Part shown: positions 1 to 53,185 of the stretch, one piece after another | Layout: each line of letters opens with the position of its first letter | Numbering within the stretch: position 1 is the first letter of the stretch | Virus record (IMG/VR): IMGVR_UViG_3300032770_000027 | Location: 1-53,185 of that record | Strand: one strand, 5' to 3' | Source: a virus | Length of the DNA stretch: 53,185 bases | Notes under the pieces: model-generated | Databases searched by the model: none | Seen by the model: only the letters and a program-made list of their open reading frames with translations | Told to the model about the DNA's origin: nothing | Program-made: the position numbers and the translations under genes

Positions 1-116
1 ATCCGGGCTGTTCCGGGTTTGGGGTAGATAAGATTCCACAGCTTTGACTTGGCATCGGCCAACCGGGAAAGCATGAGCGGGTCATCACAAGTTTTCATCT
101 GTTCATCTATGCTTTC
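1..116. repeat. Terminal direct repeat, copy 1
   Basis: These 116 bases recur exactly at the far end of the window. Identical ends of this size are what an assembler leaves when it reads through a circular or circularly permuted genome. A gene reads without interruption across the join, which supports a real circle of about 53,069 bp. A true short terminal repeat is possible but less likely, because the repeat lies inside a coding sequence. Confidence 0.9.
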
Positions 117-440
117 AATCTGCGCTTTCACGTTGCTAACCGGGTCCGTGGCCTGTTCTTTTGCTGGTGCGGGTTCTGGTAGTGGCTGGATAACGTTCTC
201 GATTTCCCTGTCTTTCTGTTCATGAAACGCCCGGCGCAACCCCGTCCAGTCCTCGTTGTGAGACCATCCTTGCACGGTTAACCATTTTAGGCCGTATCGT
301 TCCGAAATGGTCTTTATTGATCCCTTCCCATGGATGAAGTCCAGTTTGGCTGCCCGGTGTTGTGCTAGGGTGGGTCTGGTGCTGGTTCTCTTCTCTGCCA
401 GTCCGTTCCCGGTCCCGTTTCCGATACATTCCGTGGTCAT
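1..440 (-). CDS. Terminase small subunit-like DNA-binding protein, N-terminal part (gene crosses the circle junction)
   Basis: Read around the circle, an open frame starts at the ATG at 438-440, runs down to base 1 and continues from 53069 to a stop at 52919, giving 196 residues. A stop codon lies three codons upstream of the ATG. Residues about 32-75 read as a helix-turn-helix of the type common in small terminases: a GKGS turn, an 'ISERYGLKWLTVQGW' recognition helix and a 'W..LRRAF' end. A Pro/Glu-rich linker and a helix follow. Small terminases bind the packaging site and feed DNA to the large subunit; the large subunit here is far away at 32980. The gene lies just past a terminator in the same direction and shows no clear promoter, so it may depend on read-through. 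Another DNA-binding role is possible. Confidence 0.62.
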   Translation of the reverse strand, partial: MTTECIGNGTGNGLAEKRTSTRPTLAQHRAAKLDFIHGKGSIKTISERYGLKWLTVQGWSHNEDWTGLRRAFHEQKDREIENVIQPLPEPAPAKEQATDPVSNVKAQIESIDEQMKTCDDPLMLSRLADAKSKLWNLIYPKPGTAR

Positions 441-482
441 GGCTGGATTTTAATCCCCGGGATGGTCGGAAGCAAGCCGGCG

Positions 483-523
483 AAAATAAAAACCCGCCAC
501 AAGCTGGCCTAGCTCATGGCGGG
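483..523 (-). terminator. Intrinsic terminator of the leftward small-gene operon
   Basis: On the minus strand a perfect 7-bp stem (CCCGCCA/TGGCGGG, 493-523) with an inner AGCT pairing is followed directly by a T-rich tract (483-492). It stands after the last gene of the leftward operon (543-815) and before the terminase-small-like gene, so it would cap the operon or limit read-through. Confidence 0.8.
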
Positions 524-542
524 CAGTATTTACGGTTTCCGA

Positions 543-815
543 TCAGATACCGGAATCATCGTCCGGGAAGTCATCCGCTGCGGCTCCTTTGTAAGCCCCG
601 ACAAGCTCCGGCGCATCCATGCCCGGATCGGGTTCAGGGTCTTCCGCCGTGCTATCCACGGCTCCGCGCATGATCGCCTCGGCCAGTCCCGGCGGCAGGC
701 TGCTCAAGCTGTTAATCACGTCCTGCTCTTCCTGTGACAGCTTGGGTGCGTTTTTTGGCAGATTCGCCTTCACCTTGCCAACCTTGTGTTTGATATGTCG
801 AATTAACTTTCTCAT
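543..815 (-). CDS. Small phage protein, basic N-terminus and acidic C-terminus
   Basis: A 90-residue protein not recognised. Residues 1-25 are rich in Lys and His. The middle reads 'LSQEEQDVINSLSSLPPGL', and the end is very acidic with a DDFPDDD run. The split charge suggests a nucleic-acid or protein adaptor rather than an enzyme, but that is inference. It is the last gene before the intrinsic terminator at 483-523. Confidence 0.6.
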   Translation of the reverse strand: MRKLIRHIKHKVGKVKANLPKNAPKLSQEEQDVINSLSSLPPGLAEAIMRGAVDSTAEDPEPDPGMDAPELVGAYKGAAADDFPDDDSGI

Positions 816-872
816 TGTCTTTCTCTCTTTCGTTGTTTGTTTGGTTCATCCCCGGCCCGATGTCGGGAAAAT

Positions 873-1331
873 TCACAGTGCCTTGTTCCGTTCCTTCGGA
901 TACCCCGGCCCGGAGCCGGTAAAGTTCAGACACGCCGTTTTTGAGTCAGGCTCGTAATAAACCGGCGCTTTGGGGTGCTCTGCTTTGTGCCGCGCCATTA
1001 CCGCTTCAAAGTTGTGCTCAATCGCCTCCATAAGCTGGTAAGCACTCTCTGCCACTATCGCGTAGCGCACAGCAGACGGCAATAAGTCCAGACGCTTGAC
1101 CGGTCGCAGGCAATGCAACCTTATCGGAACCTCAAGCGGCTCTTTATCCTCTTTGATGTAACTTATCCGTTTCTGGATGTGGCTGTAGGAAATTTCCAGC
1201 AATTGCTCATGATGGATAAACCAGTAGGGTTTTCCTACCGTGCTCTCCCCGGTCACTCTGTGTTTGAATGCGGGAAACAGTTTTTGCAACCGCCGCCGCT
1301 CCTTCCGTTCATACGCTGTTAATTTTGGCAT
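873..1331 (-). CDS. Hypothetical phage protein, basic N-terminus
   Basis: A 152-residue protein from the ATG at 1331. An in-frame ATG at 1370 would add 13 residues but overlap the neighbouring membrane gene, so the shorter start is preferred. The N-terminus is rich in Lys/Arg/Glu ('AYERKERRRLQKLFP'). The centre alternates hydrophobic and charged residues and may form helices. No family recognised. It belongs to the tightly spaced leftward operon. Confidence 0.6.
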   Translation of the reverse strand: MPKLTAYERKERRRLQKLFPAFKHRVTGESTVGKPYWFIHHEQLLEISYSHIQKRISYIKEDKEPLEVPIRLHCLRPVKRLDLLPSAVRYAIVAESAYQLMEAIEHNFEAVMARHKAEHPKAPVYYEPDSKTACLNFTGSGPGYPKERNKAL

Positions 1332-1357
1332 GTCGTGTCTTTCTCTTTTGATGGTTT

Positions 1358-1480
1358 TTACTTCCGCCATTTGCTGGCCAGATACAACCCGGACAGGATG
1401 ACAATCAGCCCGAACAATCCCGCGTCCATGGCGTAAAGTGCCAGCCAATCGCCCGCCGTTATGACGTCCCCGGCAATCAT
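1358..1480 (-). CDS. Small single-pass membrane protein (40 aa)
   Basis: The ATG at 1480 overlaps the TGA of the upstream gene (ATGA), the coupling used throughout this operon. The 40-residue product has one hydrophobic segment, about residues 15-36 (rich in Leu, Ile, Val, Gly), and ends in a basic 'SKWRK'. This fits a small inner-membrane protein with its C-terminus in the cytoplasm. Function unknown. Confidence 0.55.
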   Translation of the reverse strand: MIAGDVITAGDWLALYAMDAGLFGLIVILSGLYLASKWRK

Positions 1481-1956
1481 CCGTTCAGGCTTTTGATTTT
1501 TCGCACAAAGTCCGTCCGGTGAACGTGCATCGGCTTGTGTGTCCCGTTCTTCTTCTTTTTCGGCCCGGTCGGCTTCTTCCGGCCAAGCCGGGAAGCTGGA
1601 GCAACCGGGGACAGCCTGTAGTCCCGGCCCGGCATGAAGTGTTTGTGTCGGTCGAATGTCGTAATCTCCCGGCTTGTGGTGTTGCTGGTTTTGTATCGGA
1701 TGGCGGTTGTTCCGTTTACCAGATAGGAAAACGCCATTCCGATCATAGCCCCGTCTGCAATCTTCATCCGCTTGCACGCCTGAACCAGTGCGCAGTTGAG
1801 CGGGTCTTTCTTTGTCGCGTTCTTGTTGTCCACGTTTTCCACGCTGATTAGAACCGGTTCGGTTGCGTCCACAACGGTTTCAACGTTCGGGAAGTAACGT
1901 TGCAGACGGCGCAACGCGGTATTCACTGGCGGTTTTGGTCTTTGAGTGTTTTTCAT
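1477..1956 (-). CDS. Conserved phage protein of unknown function
   Basis: A 159-residue protein from the ATG at 1956; an ATG at 1980 would add eight residues and overlap the DUF3846 gene. The body resembles a family I have seen in phages but cannot name: a 'NCALVQACKRM' segment, 'AFSYLVNGTTAIRY', then 'REITTFDRHKHFMPG'. The C-terminus is a Lys-rich tail. Neither start has a clear Shine-Dalgarno site. Confidence 0.65.
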   Translation of the reverse strand: MKNTQRPKPPVNTALRRLQRYFPNVETVVDATEPVLISVENVDNKNATKKDPLNCALVQACKRMKIADGAMIGMAFSYLVNGTTAIRYKTSNTTSREITTFDRHKHFMPGRDYRLSPVAPASRLGRKKPTGPKKKKNGTHKPMHVHRTDFVRKIKSLNG

Positions 1957-1960
1957 AGGT

Positions 1961-2569
1961 TTATTGGATTTGTGATTCATGGCACAGCAGCACGGTTCCG
2001 ACAACGTCATCCTGCGTCCGCAGTGACCCCGGCTCCGCGCACTCCTGCCACATTTGTGTTGCAATCGGGTTTCGTTTCTTCCCCGACAGTTTCCCTTCCT
2101 CGTTGCAGACCATGACAGCCCCGGTCTTGCCGCTGAGTTTCTGTATCTCAATCGGCCCGTTTACGATGTCCTGCAACTCCGGAAGTTGAAATGTTTTGCC
2201 GTCCTTGGGTTCAATCCGGAACATCGCCCCGGACGGGTATATTACCTTGGCGCACAGGTTAACCGGCGCTTTATGGTCTGGATTTTTCACGGGGTGCATT
2301 TTCATTTTCATAATCGTGGTCCCGTCATTGCTGTAGTATGGTTCGCCAGAATCCTCGGCTTGCTTCATCTTCGGGATGTCTTTTTCAATGTCCGAGGCAA
2401 TTTCAAGCAACAGTGCCGGGACCTTGTCAATGTTCCGAAAATTTTTCGAGACCATCGCGCATCCGCTTCCGTCCTGCCCACCGAACACGGCAACCAAAAC
2501 AATTTTGCCGCCGGTCTTTTCCATTAATTCGAATGCCTCTTTTTCGTAGTTCGCTTTTTGTGAGTTCAT
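1961..2569 (-). CDS. DUF3846 domain protein
   Basis: A 202-residue protein. The C-terminal half (about 110-200) fits DUF3846: 'LPELQDIVNGPIEIQKL', then 'MVCNEEGKLSGKKRNPIAT', then 'DDVVGTVLLC'. The domain is common in phages and plasmids and has no assigned activity. The N-terminal half is unrelated and contains 'GKIVLVAVFGGQDGSGCA', possibly an alpha/beta domain. The gene overlaps its downstream partner by an ATGA-type junction. Confidence 0.72.
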   Translation of the reverse strand: MNSQKANYEKEAFELMEKTGGKIVLVAVFGGQDGSGCAMVSKNFRNIDKVPALLLEIASDIEKDIPKMKQAEDSGEPYYSNDGTTIMKMKMHPVKNPDHKAPVNLCAKVIYPSGAMFRIEPKDGKTFQLPELQDIVNGPIEIQKLSGKTGAVMVCNEEGKLSGKKRNPIATQMWQECAEPGSLRTQDDVVGTVLLCHESQIQ

Positions 2570-2763
2570 GGGTTTAGATAGTGCCGCAATGGATAGTGAG
2601 GGCCGGGGGTTATTTTCCGGCGTGCGGCATCCTCACGGGAGCGCAACCTTGCCCGGCTCTCGCCGTTTCGGGTAACGCAATTGATTGAATCGTGATCCTG
2701 TCCGCACTTGAGGCACGGACGCTGCCGGCGCAGCCTTTTCCACAGTTGTTTTTTAATCTGCAT
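2566..2763 (-). CDS. Small basic protein with zinc-knuckle-like motif
   Basis: A 65-residue protein whose ATG at 2763 overlaps the TGA of the gene upstream. The motif CLKCGQDHDSINC resembles a Cys2-His-Cys zinc knuckle (C-x2-C-x4-H-x4-C). Both flanks are rich in Arg and Lys. A nucleic-acid-binding role is likely from composition, but no family was recognised. Confidence 0.55.
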   Translation of the reverse strand: MQIKKQLWKRLRRQRPCLKCGQDHDSINCVTRNGESRARLRSREDAARRKITPGPHYPLRHYLNP

Positions 2764-2914
2764 CAGTTTTTGCCGGTTGAGCCGTTTTCGGGAATTGAAG
2801 CTTGCGACGGGCAAGCCGTGCTTTGCGCCGCGCCTTGTTCCGTTCTGTCCTCAAAAACTGGCGTTCGTAATAGCCTTTTTTGATGCCGCTCCTGTGCAAT
2901 TTTTTCTTGTTCAT
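2753..2914 (-). CDS. Possible overlapping gene: small Lys/Arg-rich protein
   Basis: A 53-residue frame lies inside the 3' half of the 90-residue gene at 2763-3035, in another frame. Its reading ('YYERQFLRTERNKARRKARL') resembles small basic proteins common in phages. The C-terminal third of the longer gene in this region looks like out-of-frame sequence. Either both are translated, or the longer gene was lengthened by a frame change. I cannot decide which. Confidence 0.4.
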   Translation of the reverse strand: MNKKKLHRSGIKKGYYERQFLRTERNKARRKARLARRKLQFPKTAQPAKTDAD

Positions 2915-3035
2915 GGTATCGGTTTGGCCGTGTCTTGCCTTTGATCTTCCGCCCGTGATCAATGCAAACCGGGAAGCCCGCCGGAGTAACCCAGCAGGCA
3001 ACCCGGTCGCATCCCGCCACGTGGCAGCCTCTCAT
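2763..3035 (-). CDS. Small Cys/His protein, probable zinc-binding N-terminus
   Basis: A 90-residue protein whose ATG shares a base with the stop of the upstream gene (TAATG). The N-terminus has CHVAGCDRVACW and, ten residues on, CIDHG, a plausible zinc site. The part after about residue 55 (Gln/Ala/Ser/Pro-rich) looks less like a protein and coincides with the basic overlapping frame at 2753-2914. Function unknown. Confidence 0.5.
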   Translation of the reverse strand: MRGCHVAGCDRVACWVTPAGFPVCIDHGRKIKGKTRPNRYHEQEKIAQERHQKRLLRTPVFEDRTEQGAAQSTACPSQASIPENGSTGKN

Positions 3036-3385
3036 TAGTCGGGTAGGGTTGAAGTGTTTTCGGGAACTTTGTTTACCGTGGCGTAAATCGTCCACGCCAG
3101 ATACTGCGGGTCGATTTCCTGCTTTTCCAGTTCGGTTTGAAGCGTCTGGAAATACCGTTTCAATTGGCGGAATTGTTCCACCGGGTTGTGTTTGTTCAAT
3201 GCGATTATTTCACCGGTTCGCTGAACCTGTTCAGGTGTCAGAATGCGTTCAAGCGGGACGGCCCGCCAATCCTGCGGGATGCCGCTTGCCGGGCGTTGTA
3301 TCTCACCCGGCGCGACATCCGGCAACACTGCCGGTTGTTTTACCATGCGGACATCGAAGCCCGCGTTTAGAATAACTTTTGCCAT
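3035..3385 (-). CDS. Hypothetical phage protein (116 aa)
   Basis: Not recognised. The first 45 residues are Pro/Val-rich and loosely ordered. Residues 50-105 look helical ('LTPEQVQRTGEIIALNKHN', then 'FRQLKRYFQTLQTELEKQ'), possibly a short coiled coil. It starts inside the end of the small membrane gene at 3367-3510 and abuts the next gene through a shared stop/start base. Confidence 0.55.
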   Translation of the reverse strand: MAKVILNAGFDVRMVKQPAVLPDVAPGEIQRPASGIPQDWRAVPLERILTPEQVQRTGEIIALNKHNPVEQFRQLKRYFQTLQTELEKQEIDPQYLAWTIYATVNKVPENTSTLPD

Positions 3386-3510
3386 AACGTATAAAATAAA
3401 ATCGCCAGTGCGCTACCTACCGCCACAATCAGAACCGCCCAAACCGCAAACCCGGCAATCATTATGAAGGAAGTAGCGCACAAGCGGAGCCATTCTTTAA
3501 AAGCTTTCAC
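3367..3510 (-). CDS. Small membrane protein with GTG start (47 aa)
   Basis: The GTG at 3508-3510 overlaps the TGA of the upstream gene (GTGA), matching the operon's coupling style. The 47-residue product begins 'MKAFKEWLRLCATSF' and then has one long hydrophobic segment to about residue 41. That fits a single-pass inner-membrane protein. It is easily missed because of its size and GTG start. Function unknown. Confidence 0.55.
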   Translation of the reverse strand: MKAFKEWLRLCATSFIMIAGFAVWAVLIVAVGSALAILFYTLWQKLF

Positions 3511-3800
3511 ACTTCAACCCGGATGGCATCAGCTATGATTCGGATGAGCGGTGACAATCCGAAAGCAGTAACGCCGTCGCCAAGCAAAGGGTGCCCAATG
3601 TGGTGTTCAATCAAATGCTCTCCAACCGCCGTCACAACGATGGCAACGGCCACACTGTAAAGCTTGCGTGAACGTGCCACGCGGCAAAGCCGGGGCCACT
3701 TGGCCATGCAACCGCGAGTTAAGAAAACAACGACGCGGTGCAAACAATCTCCTATGAAGTGAAGCGGCCATGAAATGATGAAAATGATGTTTCGTATCAT
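3507..3800 (-). CDS. Membrane protein (97 aa)
   Basis: Begins with a hydrophobic stretch ('MIRNIIFIISWPLHFIG') and has a second near residues 48-62 ('YSVAVAIVVTAVGEHL'), separated by a basic Arg/Lys/Cys stretch. Two membrane passes are likely. Its stop overlaps the GTG start of another membrane protein at 3510, so the two may act together. A competing frame (3607-3834) lacks such coherence. Confidence 0.55.
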   Translation of the reverse strand: MIRNIIFIISWPLHFIGDCLHRVVVFLTRGCMAKWPRLCRVARSRKLYSVAVAIVVTAVGEHLIEHHIGHPLLGDGVTAFGLSPLIRIIADAIRVEV

Positions 3801-3830
3801 CGTTTGGTTTCAAAATTTGATTGTGCAAGT

Positions 3831-4313
3831 TCAAGCTGTTGCCGGTTGAGTCGGTTCCGCTCCGGTATCCTTGGCGTCCGGATCATTAATGGCTAGCCCG
3901 GGCTGTTTGTCGATGATTTCGCCGATTGCCTTAATCGCGTTCAGCATGATTTTTTGACGTTCAGCAACTCCGGACAATTCCCGGACTTGCGCGAAAATGA
4001 GCATTGCGGCAAGCTCTCCGGCAAGTGATTTGATTTCCACGGGGCCAAGCTGTGCAAGCACGCTTGCGTCAAAATCTTCCTGAATGTCCTCGGAAAAAAT
4101 TCCGACCATTTCCCCCGGCAGGTTCAACCGCTGCCGTTCTTCGCCTGCGTCAACTATTTTGCGGAGCCATTTCCGCATGAACTCCCGGACGGGCGTTCCA
4201 TCCCCTGTAAGCATGGGGAAAAACCGGGCCGCGATGCGATCACCCTCGGCTGAGTTTTCCTCGTGGATTTTCCCACATACATCGCACGATTCTGTTTCGT
4301 TAGTTCGCTTCAT
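3831..4313 (-). CDS. First gene of the leftward operon; Cys-rich N-terminus, helical body
   Basis: A 160-residue protein with a C-x2-C near the N-terminus (CDVCGKIH). The centre is helical ('FMRKWLRKIVDAGEERQRL', 'LAGELAAMLIFAQVREL') and the tail is Ala/Pro/Thr-rich. No family recognised. It is the first gene after the promoter at 4373-4401. The predicted transcript would have about 50 untranslated bases. Confidence 0.6.
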   Translation of the reverse strand: MKRTNETESCDVCGKIHEENSAEGDRIAARFFPMLTGDGTPVREFMRKWLRKIVDAGEERQRLNLPGEMVGIFSEDIQEDFDASVLAQLGPVEIKSLAGELAAMLIFAQVRELSGVAERQKIMLNAIKAIGEIIDKQPGLAINDPDAKDTGAEPTQPATA

Positions 4314-4372
4314 TGTCTTGTCTTTCGTGTTTGGTTTTGTGTTTGGTCCGGACTTGCGGTCCGAGTTTGGGC

Positions 4373-4401
4373 AGTATGCGTTACGCTACTTTTCCTGTCA
4401 A
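4373..4401 (-). promoter_or_regulatory. Leftward promoter of the 4313-483 operon
   Basis: On the minus strand: TTGACA (4396-4401), a 17-base spacer, then CATACT (4373-4378). The -35 box is perfect and the -10 matches four of six positions. The spacer contains the palindrome GCGTAACGC. It faces away from the promoter at 4500-4528, so the 4314-4533 gap is a divergent control region. Confidence 0.65.
4378..4386. promoter_or_regulatory. Candidate operator GCGTTACGC in promoter spacer
   Basis: A 9-base odd palindrome that overlaps the -10/spacer edge of the leftward promoter. The same sequence or its complement occurs in the spacer of the promoter at 18246-18274 (18260-18268), and also at 45398-45406 and 53050-53058, the last two inside genes. 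A one-mismatch copy (GCGCAACGC) is at 4471-4479, upstream of the rightward promoter. Confidence 0.4.
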
Positions 4402-4499
4402 CGGATTTTTTAAGTAATTTTTCGGACGTATTTTCAGCATCGCGTCTTGCGGTGTAATTTGCACTGGTTAGCGCAACGCAACTTTTTTTCAAAAAGGTA

Positions 4500-4528
4500 T
4501 TGACAACCCGGATTACAGACTTAGAGTG
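4500..4528 (+). promoter_or_regulatory. Rightward promoter, probably leaderless
   Basis: TTGACA at 4500-4505, a 17-base spacer, then AGAGTG (4523-4528); a 16-base spacer gives TAGAGT, four of six matches to TATAAT. The ATG of the zinc-finger gene is only five bases past the -10 position. Transcription would therefore start about at the start codon, giving a message with little or no leader. Confidence 0.6.
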
Positions 4529-4533
4529 CTGAC

Positions 4534-4863
4534 ATGTATCGTGAAAAATGCACCTATGCAGGGTGCGGCAGAACGTTTTCAAAACCGACTCGCAATGCTG
4601 CTTTGCAGGCTCTGCGTATGCACATCGGACGCAAACACACAAAGACAGTCCCATCAGCAACCAAAGCGGCGGGGAACTGGGGTGGCCCCACAGGTTCAGC
4701 AACTCAGAGCGTTTCAGAAGTCCGCACAAAGAGGGTTTATACCAAGCGGAAAAAACAGATTGAGACGCAGAGCGTCAATTATTGTCCGCGCTGCGGCTGC
4801 CCGGTCGCAAACGTTGCCTTGGCAATGACAGTAGCAGATGGCATGAACCGGAACGGAAAGTAA
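4534..4863 (+). CDS. C2H2 zinc-finger protein with second CxxC site
   Basis: A 109-residue protein. The N-terminus reads as a C2H2 finger: CTYAGCGRTF, a 'NAALQALRMH' helix, then H-x4-H (HIGRKH). A basic linker ('RTKRVYTKRKKQ') follows, then a second site, YCPRCGCPV. This fits a DNA-binding regulator. It is the first gene of the rightward operon and its ATG lies at the predicted transcription start. C2H2 fingers are less common in bacteria than in eukaryotes but do occur in phages. Confidence 0.7.
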   Translation: MYREKCTYAGCGRTFSKPTRNAALQALRMHIGRKHTKTVPSATKAAGNWGGPTGSATQSVSEVRTKRVYTKRKKQIETQSVNYCPRCGCPVANVALAMTVADGMNRNGK

Positions 4864-4865
4864 CT

Positions 4866-5171
4866 ATGAAGTATATCTTGAACGAGCAAGGCGAGCCAAT
4901 GCCGGCAAAAAGTCTGACAGATTGGGCAATATGGTTTGAAACGGCAGCAGAAAGAGTGGTTGCCAAAGACAGCATAGGAGATAGCACCGTCTCAACCGTG
5001 TTTCTCGGACTGGATCACAATTATTATCACGATGGCTCGCCCATCCTATGGGAAACGATGGTGTTTGGAGGGAAGTTGGATGAGGAACAAGACCGATGCT
5101 CAGGCAGCCGGGAGCAGGCACTTGCCATGCACAAAGCAATGGTTGAACGAGTGAAAAAAGCAAATGAATAA
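4866..5171 (+). CDS. Conserved phage protein, small alpha/beta type
   Basis: A 101-residue protein from the ATG at 4866, two bases after the previous stop. It contains 'VSTVFLGLDHNYYHDGSPILWETMVFGG' (shown here in part: 'FLGLDHNYYHDG', 'PILWETMVFGG') and ends in a helix with 'REQALAMHKAMVERV'. I know this pattern from many phages (a strand with LDH, then PxLWETM, then a helical tail). No function is established. Confidence 0.68.
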   Translation: MKYILNEQGEPMPAKSLTDWAIWFETAAERVVAKDSIGDSTVSTVFLGLDHNYYHDGSPILWETMVFGGKLDEEQDRCSGSREQALAMHKAMVERVKKANE

Positions 5172-5994
5172 CTCTCAAGTCGCCCATCTTTGGGCAAATC
5201 AGAGCAGACCATCCGGCAAGGGAAGCAACTTCTATTTTACCGGTGACACGATTTACAGCTACGGCCCGCACTTTCCCATTGCCCGGCTCTACAAAAACAT
5301 CGTGTTGTTTACGAATCGGGATTACTCAGTAACAACGTGCAAACATAAAAGACTTGCCCGCCGGGCTGCGGATCACAAAACAATTTTCTACGTTAATGAT
5401 CCAACGCGAAACCCATCCAGAGCAGACATTAAAAGCTACAAAGAGCGAATTTCCAAACTGGCAGAATCAGCAAGCCGGGCACGTGATCCTAAGTGGAAAC
5501 TGTTACAGCTACAGAGCACAATCGAAGAAGCGAATTTGTTCTGTGAAGAATTTGGATTCAAAACCCGCTTTTCGATGCCGGATGAATCCATGCTGGCCAC
5601 ACTGCGCGAGCGGTGCAAGATTGCCGCTGCCAGAAAAGCCAAGCAGACCGCGAAGCGCAATGCCCTGTTAGAAGAGCAGGACAAGAGCGCTATTGCTGAG
5701 TGGTTGTCGGGCACAAGCAACTTTTTTCCATATCGGGTCAACACAGTCATGCTTCGGCGAAATGGGGACTGGATGCAAACCAGTAAAGGGGCGTTCGTTC
5801 AACTGCCAGAAGCGAAACGCGCCTTTGAATTTGTCACAGCCAAACGCCCGACCGGTTGGCATCGGAACGGAGAACCGTTCAAGGTTGGAGATTTCCAGCT
5901 TGAATCCGTGAACGACTTTGGAGTTGTGGCCGGATGCCACCGGATAGCATGGGATGAAATTGAGCGGTTCGCAAAAACACAAGGTTGGGTATGA
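5164..5994 (+). CDS. Conserved phage protein (276 aa)
   Basis: It starts inside the end of the previous gene. The N-terminus ('VAHLWANQSRPSGKGSNFYF', then 'IYSYGPHFPIARL') and 'TNRDYSVTTCKHK' match a family I have seen widely in phages but cannot name. Residues 90-180 look helical and basic. A C-terminal part has paired aromatic strands, as in small RNA- or DNA-associated folds. Role unknown. Confidence 0.68.
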   Translation: MNNSQVAHLWANQSRPSGKGSNFYFTGDTIYSYGPHFPIARLYKNIVLFTNRDYSVTTCKHKRLARRAADHKTIFYVNDPTRNPSRADIKSYKERISKLAESASRARDPKWKLLQLQSTIEEANLFCEEFGFKTRFSMPDESMLATLRERCKIAAARKAKQTAKRNALLEEQDKSAIAEWLSGTSNFFPYRVNTVMLRRNGDWMQTSKGAFVQLPEAKRAFEFVTAKRPTGWHRNGEPFKVGDFQLESVNDFGVVAGCHRIAWDEIERFAKTQGWV

Positions 5995-6323
5995 AAAACA
6001 AAATGCGTGTAATTAATGCCATCGAAATCCAATTGCCCAACGGCAATGTGGTATCGTTTGATGGATGTTGCGACACAGGCGAGGAATCAATGCAGCTTGT
6101 CCGGGACGTCGTTGAAGCATACAACAGTTACGCCACGCTCCGCACTAAGAACGAGCGATTGAAGGCGAGCAATAAGCAATTAGCGGAGGCGTTACGAACT
6201 TTGTTTGAGAACTTCGATGGCGACACCGAAGTGACCGAAATTATGGACATGCTACGACCGGGGACCGAAATACGCGCCGCTCTCACCCGCTACACCACAC
6301 CAAACCACAAAGAAAAAGAATGA
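5991..6323 (+). CDS. Ea-type small phage protein
   Basis: A 110-residue protein whose ATG overlaps the previous TGA. 'VVEAYNSYATLRTKNERLKA' forms a probable short coiled coil, and the C-terminal 'LFENFDGDTEVTEIMDMLRP' is typical of small accessory phage proteins. No enzyme motif is visible. The stop overlaps the next start (ATGA), so it is translationally coupled. Confidence 0.55.
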   Translation: MKNKMRVINAIEIQLPNGNVVSFDGCCDTGEESMQLVRDVVEAYNSYATLRTKNERLKASNKQLAEALRTLFENFDGDTEVTEIMDMLRPGTEIRAALTRYTTPNHKEKE

Positions 6324-6649
6324 GTAAACACAGAGTAACCTACCAAGCAATCACAGACATCGCAGTTGCGGTCCGTGCCATGCAAGGCCAGACCACCAGA
6401 GCAATTGCCAGAGAATTCAAAATGAGTGAAAGCATGGCCCAATACCGGGTTGGCAAAGCTCAAGCCGCGCTCGGAACCTATTTCCGGCGCGACTACCGGA
6501 ACGGCACGGGTGATATTGTGAAAAAAATGCTTGCCGCAACCCACGACCTTGCGAGACAAATAGTCGTGCAAGACATCGCGCCACGCTACACACAAAATAA
6601 CTATGCCGAAAAGAAACAATCCCCACGACCCAAAAAAGTTTCAACGTAA
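6320..6649 (+). CDS. Helix-turn-helix protein
   Basis: A 109-residue protein. Residues about 10-50 form a likely helix-turn-helix: 'DIAVAVRAMQGQTTRAIARE' then 'FKMSESMAQYRVGKAQAAL'. The rest is basic and ends in 'PRPKKVST'. This suggests a DNA-binding regulator. Its 3' end overlaps the next gene by 47 bases in another frame. Confidence 0.6.
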   Translation: MSKHRVTYQAITDIAVAVRAMQGQTTRAIAREFKMSESMAQYRVGKAQAALGTYFRRDYRNGTGDIVKKMLAATHDLARQIVVQDIAPRYTQNNYAEKKQSPRPKKVST

Positions 6650-6842
6650 GCTGAAGTTGCTGGCATCGTATATGACAATTGCTCAAATGACCGAACTGTT
6701 CGGGATCGAAAACCAAGAGTGGCAGGTGAAGAATTGGATTTACCGCGATCGGGCAAACCTGTGGGCGATCCGGCTCCTGACTCCGATTGTTGATACGAAG
6801 CTGGCAGAATTTGCCACAAAGACAAAGACCAAAAAACCATAA
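6603..6842 (+). CDS. Small helix-turn-helix-like protein
   Basis: A 79-residue basic protein starting inside the previous gene. 'LASYMTIAQMTELFGIENQE' followed by 'WQVKNWIYRDRANLWAIRLL' reads as a helix-turn-helix (helix, short turn at FGIEN, second helix). The tail is Lys/Thr-rich. It is probably a small regulator, and its placement next to another such gene suggests a regulatory pair. Confidence 0.55.
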   Translation: MPKRNNPHDPKKFQRKLKLLASYMTIAQMTELFGIENQEWQVKNWIYRDRANLWAIRLLTPIVDTKLAEFATKTKTKKP

Positions 6843-6861
6843 CCAAAACCGAAAAAGAACT

Positions 6862-7299
6862 ATGCCTAAATTCAACCAATTGATCGAAAAAAAGTATCTG
6901 TCCAAGGAGGACTTTGAACGTCCGGCCTTGGTTACAATAGTCCGTTACGAGCAACACAATGTTGCCATGGAGGGCCAGCCGCAGGAAATGAAGTGGGTTA
7001 TTTATTTCCGGGAATTGCCCAAGGGACTCATCCTCAATCCGACCAACGTTGAACTGCTGAAAATGGCAACAAAGTGTTACGACGACACAGATGCCACCAT
7101 TGGAAAACAGATTGTCCTGTTTAACGATCCGACTGTCTCTATGGGCGGGAAACTGACCGGCGGAATCAGAATCAGAGCACCGCGCAATGTAGCACCACCA
7201 CCAATTGCGCCATTACCGATTCAACAACCAGCCCCACCGCCAGCACCAACTACAACTATGCCGACCGAGGGGGCGGCTGAAGATGACGTGCCATTTTGA
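6862..7299 (+). CDS. Phage protein with SSB-like acidic tail
   Basis: A 145-residue protein; the ATG at 6862 is chosen because sequence before it is poor coding material. Residues 1-105 contain 'VAMEGQPQEMKWVIYFRE' and 'IGKQIVLFNDPTVSMGGKL', strand-rich and like a compact beta fold found in many phages. A Pro/Ala-rich linker follows, then the end EDDVPF. Single-stranded-DNA-binding proteins end in a comparable acidic DDxPF tail that recruits repair and replication proteins. This architecture (beta domain, linker, acidic tail) suggests an SSB-like part, which is inference. Confidence 0.6.
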   Translation: MPKFNQLIEKKYLSKEDFERPALVTIVRYEQHNVAMEGQPQEMKWVIYFRELPKGLILNPTNVELLKMATKCYDDTDATIGKQIVLFNDPTVSMGGKLTGGIRIRAPRNVAPPPIAPLPIQQPAPPPAPTTTMPTEGAAEDDVPF

Positions 7300-7414
7300 G
7301 GGTGAACGATCCAAAGGGCTGCACCTGTGCGAAGGGTGCGGCCAATTCAGCAATGAAGTAAGATATTCCAAACGGATCGGTAAATTCGTTTGTTTCTTTT
7401 GCTACTGCAAATGA
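7283..7414 (+). CDS. Zinc-ribbon mini-protein (43 aa)
   Basis: It starts at an ATG inside the end of the previous gene and ends in the ATGA overlap with the next. Two Cys pairs (CEGCGQF and CFFCYC) are spaced like a treble-clef or ribbon zinc site. No family recognised. It is one of about a dozen tiny Cys-pair proteins in this genome. Confidence 0.55.
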   Translation: MTCHFEGERSKGLHLCEGCGQFSNEVRYSKRIGKFVCFFCYCK

Positions 7415-7698
7415 GTAACCAGATCACAACTGTTCAGGTTATCCAATATCTGATGCCCGATGGACGCACCAGATTTGTAAAAACAGACCTGCCGATAGAA
7501 GTTCAGCAGGATTACAACGACATGCTGGCATCGGGATGCAGGTTTGAAATTGAAATGCTCCAAACAGGACATGTTTCGGCAACGATATTCAATCCAGAAA
7601 AAGAAGAGGACGTTGACATTTCGATCACCAGCAACGGTCCGGACGTGCAGACTGGAATGGTAGAAATGCTTAAAAGGCGGCAATGGAAAGAACAATGA
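7411..7698 (+). CDS. Hypothetical phage protein (95 aa)
   Basis: The ATG at 7411 overlaps the previous TGA. The N-terminus has 'VIQYLMPDGRTRFVKTDLP'. The centre is a strand-rich 'CRFEIEMLQTGHVSATIF', and an acidic stretch 'EKEEDVDI' precedes a helical end. It looks like a small beta-rich phage protein. No function assigned. Confidence 0.58.
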   Translation: MSNQITTVQVIQYLMPDGRTRFVKTDLPIEVQQDYNDMLASGCRFEIEMLQTGHVSATIFNPEKEEDVDISITSNGPDVQTGMVEMLKRRQWKEQ

Positions 7699-8054
7699 AA
7701 ACCATCGTCACCCCGGCAATCTTCACTGGTTTCGGTTCAAGGCTGGACAAGAGCCTGTCATTCCGTGGATGCACACCTGAGTTAACCAGCGTGGAAAAAG
7801 CAGCGTTCATGGACTTCCAAGGGCTTAACGTCCGGCTCCTCATCGAACCGGTGGATTATCCCACAGACGGCAAGCAGGAAGTGAAGGGGCTGTTGGACTC
7901 GAAAACTCCGAGCCAACGGCTCCGGGCCGTCCTGTTCGTGCTGTGGAAGCAGGAAACTGACAAGCAATGCGAACTGAGAGATTTCAACCAGTTCTACATT
8001 GAAAAAATGGAACGATTAATCGACAAGGTGAAAGAACAGATCAACCCGCAATGA
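7695..8054 (+). CDS. Conserved phage protein (119 aa)
   Basis: The ATG at 7695 overlaps the TGA of the previous gene; an ATG four codons upstream is less likely. The centre and end, 'RLRAVLFVLWKQ', then 'FNQFYIEKMERLIDKVKEQ', match a helical protein family often seen in phage early regions. No activity is known to me. It is coupled to the next gene by ATGA. Confidence 0.65.
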   Translation: MKTIVTPAIFTGFGSRLDKSLSFRGCTPELTSVEKAAFMDFQGLNVRLLIEPVDYPTDGKQEVKGLLDSKTPSQRLRAVLFVLWKQETDKQCELRDFNQFYIEKMERLIDKVKEQINPQ

Positions 8055-8326
8055 CCAGCCTCACTAAAAAAGTTGTCCGGCTCACAGATCAGAAATACGG
8101 TAAGCGCCGGATTGTGGTTACTCTGGCACCAGTCAAAACAGAAACCTTTATCGGAATGCGGCTGAAGGGAAAACGGACGCAATACGTGGTGGCACTGTCC
8201 AGCTTATACCGGTTGGGGGCATTGTGGCATGGCGACAAAATCAAAAGGGCAAAAGCTGCGGCTCGCAAACTGGGCGTGCCGTGGCGGGTCGCCAAAAAAG
8301 AGTTTGAACGACAACACAGATTATGA
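8051..8326 (+). CDS. Small basic phage protein, source of a duplicated fragment
   Basis: A 91-residue protein rich in Lys and Arg, with a strand-rich start ('RIVVTLAPVKTETFIGMRL') and a helical end. It resembles small conserved phage proteins. Its first eight codons (MTSLTKKV) are echoed at 9325-9348 as MTALTKKV before an early stop. Coupled at both ends by ATGA overlaps. Confidence 0.62.
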   Translation: MTSLTKKVVRLTDQKYGKRRIVVTLAPVKTETFIGMRLKGKRTQYVVALSSLYRLGALWHGDKIKRAKAAARKLGVPWRVAKKEFERQHRL

Positions 8327-8589
8327 CCGATTTTGGCATACGTGGCGACTGTGTTTATATCTCGTGGCAGACCCGGAAAATGCTGGGATATGCCGTGCTC
8401 ACCATGCCAGACGAGGTTGAAGCTGTTAGAACCATAGACGGATTGACAGAAAAGGTGATGGCAGACTGGCTCAAGGCCAACCATCCGAAAATAGTTGAAC
8501 ATGTAAAGAAACAGGTTGAAACTGATGCTGAGTTTAGAAAGCAACTCGTGCAACAGAATGAAAAGCCTTCCCATCCTGAATGCAAGTGA
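8323..8589 (+). CDS. Hypothetical phage protein (88 aa)
   Basis: Not recognised. The first 30 residues form likely strands ('CVYISWQTRKMLGYAVLTM'), and the rest is helical and charged, ending 'KPSHPECK'. Its end overlaps the start of the RusA-like gene by 32 bases. Confidence 0.55.
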   Translation: MTDFGIRGDCVYISWQTRKMLGYAVLTMPDEVEAVRTIDGLTEKVMADWLKANHPKIVEHVKKQVETDAEFRKQLVQQNEKPSHPECK

Positions 8590-8914
8590 ATCATTCAAAC
8601 GACTCAATCCACACCTGTTTGGTCTGGCTCGATCACCTGCCCAAGACCGAAAACCTGCAACGACGCGGGACGTTCTCAAGCCGGTCAAACTCAACAAAAG
8701 AGGCACACCGATCGTGGCGGTCAGCATTGTCACTTTCAGAAAAATCGTTCTTGATGACGATAATAATGTCGGCGCGTGCAAGGCTCTGCGCGACGCCATC
8801 GCCGATTCCCTTGGAATCAATGACAAAGACAGCAGGGTGCGATGGGAATACGGACAGGTTGAAACCAGAGCCAGAACCGGAACACTTGTAAGAATAACTT
8901 TGTTGGAATCGTAA
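8558..8914 (+). CDS. RusA-like Holliday junction resolvase
   Basis: A 118-residue protein from the ATG at 8558 (an in-frame ATG at 8516 would add 14 residues within the previous gene). It has the RusA pattern: an acidic 'DDDNN' at residues 66-70, 'KALRDAIADSLGI', then 'DKDSRVRWEYGQ' and a closing strand. RusA-family enzymes cut branched DNA such as Holliday junctions. In phages they resolve recombination intermediates or concatemers before packaging. It is the only DNA-processing enzyme of its type recognised here. Confidence 0.72.
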   Translation: MKSLPILNASESFKRLNPHLFGLARSPAQDRKPATTRDVLKPVKLNKRGTPIVAVSIVTFRKIVLDDDNNVGACKALRDAIADSLGINDKDSRVRWEYGQVETRARTGTLVRITLLES

Positions 8915-9114
8915 TGATCAATCCACTTGTCACAATCACATGTCTGGCGATCGGATTTACGCTTGTGATTCTTTCGGTTGTTCACGTGGTAATCGCATTC
9001 AAAAGACACCGTGAGCCGAAACAATTGTGGTCGCATCTGATCCACGCGGTGATCTGTGCCGCTGCCGCTTGTGCGATGTCATGGATTCTGTCAATCCTCG
9101 AAGTGAAATGGTGA
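8914..9114 (+). CDS. Small membrane protein, two transmembrane segments
   Basis: The start codon shares a base with the stop of the RusA-like gene. The 66-residue product has hydrophobic segments at about 5-28 and 42-60, with a basic loop ('FKRHREPKQ') between them. It fits a two-pass inner-membrane protein with both ends on the same side. Holin-like in size, but it is far from the lysis-type genes; role unknown. Confidence 0.6.
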   Translation: MINPLVTITCLAIGFTLVILSVVHVVIAFKRHREPKQLWSHLIHAVICAAAACAMSWILSILEVKW

Positions 9115-9136
9115 AAGAACAACTGGACCCTCAATA

Positions 9137-9328
9137 ATGCCAATCCACAGCAAAAACGACCGCCATACCGAAACCGAACGGCTGAAAAAACAAATAAATT
9201 CAATTCTTGATGGCATTGATAGGACTGAATTGGATAACAATCCGGGATGGTGGGAAACATCAGATGGAGCGTCATTTGGCTCCTTAAAACTGAAACAGAT
9301 CATGGCTCTCTTCGACGAAAAAAAATGA
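9137..9328 (+). CDS. Hypothetical small phage protein (63 aa)
   Basis: Charged and helical at the start ('ETERLKKQINSILDGIDR'), with 'NNPGWWETSDGASFG' in the middle. No family recognised. Its TGA overlaps the ATG of the short remnant at 9325. Confidence 0.55.
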   Translation: MPIHSKNDRHTETERLKKQINSILDGIDRTELDNNPGWWETSDGASFGSLKLKQIMALFDEKK

Positions 9329-9354
9329 CCGCGCTCACCAAAAAGGTTGAATAG
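9325..9354 (+). pseudogene. Nine-codon remnant of the gene at 8051
   Basis: ATG ACC GCG CTC ACC AAA AAG GTT GAA then TAG encodes MTALTKKVE. The first eight codons match the start of the 91-residue gene at 8051 at 20 of 24 bases and the start has the same ATGA coupling. It appears to be the left end of a lost duplicate, cut where the exported-protein gene begins. Confidence 0.5.
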
Positions 9355-9358
9355 TGAT

Positions 9359-10096
9359 ATGAAAACCCTCCTCTCAGTCGTAATGGCCGCATTTATGGCC
9401 GCATGTCCTGTCAAGGCATTAGCGGATCAGCCAATCAATCAACCCGATCCTCCACCGGAAACAAATCCACAAATTGGTCTTTGCCCCTTACTGGTCGGAG
9501 CAGCAGCATTGGCCGCTGCCGGTTATGGAGTGTGGAAACTCTATAAGTGCGCGGATCACCTGTTAAATCCGCCCCCGCCCGCGCCTCCAACAAACGCCCC
9601 ACCACCGCCCCCACCACAGACAAACAACCCCGCTCCGCATATCATAAAAGAATCACTGACAGTTCAGCCGGCGACTCTTTTCATCGGAGACAATTCGCTG
9701 ACATGCGATACGAGTGTATCTGCAAATGGCTGGACTGACTGGCAGGGAAATCCGATCGGTTATTGTGTCGGGGGCGTGATAACGAACATGTTTTTCACCA
9801 ACAGCCTTGGGACAACGGTTACAAATTGGTATGAGAGCAGCCCCGACCTTGTAAACTGGACTCACGAGCCACTGACCATGATCGCATGGATCAGCCAAGC
9901 GCCGAATGGCATGGATACCAATGCGGTTTATATCGTATCAGACGTGACCGGTGCGCCGATCTCAACGAACTGGTGTGCGCTTACCACCTACGTTCAGTCC
10001 GGACAACTGATCACCGTCTCAACCAATCTTGCGTGCCTTACCACCGTTCCGCGCAGAGCAGGTCACAGATCAATGTTCTACCGAATTGGACCATGA
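9359..10096 (+). CDS. Exported verrucomicrobial-style protein
   Basis: A 245-residue protein from the ATG at 9359. A signal-peptide-like start ('MKTLLSVVMAAFMAACPVKA') is followed by a second hydrophobic stretch ('LLVGAAALAAAGYGVWKL') and a Pro/Asn-rich linker. The C-terminal part ends with 'SSPDLVNWT' and 'FYRIGP', a pattern I associate with secreted Verrucomicrobia proteins. Such a protein is likely to act at the host envelope. It ends only three bases from the converging 10100-10327 gene, with no obvious terminator between. Confidence 0.6.
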   Translation: MKTLLSVVMAAFMAACPVKALADQPINQPDPPPETNPQIGLCPLLVGAAALAAAGYGVWKLYKCADHLLNPPPPAPPTNAPPPPPPQTNNPAPHIIKESLTVQPATLFIGDNSLTCDTSVSANGWTDWQGNPIGYCVGGVITNMFFTNSLGTTVTNWYESSPDLVNWTHEPLTMIAWISQAPNGMDTNAVYIVSDVTGAPISTNWCALTTYVQSGQLITVSTNLACLTTVPRRAGHRSMFYRIGP

Positions 10097-10099
10097 CGG

Positions 10100-10327
10100 T
10101 TACGCCGGCGTGAGCGCGAGCAGTGCCTGTCCTTGAGGCGATGCGGGGTCGATCCCAGCTTTGGTGAGAGCGTCCAGCATTTTTGTCCGTGCGCTCTGAT
10201 TCGACAGTGCATTCAAAGCGTCCCAATCTGCCTGAGTGACAGTCGGAGCCGTGGCCATCTGCCAGACCTTTTGAGCGAACGGGACTCCGTAAGTGATGAT
10301 GAGTTGTGCGATTGCGGCTCCGGTCAT
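10100..10327 (-). CDS. Small hydrophobic helical protein at the lysis end (75 aa)
   Basis: A short protein with an N-terminal hydrophobic segment ('AAIAQLIITYGVPFAQKVW') and a helical tail. Its start overlaps the stop of the lipoprotein gene (ATGA). Small proteins of this kind ('...QADWDALNALSNQSARTKM...') recur in phage lysis regions. Exact role unknown. Confidence 0.55.
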   Translation of the reverse strand: MTGAAIAQLIITYGVPFAQKVWQMATAPTVTQADWDALNALSNQSARTKMLDALTKAGIDPASPQGQALLALTPA

Positions 10328-10653
10328 TTTATACCTCCAACTGCGTTGAGAACATTTGCTTCCTGTGTTATCAGGCTGGCCGGAGCGATTGAATTGCTGC
10401 CGCTCTCAGCCGCCGCCAATGCCAGCCGGTAGCCGGCCTGAAAGTCGTTGTAATATTTCGAGACCGCCGGCACGTTGTTGGTCGGGACGATTCCCTTGGC
10501 CACGCCCCCGTAATACGCGGTGACAGCGGAGTCCACGGTATAACCGACCGAAGCCAGTGTATTGAATTCGGTCTGGCTGCCGCGCTGGAACAAAGCACAA
10601 CCGAACAAAAAGACCAAAATGACCGGGAGATAAATGCGGTTTATGAATTTCAT
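10324..10653 (-). CDS. Phage lipoprotein
   Basis: A 109-residue protein with a hydrophobic start and a lipobox-like LFGC at about residues 16-19 ('LPVILVFLFGCALFQRG'), so Cys19 could be lipidated. The rest is Ala/Asn/Ser-rich and helical. A lipoprotein beside holin-type membrane genes could be an outer spanin, but it also resembles small conserved lipoproteins in phages, so spanin is not assigned. Confidence 0.6.
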   Translation of the reverse strand: MKFINRIYLPVILVFLFGCALFQRGSQTEFNTLASVGYTVDSAVTAYYGGVAKGIVPTNNVPAVSKYYNDFQAGYRLALAAAESGSNSIAPASLITQEANVLNAVGGIK

Positions 10654-10889
10654 GGGGTTGGTGGTTTGATGATTTGATCGGTGTTACCGGTGGCCGGAGT
10701 GACAGGAGGAAGTTTCAGCAGAGATCTGGTATCCTTCGCCGCTGTGATTAGTCCAAGTATGATTGCACCCGCCCATACTGTCTTGTCTGGCATCACACCT
10801 TTGGTTTGAATGAATACGAGGAACATCGCGCCTCCGGAGGCGATGATGAACGCGGTTAACGCGCTGACGATAATCTGAATGGCGTTCAT
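10650..10889 (-). CDS. Holin-like membrane protein
   Basis: A 79-residue protein with two hydrophobic segments (about 4-27 and 37-54) and a short Pro/Thr-rich tail. Size, double hydrophobic pattern and position between a lipoprotein and a coiled-coil membrane protein fit a holin, which opens the inner membrane at lysis. No unique holin motif is visible, so this is inference from context. Confidence 0.5.
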   Translation of the reverse strand: MNAIQIIVSALTAFIIASGGAMFLVFIQTKGVMPDKTVWAGAIILGLITAAKDTRSLLKLPPVTPATGNTDQIIKPPTP

Positions 10890-11113
10890 ACGTGAAGCAG
10901 TTTAAATATCCAGTCCAGAAAGTCAACTGCGGTTGGTTTGAGCACAAAGGCAAGCGTGGTCGCAGTCAGAACTGTGTTTATATCCACCTTCTTTTTGATG
11001 GACGGAAATTCCTTTGTGACTTCCTCAAGGCGAATCAGTCGATCTTTTATTCCAACCTGACCATTGCCATGAATCTCATTTTCGAGACGATCTATTCTTG
11101 CGTCCTCATTCAT
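10886..11113 (-). CDS. XhlA-like coiled-coil membrane protein
   Basis: A 75-residue protein from the ATG at 11113, which overlaps the TGA of the gene upstream. The N-terminal half is a charged coiled coil ('ARIDRLENEIHGNGQ', 'DRLIRLEEVTKEF'), and the C-terminal half is hydrophobic. This is the architecture of XhlA-type hemolysin/holin accessory proteins, which sit in the membrane and help lysis. The match is by architecture. Confidence 0.5.
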   Translation of the reverse strand: MNEDARIDRLENEIHGNGQVGIKDRLIRLEEVTKEFPSIKKKVDINTVLTATTLAFVLKPTAVDFLDWIFKLLHV

Positions 11114-11568
11114 TGGTTCCACACGCGCTTGCTGCTTTTCATTTCCAGACCTTCGAAAAACACCGGCTGGTAATCCGTCGGGTTCGTTGCTGACAGGACC
11201 GTGCCGTGAAAGTTTGTCCGGATCAGAGACCATTTATGCGTAGTTAGATCGCTGCACTGATACACATTCCCGGTTCCGTTGCAGGTGATCGTGATCGCAC
11301 AGAACTCAAATCCGTTCGTGATTGTGATCGACTTGCCCGGAACCGTTTCGCTGCCATCCGCGCCCAAGGCGGTCATCCAGAAATCATTCTGGAACCGGGG
11401 CAGATTGGTGATCGCCAGTGTCGTGCCCGGATAATCCCAACGATACTGCCAGTTAGGATAATGCTTGCCGCAGTAAACCCGATACGTGACCGCGTTTGTG
11501 ACGGGTGAACAAGCCAGCACGATGTCTGGCGCATTGGTGGCGGGCGGCGGTGGTGGCAGCAGGTTCAT
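11110..11568 (-). CDS. Fibronectin-III-like small protein
   Basis: A 152-residue protein. Residues about 15-85 read as an Fn3-type domain ('PVTNAVTYRVYCG', then 'ITNLPRFQNDFWMTALGADG'). The C-terminal part has 'NVYQCSDLTTHKW', similar in style to verrucomicrobial secreted proteins. No signal peptide is visible. It sits between the SGNH hydrolase and the lysis genes and could be a virion-surface decoration. Confidence 0.5.
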   Translation of the reverse strand: MNLLPPPPPATNAPDIVLACSPVTNAVTYRVYCGKHYPNWQYRWDYPGTTLAITNLPRFQNDFWMTALGADGSETVPGKSITITNGFEFCAITITCNGTGNVYQCSDLTTHKWSLIRTNFHGTVLSATNPTDYQPVFFEGLEMKSSKRVWNQ

Positions 11569-13217
11569 GGGCTTACAAAGGGAATGTGGATCGGGATGCC
11601 CTTATTGGTGATTGTAATCGACCCGTTAAACGATGAGATTGCCGCTGGTGGAGCGCCGGTAGAAATGTTCACGCTCAGATTGGTCGTGAATAAGGCCGTC
11701 AATCCGCTTGAGGGTGAACCGACGGAAAATGAATAGGCTCCGGGCACGATCCCGTTGGTCGTGATAGACAGAAACAGTTGATTGGCCACGTCCACAAGCC
11801 CAATATAATTTCCATAAGCGCCAAGGTCCATTTCATATCGGGAAGCGCCCTGAAAATACCAGAGCGCCGGCAATCCTCCGCTGAAAAACGTCCCCAACCA
11901 CATATTTCCGATCGCGCCATTGTTTGTCTGTCCCACGAGAAGTGCGTTGTAAAGATGCGGTGTAAAAGTGCTGTAATCCAGCACGACATTGCTGGGCAAA
12001 ATGTAATTTGTTGGAGCGTTGGCTGTCGGAAAATCCGCACAGATCATGGAATACAGATTGGCAGCCCATAACCGTGCTCCACCATCAGTTGGATGCACCC
12101 CGGGTGTGTAGATGATCCCCGATGAAAGCATGAAGTTCGTGTCATTGAACCGTGAATACAGGTCAGCGTAACACCAGCCATTCATAGCGCAGACAAGTTT
12201 AGCGCTGTAATTCTGCCACAGATTGTCCGCCACGTCCGTCGCAGGAGACTGATCCATCCGGGCCGGGGTTGCGACGATGATCACGTGAGTGTTAGTGTAT
12301 GACAGGAGACTTAGAAGCTGTGTCAGCACGTTGGTGTAGGTGGTGACATCATTCTCTTCACCCCAATCCTTGGCGTGGTAAACAATCAGGTCCGGCTGGA
12401 TGTTGGTGCCGATCTGTCTGAGCATATTGGTTCCTCCGATCATCGTCAGAAAATTGGTGATCGTGAGTCCTCCCTTGGCCATCCACCACACCTTGATACC
12501 CGGCGTGTTTGTCCGATTGAAGTCCGGCAGGATGTAATTTGTTCCGGCGGCACCAGACCAGCCGGAGAACACAATCTGATTGTCTATTCCGGCTGTGGAA
12601 AAATTGGTATGTAACAATGTGGGCGTCGCGGCGTAGCCGTTGATCTTGACCGTGGTATTGATGCCCTCAGTTGGTGCGGTCACCGTGGCCCAGAAGTTTG
12701 TTCCCAAAGGCTGCGCCACCCACCAGAATCCAACCTGATTGATCGGCTTTCCGATCACGGTTGAAAATGACTGGCTTTGGGTCATGTAAGCGGCATTGGT
12801 TCCATCAGAACCATACAACACGCACCAGTGGATTCCCGGCCAGTTTGTGTTTTCGTTCCGGTTCAGCGTCGTCGGGAATGATGCCCACCACCCTTCGAAC
12901 CCTTCTCCATTATTCCCAAAATTGGCTTGCAAATACTGCGACAGATATTCACTTGCCGACGGCTGGCCATATCCATTTTGGCTCATGGAGTCTCCGATCA
13001 TCAGAACCGAGGCTCCGGAGCCGCTGGCGTTTCCATAAAAGGCAGGCAGCGCCGCACTTGGTATCTGAGTCTGAGGAAGCAGCAGGCCATCCGTGCTGGA
13101 TACTATGCCGGTGCTATAACCGTCACCGATGAGATTTCCGATGACGTTGCCTTTAAAAGTTTGACCGTGCGCTGCGAGGCACACGGCCATCAGGGCTGTT
13201 GCAATGATCTTTTTCAT
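11565..13217 (-). CDS. Exported SGNH/GDSL hydrolase
   Basis: A 550-residue protein with a Sec-type signal peptide ('MKKIIATALMAVCLAAHG'). The SGNH block I motif 'VLMIGDSMSQ' puts the nucleophile at Ser77. A possible block III lies in 'DWGEENDV'. Block V reads 'GVHPTDGG' with His375, but the Asp usually three residues before this His is Pro372. SGNH hydrolases act as esterases, often deacetylating glycans. The C-terminal 170 residues are beta-rich and fibre-like. It lies among structural genes, so it may be a host-surface glycan esterase on the virion or an exported lysis helper. Confidence 0.68.
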   Translation of the reverse strand: MKKIIATALMAVCLAAHGQTFKGNVIGNLIGDGYSTGIVSSTDGLLLPQTQIPSAALPAFYGNASGSGASVLMIGDSMSQNGYGQPSASEYLSQYLQANFGNNGEGFEGWWASFPTTLNRNENTNWPGIHWCVLYGSDGTNAAYMTQSQSFSTVIGKPINQVGFWWVAQPLGTNFWATVTAPTEGINTTVKINGYAATPTLLHTNFSTAGIDNQIVFSGWSGAAGTNYILPDFNRTNTPGIKVWWMAKGGLTITNFLTMIGGTNMLRQIGTNIQPDLIVYHAKDWGEENDVTTYTNVLTQLLSLLSYTNTHVIIVATPARMDQSPATDVADNLWQNYSAKLVCAMNGWCYADLYSRFNDTNFMLSSGIIYTPGVHPTDGGARLWAANLYSMICADFPTANAPTNYILPSNVVLDYSTFTPHLYNALLVGQTNNGAIGNMWLGTFFSGGLPALWYFQGASRYEMDLGAYGNYIGLVDVANQLFLSITTNGIVPGAYSFSVGSPSSGLTALFTTNLSVNISTGAPPAAISSFNGSITITNKGIPIHIPFVSP

Positions 13218-13492
13218 GCTGTTTGAAGTCCTGTATCATGCCACGCTCCGGAAAAATAAGCCCACAATTCTCTCGTGCTCGTATCAATAGCCATTCCACA
13301 ACCGGAGGATGGTGTGAAATTTGGTGTCACACCAGAATAATTCCCACAGGTCACGCCGCCGGCAGCTCCGCTACCGCCATTGGACTGTATCTGGCAAAGC
13401 AGGTAAATCAACACTGGAAGTTGCATCCCGTTTGGAATATTACAGGCGATGCAGGAAGCATTGTTGATTAGTGTTTGTGGATCACAGGCCAT
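13214..13492 (-). CDS. CxxC/GMQ repeat protein A
   Basis: A 92-residue protein whose first 36 residues share the module also present in the next two genes: 'NNASCIACNIPNGMQLPVLI' followed by a CQI end. The C-terminal half is Gly/Ser/Thr-rich with a closing 'LWAYFSGAWHDTG' that looks like a fibre tip. The paired Cys could bind metal or form a disulfide. Probably a virion decoration. Confidence 0.6.
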   Translation of the reverse strand: MACDPQTLINNASCIACNIPNGMQLPVLIYLLCQIQSNGGSGAAGGVTCGNYSGVTPNFTPSSGCGMAIDTSTRELWAYFSGAWHDTGLQTA

Positions 13493-13493
13493 A

Positions 13494-14078
13494 TTATCTC
13501 AATACTTCACCGTAGCCCTGTTGGGCAGTCAGCGATTGAGTTCCATCACCAACAGTTCCCGTGATTTTGAGATTGTTCGCCTGAGCAAAATTCAGTCCCA
13601 CAAGATCGGTCGTTGTTATGCCGACCGTTTGAGAGGGGCTGGCAGCAGCATACGATAAATTCTCAACAACAGTGGTCCGGGCTGTGGTCGTGCCGGTCAT
13701 TACAATTTGAACCCGAAGATCGTGATCTGCTGGATTTGCCGCTGAGAGCGTATTGCTCCAAATAACCTGTCCTGCAAAACTGATTGTAATGTTGACATTG
13801 TATGGAGTGCCGCCATAGGTGTTGTGAGCAACATATTCCGCGATGATTCTTTGCCCCGCAGTCGTGAGCGTGTTTGCCGGAATCGAATCGGAATAAAGAT
13901 CAGTCGCACCAGTTCCAGAAGTCGAAGAATTGGAATAGTGAGAGAACAACTGAGCCGAGCTTCCAGACTGCTGAATCTGACAAAGCAGATAGATCAGCAC
14001 CGGGAGCTGCATCCCGTTGGGGATGTTGCAGGCAATGCAGGACGAATTGTTGATCAGACTTTGCGGATCACAGGCCAT
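13494..14078 (-). CDS. CxxC/GMQ repeat protein B
   Basis: A 194-residue protein with the N-terminal module nearly identical to protein A ('NNSSCIACNIPNGMQLPVLI', then CQI), followed by a 150-residue beta-rich domain ('NVNITISFAGQVIWSNTL', 'DHDLRVQIVMTGTTTA'). The module plus jelly-roll-like domain suggests a decoration or fibre protein anchored by the shared module. Two bases separate it from protein A. Confidence 0.6.
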   Translation of the reverse strand: MACDPQSLINNSSCIACNIPNGMQLPVLIYLLCQIQQSGSSAQLFSHYSNSSTSGTGATDLYSDSIPANTLTTAGQRIIAEYVAHNTYGGTPYNVNITISFAGQVIWSNTLSAANPADHDLRVQIVMTGTTTARTTVVENLSYAAASPSQTVGITTTDLVGLNFAQANNLKITGTVGDGTQSLTAQQGYGEVLR

Positions 14079-14079
14079 A

Positions 14080-14319
14080 TCATACTCCGGCTATTTGGCA
14101 CGCCACAGAAATCGCCACGGCCCATTGCATGCCGGCGGGAATGTTGCAGGCAATGCAGGAAGCATTTCCGACCAGACTGTTGATGGCGGTTTTAGAGCTG
14201 ACATCCACCCCGGCAATCTGAGCCGCCAGATAAATCATGGCCGGCAACTCCATGCCAACCGGTATCAGACCTTCATACTGCCGCGCAGCGGTCACCAGCG
14301 TTTGAGAATCACACACCAT
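14080..14319 (-). CDS. CxxC/GMQ repeat protein C (two modules)
   Basis: A 79-residue protein built from two copies of the module: 'QYEGLIPVGMELPAMIYLAA' and 'NASCIACNIPAGMQWAVAIS', the second carrying the CxxC. It has no extra domain, so the module itself may assemble, for example on the capsid. Likely a paralogue of proteins A and B. Confidence 0.6.
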   Translation of the reverse strand: MVCDSQTLVTAARQYEGLIPVGMELPAMIYLAAQIAGVDVSSKTAINSLVGNASCIACNIPAGMQWAVAISVACQIAGV

Positions 14320-14633
14320 TAAACAGCCATGGATTGAAGCTTTTGATCAGCCTTGGCCATTTCCGGACCTTCAGACATTTCATCTTCAGATCCCTTGTCG
14401 CCTTTTCCGGTGGCGTATTTCACTTCCACTTCGTCACCATGATCGTGGACGATCTGGATGATCCACTCTTCCCCGGGCTTGACTTCCTTGCCCTGAAAAA
14501 ATGATTTGGGAAGCAACGCGGTTTCGCCATATTCTCCCTCTTCGTCCTTGTGCATTCCTTCATTGGACGATTGAGGCATTTCTTCACCGGAACCGCCACC
14601 GTCATCCATTCCATACATTTCGTCGGCTGCCAT
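14319..14633 (-). CDS. Acidic virion-associated protein
   Basis: A 104-residue protein with a very acidic, Gly/Ser/Met-rich N-terminus, a small beta-rich middle ('PGEEWIIQIVHDHGDEVEVK') and an acidic tail. It follows the capsid gene after a strong hairpin. The position matches a capsid accessory or head-decoration protein. No motif confirms this. Confidence 0.5.
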   Translation of the reverse strand: MAADEMYGMDDGGGSGEEMPQSSNEGMHKDEEGEYGETALLPKSFFQGKEVKPGEEWIIQIVHDHGDEVEVKYATGKGDKGSEDEMSEGPEMAKADQKLQSMAV

Positions 14634-14654
14634 AATATCCTTTCAAAGTTGGAG

Positions 14655-14678
14655 GGTGGCGGGCCGTAACCCGCCACC
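14655..14678 (-). terminator. Strong hairpin after the capsid gene, no T-tract
   Basis: A perfect 9-bp stem (GGTGGCGGG/CCCGCCACC, loop CCGTAA) between the capsid gene stop and the next gene. On the minus strand no T-run follows, so it may act as a processing site or leaky terminator that lowers downstream expression relative to the capsid protein. Confidence 0.6.
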
Positions 14679-14702
14679 CGCTGAACCATGCCCCCAAAGT
14701 GC

Positions 14703-16331
14703 TTACGACAACTTCCACGGAATGTTGAGGAACAGGCAGGGGCCAACAAGCTGGACCTGCGCTCCAACAACCGTCCAAGTGCCGAGAATGGAAACGTTCG
14801 CGTTGAGCTGGGCAACCAAAGTGGTGACCGTTGACGCGCCAGTGATGGCGGCATGCTCAACCGTTTCATTGTTACACGTGATGGTGTCTGCAAGGACTTC
14901 ATACGTGTTGGTCGTGGTATCAAGCTGCGGAGTAAACAACAGCGTGTTACCGGTGGACGTGCAGTTCGGATCAGCCGAGCTGTAGCTCTGCGTCGGGTAT
15001 CCGGGATCGGCATTGCAGGTGCTGATCTGGATGATGCAGGCGGGTTCCCGCTTGTGGAAAATCAAGCACAGGAATTCCGTGTGATTTGGAGCTGCGGCCT
15101 GCTTAAAGTCAGCAATGAACTGACCTTTGTTGCGCCGCTTGTTCTGAATCACCACACCACTGGCATCCGCGCCAAGGTTATCCATGACGAACTGCCACTT
15201 GCCGCCGAAATTTCGGCTGGCGAACGGCATTTCCGGGTTCACCGGCATCGCTTCCGCCACGAGCATTTCGATGCCCTTGGCGTGCCAGACATACGAGAAC
15301 GCATACTGGGCATTGTCGAAGTCTATGTTGGCGATGGATCGCAAACCAGACGCCGAACCGGCACCGCTGGACGGAATGTTCTTGTAGGGTAAAACAACCT
15401 GATAGCGGTAGTTGCCAGACGCAGTCAAAGATCCCGCAACCAGACCAACAAAGTTGAAGCGCAATCCAGTCGGATCAATTCGACCGGCATAATTACCGAT
15501 CTGTCCGCTGAAACCATAGCGCCAGTATTTGTTGGCAGCGTCCCATTCGGTGAAACGCCAGTTGCCGGTGATGGAAGGCGTTCCCCCGATTCCCTGCTGT
15601 CCGCCGAGCCGGTCCAGTTCCCAGATGGTCTGGGTATCCGTGACCAGTTCAAGCATGGGTGGAGTCTGTTCCTTGAACGGATTCTCCCCGAGATAACCAA
15701 TGCGAAGCAGCGGTTCCACCATGCGCTGAAGCATCTGCGGAGTCAGCTTATAGACATTGGTGTTAGGACAATTAGTGTCGATGTAAATTTCCTGAGTCCC
15801 GACGACTACGAAATTGAACACGAACTGGGTTTGAGAATTGCCAAAGCTGGAATTGGCAATGAATTTGTTGTCGGCCAGAATCGCACCGCGTTTCCGCAGG
15901 TAGGTGTTCTGAATCTCAATAGTGGCCGGTTTCAAAATCTTGCTGATGATGTATCGGAATTGCTCCCGGGCATGCGTAATGTGCATGTCCTGATCGAAGC
16001 ACAGCAACTGGGTCTGCCAGCTCTGCTGCTCCAAACCATAGATCAGCCGGGTCGATCCCCAACCAATTGCGGTTTCATTCGGATCGCAAGGAGTGCCGAC
16101 ACAGGAGCTGTCGTTAACCGGATTCCACGTTTGAGTGGTATCAGGATAGACATGGTTGAAACGATCGCGAGTATGCTGTGTGCCGCTCCATGCCGCGAAG
16201 GTTCCTGAAGTTACGTGGGCCACCCAGCCATCCGAGGGACGAATATCCTCGATGATGTATTTGTCATACACCGGCTGTTGATCCACCAAAAACTGCGTAA
16301 AAGACGTTGCCGAAACAATAGTTCCCGCCAT
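14703..16331 (-). CDS. Probable major capsid protein
   Basis: A 542-residue protein. The ATG at 16331 is preferred over a GTG at 16445 because the extra 38 residues look non-coding and lie in the transcript leader. It has its own promoter, a long leader and a strong hairpin after it, all signs of high expression. 'TSFTQFLVDQQPVYDKYIIE' near the start and a long beta-rich body are consistent with an HK97-like shell protein. The last 90 residues form a separate beta-rich, Thr-rich region. The family match is by position, length and layout, so a different main virion protein is possible. Confidence 0.6.
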   Translation of the reverse strand: MAGTIVSATSFTQFLVDQQPVYDKYIIEDIRPSDGWVAHVTSGTFAAWSGTQHTRDRFNHVYPDTTQTWNPVNDSSCVGTPCDPNETAIGWGSTRLIYGLEQQSWQTQLLCFDQDMHITHAREQFRYIISKILKPATIEIQNTYLRKRGAILADNKFIANSSFGNSQTQFVFNFVVVGTQEIYIDTNCPNTNVYKLTPQMLQRMVEPLLRIGYLGENPFKEQTPPMLELVTDTQTIWELDRLGGQQGIGGTPSITGNWRFTEWDAANKYWRYGFSGQIGNYAGRIDPTGLRFNFVGLVAGSLTASGNYRYQVVLPYKNIPSSGAGSASGLRSIANIDFDNAQYAFSYVWHAKGIEMLVAEAMPVNPEMPFASRNFGGKWQFVMDNLGADASGVVIQNKRRNKGQFIADFKQAAAPNHTEFLCLIFHKREPACIIQISTCNADPGYPTQSYSSADPNCTSTGNTLLFTPQLDTTTNTYEVLADTITCNNETVEHAAITGASTVTTLVAQLNANVSILGTWTVVGAQVQLVGPCLFLNIPWKLS

Positions 16332-16531
16332 AAAACAAAATTTGCATTGTTCAAGTCGATTGCTCCCGGGCACAACATGTGCGCGAAAGACTTCACGGGA
16401 ATTTTTGAAGCGGCGAACTCTAGTGGACTTCCCAGTCCGGGACACGCCGATTTTAGGATTGCATCGGTATCGTCAGACCGACGAACTGTAGTCCGGCGTC
16501 GAGCCGGTGGCGCTACCTGTTGGTAGCCGAT
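16332..16531 (-). promoter_or_regulatory. Structured 5' leader of the capsid message
   Basis: The predicted start is about 16531, leaving roughly 200 untranslated bases. Near the 5' end are two stem-loops: GCTACC/GGTAGC (16512-16527) and CCGGC/GCCGG (16493-16507). A hairpin at the 5' end often protects a message from decay. No ribosome-binding site was clear upstream of the ATG. Confidence 0.45.
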
Positions 16532-16537
16532 GGAGGA

Positions 16538-16566
16538 TTACTACTACGGGAAGGATGGTATGTCAA
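16538..16566 (-). promoter_or_regulatory. Capsid gene promoter
   Basis: On the minus strand TTGACA (16561-16566), a 17-base spacer, then TAGTAA (16538-16543); an 18-base spacer gives AGTAAT. The -35 box is perfect. It lies just after the stop of the 153-residue gene and heads the capsid gene, fitting a strong late promoter. Confidence 0.58.
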
Positions 16567-16573
16567 CAGAAAT

Positions 16574-17035
16574 TTAACACGGATACAAAACGACAGGATC
16601 CACGTCGTCTCTCAAAGGTTTGACTCTCTCAAATACGCACTGAATTTTCGACTCGGCCAGAATGCGACCAACCTCCATTTTGACAGCACAATATCCGAAT
16701 TTACGAAGGGTGGAATACTCTGAAGACGTGAACCACCTGCGGAGTTGATCCAGCGTGCGGCATCCACACCCCAGACTCATGCCAACGATTGCCTTTTTTC
16801 GAATATCACCGAACTCAACGGGCCAAGGGACCAATGTGTTAAATTCTTCGTCCGGACGATCCTCAACCCACCGATGAGAAAAGCCGGGCTTCCACGGTCC
16901 GCGCCCATCCTTGTCCTGCACTCTGAAAATTACCAGCGGTAATGGTCGAGTTTCAGGATGGATAATAGCCCCAAGTTCAGGTGCAAATTCTGAATTTTTC
17001 CGAGACGCCTCATCAGGTCGGATGTCATCAGCCAT
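16574..17035 (-). CDS. Conserved phage protein (153 aa)
   Basis: Contains 'LVIFRVQDKDGRGPWKPGF', 'GMSLGCGCRTLDQLRRWF' and 'GRILAESKIQCVFERVKPL', a pattern I have seen in many phages without a known function. A CGC pair sits in the middle. Its odd place between the ARPP-1 gene and the capsid gene, with a hairpin before it and a promoter after it, suggests an inserted accessory unit. Confidence 0.65.
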   Translation of the reverse strand: MADDIRPDEASRKNSEFAPELGAIIHPETRPLPLVIFRVQDKDGRGPWKPGFSHRWVEDRPDEEFNTLVPWPVEFGDIRKKAIVGMSLGCGCRTLDQLRRWFTSSEYSTLRKFGYCAVKMEVGRILAESKIQCVFERVKPLRDDVDPVVLYPC

Positions 17036-17058
17036 ACTTGAATATTATTCCGGGGGAA

Positions 17059-17084
17059 CCGGTGCAGGAACATCCTGCGACCGG
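17059..17084 (-). other. Intergenic hairpin after the ARPP-1 gene
   Basis: An inverted repeat with a perfect GCAGGA-ACA-TCCTGC core extended by CCGGT/ACCGG with one bulged base. It lies in the short gap between the ARPP-1 stop and the next gene. Without a T-tract it may act as a processing or attenuation site. Confidence 0.5.
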
Positions 17085-17114
17085 CTTCCGGTGTGATTTT
17101 TAGAAACGGGATCA

Positions 17115-18203
17115 TTATTGCTGCTTCAAAATGACAAGGTGAATTAGCGATCCATTCAATTCAACCGCTTCGCCAACGTAACCGTCAGCAGTAAGTCCGG
17201 TGATTTCCACGTCCGGTTCACCGTTGCTCGGCTTGTGACGAAAAATCTGGTTGGTCTTATAGTCCAGCGCCAGAATCCGGTTCACCTGCTTCACGGCGTT
17301 TTCCGGTTTGTATTCGAACACGCTTTCGGTATCGCCACCGATCACGTCGCTGCCCAAACGCTTTACTGCTGAATCGTGCAAGGCTTTCCACGAGGCTTTA
17401 TGGTCGAACACTTCAATTGTCTCCACGCCGTTCTGGTTGATCATCGCAAGGCCGGCCTGATTTTCCACCAGCTTGATCTTGGACAGGATCTCGTCAAAGT
17501 GCATCGCAAACTCTTTGAAGTTGCTATGCAGGTCGTCAATTTTGCTTGGGCCGGCAAATACCGATGAGGCGCTGATAGGAACGCAACTTTCATCCGAACC
17601 ACCCATCATATAACTTCCGACTGACTGACCAGAACGTCCACGAACCGCCCCGTGGGAACCACTGCTGAAAAACGCATGCCCGGCAGCGGATTTTTCCACT
17701 TTGGTTTTCCCCATCTTCGCGTTCATTTCAGCGTTTGATGCCATCACGTTGGACCATGTCGATGACTGATCGGCAAAATGGTAACCGCTGGTGTAATTCT
17801 TTTTGTCGAAGTTGAGCGGAGTGATACCACCGTAGAGAACCTTGGAGTTCGGGCTGATTCCACGACTGGCATGCACACACCGGACACCGAGTTTTTGTTT
17901 CTTGCCCGGAAACAAAACTGCGCTACGCATCAGCGCCCGTTCCTGAGTTGATCCCTTGAAGATCGTTCCCGATCGCATGAAAACATTCAGGTCGGTTGTG
18001 TTGTGGGCTTCCATTTCGTCGATCCGGCCAGTGTCAAACACGTTGACCTTTTCGGTTTCCGGGAAGGTGATGTATTGCCGGGAAATGGACGTGCTGCGCA
18101 AAATTGGAAGCACGACCGCAAGAGATTTTTCGTCGATTCGAACCGGCTTGCCGTAGGAGTAGCCGAGTTTTTCCTCGGCCAATGAGGACAGAATTTTTAA
18201 CAT
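17115..18203 (-). CDS. ARPP-1 (DUF6569) family protein
   Basis: A 362-residue protein from the ATG at 18203. Residues 72-115 carry the family core: 'LNVFMRSGTIFKGSTQERAL' then 'KKQKLGVRCVHASRG', and later 'DQSSTWSNV'. ARPP-1 domains are linked by gene context to ADP-ribose processing systems (ADP-ribosylglycohydrolases and phosphatase-like partners) but no activity is established. Here the gene sits directly upstream of the 153-residue gene and the capsid gene, with a strong promoter. It may be a virion-linked or counter-defence factor acting on NAD/ADP-ribose; that is inference. Confidence 0.62.
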   Translation of the reverse strand: MLKILSSLAEEKLGYSYGKPVRIDEKSLAVVLPILRSTSISRQYITFPETEKVNVFDTGRIDEMEAHNTTDLNVFMRSGTIFKGSTQERALMRSAVLFPGKKQKLGVRCVHASRGISPNSKVLYGGITPLNFDKKNYTSGYHFADQSSTWSNVMASNAEMNAKMGKTKVEKSAAGHAFFSSGSHGAVRGRSGQSVGSYMMGGSDESCVPISASSVFAGPSKIDDLHSNFKEFAMHFDEILSKIKLVENQAGLAMINQNGVETIEVFDHKASWKALHDSAVKRLGSDVIGGDTESVFEYKPENAVKQVNRILALDYKTNQIFRHKPSNGEPDVEITGLTADGYVGEAVELNGSLIHLVILKQQ

Positions 18204-18245
18204 AGAATACTTTCTTTTACACCGGGATACTTCCCGGATGGTGTG

Positions 18246-18274
18246 TTTATACAATGAGTGCGTAACGCAGTCAA
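18246..18274 (-). promoter_or_regulatory. Strong promoter of the ARPP-1 gene with operator-like palindrome
   Basis: On the minus strand TTGACT (18269-18274), 17 bases, then TATAAA (18246-18251), five of six matches in each box. The spacer contains GCGTTACGC (18260-18268), the same palindrome found in the 4373-4401 promoter. It faces a second promoter at 18283-18311. Confidence 0.75.
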
Positions 18275-18282
18275 CAAAATAA

Positions 18283-18311
18283 TTGACCGGATTTTAGTTT
18301 TCTGTTTCGAT
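18283..18311 (+). promoter_or_regulatory. Promoter of the three-gene plus-strand cassette, probably leaderless
   Basis: TTGACC (18283-18288), a 17-base spacer, TTCGAT (18306-18311), then five bases to the ATG at 18317. The -10 is weak (three of six), but the distances are the same as at the 4500-4528 promoter. A leaderless message is likely. Confidence 0.48.
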
Positions 18312-18316
18312 CAGTC

Positions 18317-18535
18317 ATGAGCTTTTACGAAGAAGCCCGCAAAACAGTCGAGCATGCCGTCAAAATGGGGTGGGCCAGATACCCCGGGAACAGACAAATA
18401 ATTGAGCGGTTCAAACCAACTGATCCTCGCACACTTCCCGCATCGGATCGCAAGTGTAAAAAATGCGGGCATATCTGGTCCAATCAGGGTAAATCTTGTC
18501 CACAATGTCTTTGTGAACAATTCACACTCGCATGA
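18317..18535 (+). CDS. Zinc-ribbon protein, cassette gene 1
   Basis: A 72-residue protein with a helical start and a C-terminal zinc ribbon: CKKCGHIW...CPQCLC. Zinc ribbons of this shape bind nucleic acid or proteins. It is the first of three plus-strand genes that interrupt the minus-strand capsid/tail region and are joined by ATGA overlaps or tight spacing. Confidence 0.6.
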   Translation: MSFYEEARKTVEHAVKMGWARYPGNRQIIERFKPTDPRTLPASDRKCKKCGHIWSNQGKSCPQCLCEQFTLA

Positions 18536-18822
18536 GAATAACTTGTGAACAATGCGGCCAGCAGCATGAGATTTTTTGGCTGGAAAGGAAGGGTGGCAAG
18601 CGAACGGTGGTATATCGCTGTGACAGGGTTGAGCTGGTTAATAAGGATCATGAAATCAAGTATTGCACCCGGGACATTTATTGGCCGGGACAAGACGACC
18701 CGAGAAACAATGCGATCATGATGTCGCTGGCCACTGTCTGCACACTGGAACGGCGTAAAGAGCTTTTAGGAAAACAGCAACTCCAACTGATCATGATAAA
18801 TGACCGATCAAGAAAAAGCTGA
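18532..18822 (+). CDS. Cys-rich protein, cassette gene 2
   Basis: A 96-residue protein whose ATG overlaps the TGA of gene 1. It begins 'MRITCEQCGQQHEIFWLERK' and has further Cys at 'YRCDRVE' and 'KYCTRDIYW', so a four-Cys zinc site is plausible. The end is basic. Function unknown. Confidence 0.58.
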   Translation: MRITCEQCGQQHEIFWLERKGGKRTVVYRCDRVELVNKDHEIKYCTRDIYWPGQDDPRNNAIMMSLATVCTLERRKELLGKQQLQLIMINDRSRKS

Positions 18823-18976
18823 AAAATTGGAACGTGTAATCACCAAAACCCAGTTCAAGATCAGGCAAACGGAGGATGAAATTGGCAGGCTCATAAATCG
18901 GAACGACCGGCGCAGACGAAGGATCAGGGAACTCGGCAAACTACGCGCAGAATATATGACATTACGCTTACTTTAG
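18800..18976 (+). CDS. Coiled-coil mini-protein, cassette gene 3 (58 aa)
   Basis: A 58-codon open frame begins at 18800 inside the end of gene 2 and stops with TAG at 18974-18976. The product is a charged coiled coil ('EKLERVITKTQFKIRQTEDE', then 'NRNDRRRRRIREL'). It overlaps the 3' end of the giant virion gene on the other strand by nine bases. Small enough to escape usual gene calls. Confidence 0.5.
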   Translation: MTDQEKAEKLERVITKTQFKIRQTEDEIGRLINRNDRRRRRIRELGKLRAEYMTLRLL

Positions 18977-21900
18977 AGCGTCCAGTTCGTGATAAAGCGC
19001 CCGTTTTTCTTTGCCGGTCAACACGTGGGAGTTTTCGATTTTGTTCCGCACCAATGTCTTGATTTCCTTCCGTTCAACCGGTGTGGATAACTCGTAAACT
19101 TTCACCGCTTCTTTGGGAGAAATCTCAGGAGACGACAACCCATAAACCAAGTGGCTCAACCGGGCACGTTTTAAAACTTCTTCCCGACGACGAGGCAAAA
19201 CCAGACCCTGATGGACGGCTTCACTCATTGTCATTTCCTTGCGCCGGATGGCATCCACGGCAATACGTTCGTTGACACCACGCTGGAAAACTTCATGGGT
19301 TTTAGATCCAATCGGCTGGTGATTTCGGATATATTCGGCCAGCTTCAATTCAGCCGGTGAATAACTCATGTAATAGGGAGCTTTGGTGAACCCGGCATAA
19401 CCTGCCAATGCACGCAATCCGCTCGCCCCGGTGCGTCGTGCCGCAATGTTGCTGGATAGCCCGAACGGTTGCGGAATAAGATGTCCAGCCACGTCCAGCG
19501 ACCGTTTGTAAAGAGGATCGTCAGGATTGTAAACTTCAACCCCGTAAAAATCCCGATTGTTCCATACGTCCATCAACCGGCCAATTTCTCCCGTCATGGA
19601 ACTTTTCACGTAATCCACCGGGCTGTGTCCGGCGTGAACAAGGTCTTTCCAATAAGTAGGGATTGAAACGCGCTGAGACGGATCAGCAGCGTCGATCTGC
19701 GGGAAAGTCAGATTCCGCATCAATTCACCGGTATCTTTGGCTTTCTGCCACGGAAATTTTCCAGTGGTAATCAAGCTGATAATCGACGCCTGCAACGCGG
19801 TGATCACCGACATGCCGAGCAGCCATCCCATCGACTGCGTCATGCGCGGAGCGCGACCTTCCTTCCACCAGTTAACGCCCAACTCGGCCCCGGTATCACG
19901 GATCGCTTTTCCAAAAGCGCGGATGTTCCCCAGCTTCCATGTCACCGAACGGAACGCCAACTGCATTGCCGTTTTAAATGTCCGGTTCCAATAAAGGTTG
20001 TCCCAATTCAATTCTCCGAAACGATCTTCGATAGATGCCCATGTCTGACGAGCGAGTTGTCCGCGAGTGATTTTCCCCATCTGAAGATCACGTGCCCGCT
20101 GCTGAAGTTCGAAACTGTATTCTTTGAGGAACATTCCAACCTTGAGGCGTGGAATGTAAGTCTGAAAAAGTGGTTTGAGCGCCAGTTCGTTTACAGCAGG
20201 AACAGCACGAATAACAGCACCGACATAGTTATCCTCAGCCAATGCTTTTTTGAAACCAGCAATGCCTTTGACACGATAATCTTCATTCATCGCAATCTGA
20301 CCGCCGCCGGTAAACAAGTCGTCGATGAGCTGACTGGCTTGTGGATAATTTTTCCGGAACCAATTGTAGGCATCAGGATCATTCTGTTGAAATTCTTTGA
20401 CGTTTTTGGCATACCGGATTGCCAGCTCTCCCAATCCGGCAGTCGTCTGACGCGGAGCCTTTGCTCCAACCACCTGAGCCAGCCCAGCCGGTTCCACAAA
20501 CAATGCCTTGCCAACCTCTATCGCGCCTTCAACCGGTCGGCCAGCAAGAATTTTCCGAAACCCAAGGCCGAGATTTGAACCAACAGCCTCATTGGTTTCA
20601 AAAACGGCATGAAACGGAGAAAGTCCAAGTTCAATTGCTGTGGTTCCGTTTTTGATCGCAAGCAATGCCCGACCGAGTTTACCAAGCTCAGGATGTCCTT
20701 CACTACCCTGTCGGATATAATCACGCGACAGATAGTTGTTGATCATCCGACCGGCACCCTCGTTAACCCACCATTCGCCATTACTGGAAATCAAACCTTC
20801 CGGCGTTCGAAAATATGCCTTGGCAATGGAGTCCTGTATGCGAACAAAGCCCGGTGGCGGCTGTTCTCCACGTTTCACAAACTGTGCCGCACCGGTTGCC
20901 TTTAATCCTTCCCATGCCTGATTTGCCGCAACATACTTCATCGTGTCCTCGGCATGGAGCGCGAACATTTCCAGCGGGTTGGTGGTTACCGGCACGCCGC
21001 CGAGCGCGATACCTTCACTCATATCTTCCAGCGTGTGTTTCCGTAAAAATCCCTGACTGCCTCGCCACGGACGTTTGCTGGCGATCTGTTCCGCGCTCAA
21101 TCCCTGTTTGGCGAGATTGGCTTTTGCCTGATCAGACCCGGGAATGACTTTCCAAAGCACGCGCAAATGGTTTTCCAGATACGGCAGTTCCGGTTTGAAC
21201 CGTGTTGCCTCGTTGTAAAGTCGATCATCCCATTCCCGGATCAATGCGGCAGCTTGAGCCAATTGGGGAGTGGGCTGTGAGCGTCCAGTTTTCATGCGGT
21301 CGATGAAATCAATCCGATCTTTATCCGGCATCTTTTCAAACATCGAACGCACGCCGTCCATCGCCGCAGCCGCCTGAGTCAGAAATTTTTCCTTGTCGCC
21401 TTTGGACTTGAATAAAATATCCACATCACCGGGTCGGGCCAGCGTTTCCGGAGAAAATAGTTTGGCTAACATCGACGGACCAGCCTTAGCCAAGTCAGCC
21501 GTCTTTTCCAGAAACGGTTTCAGATCCTTTTCAGCAAAAGTCTTGATGGGGTTAGCAGCGTAGTGCGTAAGTCCCGGGCCTATTCTTGGAACACCTTCCC
21601 CCGATTGACCGAGCATTACTTTATTATAAGCGGCGTATTCCGGCATTGATTGCAATTCTCTTAAAAATTGAGCAAGTCTATAAAACCTTCTAACATCATC
21701 GGGCATAGCCTCTAATTCCTGAAGGCCAACCTTCTCGTTAGAGATCCGGCCAATCTCTGGATATGATTGTAATTTCTCGTAAAGATCGGCTCGTTCTTTT
21801 TTGACACGATTAAATTGATCTAACCACGATTTGAAATTTTCGCCCATTTCTGAAAATCCCTTTTCCGCTTTTTTCAAACTTTCATCCCCTTCGTTTATTC

Positions 21901-24900
21901 TGGACTCTCCCAGCGCCTTGGAATAGGATTCAAAAAAGTCGTTGAGCAAGGAATAGGCTTTGGCAGGCAGCCCAAGCACTGTTCGAACAGCGTCGATGAA
22001 GTTGTCCCACAAGGTGCGCTTGCCATGGATGCCGGGCATGTCATCCAGCATCTGCTGGAATGATTTCCGGGAGATCGCCTCTGAAATAAACTCGCTCAGA
22101 TCACCCATGCCATAAGGCATGCCCATCATTTTAACCATATCCGGATCGCCAATCACTTCCTTCAAGCGCTCATCAGGAAATGCCTCAATGGCGCGTTGAA
22201 ACGTTTCTGCCAAAGCGCGAATTCCGGGCGAGACATTTTTGTCGCTGATCAAATGCTTCAACCCCTCCATGTATCCGGAACCGCGAAACTCCGGACGCCG
22301 CAGATGATCCATGTAACTGGGAATTTTTCTTTCGATCAATCCGTGGTTGATCTCGTGCAGGATTTCCAGCGTGGGCACATGCTCACGAATTCCAGCCATC
22401 ATGATCTCATCGTTGCCACCATGGTAATAGCTGCGCAACGCCTGCACGTCGCGCCGCAGCATAACGTTCAATCCTTCAGGATCGCCATGCTTCAACATTT
22501 CAGCCGCCAGCTTTCCGGCATCGGTTGAAGTCTCCGACAGAATTTTCAAAGTGTCCCGGGCACTGATGCCATTGCGGAATCCGCGAATAATTCTCGGGTC
22601 TGCCGGCTCGGTTCCATACGCACCTTTTTCCGATTCTTCTTCAATCCGCTGTTCTGTGCTCATCCGGCGTTGAGCCATTTCCAGATCGAAATTCGGCCCC
22701 TCTTTCTTTGCACCCTCGATCGCTCCATTTAACCACGTCACCCGACCCATGGCCGCTTCTGCTGTTTGATAATCACCCCGGTCAATGGCATCCAAACCCA
22801 TCTTATGGTTTTGATCCACCAGTTTTTGAAGTTCTGGAACGATCTCAGTCCCAAATTTCAATCCGTAGTTGATTCCATCCTTATGTGGCGGACGGTATCG
22901 TTTTCCGGTCTCATCTGTTGCACGAAGATATTTGAGCAATTCCCCATCCGGCATGTTTTGGATTTCCTGATGAGTAACTGAACCAATGGGTTTTTCCAGA
23001 GCGTGCTCCGCAGTTTTAACCGGAGGCTCAATATTCTCCGCAGCCTGATGAATCTGGGGAATCGGTCGTGGTTGATCCGGAACGTCACCATACTCGGCCC
23101 GCTTGGCTTCGTATTTGGCAATTACATCCTCAAGCGGAGCGCCTGATTTTGTAACAAAGGTCGTGCCCGGTTTGCCTTCACGATCCAGCGCGGTAAACAT
23201 CCACCGTCCCATGACTTCACCATCAAAACGGGCACCGATTCGATCCGCAGTTGCCGGACCGGTTAATGATACTTCACGTCCCGTTTGTCCTTCTTGTGGT
23301 AGCCTCCGGACGGCTTGTGGCTGAATTCCTCGGCCACCTTCTTGGACGGGCACTTCCCGTAAGCCTTGCTCGGGTTGTGGGCGCACATTCCCATAAACTT
23401 CTGCTGCTTTTTGGATACCGCTGGCATATTTTATTCCTTTCGTTTTACCGTATTTTTTTTCAACTTCACTGAGCAAATTCAACGCAGCCTGCCGATACTG
23501 TTCCCGCTCAAATTGACCGGAAGGTTTCTCAAAGTCGATGCCGAGTTTGCCCGCAGCATCTTCCAACTCTGACATGATTGGATCAGCCTGTCCCTTTTTG
23601 AAGAACATCGGCATGTCCAGAACCTTTCGAATATTGGCCCGGATATTATCAGCCAATCCCTGTTTATACTCCGGAGCTTCAGCCGGTGGTTCTCCCACCT
23701 TCAATTCACCGTGCTTTGCTGACCCGAGATCAATTCCAAAATCCTCGTGAACGTCACGAACCAACGATTGCAAAAACGTGCCGGAAGCATCGTAGATCGG
23801 CTTTCCTTCAGGATCGTAAACAGTCGCCTTCCATTTTTTCTCACCCGGTGCGCCCTGCTCGAAAACAACCTTTCCTTTTTCCCCGTCCAGATCGACATCA
23901 GCTTCAAAAGGTCTAGCACCTTTGACAATCATGAACTCACGAACCTCCTGTGCCGCTGAAACAGGCTGTTCCGGACCCTGCGGCTTGATATAAGGACTGA
24001 TTGGTTCCTCTTTGTCCGGTTTTAATTTTTCCACCTTCCCATATTCCCCATTTCGATCCGGGATCAATTCGCCAGCTACTGATTTTGCATCCAAAAAAGA
24101 ATCATCATCAAACGTTACCAATACACGGTTAAAATCGTTTGGGAATTGCTTTGATCGTTGGACGTATTTTACCGTTTTTCTGGTTCCGTCAGCATTTTCG
24201 AATACATCACCCGGCACTAACCGGTTAACAATCTCACGTGCCGCCTCATTGCGTTTTTGGATAAAAGCATCAACATTCTCCTGTTTCACACCCTCCAACG
24301 AAGCTGAAGCGCGGTTTGAAAGTTCATCATGACCCATCTGGCCAAGTGCCGACTGCTGTGATTTTATTTCCGCAGCAGTTCTGAGCGGTGTCTTAACCGG
24401 AGATTCTGGCTGGTTGGCTTTCGGCAATCGCTTCGGTTCTCCCGCCGGTTTTGTTGCCGACACTTCAGGCTCGACAGATCCCCGCAGTGCCACGTTTTGA
24501 ACTCCGGGAGCTTCAGCGGTCGGACGAAACTCTCCTTCCACCTGACTGGGTATTTGAGATTTTAAAGCACGCTGAAACTGTTCAGGAATTGACAACTCCG
24601 GAATTGCTGTTGCTTGTTGCCCCAAAACCACAGGAGCCGTTTGTGAAGGTCGTTTAACAGCTAATCCAGAAGGCGGAATTTGCGGACCTTGAACAATATC
24701 CGGCCCTTGAACCTGAGGAGCTGCTCCCGGAGGAAGTTGAGACGCCGTAGAAGCAATTTGGGGTGACGGAACGCCAAGCTGGCGCAGCCCATATAATGGT
24801 TTTTGAACCGGTGTAAAATCAGCCTGATCGAGTTGCTTTGCCACCTGTTTCGCCAAGTAAGTAGGACGGTCAGCAACTCGTTCAACAGTATCCCCCAATC

Positions 24901-25591
24901 CGTGAACAGCTCCCAACGGAGCAAATACGCCCGTCTGAATTGCCTGATTTACCAGATCTGTGAGTTTGTCCTGATCACGTTGTCCGGGAGGTTTTCCAAA
25001 CTCAGTCCCCAATTCTTTTGCAAGTTCTGGAGTTTTTCGGATCATGTCAGCAGAAAATCCAAGTCCGACCAGTTTCTGCAACCATGCAGGACCGCCACCA
25101 GCAGCAAACCCGGAAACCAAACCGGGAACATCGCCAGCCACTTTTGCAACCGTGGTAAAAGTGGGATTGGTCCGAGCTGCTGAAGCAAGAAATTTTTGAA
25201 CCGGAAGCTGATCTTCACCGCGCATCATGGCTTCTAAATTCCCACCATATTCCGGTTGTCCCGCCACCTTGGAAACAACATCAGCGGCTCCGCGATAAGC
25301 TAACTGGCCCGGAGCCATGGCTAACGACATCACTGACCCCGGAATGCTTTTTAAAAACCCTTTTGGATCTGCAACAACAGCACTGGAAAATTCGGTTCCA
25401 GCCCTCATTCCAGAATCGCCAGATTCAAGCACCTGCCTTTGTGCTTGAAGTGGGGCAACAAGGTTGGATGGAATCGAGGTTATGGGAGAGCGAAACGCGG
25501 CAGGTTTTTTAGGCTCAAAGTCGGACTCTGAAAAATCCAAGTCCGCATTTGTTCCTTTGAAATCGTCGTCTGTAAACGTGATGTCAGGCAT
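18968..25591 (-). CDS. Giant polyvalent virion protein with metallopeptidase-like motif
   Basis: A 2,207-residue protein, the largest gene here. Residues 1-550 are Pro/Gln-rich with helical stretches. At 1079-1083 a zinc-protease motif HExxH appears (HEINH), with a downstream acidic 'EFISEAIS' at about 1165, as in metallopeptidase domains of large polyvalent phage proteins. Residues about 1920-1945 form a membrane-like segment ('GWLLGMSVITALQASIISLI'). The region near 1880-1930 resembles LPD38-type domains by my recall. Giant virion proteins are carried in the capsid and injected with DNA, where one domain may cut envelope or host proteins. No lysozyme motif was recognised. Confidence 0.72.
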   Translation of the reverse strand: MPDITFTDDDFKGTNADLDFSESDFEPKKPAAFRSPITSIPSNLVAPLQAQRQVLESGDSGMRAGTEFSSAVVADPKGFLKSIPGSVMSLAMAPGQLAYRGAADVVSKVAGQPEYGGNLEAMMRGEDQLPVQKFLASAARTNPTFTTVAKVAGDVPGLVSGFAAGGGPAWLQKLVGLGFSADMIRKTPELAKELGTEFGKPPGQRDQDKLTDLVNQAIQTGVFAPLGAVHGLGDTVERVADRPTYLAKQVAKQLDQADFTPVQKPLYGLRQLGVPSPQIASTASQLPPGAAPQVQGPDIVQGPQIPPSGLAVKRPSQTAPVVLGQQATAIPELSIPEQFQRALKSQIPSQVEGEFRPTAEAPGVQNVALRGSVEPEVSATKPAGEPKRLPKANQPESPVKTPLRTAAEIKSQQSALGQMGHDELSNRASASLEGVKQENVDAFIQKRNEAAREIVNRLVPGDVFENADGTRKTVKYVQRSKQFPNDFNRVLVTFDDDSFLDAKSVAGELIPDRNGEYGKVEKLKPDKEEPISPYIKPQGPEQPVSAAQEVREFMIVKGARPFEADVDLDGEKGKVVFEQGAPGEKKWKATVYDPEGKPIYDASGTFLQSLVRDVHEDFGIDLGSAKHGELKVGEPPAEAPEYKQGLADNIRANIRKVLDMPMFFKKGQADPIMSELEDAAGKLGIDFEKPSGQFEREQYRQAALNLLSEVEKKYGKTKGIKYASGIQKAAEVYGNVRPQPEQGLREVPVQEGGRGIQPQAVRRLPQEGQTGREVSLTGPATADRIGARFDGEVMGRWMFTALDREGKPGTTFVTKSGAPLEDVIAKYEAKRAEYGDVPDQPRPIPQIHQAAENIEPPVKTAEHALEKPIGSVTHQEIQNMPDGELLKYLRATDETGKRYRPPHKDGINYGLKFGTEIVPELQKLVDQNHKMGLDAIDRGDYQTAEAAMGRVTWLNGAIEGAKKEGPNFDLEMAQRRMSTEQRIEEESEKGAYGTEPADPRIIRGFRNGISARDTLKILSETSTDAGKLAAEMLKHGDPEGLNVMLRRDVQALRSYYHGGNDEIMMAGIREHVPTLEILHEINHGLIERKIPSYMDHLRRPEFRGSGYMEGLKHLISDKNVSPGIRALAETFQRAIEAFPDERLKEVIGDPDMVKMMGMPYGMGDLSEFISEAISRKSFQQMLDDMPGIHGKRTLWDNFIDAVRTVLGLPAKAYSLLNDFFESYSKALGESRINEGDESLKKAEKGFSEMGENFKSWLDQFNRVKKERADLYEKLQSYPEIGRISNEKVGLQELEAMPDDVRRFYRLAQFLRELQSMPEYAAYNKVMLGQSGEGVPRIGPGLTHYAANPIKTFAEKDLKPFLEKTADLAKAGPSMLAKLFSPETLARPGDVDILFKSKGDKEKFLTQAAAAMDGVRSMFEKMPDKDRIDFIDRMKTGRSQPTPQLAQAAALIREWDDRLYNEATRFKPELPYLENHLRVLWKVIPGSDQAKANLAKQGLSAEQIASKRPWRGSQGFLRKHTLEDMSEGIALGGVPVTTNPLEMFALHAEDTMKYVAANQAWEGLKATGAAQFVKRGEQPPPGFVRIQDSIAKAYFRTPEGLISSNGEWWVNEGAGRMINNYLSRDYIRQGSEGHPELGKLGRALLAIKNGTTAIELGLSPFHAVFETNEAVGSNLGLGFRKILAGRPVEGAIEVGKALFVEPAGLAQVVGAKAPRQTTAGLGELAIRYAKNVKEFQQNDPDAYNWFRKNYPQASQLIDDLFTGGGQIAMNEDYRVKGIAGFKKALAEDNYVGAVIRAVPAVNELALKPLFQTYIPRLKVGMFLKEYSFELQQRARDLQMGKITRGQLARQTWASIEDRFGELNWDNLYWNRTFKTAMQLAFRSVTWKLGNIRAFGKAIRDTGAELGVNWWKEGRAPRMTQSMGWLLGMSVITALQASIISLITTGKFPWQKAKDTGELMRNLTFPQIDAADPSQRVSIPTYWKDLVHAGHSPVDYVKSSMTGEIGRLMDVWNNRDFYGVEVYNPDDPLYKRSLDVAGHLIPQPFGLSSNIAARRTGASGLRALAGYAGFTKAPYYMSYSPAELKLAEYIRNHQPIGSKTHEVFQRGVNERIAVDAIRRKEMTMSEAVHQGLVLPRRREEVLKRARLSHLVYGLSSPEISPKEAVKVYELSTPVERKEIKTLVRNKIENSHVLTGKEKRALYHELDALK

Positions 25592-26412
25592 TACTGTGGA
25601 GCAGTGCCAAACTCTTTATTGACCGCGTCGATGATGGTCTGCTTGTTCCAATCTGGATGTTCCTTGTGCAGTTGTCGAGCACGTTCAACCTTCGATCCAC
25701 CGGTTCCGGTGCCGGTGCCGGAAGTCCTGTTTTGATATTGCGCACGAAGTTTGTCCATGGATTTCTGCAATGCGGCAGCACCTTCATCATCACCGGAAGC
25801 TTCAGCTTCAGTCTTTTTCTTGGCATATTCAGCCATCTGAATTTCAAAAATCCGGTCATCCACTGATTTTTTCATTGGAAGAACATGCAGTCCGGGACTA
25901 CCGGGACGGAACACAGCAGTAGCGCCCCCGGGCAAAACTTTGGTTGTAATGTCCCCGTATTCACGAGTGGCAGCATTCCGTCCAATGGAGGCAACGGCGG
26001 ATGGAGTGGAAAGTTCTGGAACTTGAAACAACGCCTTTTCCGGAGACATCCCGCTTTGAAGCAATTGAGAAAATTTTTGCTGGGCGGCAAATTTTTTAGC
26101 CTGTTCGGCAGCTTTTGCCTGATCCAGTGCCTGTGCCCGTTCCAACCGATCCTGAGCCAGTCCAACTTCAGCCTCCTTGTAGGCACGATTAATATCAATC
26201 TGCTGCTGCTGGCGTTGAGCCTGCTGTTGCAGCACAGCTTTTCGAACATCTGCCTGCATCCGGGCGATCTGAGCTTCCATTCCAAGACGAGCGCTGGCTT
26301 CAGCCGCCTGATTTGCCTGACCAGCCTGAGCAATACCGGCCTGTGTCCCAGCTTCAGTTGCCCGAAGGAAATCAGTCGGTTGAACGTTCAGCCATGGAGG
26401 AAGTGGTGCCAT
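25591..26412 (-). CDS. Gln/Ala-rich coiled-coil virion protein
   Basis: A 273-residue protein whose stop shares a base with the giant protein's start. Residues 35-115 are a long Gln/Ala/Arg helix ('QAQRQQQQIDINRAYKEAEV'), and the C-terminal third has 'ERARQLHKEHPDWNKQTIID'. The composition and place beside the giant protein fit an internal virion (ejection) protein. Confidence 0.58.
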   Translation of the reverse strand: MAPLPPWLNVQPTDFLRATEAGTQAGIAQAGQANQAAEASARLGMEAQIARMQADVRKAVLQQQAQRQQQQIDINRAYKEAEVGLAQDRLERAQALDQAKAAEQAKKFAAQQKFSQLLQSGMSPEKALFQVPELSTPSAVASIGRNAATREYGDITTKVLPGGATAVFRPGSPGLHVLPMKKSVDDRIFEIQMAEYAKKKTEAEASGDDEGAAALQKSMDKLRAQYQNRTSGTGTGTGGSKVERARQLHKEHPDWNKQTIIDAVNKEFGTAPQ

Positions 26413-26414
26413 TT

Positions 26415-27371
26415 TTATTGAGCTGGAATGTCAGTGCGTTGACCTTGATCGTCATACCGATAACCAGTAGATGGATCGACATATTCACCGGTAGAGGAAT
26501 CGTAATTGTATCCACCCGGACTTCCAGAATACGAACCATAAGGAAGCGTCGCTGTGGATGTATTACCATAATACGGAACGCCACCGATCACCGTGGCATT
26601 TTGAGTCGAGCCGAGCGCTGGCTGATCAGTAAGATTCGCGTCCGGTGTTGTAAAGGGAGAATTCGCTGTGGACGTATAAGGCGAATAGGCAAATGATCCG
26701 GCAGCAGGATTAAAACTCGAACCGCGAGCGCCCTGAGCCGCCTGCTGATAATTGGCAATCATCTGTTGTGCCGCCGATCGCGGATCAGGCGCTGCCGCAA
26801 GCTGATTGTTTTGAGACGTGATTTCAGCGATCAATGCCGGCGGTAAAGTCGTCTGACCGATGCCCTGCAACGATGACAAATAATCCCGCAAACCCTGCTG
26901 TTGTAAATTCTCAACCGCCAGTCCAAGCGACCGCGCTCCCTGAGCACCAGCAAAACCCGAAAGCGGCATTCCGCTGGATACACCAAATTCAGCAGCATGC
27001 TGGTTGATCATGTCGATGGTTTCCGGTGAAAGCACACCCTCCAATTCACCCATGACATTGCCGCTGACCTGACCGGCCTGTTGTTTCAGTCCCGGATAAA
27101 TTCCGGAAGTTTGAGTAAACGTGCTCGCTGGAATTGGAGTAGGATTCGGAACACGACCGTAAGCGCTGGTATTTCCACCTGATGTTGAGGGCGACCAACT
27201 CGCTCCCGGAGTGCTCACCACGGATGAAGAACCGGGACCAAGATCCATTCGAGACATCCCTTGATTTTGAACAACACTCTGCCTCACCGCATTCTGTTCC
27301 GCTGCGGCAGGATCATAAGGCGTGTAGGAATAAGCCGCTGTTCCGGCTCCGGTAATTGGTCGTGTTGGCAT
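26415..27371 (-). CDS. Gly/Ser/Tyr-rich tail or internal virion protein
   Basis: A 318-residue protein from the ATG at 27371, which leaves one base before the upstream stop; an ATG at 27419 would overlap that gene. The middle is helical ('LEGVLSPETIDMINQHAAEF', 'ARSLGLAVENLQQQGLRDYL'), while both ends are low-complexity (Thr/Ser/Gly/Tyr/Pro). It resembles internal virion proteins that line the tail or core. No motif identified. Confidence 0.55.
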   Translation of the reverse strand: MPTRPITGAGTAAYSYTPYDPAAAEQNAVRQSVVQNQGMSRMDLGPGSSSVVSTPGASWSPSTSGGNTSAYGRVPNPTPIPASTFTQTSGIYPGLKQQAGQVSGNVMGELEGVLSPETIDMINQHAAEFGVSSGMPLSGFAGAQGARSLGLAVENLQQQGLRDYLSSLQGIGQTTLPPALIAEITSQNNQLAAAPDPRSAAQQMIANYQQAAQGARGSSFNPAAGSFAYSPYTSTANSPFTTPDANLTDQPALGSTQNATVIGGVPYYGNTSTATLPYGSYSGSPGGYNYDSSTGEYVDPSTGYRYDDQGQRTDIPAQ

Positions 27372-27372
27372 A

Positions 27373-28422
27373 TCAAATAAGTGTTCCGATTCCTTGTTTT
27401 TCCAGACGCGCTGTTCCATAACAGTTCACCTGCCCCGGCGTTTGACTGTTCGGAAATTTATTTCGTAACTCCAAATTCAATTCATGCACCGCCTTGATTT
27501 CCAATTCCTCCGCATGCTTCGTATTTCCGGCTTCGTCCTCCTTGATCGACATGATCATATCCTTCAACGCCTGTAAATTGTCGATCAGAACGATGTCGGT
27601 ATCCGCCATGACAGGAACAAATTCCAATTTTACAAGCGCCTGAATGCTTCGCAGCCCGCCACATGCGTTTTGACAGTTCGGTGGTGTGGGAGGATTAAAC
27701 CCGATCACGCGACTGATCTTCGAATGACGATACATTGGCGTGGTTTCAGTCGGCTCATGAACGACCAGATCGTCAATCAATCCTGTGGTTGAATCCAACT
27801 GGAAATAACGAACCACTCCCTGTGTCACTGTTTTAGTGATCCGGTCAATGCGCTGAAACTGATTCACCGTTTGAACAAATGGAACCGCAAGTGTTACAGT
27901 TTCTCCTTCCTGAATTATTCCACTTGCCGTCTGCGTTCTCACCGTCTGACCATTTGCGTCAATTCCGAAAATTGTGACAGTCGCACCAACATCCTGTTGC
28001 ACGGAAGGGAAAACCTGAATCGCTCGTGCGGTCCCACAGGGGATTTTGTTAAACACCGGAGTAACCCCGTCATTCAATGCAACAATGCTGCCGGTGCAGC
28101 TCCCGTTAGGAGAAAAGGCAAATGCTCCATCACACCAATTGGGGTTGGACATCGGAAGGAAAGACCACCAGTTGTTCCAAGTTGGAATCGGATTATTGCA
28201 CACGCTGATTGCCAGCGGCGTGCCCACGTAACGTGGCCAGACAATACAGCCGCTCCTTGTGCAAACCTGAACCCGTTGAACCGTTCCCCAAAAACTGCCA
28301 CGCCGCATCAGCATTTCGGTGGCATCGTTGACGAGACTCAGAAACTCGTTGCTGTCAGCGCACGACTGTGAGATTTGCAGCAGCCGGCTGTTTTTCGCAT
28401 CGAGTAACGTTGTAAGCGGCAT
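27373..28422 (-). CDS. Head-tail connector or tail protein
   Basis: A 349-residue protein from the ATG at 28422; the longer frame would overlap its upstream neighbour. 'LLQISQSCADSNEFLSLVND', 'WPRYVGTPLAISVCNNPIPT' and a helical C-terminus ('HAEELEIKAVHELNLELRN') match a structural protein type I recall near tail genes of short-tailed phages. The central domain is beta-rich. Exact role not assigned. Confidence 0.55.
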   Translation of the reverse strand: MPLTTLLDAKNSRLLQISQSCADSNEFLSLVNDATEMLMRRGSFWGTVQRVQVCTRSGCIVWPRYVGTPLAISVCNNPIPTWNNWWSFLPMSNPNWCDGAFAFSPNGSCTGSIVALNDGVTPVFNKIPCGTARAIQVFPSVQQDVGATVTIFGIDANGQTVRTQTASGIIQEGETVTLAVPFVQTVNQFQRIDRITKTVTQGVVRYFQLDSTTGLIDDLVVHEPTETTPMYRHSKISRVIGFNPPTPPNCQNACGGLRSIQALVKLEFVPVMADTDIVLIDNLQALKDMIMSIKEDEAGNTKHAEELEIKAVHELNLELRNKFPNSQTPGQVNCYGTARLEKQGIGTLI

Positions 28423-28456
28423 AACTGTGGATAGTCTGTTTATTTCATTTTGGCAA

Positions 28457-29584
28457 TTACGATCCGCAGCTTTGAGTGCCAGCTCCGGTTGTCCCGGCAA
28501 CCAGAACAACAACCAAAGAAGCCGGACCGGGGCTTGAACCACTGACCTGATTGTAAACCCCGGTCGGATCATTACCACCCTGCTTAAACCCCTGCCATAT
28601 TTCTCCGTCTCCTACAATATGGATAAACCACTGAGAATGACCGTCAACACAACCGTCAAATTCGAGCTGCACGGGACACGCACACTGTCCATTAACATTC
28701 ACTGCCGAAGTCGAAGCAAACCATGTTTTGCTTGCATCGTCGAAAAATACGAAGATCCCATCCCATTCCGCCGGAGGAGAACAATCTGATCCGGTGTTGT
28801 TTGTAAACATGCTGGCATTGTAACCTGAAATGCCGTATTTATTATCACCGATTGTCCCGAAATCACTACACACGCTGTCCGAACACTGCGCTTCAGCAGC
28901 AGCAAGAGCTTGCGCATCGGCATCAGCCTGAGAAACCTGACTGAAATACATAAACGCTGGAATGTCTATAACCGGACTTCCTCCCGGACAGGTAAAAGTC
29001 ACTTCAACGTTCCAGAAACCACAAACCGCCTTGCCTTGGGCCATCAAGTTGGCCAAAGTGTTCTGCAATAATGTTAACGCCTTCTGATTCGCGTCTGCTT
29101 CCGAAGCCGTCGAGAACACCACACCGGGCTGAATAACAAGCTGTCCGGCTATCAGCGAAACGCCGGCAGGCAACTGTGGGTTACCAATAAGGTTGATCAA
29201 TATCCCGCCCGGACACGTGATTGTTTCAACTCCGTTGAAAAACGGAGGGGCTGGATTCAGATTTCGGCATTGACCAAACTGGACAGCAGCCGCATTAACC
29301 ATATCCTGAGCAACCACAGCAATTTGATCTGATGTCATCCCATCAATATCCACCACGATCTCACACAAACAGCCCAAAAGTCTCAAAGGTGAAATGGGAT
29401 TACTCGACACGACGAACTGAATTGTTCCACGTGGAACAATGTAAACTCCCGGAGGAACACTAATGGCCACAGGAGTTTCTGGATTTTCGAACAGTGTCCC
29501 ATTATTAAGCGTATAGATGTCCACGTCATCTGGAATGGCGCAATCCAGCGTTCGGCAAGGTGGACAATTGATTGCTGTGGTCAT
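28457..29584 (-). CDS. Virion protein with DUF5977-like repeats
   Basis: A 375-residue protein with two repeats resembling DUF5977: 'TCPGGILINLIG' ... 'STASEADANQKALTLLQNTL' and 'TCPGGSPVIDIP' ... 'QVSQADADAQALAAAEAQ'. DUF5977 modules occur in surface and tail-associated proteins. The C-terminal part is beta-rich with many Cys (CSPPAEW, CPVQLEFDGC). It probably forms part of the tail tip or fibre. Confidence 0.58.
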   Translation of the reverse strand: MTTAINCPPCRTLDCAIPDDVDIYTLNNGTLFENPETPVAISVPPGVYIVPRGTIQFVVSSNPISPLRLLGCLCEIVVDIDGMTSDQIAVVAQDMVNAAAVQFGQCRNLNPAPPFFNGVETITCPGGILINLIGNPQLPAGVSLIAGQLVIQPGVVFSTASEADANQKALTLLQNTLANLMAQGKAVCGFWNVEVTFTCPGGSPVIDIPAFMYFSQVSQADADAQALAAAEAQCSDSVCSDFGTIGDNKYGISGYNASMFTNNTGSDCSPPAEWDGIFVFFDDASKTWFASTSAVNVNGQCACPVQLEFDGCVDGHSQWFIHIVGDGEIWQGFKQGGNDPTGVYNQVSGSSPGPASLVVVLVAGTTGAGTQSCGS

Positions 29585-32145
29585 GTTTTTGTCGGTTCAT
29601 CACCGCAAATTTGAGGAGCAACCTTTGGACGCGGTATTTCTGTAGCCTGAAATCGAGCGCGAACCATCCGGTAACTGCCTTGAATAATAAATCGCGCCTG
29701 AAACCAAAATCCCTCACGCCACGGCTTTCCGGTTGTCTCGTCGCACCCGTCAGCGGGCGGGCTTCCAAAACCCATAGGCTTGCGATACTGCGGCTGAAGA
29801 TTGGCCGACTGTGGAAGCGGAGAAAGCGGATTCGGCGCAGAAGCGCAAACTGACCAGTTATGCCAGTCGTGCCAGCATGGGTCCGAATCAGATCGAAATT
29901 GAACACGAAAATCGACACGGCCAACGAGCTGATCACACACCAGCTCACCATTGAGCAACCGCATGAACGGCGGGTTTACAACACTGGGATCTGGTTTGAA
30001 AAGTAATGGGGTTTCAAAAATTGAAACGATCGGAGTGACACCATTGTCAGCGGTGATCGTGGATGACTCCGGAAGAATTTCCCACAGCTCAATTTCACCA
30101 GCGTTCGCGCTGTAGCAAAACGCAAACGCCCGGCGCACGCCATTGAACATGCCCTGACGCATCCTGAAAATGTTCAATCCAGTCCACTGACTTTCCCAGC
30201 ATGAAGGACTTTTCCCGCGCAAGCTACTGATTGCATCGAGCTGAATCGATAAAAGACTTTTGTGATACACGCCCTGCGGTCCTTGTGTCGGCGTGGTAGC
30301 ATAAAGCCGGCGGTTGTCGAACTGGATGGACGAACCGTAAATCAGCAGAGTCTTGTCATCAGCGTTGAAAATCGGATCGACTTCATGACTGATCGGAGTG
30401 TTGCCCCATTCATTGAAATCGCGGCGAGCAAGCATAAGTGATCCGGCTCCAAACGTTGATCGAAACATGATGTCGCTGTTCGAATTGTCGGTGGAATCCT
30501 GACCAAGCGGACCGGGGGCAAGCATCGGTTCTGTTAAAATTGGATTTGTGATGTTGGCCCACACTTCACGAACAACCGGAGTGTTCACGCTGAAGAATCC
30601 ATTCGGAGTTCCAACCTGCAACGCGCCCTGACCAAGCGAAGCGTCAAGCACGGCGGAGAACGTCATTGACGTGATGCTGCCGGGATTTCCCGGAACAGTA
30701 AACGTTCCACCACCAGCCAAAAATAGATTTTCCGTCACTCTCAAAACGGAATCACGATTTTTCAGCGACGGCGTCCCGCTGGGACCGCCAACGATGTCTC
30801 CGCCGATAAATTCTCTACCGTCGGTAAGACTTATCCAGTTTCTCCCCATGCCGTATGCCCCCATCCGTCCCGTCGGAAGTTCCGGCATGGAAAACAAAAT
30901 GCCCGGACCAACTAAAGTCTGCCCCGCACCGGGCGGGCCGGGACCGCGAACGTTCTGATTTCCACCCGTTCCAACCGCATCATTGATGTTCACCACCGTT
31001 AATGTCAAACCCGGCGGTGGAACCGGTGTGCCAGTAATTGAATACTGTCCATTGCCGATAAAAATCACAGTGTTGGGCGTGCCGGTAAATGGAACATTCA
31101 TCTGCGCGTTGACCGTTGAACCAATCGCCGGAGCAGTAAACGACGCTGAAACAATCTGACCTAAAACAGTGTTGGGTGGAACAGATCCGACAAATGACAC
31201 CAACGATCCCGGATTGTAAGTAACACCACCATGAAAAGTGCTGACGTTTTTTACAAGGATTTCCTGAAACGGAACGCTCACCGCTGATATGTTCCACTGT
31301 GACGAATTTACCAAAACTTTCTTTCCAATCAAAGCCGCCGTAACCGGAGCACTCATGACCAGCGTGAGTGTCAGCGTGCCGGCTGCATACGTTCCTGCCG
31401 GTATTGGCTGAGTGTTGGTCATGTAACCAAGGTTGACCGGCTCGATGACGTATTGCTCTCCAATGTTGTGAACCGTTCCCGGAGTGTCATACAAGTTTTT
31501 TAGAATGACCTGATAACCGGACGGGTCCAGCTCTGTTTGATACGTCGCATTGTCGATGAAAATGGTGGCAGGAATCGGACCGGTGTAAGCAGCCGCCAAT
31601 GTGATTGTCACGGACTCACCAATTGCCGGAACCACAAAATCCGCCGACGCCACACCAAGCTGAACTGATTGGGTGTTGGAACGTCGGGAAACGGTTCCAT
31701 CGAAAAACACAGGAATGCTGGAACCGTCGTTCCAGATCACAAAGTTTTCAGACGGCCACATCCAAGCAATTGGAATGTCGGAAGGATTGGGATCACCGGG
31801 AATCGTCCGCTCGACAACCGTGGCGGTCGCGGTATTGGTGGCGGGAGTAAATTGAAAAAGCCGGCCACTGATTGCCGCCATCAATGTTTCAGATCCGGAA
31901 TTCGGGGCATAATAACACATTCCCTGAAACGTTCCGGACTGCACCGCATTTTGAACATCGGTGTTTCCACCGAAATTCAAATTGATTTTTTGGAATGGAG
32001 AACGTGGGGTTACAAATCCGCCACGGATGCTGATATTGATAGACTTTGTCAGGACATCCTTGGGAAGAATGTAAGGGTCATCACCAAGGTTAACGCCACC
32101 TTCAAAGGTGACAATTACGTCATTGTATTCCTGAGCATCAGCCAT
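29581..32145 (-). CDS. Large tail protein
   Basis: An 854-residue protein from the ATG at 32145, adjoining the previous stop. It is beta-rich throughout, opening with 'DVIVTFEGGVNLGDDPYILP', and with repeated 'TVPAIGNTVTI'-like strands ('VPAIGESVTITLAAAY' and 'APAIGSTVNAQMNVPF') that also appear in the neighbour at 32147-32932. Length and position fit a tail hub, tail stabilisation or tail-tube protein. Confidence 0.6.
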   Translation of the reverse strand: MADAQEYNDVIVTFEGGVNLGDDPYILPKDVLTKSINISIRGGFVTPRSPFQKINLNFGGNTDVQNAVQSGTFQGMCYYAPNSGSETLMAAISGRLFQFTPATNTATATVVERTIPGDPNPSDIPIAWMWPSENFVIWNDGSSIPVFFDGTVSRRSNTQSVQLGVASADFVVPAIGESVTITLAAAYTGPIPATIFIDNATYQTELDPSGYQVILKNLYDTPGTVHNIGEQYVIEPVNLGYMTNTQPIPAGTYAAGTLTLTLVMSAPVTAALIGKKVLVNSSQWNISAVSVPFQEILVKNVSTFHGGVTYNPGSLVSFVGSVPPNTVLGQIVSASFTAPAIGSTVNAQMNVPFTGTPNTVIFIGNGQYSITGTPVPPPGLTLTVVNINDAVGTGGNQNVRGPGPPGAGQTLVGPGILFSMPELPTGRMGAYGMGRNWISLTDGREFIGGDIVGGPSGTPSLKNRDSVLRVTENLFLAGGGTFTVPGNPGSITSMTFSAVLDASLGQGALQVGTPNGFFSVNTPVVREVWANITNPILTEPMLAPGPLGQDSTDNSNSDIMFRSTFGAGSLMLARRDFNEWGNTPISHEVDPIFNADDKTLLIYGSSIQFDNRRLYATTPTQGPQGVYHKSLLSIQLDAISSLRGKSPSCWESQWTGLNIFRMRQGMFNGVRRAFAFCYSANAGEIELWEILPESSTITADNGVTPIVSIFETPLLFKPDPSVVNPPFMRLLNGELVCDQLVGRVDFRVQFRSDSDPCWHDWHNWSVCASAPNPLSPLPQSANLQPQYRKPMGFGSPPADGCDETTGKPWREGFWFQARFIIQGSYRMVRARFQATEIPRPKVAPQICGDEPTKT

Positions 32146-32146
32146 T

Positions 32147-32932
32147 TTAGAACAGTTTGATGGCGAGTATGCTTGCCTCCACAACGTTCACACTGCCAGC
32201 ACCGGGAGCCGCCGAAACCGTTCCAAAAATTTCAATCTTGTCGTTCGCAGCAGCGGAGTAAACAACTGCCGGAAACGGAAAATCTGCAAAAGTTTGAGTG
32301 ATGGTGGTCGGCGTTCCGGTGGCAAGAGCAATGGTGGTGTTGGCCAGATCGGCGGGACCATTCGTGACTTCCCGCAACTTGACAGTGATCGTCTGATTGC
32401 CCGCAAACGTAGTCCCGACAAAATCAATTCTGAGTTTTGCGATCAAAAGATAACTGCCTTGAGCAAGCGTGACACTGTTGGTCAAAAGTTGAACTGAAGA
32501 ATTGGTGAGAGCTTGCGAGCCGCCAACCACATAACTGGAAATCGCTGGAAGCAATGACTGATTTGTGCCCTGCAATCCCGATGGCGTCACACCGGCACCG
32601 GCACCGATGACTGTGGTTGGTGCAACGTCCCCGGTGTAACCCAGAAATTTAACCGTCAAAGACGTGACGGTTGGAATCGCGGTGACCTGCCAGTTGGAAG
32701 GTCCGAAAATGAAAACATTTTCGCCAATGACCGCCCACGAAGAAATACCGACCGCAATGGTGACGGTATTTCCAATCGCGGGAACGGTGAAGTCTGACGT
32801 GGTGATCGTAAAAGCATTGATCCCGTTCGTCCCGTTCGCGCCATCATTTCCCTTGGCACCAGCAATGCCGGGAACGTTGACCAGTGTTGGTTGCGGGCAT
32901 GGTGTGCAGCATCCAATTACTGAATCACTCAT
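32147..32932 (-). CDS. Collagen-like fibre protein, first gene of the tail operon
   Basis: A 261-residue protein from the ATG at 32932. It begins with two Cys pairs (CCTPC), then a short collagen-like run (GIAGAKGNDGANGTNG), a strand repeat ('VPAIGNTVTIAVG') shared with the large tail protein, and a beta-rich body. This is a typical fibre or head-fibre layout. It lies head-to-head with the large terminase gene. Confidence 0.6.
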   Translation of the reverse strand: MSDSVIGCCTPCPQPTLVNVPGIAGAKGNDGANGTNGINAFTITTSDFTVPAIGNTVTIAVGISSWAVIGENVFIFGPSNWQVTAIPTVTSLTVKFLGYTGDVAPTTVIGAGAGVTPSGLQGTNQSLLPAISSYVVGGSQALTNSSVQLLTNSVTLAQGSYLLIAKLRIDFVGTTFAGNQTITVKLREVTNGPADLANTTIALATGTPTTITQTFADFPFPAVVYSAAANDKIEIFGTVSAAPGAGSVNVVEASILAIKLF

Positions 32933-32942
32933 ATTGATCTGG

Positions 32943-32971
32943 AATTTCTCTCCGACAGGTTCTAAAGTCAA
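32943..32971 (-). promoter_or_regulatory. Weak promoter candidate of the tail operon
   Basis: On the minus strand TTGACT (32966-32971), 17 bases, then GAAATT (32943-32948, three of six matches). The ATG at 32932 lies ten bases past the -10, so the message would again have almost no leader. The only gap to the divergent terminase gene is 47 bases, so its -35 may overlap the terminase control region. Confidence 0.4.
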
Positions 32972-32979
32972 TTACTCCG

Positions 32980-34761
32980 ATGATCAAATATGGAATGGAT
33001 TTCGGTCCGAATGCCACCGACCTTCAGGTCGAAATGGAAATGATCCGGCGGGGTGGCAAAATTGGGTTGAATGGCAACGGACTATCCTACCACTACGAAC
33101 AGATGCGTAAAATCATCTGGCCGGAACTGGATGAGCATCGCTGGCACAACCTGTGCCGGGACGAAATCCTGAAAAACAAGGTCACTGTATTGATGGGTCC
33201 GGGTTCCTGCGGGAAAACCCACGAGGCGGCATGGATTTACCTGTGTGAATACTGGTGCTTTCCGGAAGAAACCTGTGTCTTGGTTTCGAGCACTCACATG
33301 CAGGGACTGCGTCTGCGCGTCTGGGGAGAGATCACCATGCTGTGGCAAAAGGGGCTGGATCGCTTTCCTGAGCTGTCTGGGCATCTTTTAGACGCAAAGG
33401 TGGCCATTACCACTGACGACATCGAGGATGGGGATTTCAACGAGCGGCGGGCGCGAGATCTGCGGAAAGGGATTGTCGGGATTCCGTGTGTTCAGGGTGG
33501 AAAATTTGTCGGGTTGTCGAAATACATGGGGATTAAACAGAAAAGGATGCGGTTAATCGCGGACGAAGCCAGCGCCATGGGAGAATCATTCCTGTCAGCC
33601 TTCTCAAACCTCAATAAAAACGAGGATTTTCGAGCCATAATTCTCGGCAATCCGAACGATCCCCTCGACCCGCTTGGAAAGGCAGCCGAACCAATCGACG
33701 GATGGGGTTCTCATTTGGAACCGTCAAAAACTGATGTTTGGAAAACCCGATTCATGAACGGAACCTGCGTCAATTTGATCGGCACAGACAGCCCCAACTT
33801 TGATTTTCCGCCAGACCAACCAACCCGTTACAAATATCTGATAAGCCGGGAAAAAATAGCTGAAACACTGTCCTTTTTTGCCAAGGATTCAACCGAGTAT
33901 TACAGCCAATGTGTCGGGGTTATGAAAATCGGCTTGTTGGCAAAACGCGTCCTCACCCGGGAAATATGCCGACAATTCAAAGCGACTGACGAAGTTGTGT
34001 GGCAAGGATCGGACCGGGTCAAAATCGCGGGGCTGGACGCATCCTACGGTGGAGACCGATGCGCGTTAAGCCATGCAGAATTTGGAAAAGAAAATCAGAC
34101 CGGCAACATCGTCGTGGCGCTTCATCCGATCACCATTGTTCCTGTGAAGCCTTCCAGTGACAAAATCCCGGAGGATCAGATTGCGGAGTTCTGTCGGAAT
34201 TACTGCAATCAGCATGGGATTCCTGCTGAAAACTTTTTTCATGATTCCACCGGTCGAGGAACTCTTGGCACGTCATTAGCCCGTATCTGGTCGTCAGCAT
34301 GCAATCCAGTGGAATTTGGCGGTTCACCGACTGAGCGTCCTGTTTCATTAAACCTTTACATATATGACGAGAAGGAACAGCGCAAGCGCCTCAAAAAGTG
34401 CAAGGAGCACTACAGCAAATTTGTTACAGAGCTGTGGTATCAAGTGAGGTATTGCGTAGAGGGTTCGCAACTTCGCGGGTTGCCGGAGGATGCCATGGAT
34501 GAGTTTTGCCTGCGGAACTGGGACTACGTCAGTGGAAATAAAATTGAGGTTGAACCCAAAAGTGACATGAAGGAACGCACCGGTCGCAGTCCTGACCTTG
34601 CTGATTGCATTACAATCATCCTTGAAGGCTGCCGCCGGAAGGGATTTCAGCTTCAGAAACTCGGGAGCGATGAAAAGGAGGAGGAAAACAAGTCGTGGAT
34701 GGAAACGCTTTATCGCAAACAACGAACACTTGCAGCACAACACCAGTTGACATACAAATGA
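32980..34761 (+). CDS. Terminase large subunit
   Basis: A 593-residue protein. The ATPase has a Walker A motif GPGSCGKT (73-80) and a Walker B motif 'RMRLIADE' (190-197). The nuclease has acidic residues in 'KIAGLDASYGGD' (near 353), 'FFHDSTGRGTLG' (near 422) and 'DLADC' (539-543). It pumps DNA into the head and cuts it. Its likely small partner lies across the circle junction. A later in-frame ATG (MDFGPNA) is a possible start. Confidence 0.9.
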   Translation: MIKYGMDFGPNATDLQVEMEMIRRGGKIGLNGNGLSYHYEQMRKIIWPELDEHRWHNLCRDEILKNKVTVLMGPGSCGKTHEAAWIYLCEYWCFPEETCVLVSSTHMQGLRLRVWGEITMLWQKGLDRFPELSGHLLDAKVAITTDDIEDGDFNERRARDLRKGIVGIPCVQGGKFVGLSKYMGIKQKRMRLIADEASAMGESFLSAFSNLNKNEDFRAIILGNPNDPLDPLGKAAEPIDGWGSHLEPSKTDVWKTRFMNGTCVNLIGTDSPNFDFPPDQPTRYKYLISREKIAETLSFFAKDSTEYYSQCVGVMKIGLLAKRVLTREICRQFKATDEVVWQGSDRVKIAGLDASYGGDRCALSHAEFGKENQTGNIVVALHPITIVPVKPSSDKIPEDQIAEFCRNYCNQHGIPAENFFHDSTGRGTLGTSLARIWSSACNPVEFGGSPTERPVSLNLYIYDEKEQRKRLKKCKEHYSKFVTELWYQVRYCVEGSQLRGLPEDAMDEFCLRNWDYVSGNKIEVEPKSDMKERTGRSPDLADCITIILEGCRRKGFQLQKLGSDEKEEENKSWMETLYRKQRTLAAQHQLTYK

Positions 34762-34764
34762 ACC

Positions 34765-35478
34765 ATGAGCCTGCGATTACGATCACGAACAACGCTTCCT
34801 CCGAACGGAATTCTTTACACCCAGAAAGAAACGGGATGGGTAAGTCACGTCGCCAATCCCAATTCGCAATGGGACTTCAAGCTCTGCGCCCGGGAAATCC
34901 AGCGCCACCGCCTCTCAAACCCGGGCCTGTTCGCCAGACTGGGGATTTCCACAGATCTGGGAGCCATCGAGGACGAGCTGGACAGAACCAACGCACTGCG
35001 CGTGTCGGCAATCCCGAACGCGGATATTTATTTGATGCAGGGAGGCGCACCGCCCCCAAAACAGTTAGCCCCTCCCAGCCAAAAGCGACTGGCTGCTGTG
35101 GCAGGGGCGGTTAAAAAAATACAAGCCGGTGTCGATCTGCTGCTGGACTGGGAAGAATCCGGAGAATCGCCCGTTGCACCCGATTTGTCGGCACGTCGCG
35201 CCACAATTTGTGCCACGTGCCCTAAAAACGGAAGGTCGGCACTTACTGAATGGTTTACTGTTCCGGCGTCCGAACTGATCAAGCGCCGGATCGCACGACT
35301 TAACGATCTGAAACTTTCCACTCCATCCGATGGTCAGATCAACATTTGCACGGCCTGTCTCTGCCCGCTCAAATTAAAAGTTCACACACCGATTCATATT
35401 GTGTTGAAACACCTGCTTCCAGAAGCTAAAGCTGATCTTGATCCGCGTTGCTGGATCTTGAATGAAGCCAAATCTTAA
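34765..35478 (+). CDS. Hypothetical protein with two Cys-pair sites
   Basis: A 237-residue protein right after the terminase. It has 'ATICATCPKNG' and 'INICTACLCPLKLKV', which together could bind zinc, and a helical centre. The first half is Arg/Pro-rich. Its end overlaps the next gene's start by 17 bases. Role unknown; its place in the packaging block suggests an accessory to packaging or to the cargo genes that follow. Confidence 0.55.
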   Translation: MSLRLRSRTTLPPNGILYTQKETGWVSHVANPNSQWDFKLCAREIQRHRLSNPGLFARLGISTDLGAIEDELDRTNALRVSAIPNADIYLMQGGAPPPKQLAPPSQKRLAAVAGAVKKIQAGVDLLLDWEESGESPVAPDLSARRATICATCPKNGRSALTEWFTVPASELIKRRIARLNDLKLSTPSDGQINICTACLCPLKLKVHTPIHIVLKHLLPEAKADLDPRCWILNEAKS

Positions 35479-36847
35479 ATCGGTCACGCTGGTCTGCATT
35501 GACACGACCAATAAAGTCCATCTGGCGGAACGGGCGCTGGAAAAATCCTTGGAACAGGCGGACTTCACTGCGGTCAAATTATTGACTGATGATACAACCC
35601 GAAAGTGGGCTGTAAAAATTCCGAAGATAAACGGATTGGAAGGTTACTCCAACTTCATCGTCCGCGAACTTCACAAATATATCAGCAGCACGCATTGTCT
35701 GGTTGTTCAGTATGACGGATACGTTCTGAACGGTGCGGCGTGGACTGACGATTTCCTGAAATTCGACTACATCGGAGCGCCGAGCTGGGGAATGAACATG
35801 GCTGTTGGGAATGGTGGATTTTCACTGCGATCACTTCGATTACTGACCGTCGGGGCCACACATGCACTTGGAGAAAATTGCCATCCCGAAGATGCGTGGC
35901 TCTGCTTCCGGCACAAGCACGCACTGGAAGCAAAAAACATCCAGTTCGCTCCGCCACTATTTGCCAAACAGTTCAGCTTCGAAGGGCGCAGTTACGACGG
36001 TCATGGGTGGCACGGCACGCCAAATCAGTATTGCGGTTCGTTTGGTTTCCATTCATGGCTGACCCCGCTTCCGGAAACGATGGACAAACCGATGATTTTT
36101 CACCATACAGGAGATACCGGCGACATCATCTATTCCCTGCCGGTTATGAAGGCGCTTGGCGGTGGCGTCCTGTTTATTTCCCCGGATAGCCGCTACCCGT
36201 ATCCCCGCCCGTGCCGGGTCACACCCACCGCCGAAACGGTAAACAACATCGCGTGCCTGACCAACCAGCAGGACTACGTCTGGAACACGCTCTGGACGCA
36301 CGGCCTGCCATTTTCCACCGATGTTGATTTCAACATGTTTCGGGATTGTTACCGCGTGCCCGGACTGGATCATTGGGCCAGTCTATTTTCACTTCATCAA
36401 AAACCGTTTGGGGTGACGTGGCCGGAAGATAAACCGTGGCTGGACGTGGATGCGGCAATAAAAATCCCGGGTCGTGACATCGTCGTTAACCGGACGGAAA
36501 GATTTCACAACGAATTTTTCCCATGGGCACAGCTCGTGATAAAGCATGGTCACCGCATGGTGTTTATTGGATCTCCTGAAGAGTATCAAACATTTCGCGG
36601 GTTTGGACTGCCGCAAATCGACATCCCCTATCAGCCAACGCCAACACTTCTGGAAGTAGCCCGGTTCATCAAGGGAGCAAAAGTATTCGTGGGCAACCAA
36701 TCAGCACCGATGGCCATCGCTCTCGGACTGGGAGTCAACATTGTGCAGGAAACTTGGCCCGGAAATCCTAACTGCCGGCTCAAGCGCGATAACGCCATCT
36801 ACTGCTCAACAGACAAAACAGAAATACCGGACTCGTGGTTAAAATGA
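35462..36847 (+). CDS. Two-domain glycosyltransferase (DUF5672-like + GT9-like)
   Basis: A 461-residue fusion. Residues 1-200 look like DUF5672 ('LVVQYDGYVLNGAAW', 'FDYIGAPSW', 'HPEDAWLCFR'). Residues about 213-455 fit a GT-B enzyme of the heptosyltransferase-like GT9 group: 'HHTGDTGDIIYSLPVMKALG' and 'VFVGNQSAPMAIALGLGVNI'. GT9 enzymes move heptose from ADP-heptose to a sugar acceptor. The neighbouring gene at 38192 makes a heptose nucleotide precursor, which makes this pairing meaningful. It overlaps the next gene (ATGA). Confidence 0.66.
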   Translation: MKPNLKSVTLVCIDTTNKVHLAERALEKSLEQADFTAVKLLTDDTTRKWAVKIPKINGLEGYSNFIVRELHKYISSTHCLVVQYDGYVLNGAAWTDDFLKFDYIGAPSWGMNMAVGNGGFSLRSLRLLTVGATHALGENCHPEDAWLCFRHKHALEAKNIQFAPPLFAKQFSFEGRSYDGHGWHGTPNQYCGSFGFHSWLTPLPETMDKPMIFHHTGDTGDIIYSLPVMKALGGGVLFISPDSRYPYPRPCRVTPTAETVNNIACLTNQQDYVWNTLWTHGLPFSTDVDFNMFRDCYRVPGLDHWASLFSLHQKPFGVTWPEDKPWLDVDAAIKIPGRDIVVNRTERFHNEFFPWAQLVIKHGHRMVFIGSPEEYQTFRGFGLPQIDIPYQPTPTLLEVARFIKGAKVFVGNQSAPMAIALGLGVNIVQETWPGNPNCRLKRDNAIYCSTDKTEIPDSWLK

Positions 36848-37443
36848 CTACCCGTATTTTGGTTCCGTTTTCCCGGCCACACCTTCTTCCAGAATTAATT
36901 GATTTGTGGGAGAAGGAGCGCGGCAAGCAGGTTGCATTTGTTCCAATACACCATGAACCAATTGGTATAAGACACGAGTTAGACTCGACCATCTACCCAT
37001 TTTTTTGTGATCCGGTCCCGGAAAACTGGAACGCCATGTATTGGAAACTGAATTATCTTCTTGATCAACTGCCAATCTGTAACGAAGATCGCTATGGATT
37101 TCTGTGTGATGACGATGCTTACGAGCCGGGATTTTTCGACAAGCTCAACAGGTTGGACGACGACGTAATTATTGTCTCAATGAAGCGCGGGAATCGGTGT
37201 CCGCCCGGTGGTAATGGACACCCGCCAACCACGCTGATTGCACAGAAGGAAAATATAAAAATCGGCTCAGTTGGAATGGAACAACTTTTTATCCGTGGAA
37301 AGCTGCTCAAGAATTACCGGTTCAAAAACTTTGCCGAAGCCGATGGTGATCTGATTTGCCGGGTTGTAAACGATCACAAACCGAAATATCTGGCCAATGC
37401 TTTCATATACTTCAATTACTTTGAACCCGGTCGGTGGAGTTGA
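36844..37443 (+). CDS. GT-A-like glycosyltransferase
   Basis: A 199-residue protein from the ATG at 36844, overlapping the previous stop. An acidic metal-binding motif is plausible at 'YGFLCDDDAYEPGFFDKLN', and 'NWNAMYWKLNYLL' resembles the donor-site strand of GT-A enzymes. A late 'FAEADGDLICRVV' may supply the catalytic base. It is shorter than typical glycosyltransferases. It is probably coupled to the GT9-like fusion. Confidence 0.6.
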   Translation: MTTRILVPFSRPHLLPELIDLWEKERGKQVAFVPIHHEPIGIRHELDSTIYPFFCDPVPENWNAMYWKLNYLLDQLPICNEDRYGFLCDDDAYEPGFFDKLNRLDDDVIIVSMKRGNRCPPGGNGHPPTTLIAQKENIKIGSVGMEQLFIRGKLLKNYRFKNFAEADGDLICRVVNDHKPKYLANAFIYFNYFEPGRWS

Positions 37444-37447
37444 TCCC

Positions 37448-37645
37448 ATGATTACCAGTCTGTTTGTCGCAGTCCGGCTTTACGCGGTTTACAAAAATCA
37501 GATTGAAGATGCGATACGCTTCTGGAATGAATTAAGGGATGAAGCGCGAATTGAAGGCAATATTGAAAATATCCAGTTCTACAATGAACTTGCAAACGAA
37601 GCGTGGCGTCTTGGCCGGCGCTTGAGAGTCCCCGGAAGCCTGTGA
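37448..37645 (+). CDS. Small helical protein (65 aa)
   Basis: Starts at an ATG four bases after the glycosyltransferase stop. It is a single amphipathic helix-rich protein ('VRLYAVYKNQIEDAIRFW', then 'NIENIQFYNELANEAWRL'). No family recognised. It belongs to the cargo block between terminase and portal. Confidence 0.5.
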   Translation: MITSLFVAVRLYAVYKNQIEDAIRFWNELRDEARIEGNIENIQFYNELANEAWRLGRRLRVPGSL

Positions 37646-37648
37646 ATA

Positions 37649-37966
37649 ATGCGATTCTCAATTTCCAAGGATGGAAAATGGACCGGAGACGTGACAACCA
37701 GTTCGCTTTCGATCGGTTTAAAACTGACACTTCCATGGTCGGACGACGATATTATCGTGAGCAAGATTTACATCGAGGAACGAGGATTTCCGACGCAGTT
37801 TATTGCCATCGACTTCATCGGTTACGGACGACAGGGAACACTCTACAGAGGATTCATCACCGACCCACTAAATCATGAAAATCAAATTCACACCACTCGG
37901 ACGAAGGATATTGATAAAACACGAATACAAAAACAAAACGGACAGCGGAGCGCTGCATCTGCCTGA
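37649..37966 (+). CDS. Small protein overlapping the GroES gene
   Basis: A 105-residue frame, three bases after the previous stop. The first 75 residues are strand-rich ('LSIGLKLTLPWSDDDIIVSK'), while the last 30 overlap the start of the GroES frame and look like out-of-frame sequence. It is likely a real small protein with a long overlap. Confidence 0.48.
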   Translation: MRFSISKDGKWTGDVTTSSLSIGLKLTLPWSDDDIIVSKIYIEERGFPTQFIAIDFIGYGRQGTLYRGFITDPLNHENQIHTTRTKDIDKTRIQKQNGQRSAASA

Positions 37967-38195
37967 GACGGCGTCACAAAAAGCGATAGGAAGCCGGGTG
38001 ATTGACGTTGGCAACGAAATCAAAGCCACTTCTCCAATCCAAAAAGGGGTTCAGGTTTCAGTAAAGCCATACGCCGGACAGGAAATCGAGCTGAACGGTG
38101 AGCATTATTTTCTGGTCGATCCGGAAGATATTCTCGGCATCGTTGAACTGATCCCGGAAGAACCAAAATTGAGTATCGTGACGCCGGAAAAATGA
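37875..38195 (+). CDS. Phage GroES-like co-chaperonin
   Basis: A 106-residue protein matching GroES (usual 94-100 aa): 'FTPLGRRILIKHEY', a mobile-loop-like 'NKTDSGALHLPETASQKAIG' with the LP turn, then 'GSRVIDVGNEI' and 'YFLVDPEDILGIVE'. GroES caps GroEL and helps folding. Phage GroES analogues such as T4 gp31 help the host chaperonin fold the capsid protein. Its place amid packaging and head genes supports that role here. Confidence 0.82.
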   Translation: MKIKFTPLGRRILIKHEYKNKTDSGALHLPETASQKAIGSRVIDVGNEIKATSPIQKGVQVSVKPYAGQEIELNGEHYFLVDPEDILGIVELIPEEPKLSIVTPEK

Positions 38196-38707
38196 ACACT
38201 GTCGGAAAAATTATCCCGCCACAATGTCTGGTCACCGAGCGGGAAAAACTCCGCAAGTATGAATTCAAGGTCATTGTCACCAACGGGTGTTTTGACATCC
38301 TTCATTCCGGCCACGTTGACTATCTGGAAAAAGCTGCGTCCATGCTTGATGACTACAGGGGTCATAGCATGGCGTTCCTGCTCGTCGGATTGAACAGCGA
38401 TGATTCAGTCAGAAAGTTGAAAGGTCCAACCCGACCCATAAACAATCAGAACGACCGCGCCCGCGTGCTGGCTGCACTTGAATGTGTTGATGGGGTTTGC
38501 ATCTTTTCCAATGTGAGAGCAACTGAATTTTTGAAGGTGGCACAACCTGACTATTACGTAAAAGGCGGAGATTACACACTCGAAACCTTGGACAAGGATG
38601 AACGTGCTGCACTCGAATTCATGGGGACGAAAATCACATTTTTCCCAACCACAACCGGAAAATCCACGTCAGAAACCTTGGCCAAAATCCAATTGACAAT
38701 GCCGTGA
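38192..38707 (+). CDS. Heptose 1-phosphate adenylyltransferase-like (HldE C-domain type)
   Basis: A 171-residue nucleotidyltransferase with 'VTNGCFDILHSGHVDYLEKA' (HxGH at 38-41), 'GLNSDDSVRKLKGPTRPI' and a late GKST. This closely resembles the adenylyltransferase half of HldE, which joins ATP with a heptose 1-phosphate to make ADP-heptose. No kinase half is present. Other cytidylyltransferase-fold donors are possible, but the 'GLNSDDSVRKLKG' stretch is typical of HldE. It overlaps GroES by four bases, which links folding and sugar genes in one unit. Confidence 0.78.
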   Translation: MNTVGKIIPPQCLVTEREKLRKYEFKVIVTNGCFDILHSGHVDYLEKAASMLDDYRGHSMAFLLVGLNSDDSVRKLKGPTRPINNQNDRARVLAALECVDGVCIFSNVRATEFLKVAQPDYYVKGGDYTLETLDKDERAALEFMGTKITFFPTTTGKSTSETLAKIQLTMP

Positions 38708-38769
38708 TCGGGATTTAATAGTTGAGTGTTAAGTAAGCACTCATTCGTCTTACTCAATGGGTTTGGTTC

Positions 38770-38795
38770 GGCTGCCGGAGTCGTGTCCGGCAGCC
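38770..38795 (+). other. Hairpin in front of the portal gene
   Basis: A perfect 9-bp stem (GGCTGCCGG/CCGGCAGCC, loop AGTCGTGT) in the 125-base gap before the portal. A GAGTG...CACTC inverted repeat lies just upstream. No T-tract follows, so a processing or attenuation role is more likely than full termination. No clear promoter was seen. Confidence 0.55.
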
Positions 38796-38832
38796 ACTTT
38801 CGTAGTGGAGGGTCGATGAAAAGGATTTCAAG

Positions 38833-41148
38833 ATGAACTTTACATCGGCTCAGGCGTTGGAACAGGTAATCTGGCAGATGCGGCTGGCTGATTACCCAAG
38901 ATCTCTGAACCGCAGCCGGATTGACGACCTGTTTAACGGGGTTCCGCCCTATTCCGCAACGGAAGTTGAACAGAACAATTACTCCACCAACGTCAACTTT
39001 CTCGAATCCACAAAAATTGCGCACGACGCCCGCCGACAGTTTTACAATGCCTTCTCCGTTCCTGATCCGGTCTTTTTCGTAAACTTGGATCGCGGTCCAA
39101 AACACAAACGCCGTGAATGGTCATCGAGGATTACCAAAATCCTCGGCAAGATCATGAAAAACAGCATGGCGTTCCATGAGCTTCAGCGCGGACAATTTGC
39201 AAACGTTGTGCTGCACGGGATCGGACCATCAATCTGGGAGGACAAATACAGTTGGTGTCCAATTGATGTTGGAGTCGAGGACGTTCTTGTGCCGGCCAAC
39301 ACCCTGACCAGCATGAGAAATCTCGTGTTCCGCGCCGTGTTCCGGCAATACACCGCGATGGAGTTGTGGAAGATGACACACGGTCCAAGTGTGGATAAGG
39401 CGTGGAATATTCCGGCAGTTGAATCAGCAGTAAAATGGGCGGATCAGGAAGCGCGTCTGTTGATGGGAACAAGCTGGCCGGAAACATGGAGTCCGGAAAA
39501 AATGTCGGAACGAATCAAATCAGACGGTGGACTTTATGCGAGCGACGTTTTACCAACCATCGACTGCTTTGACTTTTTATTCTGGGATGATGATGGGAAA
39601 CGCTCGGGATGGAAACGCCGGATAATTCTGGACGCGTGGGGCAATCCGGGGGTTGGTGCTTCTGCTCAGATTCCGGAAAAATTGAAGCAGATGACTTCGT
39701 CCAAAACCCGGTTCAAGGACATTGACGATTTCCTCTACAACTCAAAGGACAGGATTTACTGTGACAATATATCTCAATCCACCCACTGGCAATTCGCCGA
39801 CGCTTCGAGTGTCGCCCCCTTCCGGTATCATTCGGTTCGCTCAATCGGCTTCCTCTTATATGCCGTTTGTCACCTACAGAATAGGTTGCGTTGCAAGTTC
39901 AACGACGCAGTGTTTGAGAACCTGCTGCAATACTTCAGAGTCACAAATCCTACCGACATGGACCGGGTCACGCGGATCAACCTCGTGGATAAAGGCGTGA
40001 TCGAGGAAGGAGTAAATTTTGTTCGCCCGGAGGAACGCTGGAAGTTTGATCATGACATTGTCCAGTCTGCAATGCAGCTCAATCGTCAGACCATGTCGGA
40101 CAACTCGGCATCGTTCACTCAGGATTTTGATTTTTCGAAAGAGAATCAGGAGGAAACGGCAACCCGCACAATGGCCAAAGTCAACGCGACCGCCGCATTG
40201 GTTGGAGCAATGCTTAATCAGGCTTACAACTATCAAATTTTCCAGTATCGGGAAATGGCCCGACGGTTCTGCATTAAAAATTCCCGCGATCCAGAAGTTA
40301 GAAAGTTTCGGGTTCTCTGTTTCAAAGAAAACATCCCGGATTATGCACTGGACAGCGAGGCGTGGGACATCAGCCCCAACCGGGTTGTCGGAGGCGGCAA
40401 CAAAGTTCTGGCCGTTGCCATTGCCGACAAGCTCATGAGTGTCGTCAACCGGCTCAATCCGGAGGCTCAACAGGAAGTGGACCGGCTTTACATCGCCACC
40501 TATACCGACGATTGGGATCTGGCCGAACGGCTCGTGCCCGAAGAGCGCCGGATCAGCAATTCGACCTATGCAGGTCAGCTTGCCGCCGGATCACTCATGG
40601 AAGGATTGCCGGTCAAAGCTCCGGACGACATCAACCGGATCGACTACACCGAAGCGCTGTTGGCCGATCTCGCATTCATCATCCAGAAAATTGAAGCCAA
40701 GGGCGGCATGGCCACTCCGGAACAGGTGGAAGGCTTGCAGAACATGTCCAAGCATATCAGCGAGCAGGTGGCATCAATCGCCCAAGATCCACAGGAGAAA
40801 GAACGGGTTAAAAAATATAACGACGCACTTTCCGGGTTCAATAACCGCATCAAAGCCTACATCCAGCGGCTTCAGAAATCTGCCGCAGCGGGTCAACAGG
40901 GTGGTGGAGGGATGGATGGCAAAGACGCGGCGAAAATCCAATCGCAAACGCTGTTGGCTCAGAACAAAGCCAAGCTTGCATCAGAATCTCACGCCCAGCG
41001 CACCGCCCAACGTCAATTGCAGTTCGAGCAACAGATGCGTCAGGATCAGGAAAAGCACCAGATGGAGCTGCAAAAAGAAGCGCTTGAAACCACGCACAAC
41101 ATGGCGATAAGCCGGCTGAAATCAATGAACGGAGAACATGATGAGTAA
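38833..41148 (+). CDS. Probable portal protein
   Basis: A 771-residue protein. Position after the terminase, length and a long helical C-terminus ('RQLQFEQQMRQDQEKHQMEL') fit a P22-type or related portal, the ring through which DNA enters and leaves the head. The middle has a beta-rich 'PIDVGVEDVLVPANTLTS' and helices ('ENQEETATRTMAKVNATAAL'). No single decisive motif is visible; the scaffold-type gene nearby supports the call. Confidence 0.68.
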   Translation: MNFTSAQALEQVIWQMRLADYPRSLNRSRIDDLFNGVPPYSATEVEQNNYSTNVNFLESTKIAHDARRQFYNAFSVPDPVFFVNLDRGPKHKRREWSSRITKILGKIMKNSMAFHELQRGQFANVVLHGIGPSIWEDKYSWCPIDVGVEDVLVPANTLTSMRNLVFRAVFRQYTAMELWKMTHGPSVDKAWNIPAVESAVKWADQEARLLMGTSWPETWSPEKMSERIKSDGGLYASDVLPTIDCFDFLFWDDDGKRSGWKRRIILDAWGNPGVGASAQIPEKLKQMTSSKTRFKDIDDFLYNSKDRIYCDNISQSTHWQFADASSVAPFRYHSVRSIGFLLYAVCHLQNRLRCKFNDAVFENLLQYFRVTNPTDMDRVTRINLVDKGVIEEGVNFVRPEERWKFDHDIVQSAMQLNRQTMSDNSASFTQDFDFSKENQEETATRTMAKVNATAALVGAMLNQAYNYQIFQYREMARRFCIKNSRDPEVRKFRVLCFKENIPDYALDSEAWDISPNRVVGGGNKVLAVAIADKLMSVVNRLNPEAQQEVDRLYIATYTDDWDLAERLVPEERRISNSTYAGQLAAGSLMEGLPVKAPDDINRIDYTEALLADLAFIIQKIEAKGGMATPEQVEGLQNMSKHISEQVASIAQDPQEKERVKKYNDALSGFNNRIKAYIQRLQKSAAAGQQGGGGMDGKDAAKIQSQTLLAQNKAKLASESHAQRTAQRQLQFEQQMRQDQEKHQMELQKEALETTHNMAISRLKSMNGEHDE

Positions 41149-41560
41149 CCCAAAACCATTCGACAAAATTGAAATCGAATTCATCGACCACAAAAAACAG
41201 CGCTATGATACGTGTGGGGATTGGCGGTTTGTGAAGGGTGTTGGCGATGAGAAAATCCTGCTGATCTCCGTTTCCAAGCTTTCGGACTGGCGACGCGAAA
41301 TTCTGATCGCCATCCATGAGGCTGTCGAAGTTTGCCTGTGCGCTTACGATGGTGTGAGTCAGGAAGTGGTGGATAAATTTGACACGGAATATGAAGCCCA
41401 CCGGCATCCCGACAATGAGGATGAACCGGGTGACGATCCGTCAGCTCCCTACATGCGTCAACATTGCATTGCCACCGGCATCGAACGCACGTTGGCAGCA
41501 TGGTTGAATGTGTCATGGAAAGAATACGAGGAAGAATTGGGAACACTTGAATGGAAGTAG
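41141..41560 (+). CDS. Conserved phage protein with metal-site-like HE motif
   Basis: A 139-residue protein starting within the end of the portal gene. It contains 'EILIAIHEAVEVCLC' and 'EPGDDPSAPYMRQHCIATGI', a pattern I recall from phages. The HEAVE segment and downstream His/Glu residues hint at a metal site, but it lacks the second His of HExxH. Function unknown. Confidence 0.58.
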   Translation: MSNPKPFDKIEIEFIDHKKQRYDTCGDWRFVKGVGDEKILLISVSKLSDWRREILIAIHEAVEVCLCAYDGVSQEVVDKFDTEYEAHRHPDNEDEPGDDPSAPYMRQHCIATGIERTLAAWLNVSWKEYEEELGTLEWK

Positions 41561-42846
41561 CCAACATAATTGCCGCAATCATTGATAACGGCATGTTTTT
41601 TGGTCTCGCCCAGCAATTGGCCAGATCATTCAAGAAGGTCTATTACCACTATCCGTCATGGCAGCGCGGGTTTCCCACCTGCCGCGACGGTTCCATCGGC
41701 GATGGTTTCCCTGAAGTGATTCTGGCAGATGACCTGTGGCGGATCAAAAACGACGTTGGAGTTTTTATCTGCCCGGACATCCAACATTCCGGAATTCAAG
41801 CCGAGCTGGAAAGTCAGGGCAAACTGGTGTGGGGTTCCCGTAGTGGTGATTCTCTGGAATTGTTCCGAGGCAAGTTCATGAAAATCGTCCACGATGTTGG
41901 ATTGGATGTCGCGCCTTACGAGGAAGTAGTCGGACTGAAAAATCTCACCGCGCTACTAACCCGGGAAGATAACAAATACATCAAGATCAGCCGGTGGCGC
42001 GGAGACATGGAAACGTGGAGGCACTTCAACATCGAACTGTCCCGGCAAAAATTATTACATCTGGCCCGACGTTTTGGACCGCTGGCGGATCAGGTTCACT
42101 TTCTGGTTTTTGACCCAATCGAAACCAACATCGAAGTTGGATATGACGGATACTGCATCGACGGCTGGTTCCCAAACGTCGCCATTCACGGAATCGAAAA
42201 GAAGAACGAAGCTTACATCGGCGCAATCCAGCCTTATGACGAACTGCCGGAACAGGTGCGCGAGGTCAATGAGCGAATGTCGGAGGTTTTGGGAAAACAT
42301 AATTACCGGAATTTTTTCTCAAGCGAGATCCGGATCAAGGATGACAAATTTTACTTCATCGACCCTACTTGCCGGGCCGGAATCCCATCCGGAGACGGCC
42401 AATTTTTGTTATACAAAAATCTGCCGGAAATAATTTTGGCGGGCGCGGCTGGCGACGTGATAGAACCGGAATATACCAAAAAGTTTGTCGTTCAACTTCT
42501 GATTTCCCACGACGACGATCATGCCGACTGGCGGGACATTCAGGTGCCGGACGATGTCATGCCTTACGTGCGATTGTTCGCCCCGGTAAAATGCGGCGGG
42601 GTCTACAGCATTTCACCATCCTGCGACAGCGAAAACACGATTGGGTCCGTTCTGGGTGAAGGAGACACCATCGACGAAGCGATCGAGCACGCAAAAAACA
42701 ACTCTGCCAAGTTGGAGAATAATCCGATTTCAATCAAAACGGATGCCATCACCGATGTTTTAAAGGAAATGCACGCCGCTCGGGAGCACGGAATTGAAAT
42801 GACGGAAGAAGAAATTCCAGAACCGGCATCACTTTTGGACTCTTGA
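41551..42846 (+). CDS. ATP-grasp-like ligase
   Basis: A 431-residue protein. 'RNFFSSEIRIKDDKFYFIDP' (about 250-271) followed by 'TCRAGIPSGDG' fits the ATP-grasp signature in which acidic residues and an Asp-Pro bind Mg-ATP. Upstream 'YIKISRWRGDMETWRHF' resembles the Lys-containing nucleotide strand. ATP-grasp enzymes join a carboxylate to an amine or similar group. The substrate is unknown. Together with the glycosyltransferases it suggests a modification function encoded between portal and scaffold. Confidence 0.6.
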   Translation: MEVANIIAAIIDNGMFFGLAQQLARSFKKVYYHYPSWQRGFPTCRDGSIGDGFPEVILADDLWRIKNDVGVFICPDIQHSGIQAELESQGKLVWGSRSGDSLELFRGKFMKIVHDVGLDVAPYEEVVGLKNLTALLTREDNKYIKISRWRGDMETWRHFNIELSRQKLLHLARRFGPLADQVHFLVFDPIETNIEVGYDGYCIDGWFPNVAIHGIEKKNEAYIGAIQPYDELPEQVREVNERMSEVLGKHNYRNFFSSEIRIKDDKFYFIDPTCRAGIPSGDGQFLLYKNLPEIILAGAAGDVIEPEYTKKFVVQLLISHDDDHADWRDIQVPDDVMPYVRLFAPVKCGGVYSISPSCDSENTIGSVLGEGDTIDEAIEHAKNNSAKLENNPISIKTDAITDVLKEMHAAREHGIEMTEEEIPEPASLLDS

Positions 42847-42861
42847 CATGCACGGCGTTTG

Positions 42862-43146
42862 GTGCAATCCCTAACTTTAACGGTATGCCAGACTCTGAAC
42901 CATATTGGGATTTTACGCATCGAGATTATCGGCCAGATCATCAACCAACTCCGACGCCGCGAGGGGTTCCGCTTGGGCCGATTCATCCGAGCAAGGCGGC
43001 AAAGATGCTATGCAAACCAGCAAGAAAGCACGCGCCAAACAAAAACATGTCGCTCGCCGGAGGGGGAAGAGTTCGCGGCGGAGCAGCGCGGGGTGGATCA
43101 ATCAGAAGCTCAGGCGGATCATCAAAGAAATAATGTATGCACCTGA
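42862..43146 (+). CDS. Uncertain small basic protein, overlapping frames
   Basis: The 290-base stretch after the ATP-grasp gene is open in all three frames. This frame (GTG at 42862) has a helical, GC-rich third position to about residue 45 ('IIGQIINQLRRREGFRLGRF'). A frame starting at the ATG at 42885 ends just before 43137. Which is translated is uncertain. Confidence 0.35.
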   Translation: MQSLTLTVCQTLNHIGILRIEIIGQIINQLRRREGFRLGRFIRARRQRCYANQQESTRQTKTCRSPEGEEFAAEQRGVDQSEAQADHQRNNVCT

Positions 43147-43210
43147 CGCCTCGACAAAGCTTTCTGGCCAGCAATCACAAGAGATTTTTCCACGACGCGG
43201 TGGCGACTGA
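43010..43210 (+). CDS. Small Lys/Arg-rich protein (66 aa)
   Basis: A frame from the ATG at 43010 gives a strongly basic protein ('KARAKQKHVARRRGKSSRR') with a helical 'WINQKLRRIIKEIM'. GC-rich third positions and a nucleic-acid-binding look support it. It overlaps the next gene by about 74 bases and the alternative frame at 42862. Confidence 0.4.
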   Translation: MQTSKKARAKQKHVARRRGKSSRRSSAGWINQKLRRIIKEIMYAPDASTKLSGQQSQEIFPRRGGD

Positions 43211-43412
43211 CTGGTTTCATTCGGCTATTGAAACCTCACTCGTAATGATGCAGTATGAGTTGAAAGGTCCGCCGGACATGGCCACTGCCGCGTCCCACGC
43301 GTGGAGAATGGAGGGAGCGAAACAGTTCATCAAGATTTTGATGGACTTGACTGAAACCGAAAAGAAAGCCCCACCCAAAGTGGAGCAAAACCTTGACCAT
43401 ACACTAACCTGA
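43137..43412 (+). CDS. Small conserved phage protein before the scaffold (91 aa)
   Basis: Contains 'HKRFFHDAVATDWFHSAIET' and 'HAWRMEGAKQFIKILMDLTE'. This short helical type sits next to scaffold genes in several phages I recall, and could be a head-completion or scaffold partner. No activity is visible. It ends two bases before the scaffold gene. Confidence 0.58.
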   Translation: MHLTPRQSFLASNHKRFFHDAVATDWFHSAIETSLVMMQYELKGPPDMATAASHAWRMEGAKQFIKILMDLTETEKKAPPKVEQNLDHTLT

Positions 43413-43414
43413 TT

Positions 43415-44734
43415 ATGCCCGCTGAAGCCCCTCCCGTTTCCGCAATCCCAGTTTCCGCACCGTTACCCTCACCCGGCTCTGCCGACGCCGGACAATCGCA
43501 GTCGCCGTCAGCCGGCGCTGACTTCGACAGTTATTTCACCAATGAACCACCCGCCCCAACTCCCGGGCCGGGCAAGCCGGCCAACAAAAGCGGAGACCCT
43601 ATTGGCAAACCAGCCACGCCACCGGTTAAAGAAGTTCCAATCCGACCTGAAGCGGCTGGCAGTGGAAAGAAAAATGAGCAACCGACCGAAAAACCAGCCG
43701 AACAAGCCAAACCTGACAATGGATCTCCTGTTAAGGGGGATAAAAATTTACCGGGAGACAATGCGAAGCCGGAAGCTGGAAAGGCGGATAAAAAGCCTAG
43801 AGAAACACCTTGGCAAATAATCCACCGCTACGAAAAGGAATTGGGCGATCTCCGGAAAGAAAAGGAGACGTGGACCAAACAGACAAACGGCGACCATCCG
43901 GAACTGAAATCTGCCAAGGAACAGCTCACGGCTTTGCAAAAACGGGCTGAGGATCTGGAAACGCGCCTGAAGTTCGCCGATTACAGCCAGTCTGACGAGT
44001 TCAAGGAAAAATACGAAGCTCCATTCCTTGATGCCTACATGGCTGGCCGGTCCCGCGCCGCCGGACTGATGGTCAACGTCGAAGGCCAGAACCCGCGCAA
44101 GGGCACGGCTGAAGATTTCGACACAATCATGAGCATTCCAAATGACGATCAAGCCGCTGAAGCCGCGATTGAAATGTTTGGGAGTAAAGCTCCGCTCGTG
44201 ATGTTCCACCGGGAAAAGGTCATGGAGCTGAACGGGGTCAAAAACAAGGCTCTTGAGGATTACCGGACAAAGGGATCTGAAACCTCCAAAAAAGCCAAAG
44301 AAGCAACCGAAAAGCAGATGGTTCAAATTGCCGGTGAGATAGAAAATCTCTGGAAAAACCATGTCGAAGCACCCCGGGAAAAATATACTCAGTATTCGAA
44401 ACCGGTAGAGGGTGACGACGAAGGGAACAAACTGCTGGAAAGGGGCTATACTCAGTCACACGAGGCTTTTTCAAACCTGAACCCATTTGACCCCAAACTC
44501 GATGCAAAACAGCGCGAGCGGATCGTCAGGCTTCACGGCATGGTCCTTAATAAGTCAGCGTGGTTCGATCGGGTAGCATTAAGAGCCACCCGTGCCGAAG
44601 CCCGGGCCAAGGAGCTGGAAGCCAAATTGGCTGAATTCGAGGCATCCGAACCCGGAGCAGACAACGGGAAGGGTCGCGGCAAAGCTCCTGTGACCGACAA
44701 TTGGGAAGCCCAGATGGAAAAATATGCCAAGTAA
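43415..44734 (+). CDS. Probable scaffolding protein
   Basis: A 439-residue protein with a Pro/Ala/Gly-rich, disordered N-terminal third and then long charged helices ('YEKELGDLRKEKETWTKQTN', 'LTALQKRAEDLETRLK') and a basic end. This is the usual layout of a capsid scaffold, which shapes the procapsid and is released. Its place at the end of the packaging operon, with the capsid gene on the other strand, fits. It has no protease motif, so maturation may need another protein. Confidence 0.66.
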   Translation: MPAEAPPVSAIPVSAPLPSPGSADAGQSQSPSAGADFDSYFTNEPPAPTPGPGKPANKSGDPIGKPATPPVKEVPIRPEAAGSGKKNEQPTEKPAEQAKPDNGSPVKGDKNLPGDNAKPEAGKADKKPRETPWQIIHRYEKELGDLRKEKETWTKQTNGDHPELKSAKEQLTALQKRAEDLETRLKFADYSQSDEFKEKYEAPFLDAYMAGRSRAAGLMVNVEGQNPRKGTAEDFDTIMSIPNDDQAAEAAIEMFGSKAPLVMFHREKVMELNGVKNKALEDYRTKGSETSKKAKEATEKQMVQIAGEIENLWKNHVEAPREKYTQYSKPVEGDDEGNKLLERGYTQSHEAFSNLNPFDPKLDAKQRERIVRLHGMVLNKSAWFDRVALRATRAEARAKELEAKLAEFEASEPGADNGKGRGKAPVTDNWEAQMEKYAK

Positions 44735-44743
44735 AAAATTTTG

Positions 44744-44772
44744 TTGACAGGCACGTCTCAGTTTGAGATAGT
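44744..44772 (+). promoter_or_regulatory. Promoter of the leader-peptide/RNA/HNH unit
   Basis: TTGACA (44744-44749), exactly 17 bases, then GATAGT (44767-44772; four of six). It lies nine bases after the scaffold stop, in plus orientation. The predicted start is about 44779, six bases ahead of the leader-peptide ATG. Confidence 0.7.
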
Positions 44773-44784
44773 GTCCACGATTAA

Positions 44785-44880
44785 ATGAGTGGAAAGAACA
44801 GATTAGTTTATGATTTCCGGTTACCTCAACCGGGAAACTGGCCTGTTCGGGTCATTCATTCAATCCTCCTACCGGTCTAA
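44785..44880 (+). CDS. Leader peptide (31 aa) ending in a terminator loop
   Basis: A 31-codon frame from the ATG at 44785 reads 'MSGKNRLVYDFRLPQPGNWP', then a hydrophobic end, and stops with TAA at 44878-44880. That stop lies inside the loop of the hairpin at 44868-44891. A ribosome finishing this peptide would cover the hairpin's 5' arm and stop it forming. This is the layout of translation-controlled attenuation. The peptide has no recognised family. Confidence 0.5.
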   Translation: MSGKNRLVYDFRLPQPGNWPVRVIHSILLPV

Positions 44881-44901
44881 CAGCCGGTAGGTGTTTTGTT
44901 T
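44868..44901 (+). terminator. Intrinsic terminator / attenuator
   Basis: Stem CCTACCGG/CCGGTAGG (44868-44875, 44884-44891) and an eight-base loop, followed by a T-rich tail (TGTTTTGTTT, 44892-44901). Transcripts from the 44744 promoter would end here at about 120 bases unless the leader peptide's ribosome prevents folding. Confidence 0.75.
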
Positions 44902-45171
44902 CAAAGTATCGGCAGACGGATTCATACCGCAGGCTCTGTCCGGCAGCAGCGACAACCTGTAAAACCCGGAAACGGGAGAATGTAGCAGACCCGTCCCCGT
45001 AAACAGGCCGCAAGCTACCGGTCGGCCACAATCCGGACAATAGTCCGGGCAAGGGTGATGACGGGAGGGAGTAAAGGCTATATGCTTGGCTCCAAGAAAC
45101 AGGTGAATCCGACCTGACTCCGTAACCAATCGGAGCACAGGGAAAGCTGCTGCTTTCACCAAGAAACAGGA
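44902..45171 (+). ncRNA. Candidate structured RNA ahead of the HNH gene
   Basis: About 270 bases without a coding frame that I trust, rich in stems: CCCG-GAAA-CGGG (44965-44976, a GNRA tetraloop), CCGGAC-AATA-GTCCGG (45033-45048), CTCCG/CGGAG (45118-45135), plus long-range pairs such as CCTGT/ACAGG (44956-44960 with 45003-45007). The 12-base sequence CCAAGAAACAGG occurs twice (45092-45103, 45159-45170), the second just before the HNH start. It could be a riboregulator, a group I-like or HEARO-like RNA. No splice sites or known fold were confirmed. Confidence 0.45.
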
Positions 45172-45477
45172 ATGAGTAGAAGATCGGAATACTACCGATA
45201 CCTTGAATCTGGTCACTGGAAAAGTTTAAGAGCTAAAGTTTTTAATCGTGATGATCATCGTTGCACCAATTGCAAGACCGAAAAGAACCTCGTCGGACAT
45301 CATCTTCGATACAGAAACCCACTCACCAGATGCACTGAAAAAGATGTTGTAACACTGTGCAAATCGTGCCATAAAAAGGAGCACAGAAGATTAGCAGCGT
45401 TACGCAAATTGAACCGGAAACCAAAGTCCAATCGACATCTTGTGAAACTGATTATGAATTTCTCAGCAGAATTTTAA
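45172..45477 (+). CDS. HNH endonuclease
   Basis: A 101-residue HNH nuclease: CTNCKTEK, 'NLVGHHLRYRN', 'VVTLCKSCHKKEH', with zinc-binding Cys pairs and the HH and H catalytic positions. HNH enzymes cut DNA. Small stand-alone ones are homing nucleases or packaging cutters. It directly follows the structured untranslated stretch, and a start context of 'AACAGGA' is a weak ribosome site. It is not an IscB protein, as the RuvC-like domain is absent. Confidence 0.75.
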   Translation: MSRRSEYYRYLESGHWKSLRAKVFNRDDHRCTNCKTEKNLVGHHLRYRNPLTRCTEKDVVTLCKSCHKKEHRRLAALRKLNRKPKSNRHLVKLIMNFSAEF

Positions 45478-45562
45478 TCAGATGGTCGGACGAGCGGTCC
45501 TTGGTCCGGTTAGAAATGAGCTGGACCTGCGCGATGACTCCGACCGCCAATTTAACTGAACC

Positions 45563-45751
45563 ATGAACAAGAACCAGCGCCGATTCCGAAAGACTGCCAG
45601 CCGTAACGGGGGTGAGACACTCACCGTCCACAAGCAATACGACAGCACGTGCCGGCAGGGGAAGCCAACTGAACTTTCCCTTGTCCGGAGATCCATCCCG
45701 ATCGGCCACCAACCCCAGAAATCAAAACGGCCCAAAGTGGCCGGGAAATAA
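45563..45751 (+). CDS. Small basic protein (62 aa)
   Basis: A Lys/Arg-rich protein ('NKNQRRFRKTASRNG' start). No motif is visible. It starts 85 bases after the HNH stop, where only a 16-codon frame is seen, and the following 100 bases hold a possible 21-residue hydrophobic frame (45753) that I do not trust. Confidence 0.4.
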   Translation: MNKNQRRFRKTASRNGGETLTVHKQYDSTCRQGKPTELSLVRRSIPIGHQPQKSKRPKVAGK

Positions 45752-45850
45752 TCATGAACCGGTTTGGGATTGCGGCGGTGTGTTGTCTCACTGGTTATAT
45801 TACATCCCCAGCCCGGTAACCGCATAAAAGCCGGGCACTGATTTGAATGA

Positions 45851-46345
45851 ATGATCATCAAAAAAGGATCAGCAATTTATCTCGCCGACCATTCTCTCCT
45901 CACCGGCAAACTGATGGGCCTGCTCCGGGACAGCGAGGGCAAGCGTCAAGGCTGGAAACACAAAGCCCTGAACGATCAGGACACTTTGGATCGGATGGAA
46001 TGGCAGCATATCGTCGGAGCGACCGGCGAACTTGCCTTCTCCAAAATGACAGCTCTCAGATGGTCGGAATCTTACAATGCGGACCCGCACGATCCAGACG
46101 TGTTCCCGGATTGGCAGGTGAGGACACGCACTGTTCATGGTGGTGCGTTGCCAATCCGGGACCGGGATCTGCCACACCAGCGGTTTGTCCTGATGTATGT
46201 CGGATCCGATCCGTCACTCTATTTCTTCTGCGGATGGATCTGGGGCGGGATGGGAATGCAGGAGAAGTGGCGGTGCGATCCGGGCAATCGCGGGTCGTCC
46301 TGCTTCATGGTGCCACAAACTGAACTGAACGATTTGGACTTATGA
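45851..46345 (+). CDS. Conserved phage protein, possible PD-(D/E)XK-like core
   Basis: A 164-residue protein with 'WQHIVGATGELAFSKMTALR', then 'DPDVFPDWQVRTRTVHGGAL' and 'FVLMYVGSDPSLYFFCGWIW'. The E...D...QVR spacing resembles a PD-(D/E)XK nuclease core, and the family recurs in phages, but the Lys of the motif is replaced by Arg. Activity is uncertain. Coupled to the next gene by ATGA. Confidence 0.6.
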   Translation: MIIKKGSAIYLADHSLLTGKLMGLLRDSEGKRQGWKHKALNDQDTLDRMEWQHIVGATGELAFSKMTALRWSESYNADPHDPDVFPDWQVRTRTVHGGALPIRDRDLPHQRFVLMYVGSDPSLYFFCGWIWGGMGMQEKWRCDPGNRGSSCFMVPQTELNDLDL

Positions 46346-46689
46346 CCACCCCAACACAACCAACGGCGCGGGAGATGGCGGAGAAGCTGGCCAGCTATAT
46401 AACAATGGACGGAAAGAATTTTGGCCCGCAAGCTGACTACTTAAAATGCGTTGAAACTATTTTGCGAGTGCTCAACCTAGAATCGCTCCTGCGCGACCGG
46501 GAGAGGTTGGATTGGATAGAGAAAAGTCATCATTGTCTAGACTGCTTGGTTGATAACAACCGGCATCAACAGTTCTGTTGGAGTGTTGACTTTCATCGTC
46601 AGGAATTTACCAAGCATGACACAGCCCGCCAAGCCATTGATGCCGCCATCGCACAACAAAAGAAGGAGGAAGCGAAGCCATGCGAATAA
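46342..46689 (+). CDS. Ea-type accessory protein, MTTPTQ family copy 1
   Basis: A 115-residue protein whose first 11 residues (MTTPTQPTARE) are repeated in the gene at 47137, with 32 of 33 bases identical. The middle has 'HHCLDCLVDNNRHQQFCW', so zinc binding is possible. The C-terminus is Ala/Gln/Lys-rich. The tail typical of its sister is found separately at 46886-46924. Confidence 0.5.
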   Translation: MTTPTQPTAREMAEKLASYITMDGKNFGPQADYLKCVETILRVLNLESLLRDRERLDWIEKSHHCLDCLVDNNRHQQFCWSVDFHRQEFTKHDTARQAIDAAIAQQKKEEAKPCE

Positions 46690-46883
46690 ACTGTTGCACT
46701 TGTGGTAAACCGCACGAAAAGCAGGGCGCTTTGGTGTTCGGTCCGCCGCATGAATTTAAATGCGAAAAGTATCATATTTGCTATCTGTGTTGGGTTGATT
46801 TGCTTTCTGCAATCGTTGAACTCAGGAATGAAAAGACTTGCTGGGGTGCCACCCGCCCGAAACGAAAGCGAGGGAAGAAGTGA
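46680..46883 (+). CDS. Zinc-ribbon-like small protein
   Basis: A 67-residue protein overlapping the previous gene's end. Cys pairs CCTCGKPH and CEKYHICYLCW give a probable zinc site, and the end is basic ('RPKRKRGKK'). It sits between the body and the detached tail of the MTTPTQ-type gene, so it may have been inserted there. Confidence 0.52.
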   Translation: MRINCCTCGKPHEKQGALVFGPPHEFKCEKYHICYLCWVDLLSAIVELRNEKTCWGATRPKRKRGKK

Positions 46884-46885
46884 GC

Positions 46886-46924
46886 GCCCTCAAATCCACT
46901 CCACAAAATACGGAGAAGGAATGA
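46886..46924 (+). pseudogene. Detached 3' tail of an MTTPTQ-type gene
   Basis: The frame reads ALKSTPQNTEKE and stops with TGA at 46922-46924. The same tail (ALKSTPQNTEKEET) ends the intact gene at 47137-47406. Here it follows an unrelated zinc-ribbon gene. The stop still overlaps the ATG of the helix-turn-helix gene at 46921, keeping the coupled junction. Confidence 0.55.
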
Positions 46925-47133
46925 ACCTAAAACAAGCCAAACAGTATTTCGTTCACAATGGCCAACGGTTCAAAGAGACTCGTTTAAAGCGAGGAATATC
47001 TTTGCGAGAGTGTGCAAAAGAATGCCAAGTCGGCCACTGCACAATCTCGCGTTACGAACATGGCAGACCTGTGTCTGTGTTCGCCTACATCCAGCTAGGC
47101 TTCTGGTGGACGGTGCATGGACCAACCTACTGA
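46921..47133 (+). CDS. XRE/Cro-type helix-turn-helix protein
   Basis: A 70-residue protein with 'RFKETRLKRGISLRECAKEC' then 'QVGHCTISRYEHGRPVSVFA', the classic Cro/C1 fold with Arg-Tyr-Glu after the recognition helix. It is the best candidate repressor in the window and may bind the GCGTWACGC sites, though no direct evidence connects them. Its ATG overlaps the detached tail's stop. Confidence 0.68.
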   Translation: MNLKQAKQYFVHNGQRFKETRLKRGISLRECAKECQVGHCTISRYEHGRPVSVFAYIQLGFWWTVHGPTY

Positions 47134-47136
47134 TTT

Positions 47137-47406
47137 ATGACCACCCCAACACAACCCACGGCGCGGGAGTTTGCTGAACAAATCTTTTCTTTCGGTCCTG
47201 ATACCAAGGAAGACCTGATCGAAGAATTGGATAAATGGAGATCGGAGATCATCACCACCACCCGCGCTGCTGCGTTGGAGGAAGCGGCTGAGATAATCAG
47301 GCAGCAGGATCAAATCATTGACCCGAGGCCAACTTGTTCAAAGCTCGTGCGTTTGATCCTCGCCCTTAAATCCACCCCACAAAATACGGAGAAGGAAGAA
47401 ACATGA
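47137..47406 (+). CDS. Ea-type accessory protein, MTTPTQ family copy 2
   Basis: An 89-residue protein sharing its N-terminal 11 residues with the gene at 46342 and its tail with the remnant at 46886. Its centre is helical ('RAAALEEAAEIIRQQDQIID'). The two genes are mosaic duplicates. Function unknown; it is typical of small accessory phage genes that vary between relatives. Confidence 0.55.
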   Translation: MTTPTQPTAREFAEQIFSFGPDTKEDLIEELDKWRSEIITTTRAAALEEAAEIIRQQDQIIDPRPTCSKLVRLILALKSTPQNTEKEET

Positions 47407-47675
47407 GATACCGAAAGAAACCTGTAGTTGTCGAAGCGTTAAAATACCAAGCAGAACTCGGAAACAACCGGGTCATGAACTGGCTTGCTCAGCAAGGAGC
47501 AAACGTCAAAAACTGGCTGTTCCACGACGGAGAAATCACCATTCCGACGCTCGAAGGCAACATGAAGGCCAGTGACGGTGATTGGATAATTCGTGGCGTC
47601 AAAGGCGAGTTTTATCCATGCAAACCTGACATCTTTGAAGCGACATACGAAGTCCAACCCCATGACCCAATTTAG
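47403..47675 (+). CDS. PGDYG-type phage protein
   Basis: A 90-residue protein: 'MRYRKKPVVVEALKYQA' at the start, then 'IPTLEGNMKASDGDWIIRGV' and 'GEFYPCKPDIFEATYE'. This pattern is common in phages and plasmids and resembles the PGDYG domain family. The function is unknown to me. Coupled by ATGA to the previous gene. Confidence 0.7.
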   Translation: MRYRKKPVVVEALKYQAELGNNRVMNWLAQQGANVKNWLFHDGEITIPTLEGNMKASDGDWIIRGVKGEFYPCKPDIFEATYEVQPHDPI

Positions 47676-47701
47676 TCGTTACGTTCCTGTGCTGGACGCT
47701 T

Positions 47702-47866
47702 ATGAGAACTAGATATTGCGAACTGCTGTTCCCATCATCGTGGGGACTTTTCCGGCGATTGTTTTGGAAAATCAACAACAGACACCACCAAATCGTGATG
47801 GACTCTGTTGAGTATGAACTATCATTTGCAATCTGGATGTTAACTTCAACGATCACCCCGGAGTAA
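47702..47866 (+). CDS. Possible small protein (54 aa)
   Basis: An open frame from the ATG at 47702 to the TAA at 47864-47866. The product has hydrophobic patches ('ELLFPSSWGLFRRLFW', 'LSFAIWMLTSTIT'). No coding signature beyond its openness. The 100 bases after it, to 47971, have no frame I trust. Confidence 0.35.
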   Translation: MRTRYCELLFPSSWGLFRRLFWKINNRHHQIVMDSVEYELSFAIWMLTSTITPE

Positions 47867-47971
47867 CGACGATTTTATGGCAGTCAGATGTGGCACAATC
47901 AGCCCTTGTGCGAGCGACGGACGCACGGATGAGCAAAGCGTTGAGCTTGTCCCACTGCCATTCCCTTTAAA

Positions 47972-48232
47972 ATGAACTGGAATCATGGCGACATGATCCA
48001 TCATCCCGTGCTCGGCACTTATACATTTGCCGGGCAACGCTGCGGTCTGCTCTGGTTCAACCACTCTACCGGCATAACCCAACTCGGTCTGGAAGCGCCA
48101 TCCATCGAGAAAAAGTTGGAAGATCCGGAATCGAAATGGGTCCGGGTTGACGGTCCCGGTAAATGCAGAAAGTGTGGGAATCCTTGGTCCAAACACACAT
48201 TTAAAAATGGAACATCCTATGACTGCCCCTGA
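47972..48232 (+). CDS. Small protein with C-terminal CxxC site
   Basis: An 86-residue protein. The first 50 residues form likely strands ('GDMIHHPVLGTYTFAGQRCG'), and the end has CRKCGNPW...YDCP, a probable zinc site. Its stop is overlapped by the next gene's start. Confidence 0.52.
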   Translation: MNWNHGDMIHHPVLGTYTFAGQRCGLLWFNHSTGITQLGLEAPSIEKKLEDPESKWVRVDGPGKCRKCGNPWSKHTFKNGTSYDCP

Positions 48233-48689
48233 TACCAAAAGCCTGATGGATCTGCATGATCTTTACGTGAAGCTCTCCGGCATGGAGATCAAATTTACCA
48301 GTTACCATCTGTATGTCTGGGAGCGATGGCTGCACGATGGGTTTACCCGGGAGGATCTGGAACTGACCTGCAAATATCTCAACCGGGAGATCAAGGCCGG
48401 GAACCGCAAGCGACCGGCTGTGTTCAAGTTTATCGGGTTCATTCAGGACACCGCCAAGTTCGCCGATGAGCTGGCTGCCGCCCGGTCCGATCAACGCGAA
48501 CGTCAGGCTCACCCAAATCCGGCACGGGAACAGGCGTTGCGCGAGGCGGGAATTGCCATCCCGGAAAGGGAGACAGTCCGATCGGCTGCTGATATACTGA
48601 AGCAGATCAAAATGACTCCGGAACAACTGGCTGAAGAGCACAAGAAAATGGCCCAACAACTGGCTGAATTTAAAAAGACACTGAAATGA
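48207..48689 (+). CDS. Conserved phage protein (160 aa), helical
   Basis: Starts at the ATG at 48207 or four codons later at 48219. 'LYVKLSGMEIKFTSYHLYVW', then 'YLNREIKAGNRKRPAVFKFI' and a long charged helix ('LKQIKMTPEQLAEEHKKMAQ') match a family seen in phage early regions, which I suspect helps replication start but cannot prove. Confidence 0.58.
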   Translation: MEHPMTAPDTKSLMDLHDLYVKLSGMEIKFTSYHLYVWERWLHDGFTREDLELTCKYLNREIKAGNRKRPAVFKFIGFIQDTAKFADELAAARSDQRERQAHPNPAREQALREAGIAIPERETVRSAADILKQIKMTPEQLAEEHKKMAQQLAEFKKTLK

Positions 48690-48988
48690 GAACTGAAGCT
48701 GAAACCACCAAACTTGTAGATGATCTGGTGATGCAGGAAGGACTGAAAATCACGCACGAAATGGCGTTCAGCCAGATCACTGAGGTTTTGTCTGACGACA
48801 AAAAATTTCTTATCATGCTCCGATTTTTGTTGTGCATGGCCCGGGTTGAGTTTGAATCTCAGGACGCCAGCAATGTGCCGGTGGAAAAAATGTTCCGTCA
48901 TGCCGCTCAGGCGGCTCGCAGTCTGGTCATTAACTATTACGCCCGGCAGGATGCGATTGAGGAAATTTTGAACAAGGAAAAGCAATGA
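48686..48988 (+). CDS. Hypothetical helical protein (100 aa)
   Basis: Coupled to the previous gene by ATGA. Helical throughout ('KLVDDLVMQEGLKITHEMAF', 'FRHAAQAARSLVINYYARQD'). No family recognised. Confidence 0.55.
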   Translation: MRTEAETTKLVDDLVMQEGLKITHEMAFSQITEVLSDDKKFLIMLRFLLCMARVEFESQDASNVPVEKMFRHAAQAARSLVINYYARQDAIEEILNKEKQ

Positions 48989-49341
48989 GCTATTGTCGGT
49001 GGAGCAGCAACAACTTTAACTGTGATCTCTACTGCTATCACAGCGACTGGGGATTCGAAACACATGTTGCGGGCGGTCGTTACCGGTGGTGGGTGCGGTT
49101 TTGCTGGCTCCTGTTCTGTAAAAAGCTGAAACTCGACAATGGCAGGACGATTCGTTATGGACAGTGGTTTCCAAAAGTCAGCCTGTTGTTACACCTTCCA
49201 CGATGGACGTGGCAGGTAAAAATAAATCATGAATGCGCCGGAAAATCCTTCACTGACGAAACCGAACAGGATATGGTTAGTCGCGTAAAGCAACTCGTGA
49301 ACGAAGGCTTTAGAGCGCCAAAATTCTATGAACATCTGTAA
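48985..49341 (+). CDS. Conserved 'MSYCRWSS' phage protein
   Basis: A 118-residue protein opening 'MSYCRWSSNNFNCDLYCYHS', a start seen in very many phages, then 'THVAGGRYRWW' and a C-terminal 'GFRAPKFYEHL'. It has six Cys and many aromatic residues. The family is conserved, but its function is not established. Confidence 0.72.
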   Translation: MSYCRWSSNNFNCDLYCYHSDWGFETHVAGGRYRWWVRFCWLLFCKKLKLDNGRTIRYGQWFPKVSLLLHLPRWTWQVKINHECAGKSFTDETEQDMVSRVKQLVNEGFRAPKFYEHL

Positions 49342-49702
49342 TTGCCCCAAGGGTGGGATTTCCACCGGTTGTCCGGTTCACGGAAATCAGGCGACCGAAG
49401 CCATGATCAGGATGATTTCAGCCGGCGGTGATCTCAACCCGGTCGAGGAAGCCGTTCTCAACGGACAGATCCAGCAGACGGTGAAGTCGATCACCCGGAT
49501 GAACGACATCAAGGCAAGGTTCACGATGGTTCTGCCGTTTGAGGATGTCGAACGGGGAAAGGTTTACTCGGTCTGGTTCAAGATCGACAACGCCCATCGG
49601 TGGTGCATCAGCCCGGTGCCGGTGGTGGAAAAGGAAAAAGCGGAAATGATGCGGGAACAATTCGCCCGGGATCTTGAGCGGGTGCTGGAAAAATTGAAAT
49701 GA
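49328..49702 (+). CDS. Hypothetical protein with N-terminal Cys cluster
   Basis: A 124-residue protein beginning with CNCPKGGISTGCPVHG, which could bind zinc. A helix, 'VVEKEKAEMMREQFARDLER', closes it. Overlaps the previous gene by 14 bases. Function unknown. Confidence 0.55.
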   Translation: MNICNCPKGGISTGCPVHGNQATEAMIRMISAGGDLNPVEEAVLNGQIQQTVKSITRMNDIKARFTMVLPFEDVERGKVYSVWFKIDNAHRWCISPVPVVEKEKAEMMREQFARDLERVLEKLK

Positions 49703-49956
49703 TCCTTATGGCCGGTGAAAACATGAAAGTAAGGACGCTCCCCACTTGGGAGGAATCCGAATCCGCCGTTGACTCCGGAGAATACACGGCGCTGCACGAA
49801 TTTATTTTCAACTGGGAGCCGGGAGACGACCAGAAGGATGGGAGCTGGCGTCGGGATCTTGCTGAATTGATCCGGGACGTGTTCGCGTCCGGGATCGAAA
49901 TAGGAATCGAACACCAAAAGAAAAACACTGAACCAAAAAATGAGCAAACAAACTGA
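49699..49956 (+). CDS. Acidic hypothetical protein (85 aa)
   Basis: An acidic, Trp-containing protein ('RTLPTWEESESAVDSGEY', then 'NWEPGDDQKDGSWRRDLAEL'). No motif recognised. Coupled to its neighbours. Confidence 0.52.
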   Translation: MILMAGENMKVRTLPTWEESESAVDSGEYTALHEFIFNWEPGDDQKDGSWRRDLAELIRDVFASGIEIGIEHQKKNTEPKNEQTN

Positions 49957-50200
49957 ACTGATCATGTATAAAAGAGGGTTTCTGGATGCCTGTTCCATGT
50001 TTGAACAGGCTGATGGAGATGTCTCTAACGTTGAAATTGCAGCCCTGAAGTATATCAGCTCAATTGTTGAAGTGCCCGATGAAAAGACTGCCAAAACCCA
50101 ACGACCCAGAAAAGCTCGCAAGCCGAAAAACATCCCTGTGCAAACGGTGCGGCAAGCCGTTCCGACCGGAGCCGACAGGGCTGGTAAAGACGCCTCTTAG
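49940..50200 (+). CDS. Small protein with basic tail (86 aa)
   Basis: Helical first half ('MYKRGFLDACSMFEQADGDV', 'NVEIAALKYISSIVEV') and a Lys/Arg-rich second half that overlaps the next gene's frame. The second half may be unreal, and the true protein may be shorter. Confidence 0.45.
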   Translation: MSKQTELIMYKRGFLDACSMFEQADGDVSNVEIAALKYISSIVEVPDEKTAKTQRPRKARKPKNIPVQTVRQAVPTGADRAGKDAS

Positions 50201-50357
50201 CACGTGCTGCTACGAGTGCCGGTTCAGGAATTTCTGTGACGGGTTGGGACTGCCGACTCCTCCTGAATTACTGGACCGGTTTACCAAAAATCCAGCCCTG
50301 ACCAGAGAGGAATTTTGGAAAATGATTGAGGGGAAAGACCCGGAAAAGGACGAGTGA
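50079..50357 (+). CDS. Zinc-ribbon protein (92 aa)
   Basis: From the ATG at 50079: 'CKRCGKPF' and 'STCCYECRFRNFC' form two Cys pairs, then a helical tail. Similar treble-clef proteins precede HNH genes in some phages. It leads directly to the HNH gene at 50357. Confidence 0.58.
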   Translation: MKRLPKPNDPEKLASRKTSLCKRCGKPFRPEPTGLVKTPLSTCCYECRFRNFCDGLGLPTPPELLDRFTKNPALTREEFWKMIEGKDPEKDE

Positions 50358-50896
50358 TGACCCGGAGTCAGTTAAAGAAAATGATCAATGCGGGTCAGTG
50401 GAAGCAGTTGAGCATCCTGTTCAACTTTACTCCGACATTTCTGCTTACAGAATCTGGCCGGAGTTTCATGATCGACTGGCGGTGTGTGCCGAAGGCGATG
50501 GTTGATATTCTCTGGAACACCGCCGGCATTGACTCTGATAAGCTGCTGGAAAAGTTCCAGCGCAAGGAACGAATCCGGGCGGAACTGGCACCGCGTGGAT
50601 TGAGGCTGCACACGATCCAGAACGGGCTGTGTTTCTACTGCAACAAGTTTGTGGAATATCGATCCAAGGTGAAACACAATGGCAGGAATGTTCTGGGCTG
50701 GACGATCGACCACCGGACCCCGATCTGTCGTGGTGGGGACAACTCGTGGCAGAACACGGTCGGGTGCTGTTACCAGTGCAACCATGAAAAATCGTGTCTG
50801 ACTGAGCTTGAGTTTAGAAATACTCCGGCGAAGTATCGCAAGGAGCTGGTCAAAACCATCATGCTTCAGGTGCAGACAGCAATTAAAAAGTCATGA
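50357..50896 (+). CDS. HNH endonuclease (second copy)
   Basis: A 179-residue protein (an earlier GTG at 50354 is possible). The C-terminal part has the HNH core: 'CFYCNK', 'GWTIDHRTPICRGGDNSWQN' and 'CYQCNHEKS'. The first 75 residues are a separate helical domain. HNH nucleases near phage ends often work with terminase to cut concatemers. Its stop overlaps a truncated gene at 50893. Confidence 0.78.
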   Translation: MTRSQLKKMINAGQWKQLSILFNFTPTFLLTESGRSFMIDWRCVPKAMVDILWNTAGIDSDKLLEKFQRKERIRAELAPRGLRLHTIQNGLCFYCNKFVEYRSKVKHNGRNVLGWTIDHRTPICRGGDNSWQNTVGCCYQCNHEKSCLTELEFRNTPAKYRKELVKTIMLQVQTAIKKS

Positions 50897-50964
50897 AGCA
50901 CGCCACGGTCAGGGTGGGTGGATTTGAAATCCCGTTACTGGGAATTCCGGTCGTGGTGTGTTAG
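50893..50964 (+). pseudogene. Truncated 5' part of a Cys-protein gene
   Basis: The ATG overlaps the HNH stop in the usual ATGA way, but the frame encodes only 23 residues ending in 'LGIPVVVC' before a TAG. The matching end, beginning with CGH, resumes at 51978 after the protease gene. The start is coupled and real-looking, so the gene appears to be interrupted. Confidence 0.5.
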
Positions 50965-50973
50965 CGTGTTGAT

Positions 50974-51969
50974 ATGAAAGCGCGCGCTGGCAAACCAGAT
51001 TTTATATCAAGGCCATGCTGTGATGACCGTTTAGCAAATTGGCCTCAATGGTATCTAACGCCTCCGGCAGATATTAACATGAGGATTCCTGAGAAAATAA
51101 AAAAGTGCGTGGTTTTCCTTGGTATCAGGGAGGGCGATTCTCATGAACCAATAAAATGGAAAGGCACTGGATTTTTCGTTTCCTATCCATCCAAAGTTGC
51201 GAATACCGACCAGCCTAACAGGGGATTCATGTATTTAGTGACCGCAAAACACGTTGCGGTAAAATTCTCCGATAAAGAATTCTATGTTCGAGCAAACACT
51301 AAAAATGGCGGGTCTATTTTATTTCATGGAAAGGCGGGAACTAGGTGGTTTTTTCACCCTGAAGAAGTGAACCAGACTGACTTGGCGGTTTTCCCTATGA
51401 CACAGACCGAAATTATTAACCAACTTGATTACGAGTCGATTGGTGTCGCTTTGTTTTGCAATGATGCGTCAATTGCAGAAATAGGAATCGGCTCTGGAGA
51501 CGATGTTTTTATTGTGGGGCTATATTCTCGTCATAGCGGTTCAGACAGAAATCTTCCCATAGTAAGAATGGGGAATATCGCGTTATTTCCAGATGGGCCG
51601 ATCAAAACTGACCTGTTTGGGAATTTAAATGCATATCTAGTCGAAATGCGATCTATCGGAGGGCTTAGCGGTTCCCCTGTTTTTGTTATGAAGCAAGTTT
51701 ATGTGGGGCTAGGTGATGATTTTGTTCCCACCCACCAATCTAAAATTTATCTTTTAGGCTTAATCCATGGGCATTGGGATGTTGCCCCGGGAGAATTGAT
51801 TGATGTCGAGGATCATTCAGGTAATAAGCCCCACTCGATAAACGAAGGAATAGCTATTGTAATTCCGGCCAAGAACATACTCGAAACTCTGAACTCCGCA
51901 GAGCTTCAAGAATACCGCGCCATGGCCGAAGCCGAATATATCAGAAAGAATTCTCCCACCACCGACTAA
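50974..51969 (+). CDS. Trypsin-like serine protease
   Basis: A protease of chymotrypsin fold. Counted from the internal ATG at 51079, His58 ('LVTAKHVAV'), Asp101 ('QTDLAVFP') and Ser197 ('GGLSGSPVF') form the triad. The ATG at 50974 would add 35 residues with no family look; either start is possible. No signal peptide, so it would act in the cytoplasm. It is more AT-rich than its neighbours and separates two halves of another gene, so it looks like a recent cargo insertion. Such proteases could aid infection or defend against rivals; that is inference. Confidence 0.72.
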   Translation: MKARAGKPDFISRPCCDDRLANWPQWYLTPPADINMRIPEKIKKCVVFLGIREGDSHEPIKWKGTGFFVSYPSKVANTDQPNRGFMYLVTAKHVAVKFSDKEFYVRANTKNGGSILFHGKAGTRWFFHPEEVNQTDLAVFPMTQTEIINQLDYESIGVALFCNDASIAEIGIGSGDDVFIVGLYSRHSGSDRNLPIVRMGNIALFPDGPIKTDLFGNLNAYLVEMRSIGGLSGSPVFVMKQVYVGLGDDFVPTHQSKIYLLGLIHGHWDVAPGELIDVEDHSGNKPHSINEGIAIVIPAKNILETLNSAELQEYRAMAEAEYIRKNSPTTD

Positions 51970-51977
51970 ATCTGAGC

Positions 51978-52115
51978 TGCGGGCATCGGGTGTTGCTGCA
52001 TCTGGGCGTTCCCAACTGCATGAAATCCTACCGGATGTTGCTCGACCTGAATCGTCCCAAAAAGATCCAGTGTTACATCTGCCCAACCATGGTTGCCGGG
52101 GTGAACAACTCGTGA
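51978..52115 (+). pseudogene. Detached 3' part of the Cys-protein gene
   Basis: An open 45-codon stretch without a start codon reads CGHRVLLHLG, then 'NCMKSYRMLLDLNRPKKIQC' and YICP, then TGA. It has clean protein sequence and a CxxC site of the sort expected after 'VVVC' at 50893-50964. The protease gene lies between the two halves. Confidence 0.48.
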
Positions 52116-52240
52116 ACAACTTGGGATTGTAGGAACCGTGGAACCGTGGTAAAACTCCGGGAATGGTCGGCGGGGCTGATTATCCGGGTTAAGCACCGAA
52201 GGATGTCAGTTTAGCGAACGCCGACCGCCAGTTTCAAGAA

Positions 52241-52486
52241 ATGTATCCGACACAGGCAGGCGATCGAATCGGGGTGGTATTGAAAGACCCCCAGTCCCGG
52301 ATCAACCGGGAGATTGCCAATGCCTTGCTCCGGGGGGACCGTGTCATACTTGGCACGCCCCGGCCAGATAGACCCCTCCCTCCTGCAAAGGATAATGTAA
52401 GCGGACGGGATCTGGAAAACAACAATGGACCGAGCGGGGTAGAATCACAACGCCCCCGACCGTCAGCGGAGAAATCCGGTTCCTGA
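52241..52486 (+). CDS. Possible small basic protein (81 aa)
   Basis: An open frame with a Pro/Arg/Asp-rich product ('RINREIANALLRGDRVILG'). The first half looks helical; the second half is low-complexity. No family recognised. The 125 bases before it hold only a GTG-started 22-codon frame. Confidence 0.42.
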   Translation: MYPTQAGDRIGVVLKDPQSRINREIANALLRGDRVILGTPRPDRPLPPAKDNVSGRDLENNNGPSGVESQRPRPSAEKSGS

Positions 52487-52642
52487 AAACCCACAGCCGG
52501 ACCGTCTGACCCCCGGCTCAAACCATACAGGTTTTCAGTAATACCCAATGACAGGGGGAGTGCATCCTGATACCGCCAAAATCCTGCTTGACAAATCCTG
52601 ATCCGAACCTGAATCTGTTCACGTTTCGTAAGACCCTCCACC

Positions 52643-52681
52643 GGCCCGGTTGGGTTAACGGTCCATTTTCTCAACCGGGCC
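52643..52681. repeat. Ten-base perfect inverted repeat
   Basis: GGCCCGGTTG at 52643-52652 pairs with CAACCGGGCC at 52672-52681 around a 19-base loop that includes GTTAAC. It lies between converging transcripts. No T-tract follows on either strand. Confidence 0.6.
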
Positions 52682-52700
52682 ACCCCCAAATCTGAACAAG

Positions 52701-52760
52701 ACATGGCTCTGGATCTGAGTCGGAACCGGGTAAACATGGCTCTGAGACTGAGTCCGGTAA
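52701..52760. repeat. Imperfect tandem repeat (iteron-like)
   Basis: Two adjacent units start ACATGGCTCTG (52701 and 52734) and continue with CTGAGTC and a CGG...GTAA end, about 33 and 27 bases long. Repeats next to an AT-rich stretch are seen at origins and packaging sites. Only two clear units exist. Confidence 0.5.
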
Positions 52761-52918
52761 ACTCTTGGAATATGGGTCCGGGTAGGGAGGGGAAATCACA
52801 TCACGAACCAACAAAAAGCGGGATGAGACCACCAGACCGTGGACACCACAAGCGAGTAAAGAGATTCCTTCCAATTAAATATAACAAACATTTGAAAACG
52901 ATAAATATTCGGCCCTGT

Positions 52919-53185
52919 TCAGCCCAGCTCTTGTGGTGTCTGCTCTGTTACCGGTTCCGCTTTGGGTTCCGGCAAGGTGCTACCAAGACCAGAATCCGAA
53001 ACAGGAACGGGATTCAACCGGACCGGGCCGGGTTGGGTTTGTCCGGGGTGCGTTACGCTACCACGGCGCATCCGGGCTGTTCCGGGTTTGGGGTAGATAA
53101 GATTCCACAGCTTTGACTTGGCATCGGCCAACCGGGAAAGCATGAGCGGGTCATCACAAGTTTTCATCTGTTCATCTATGCTTTC
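52919..53185 (-). CDS. Terminase small subunit-like protein, C-terminal part
   Basis: The rest of the gene that starts at 440 and crosses the junction. After the helix-turn-helix it has a helical stretch ('DEQMKTCDDPLMLSRLADAK') and a Pro-rich tail ('TQPGPVRLNPVPVSDSGLG'). The stop is at 52919-52921. Bases 53070-53185 duplicate 1-116, so this part of the gene appears at both window ends. Confidence 0.6.
   Translation of the reverse strand, partial: ESIDEQMKTCDDPLMLSRLADAKSKLWNLIYPKPGTARMRRGSVTHPGQTQPGPVRLNPVPVSDSGLGSTLPEPKAEPVTEQTPQELG
53070..53185. repeat. Terminal direct repeat, copy 2
   Basis: Exact repeat of bases 1-116. See copy 1. Confidence 0.9.

Follow-up and report, generated by a model that had tools for sequence, protein, structure and literature searches.

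What would a heptose nucleotidyltransferase and a group of glycosyltransferase genes be doing between the terminase and the portal of a phage? The question arises from a window of 53,185 nt, i.e., the whole stretch of DNA analyzed (positions 1 to 53,185 of the IMG/VR virus record IMGVR_UViG_3300032770_000027). A first-pass annotation had read one block of this window as a unit that makes and moves a heptose-like sugar within the head-assembly operon, perhaps to decorate the virion or the host surface. Virion glycosylation in tailed phages is known in few systems.

Gene order at the locus

The block was confirmed at 35462–38707, with every gene on the plus strand between the large terminase subunit (TerL) and a putative portal gene (Table 1). 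Only 3 nt separate the TerL stop from orfZ, and overlaps of 17 nt between orfZ and the fusion gene, 13 nt between the fusion gene and the 36835 gene, and 4 nt between the GroES and HldE genes follow. The loosest stretch, 37444–37874, is where the two small open reading frames (ORFs) lie, and no homologues were found for either of these. The fact that ORFs abut or overlap by 4–17 nt, together with the presence of similar genes at this position in dozens of relatives, indicates an arrangement beyond chance. A scan for promoters and terminators returned sites no more numerous than in shuffled sequences, and hydropathy analysis found no transmembrane segment in the block proteins. Neither orfZ nor the two small ORFs appeared in the first-pass list.

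TerL has homologues with 55–65% identity in 11 viral loci. The portal is putative, named for its size, its position, and the fact that relatives conserve it next to TerL; this protein had no family or PDB match. The orfZ product, which has cysteines at positions 149, 152, 195, 198, and 200, matched no family in family-profile searches. Homologues of it occur at 58 of the 80 lineage loci (59 of 81 counting the window), mostly upstream of the portal and on the portal's strand.

Table 1. Features of the terminase-to-portal region in the window
Feature	Coordinates	Strand	Evidence
Terminase large subunit (TerL, context)	32980..34761	+	phrog_2 1.2e-9
orfZ, Cys-rich protein, ~240 aa, left border of island	34765..35478	+	Lineage homologues
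DUF5672 + GT9-like fusion protein, 461 aa	35462..36847	+	ORF, full-length homologues
DUF5672 domain of fusion	35483..36028	+	PF18922 2.6e-15, own profile
GT9-like (GT-B) glycosyltransferase domain of fusion	36080..36811	+	Foldseek, hhalign
Probable GT-A-like glycosyltransferase, 202 aa	36835..37443	+	Homologues in relatives, invariant DDD
Two small ORFs, 37397–37645 and 37649–37966	37397..37966	+	ORF calls
GroES co-chaperonin, 106 aa	37875..38195	+	Cpn10 1.6e-15, phrog_3188
HldE2/RfaE2-like heptose-1-phosphate adenylyltransferase (predicted), 171 aa	38192..38707	+	TIGR02199 2.3e-43, BpHldC 5x9q 1.4e-24, active-site residues, tree
Putative portal, right border of island	38833..41148	+	Size, position, conservation beside TerL

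Enzymes of the block

The protein encoded at 38192 had been proposed as an HldE-type adenylyltransferase, and its prediction as a heptose-1-phosphate adenylyltransferase of the HldE2/RfaE2 type is supported by profiles, substrate residues, and phylogeny. Its match to TIGR02199 (rfaE_dom_II) is 147.5 bits, which falls short of the curated cut-off of 181.5 bits, a value exceeded by two Verrucomicrobiota proteins (L093, 181.8 bits; L094, 185.4 bits). No other nucleotidyltransferase family scores better; the remaining models reach at most 48.4 bits, except for the parent HldE model at 122. Measured against reference motifs from BpHldC (PMC7993394), the protein contains TNG, HxGH, NSD, KG, KGG–DY, and ST(S/T), and all four of the motifs that hold the substrate residues in docked BpHldC (TNG, NSD, KG, and KGG) are kept. 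Like HldC (RfaE2), it stands alone, and it shares the fold family and core substrate motifs of HldC and of the C-terminal part of HldE. It differs from HldC in its below-cut-off score, in a short insert (DDYRGHSM), in the absence of a kinase from the record, and at two motif positions: EXTP is replaced by NVRA, and the ATP-stacking Phe (Phe143 in BpHldC) is Thr. In close Verrucomicrobiota relatives EXTP varies too, but the Phe is retained.

The closest cellular relatives of this protein are Verrucomicrobiota RfaE2 genes, and the tree sets the window HldE, together with that of one other viral locus (L006), beside Verrucomicrobiota (92/88 at that fork, 95/90 in the wider set). Two of these bacterial relatives adjoin GT9 genes, and in Verrucomicrobiota subdivision 3 genomes the RfaE2 gene lies directly before a GT9 gene; one RfaE2 gene (L096) also has GmhA-, GmhB-, and HddC-like genes nearby. 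The ancestry of this one gene would suggest a Verrucomicrobiota-type host. The first-pass annotation had remarked on the missing heptose kinase and had left the supply of heptose 1-phosphate to the host. Both points find support: no heptose kinase was found in the window record, and a heptose-7-phosphate kinase domain is present in all seven such Verrucomicrobiota genomes searched (330–359 bits), which makes it likely that this type of host can make heptose 1-phosphate.

The fusion protein was described as DUF5672-like plus GT9-like, and both halves bear this out. The N-terminal half matches DUF5672, and for the C-terminal half structural modeling supports a GT-B domain with a GT9-like fold. 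A structure predicted from the single sequence was unusable (pLDDT 33), whereas an AlphaFold model built from a 46-row alignment with viral relatives reached a pLDDT of 83.4. The top 29 PDB matches of this model in Foldseek are all GT9 heptosyltransferases (prob 1.00, E 1e-6 to 4e-4), among them WaaC bound to ADP-fluoroheptose and TibC bound to ADP-D,D-heptose. The TM-scores are modest, at 0.30–0.38 by query length, partly because the fusion query comprises two domains; the DUF5672 half had no PDB match of its own in this search. Profile–profile alignment of the GT9-like domain with bacterial GT9 in hhalign gave a probability of 97.5 (E 4.9e-12, 195 columns), and the Pfam GT9 match of the fusion was below threshold (E 0.066, 13 bits against a gathering value of 22).

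Comparison with known heptosyltransferases shows what is shared and what is not. With WaaC and WaaF, which are among the best PDB matches, the domain has in common the GT-B fold and the GD motif carrying the catalytic-base Asp (Asp13 in WaaC), which is invariant in the GT9-like family. It differs from them in its length of ~250 aa, its fusion to DUF5672, the lack of a clear counterpart to WaaC Lys192, and a Gln in nearly all family members at the position of WaaC Asp261. In WaaC, changing Asp261 to Ala costs 2027-fold (PMC5713226). The Gln makes the donor specificity of the phage domain uncertain, and its donor use may differ from that of WaaC. The autotransporter heptosyltransferases TibC and Aah (BAHT) have a GT9-type fold as well, with an N-terminal beta-barrel that DUF5672 replaces in the window; no CxxC pair of the kind forming the four-Cys iron finger of TibC was found in the GT9-like domain.

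Full-length homologues of the fusion, 43–53% identical, occur in five viral loci (L317, L361, L295, L297, and L298) and also in L208, in each case lacking HldE within the stretch examined. Further fusions of DUF5672 to a GT9-like domain are found in L214–L217. Single-protein viral scans with the fusion, its GT9 half, the portal, and the 36835 gene gave no matches, indicating that profiles are needed to find viral relatives.

The 36835 protein matched no family in family-profile searches. Its four homologues (30–40% identity) lie in the corresponding interval of relatives, and a DDD motif is invariant across the five members of the family in the lineage, which makes a GT-A-like glycosyltransferase plausible. 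GroES had been counted as part of the sugar unit, a role that was rejected, as this is an ordinary phage co-chaperonin. Among the 80 relatives a single one yielded it, there downstream of the portal, and it was seen in none of the relatives' orfZ–portal intervals. It probably serves head assembly and stands outside sugar transfer.

Sugar genes are exchanged at a fixed site

A portal-profile search recovered 113 viral relatives, 80 of which were kept. These are mostly contigs of ~55 kb (many are 50–59 kb), with orfZ-to-portal gaps ranging from 0.7 to 7.8 kb. A strict count of the island used only profiles with outside support (GT9-like, DUF5672, GT2_4, C-methyltransferase, RmlD, methyltransferase 24, GT9, and HldE) and found 26 of 54 intervals positive, or 21 of 49 without near-copies. 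When lineage-conserved unassigned genes are added, the counts rise to 45 of 54 and 40 of 49, and most relatives have an island of sugar genes ahead of the portal. Two common island genes, gtA7 and gtL084c, were considered as RgpF; a single weak match in 50 records led to their being treated as unassigned and excluded from the strict count. Since the island profiles were partly built from the interval itself, the independently curated PF00535 (GT2) was chosen as an outside test. Of 50 whole records, 13 contain a total of 17 matches, and all but one of these (16 of 17) share the portal's strand and lie no more than 8.3 kb ahead of it; a binomial estimate for this placement takes no account of relatedness among the records. 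Gene content turns over among the relatives, and the site and the kind of gene are kept. This ~55-kb phage lineage keeps an exchangeable cassette of sugar genes at a fixed site running from orfZ/TerL to the portal. By eye, the island also includes methyltransferases, radical SAM genes, and GT1-like genes.

The placement of the sugar block in a head-gene operon was well judged, in that relatives carry sugar genes in the same place. A conserved four-gene operon was rejected, given that the gene set is not kept among relatives, GroES falls outside their interval, and a clear HldE is found in just two of 50 lineage records, i.e., the window and L356. Most versions of the cassette evidently do without HldE. 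In L356, TerL and orfZ are followed by a GT9-like fusion, methyltransferases, a GT2, and a radical SAM gene. HldE comes last, directly before the portal, and its stop shares 4 nt with the beginning of the portal ORF. Sugar genes at the same site and the company of HldE with a GT9-like gene recur in a relative, although the full set does not. The two HldE proteins are 47% identical, and the tree is compatible with one gain or with separate gains.

HldE and GT9-like genes also pair recurrently in viral contigs outside the lineage. Among 80 GT9-like viral loci, L233, L243–L245, and L246 have an HldE-like gene within ~1.2 kb of a GT9-like gene on the same strand, and in L006 DUF5672 lies 89 bases before the HldE domain. 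In L243 the run consists of GT9, GT9-like, heptose-kinase-like, cupin-like, HldE, and epimerase genes. At most phage HldE loci, a GT9-like gene was not found nearby.

These distributions bear on whether HldE2 and the transferases belong together at all. They could be unrelated cargo at a site that merely gathers auxiliary genes, with HldE2 acting alone, for example, in supplying host lipopolysaccharide (LPS) or on another sugar phosphate. The rarity of HldE in the lineage would fit, as would the departures in its substrate motifs (NVRA and Thr) and the kinase matches in 26 of 41 HldE-bearing viral records screened, whereas the window has none. Speaking against cargo, the paired HldE genes come from different parts of the tree (although L246, L233, and the L243 group have long branches), and the contents of the island are consistently sugar-related and not random. 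This account is considered quite unlikely.

Possible route and acceptor of the heptose

The reading favored, tentatively and with somewhat less than even confidence, is that the cassette of the window makes ADP-heptose and attaches heptose to an acceptor, most likely a virion protein, during assembly. The substrate, donor, acceptor, and benefit are inferred. Phage HldE2 would convert host heptose 1-phosphate and ATP to ADP-D,D-heptose. The GT9-like domain would then place this heptose on an acceptor produced late in infection, or extend it there, with help from the DUF5672 half and from the 36835 enzyme through extension or a second transfer. A precedent is TibC, which heptosylates protein and has as its donor ADP-D,D-heptose, the compound that HldE makes (PMC4358343). 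The scanned ORFs of the window gave no Pfam hit to an HldD-like epimerase, in agreement with a D,D donor like that of TibC.

Alternatively, the cassette might alter a host surface glycan such as the LPS core or O-chain, for example, against superinfection or the sticking of virions to debris, with HldE2 topping up ADP-heptose for LPS. The LPS core is the classic target of GT9 enzymes (PMC5713226), the closest cellular relatives of HldE2 lie within LPS-type clusters, and variable sugar genes at a single site resemble the variety seen in serotype conversion. However, the block yielded neither a membrane protein nor a flippase or gtrA/gtrB-type gene, and its genes overlap by 4–17 nt within the head operon, outside any early or lysogenic module. 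We lean toward a virion protein because the genes sit in the head operon, which is indirect evidence for such an acceptor, and because the content is exchanged; the host-surface account is judged rather unlikely.

Virion glycosylation is known in mycobacteriophages, as cited in PMC11256854 and PMC12619734. In Che8 and Rita, capsid or tail proteins carry glycans that have been tied to phage-encoded glycosyltransferases, although the glycosyltransferase genes and the genome position differ from those in the window. To our knowledge, their virion sugar is not heptose-based. Modification of a virion protein could be extended to the whole lineage, whose members would heptosylate their own head or tail proteins with HldE2 and GT9-like enzymes and vary the coat by swapping sugar genes; stated this broadly, the proposal is unlikely.

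The transferases might instead glycosylate bases in the phage DNA. Phage GT-B enzymes can glycosylate DNA, and some phages, such as Shewanella phage Thanatos, encode sugar-activating enzymes for this purpose (PMC12838424). Against this stands the lack of any Pfam hit to a dCMP hydroxymethylase or thymidylate-synthase-like protein among the window ORFs scanned, and the account is very improbable. We know of no case of heptose on DNA.

The first-pass claim that no described phage system has this set survives in narrower form. HldE-like phage proteins are already in phrog_7878, and cyanophages S-CAM1, P-SSM2, and S-B05 carry an HldE-like nucleotidyltransferase or DUF5672 beside sugar genes; these differ in being large T4-like phages, with HldE only ~30% identical and not at the orfZ–portal site. 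With HldE-like and GT9 genes annotated singly in phages, it is the combination and its fixed place that are unreported in the literature searched, where no such system was found for phage HldE, ADP-heptose, GT9, or DUF5672. What appears unreported there is the fixed orfZ–portal sugar island across a lineage, along with its heptose-type version. A fixed and rapidly exchanged sugar site in a whole uncultivated lineage would suggest that virion-type sugars are routine and selected, and the HldE2 version offers one concrete sugar, heptose, whose precursor would have to come from the host. None of the GT9-like members tested matched a GT9-type PHROG (one hit may be due to the GT2 portion of a longer fusion), and one scan gave matches in at least 191 viral loci, so that characterization of one member should inform many.

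Island borders and portal flank

The cysteine-rich protein orfZ, which forms the conserved left border of the variable sugar-gene island, matched no known family in family searches of the protein. Between the stop codon of the HldE-like gene and the portal start (38708-38832), three stem-loops follow in succession, possibly serving as a terminator or processing site. The folding energy is -43.4 kcal/mol, at z -3.8 relative to shuffled sequences. Downstream of the portal, family searches of a protein assigned by eye as ATP-grasp-like gave no convincing match; homologues occur at 40 of the 80 lineage loci.

Features of the window and of other database loci
Feature	Locus	Position	Remarks
orfZ	window	34765-35478	CxxC and CxxCxC motifs
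ATP-grasp-like protein (by eye)	window	41551-42846	short distance after portal
Heptose-type cassette, near-complete	L243 (viral contig)	3862-8987
Terminase, intein-like insertion	L090	10001-12649
Terminase, intein-like insertion	L091	3324-6215
Terminase, intein-like insertion	L092	8327-11239

Heptose-type cassette and interrupted terminases elsewhere

The L243 cassette consists of consecutive genes for C-methyltransferase-like, GT9, GT9-like, heptose-kinase-like, HldE and epimerase proteins. In the three interrupted terminases, the insertions (xxGTxVDTPxG) lie at roughly the same position.

Other reading frames of the window

Three successive ORFs (13214-14319) share a segment like LINNASCIACNIPNGMQLPVLIYLLCQI, a small protein module that is repeated here. 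A phage-borne protein at 17115-18254 carries an ARPP-1 domain (PF20208, 2.4e-24).
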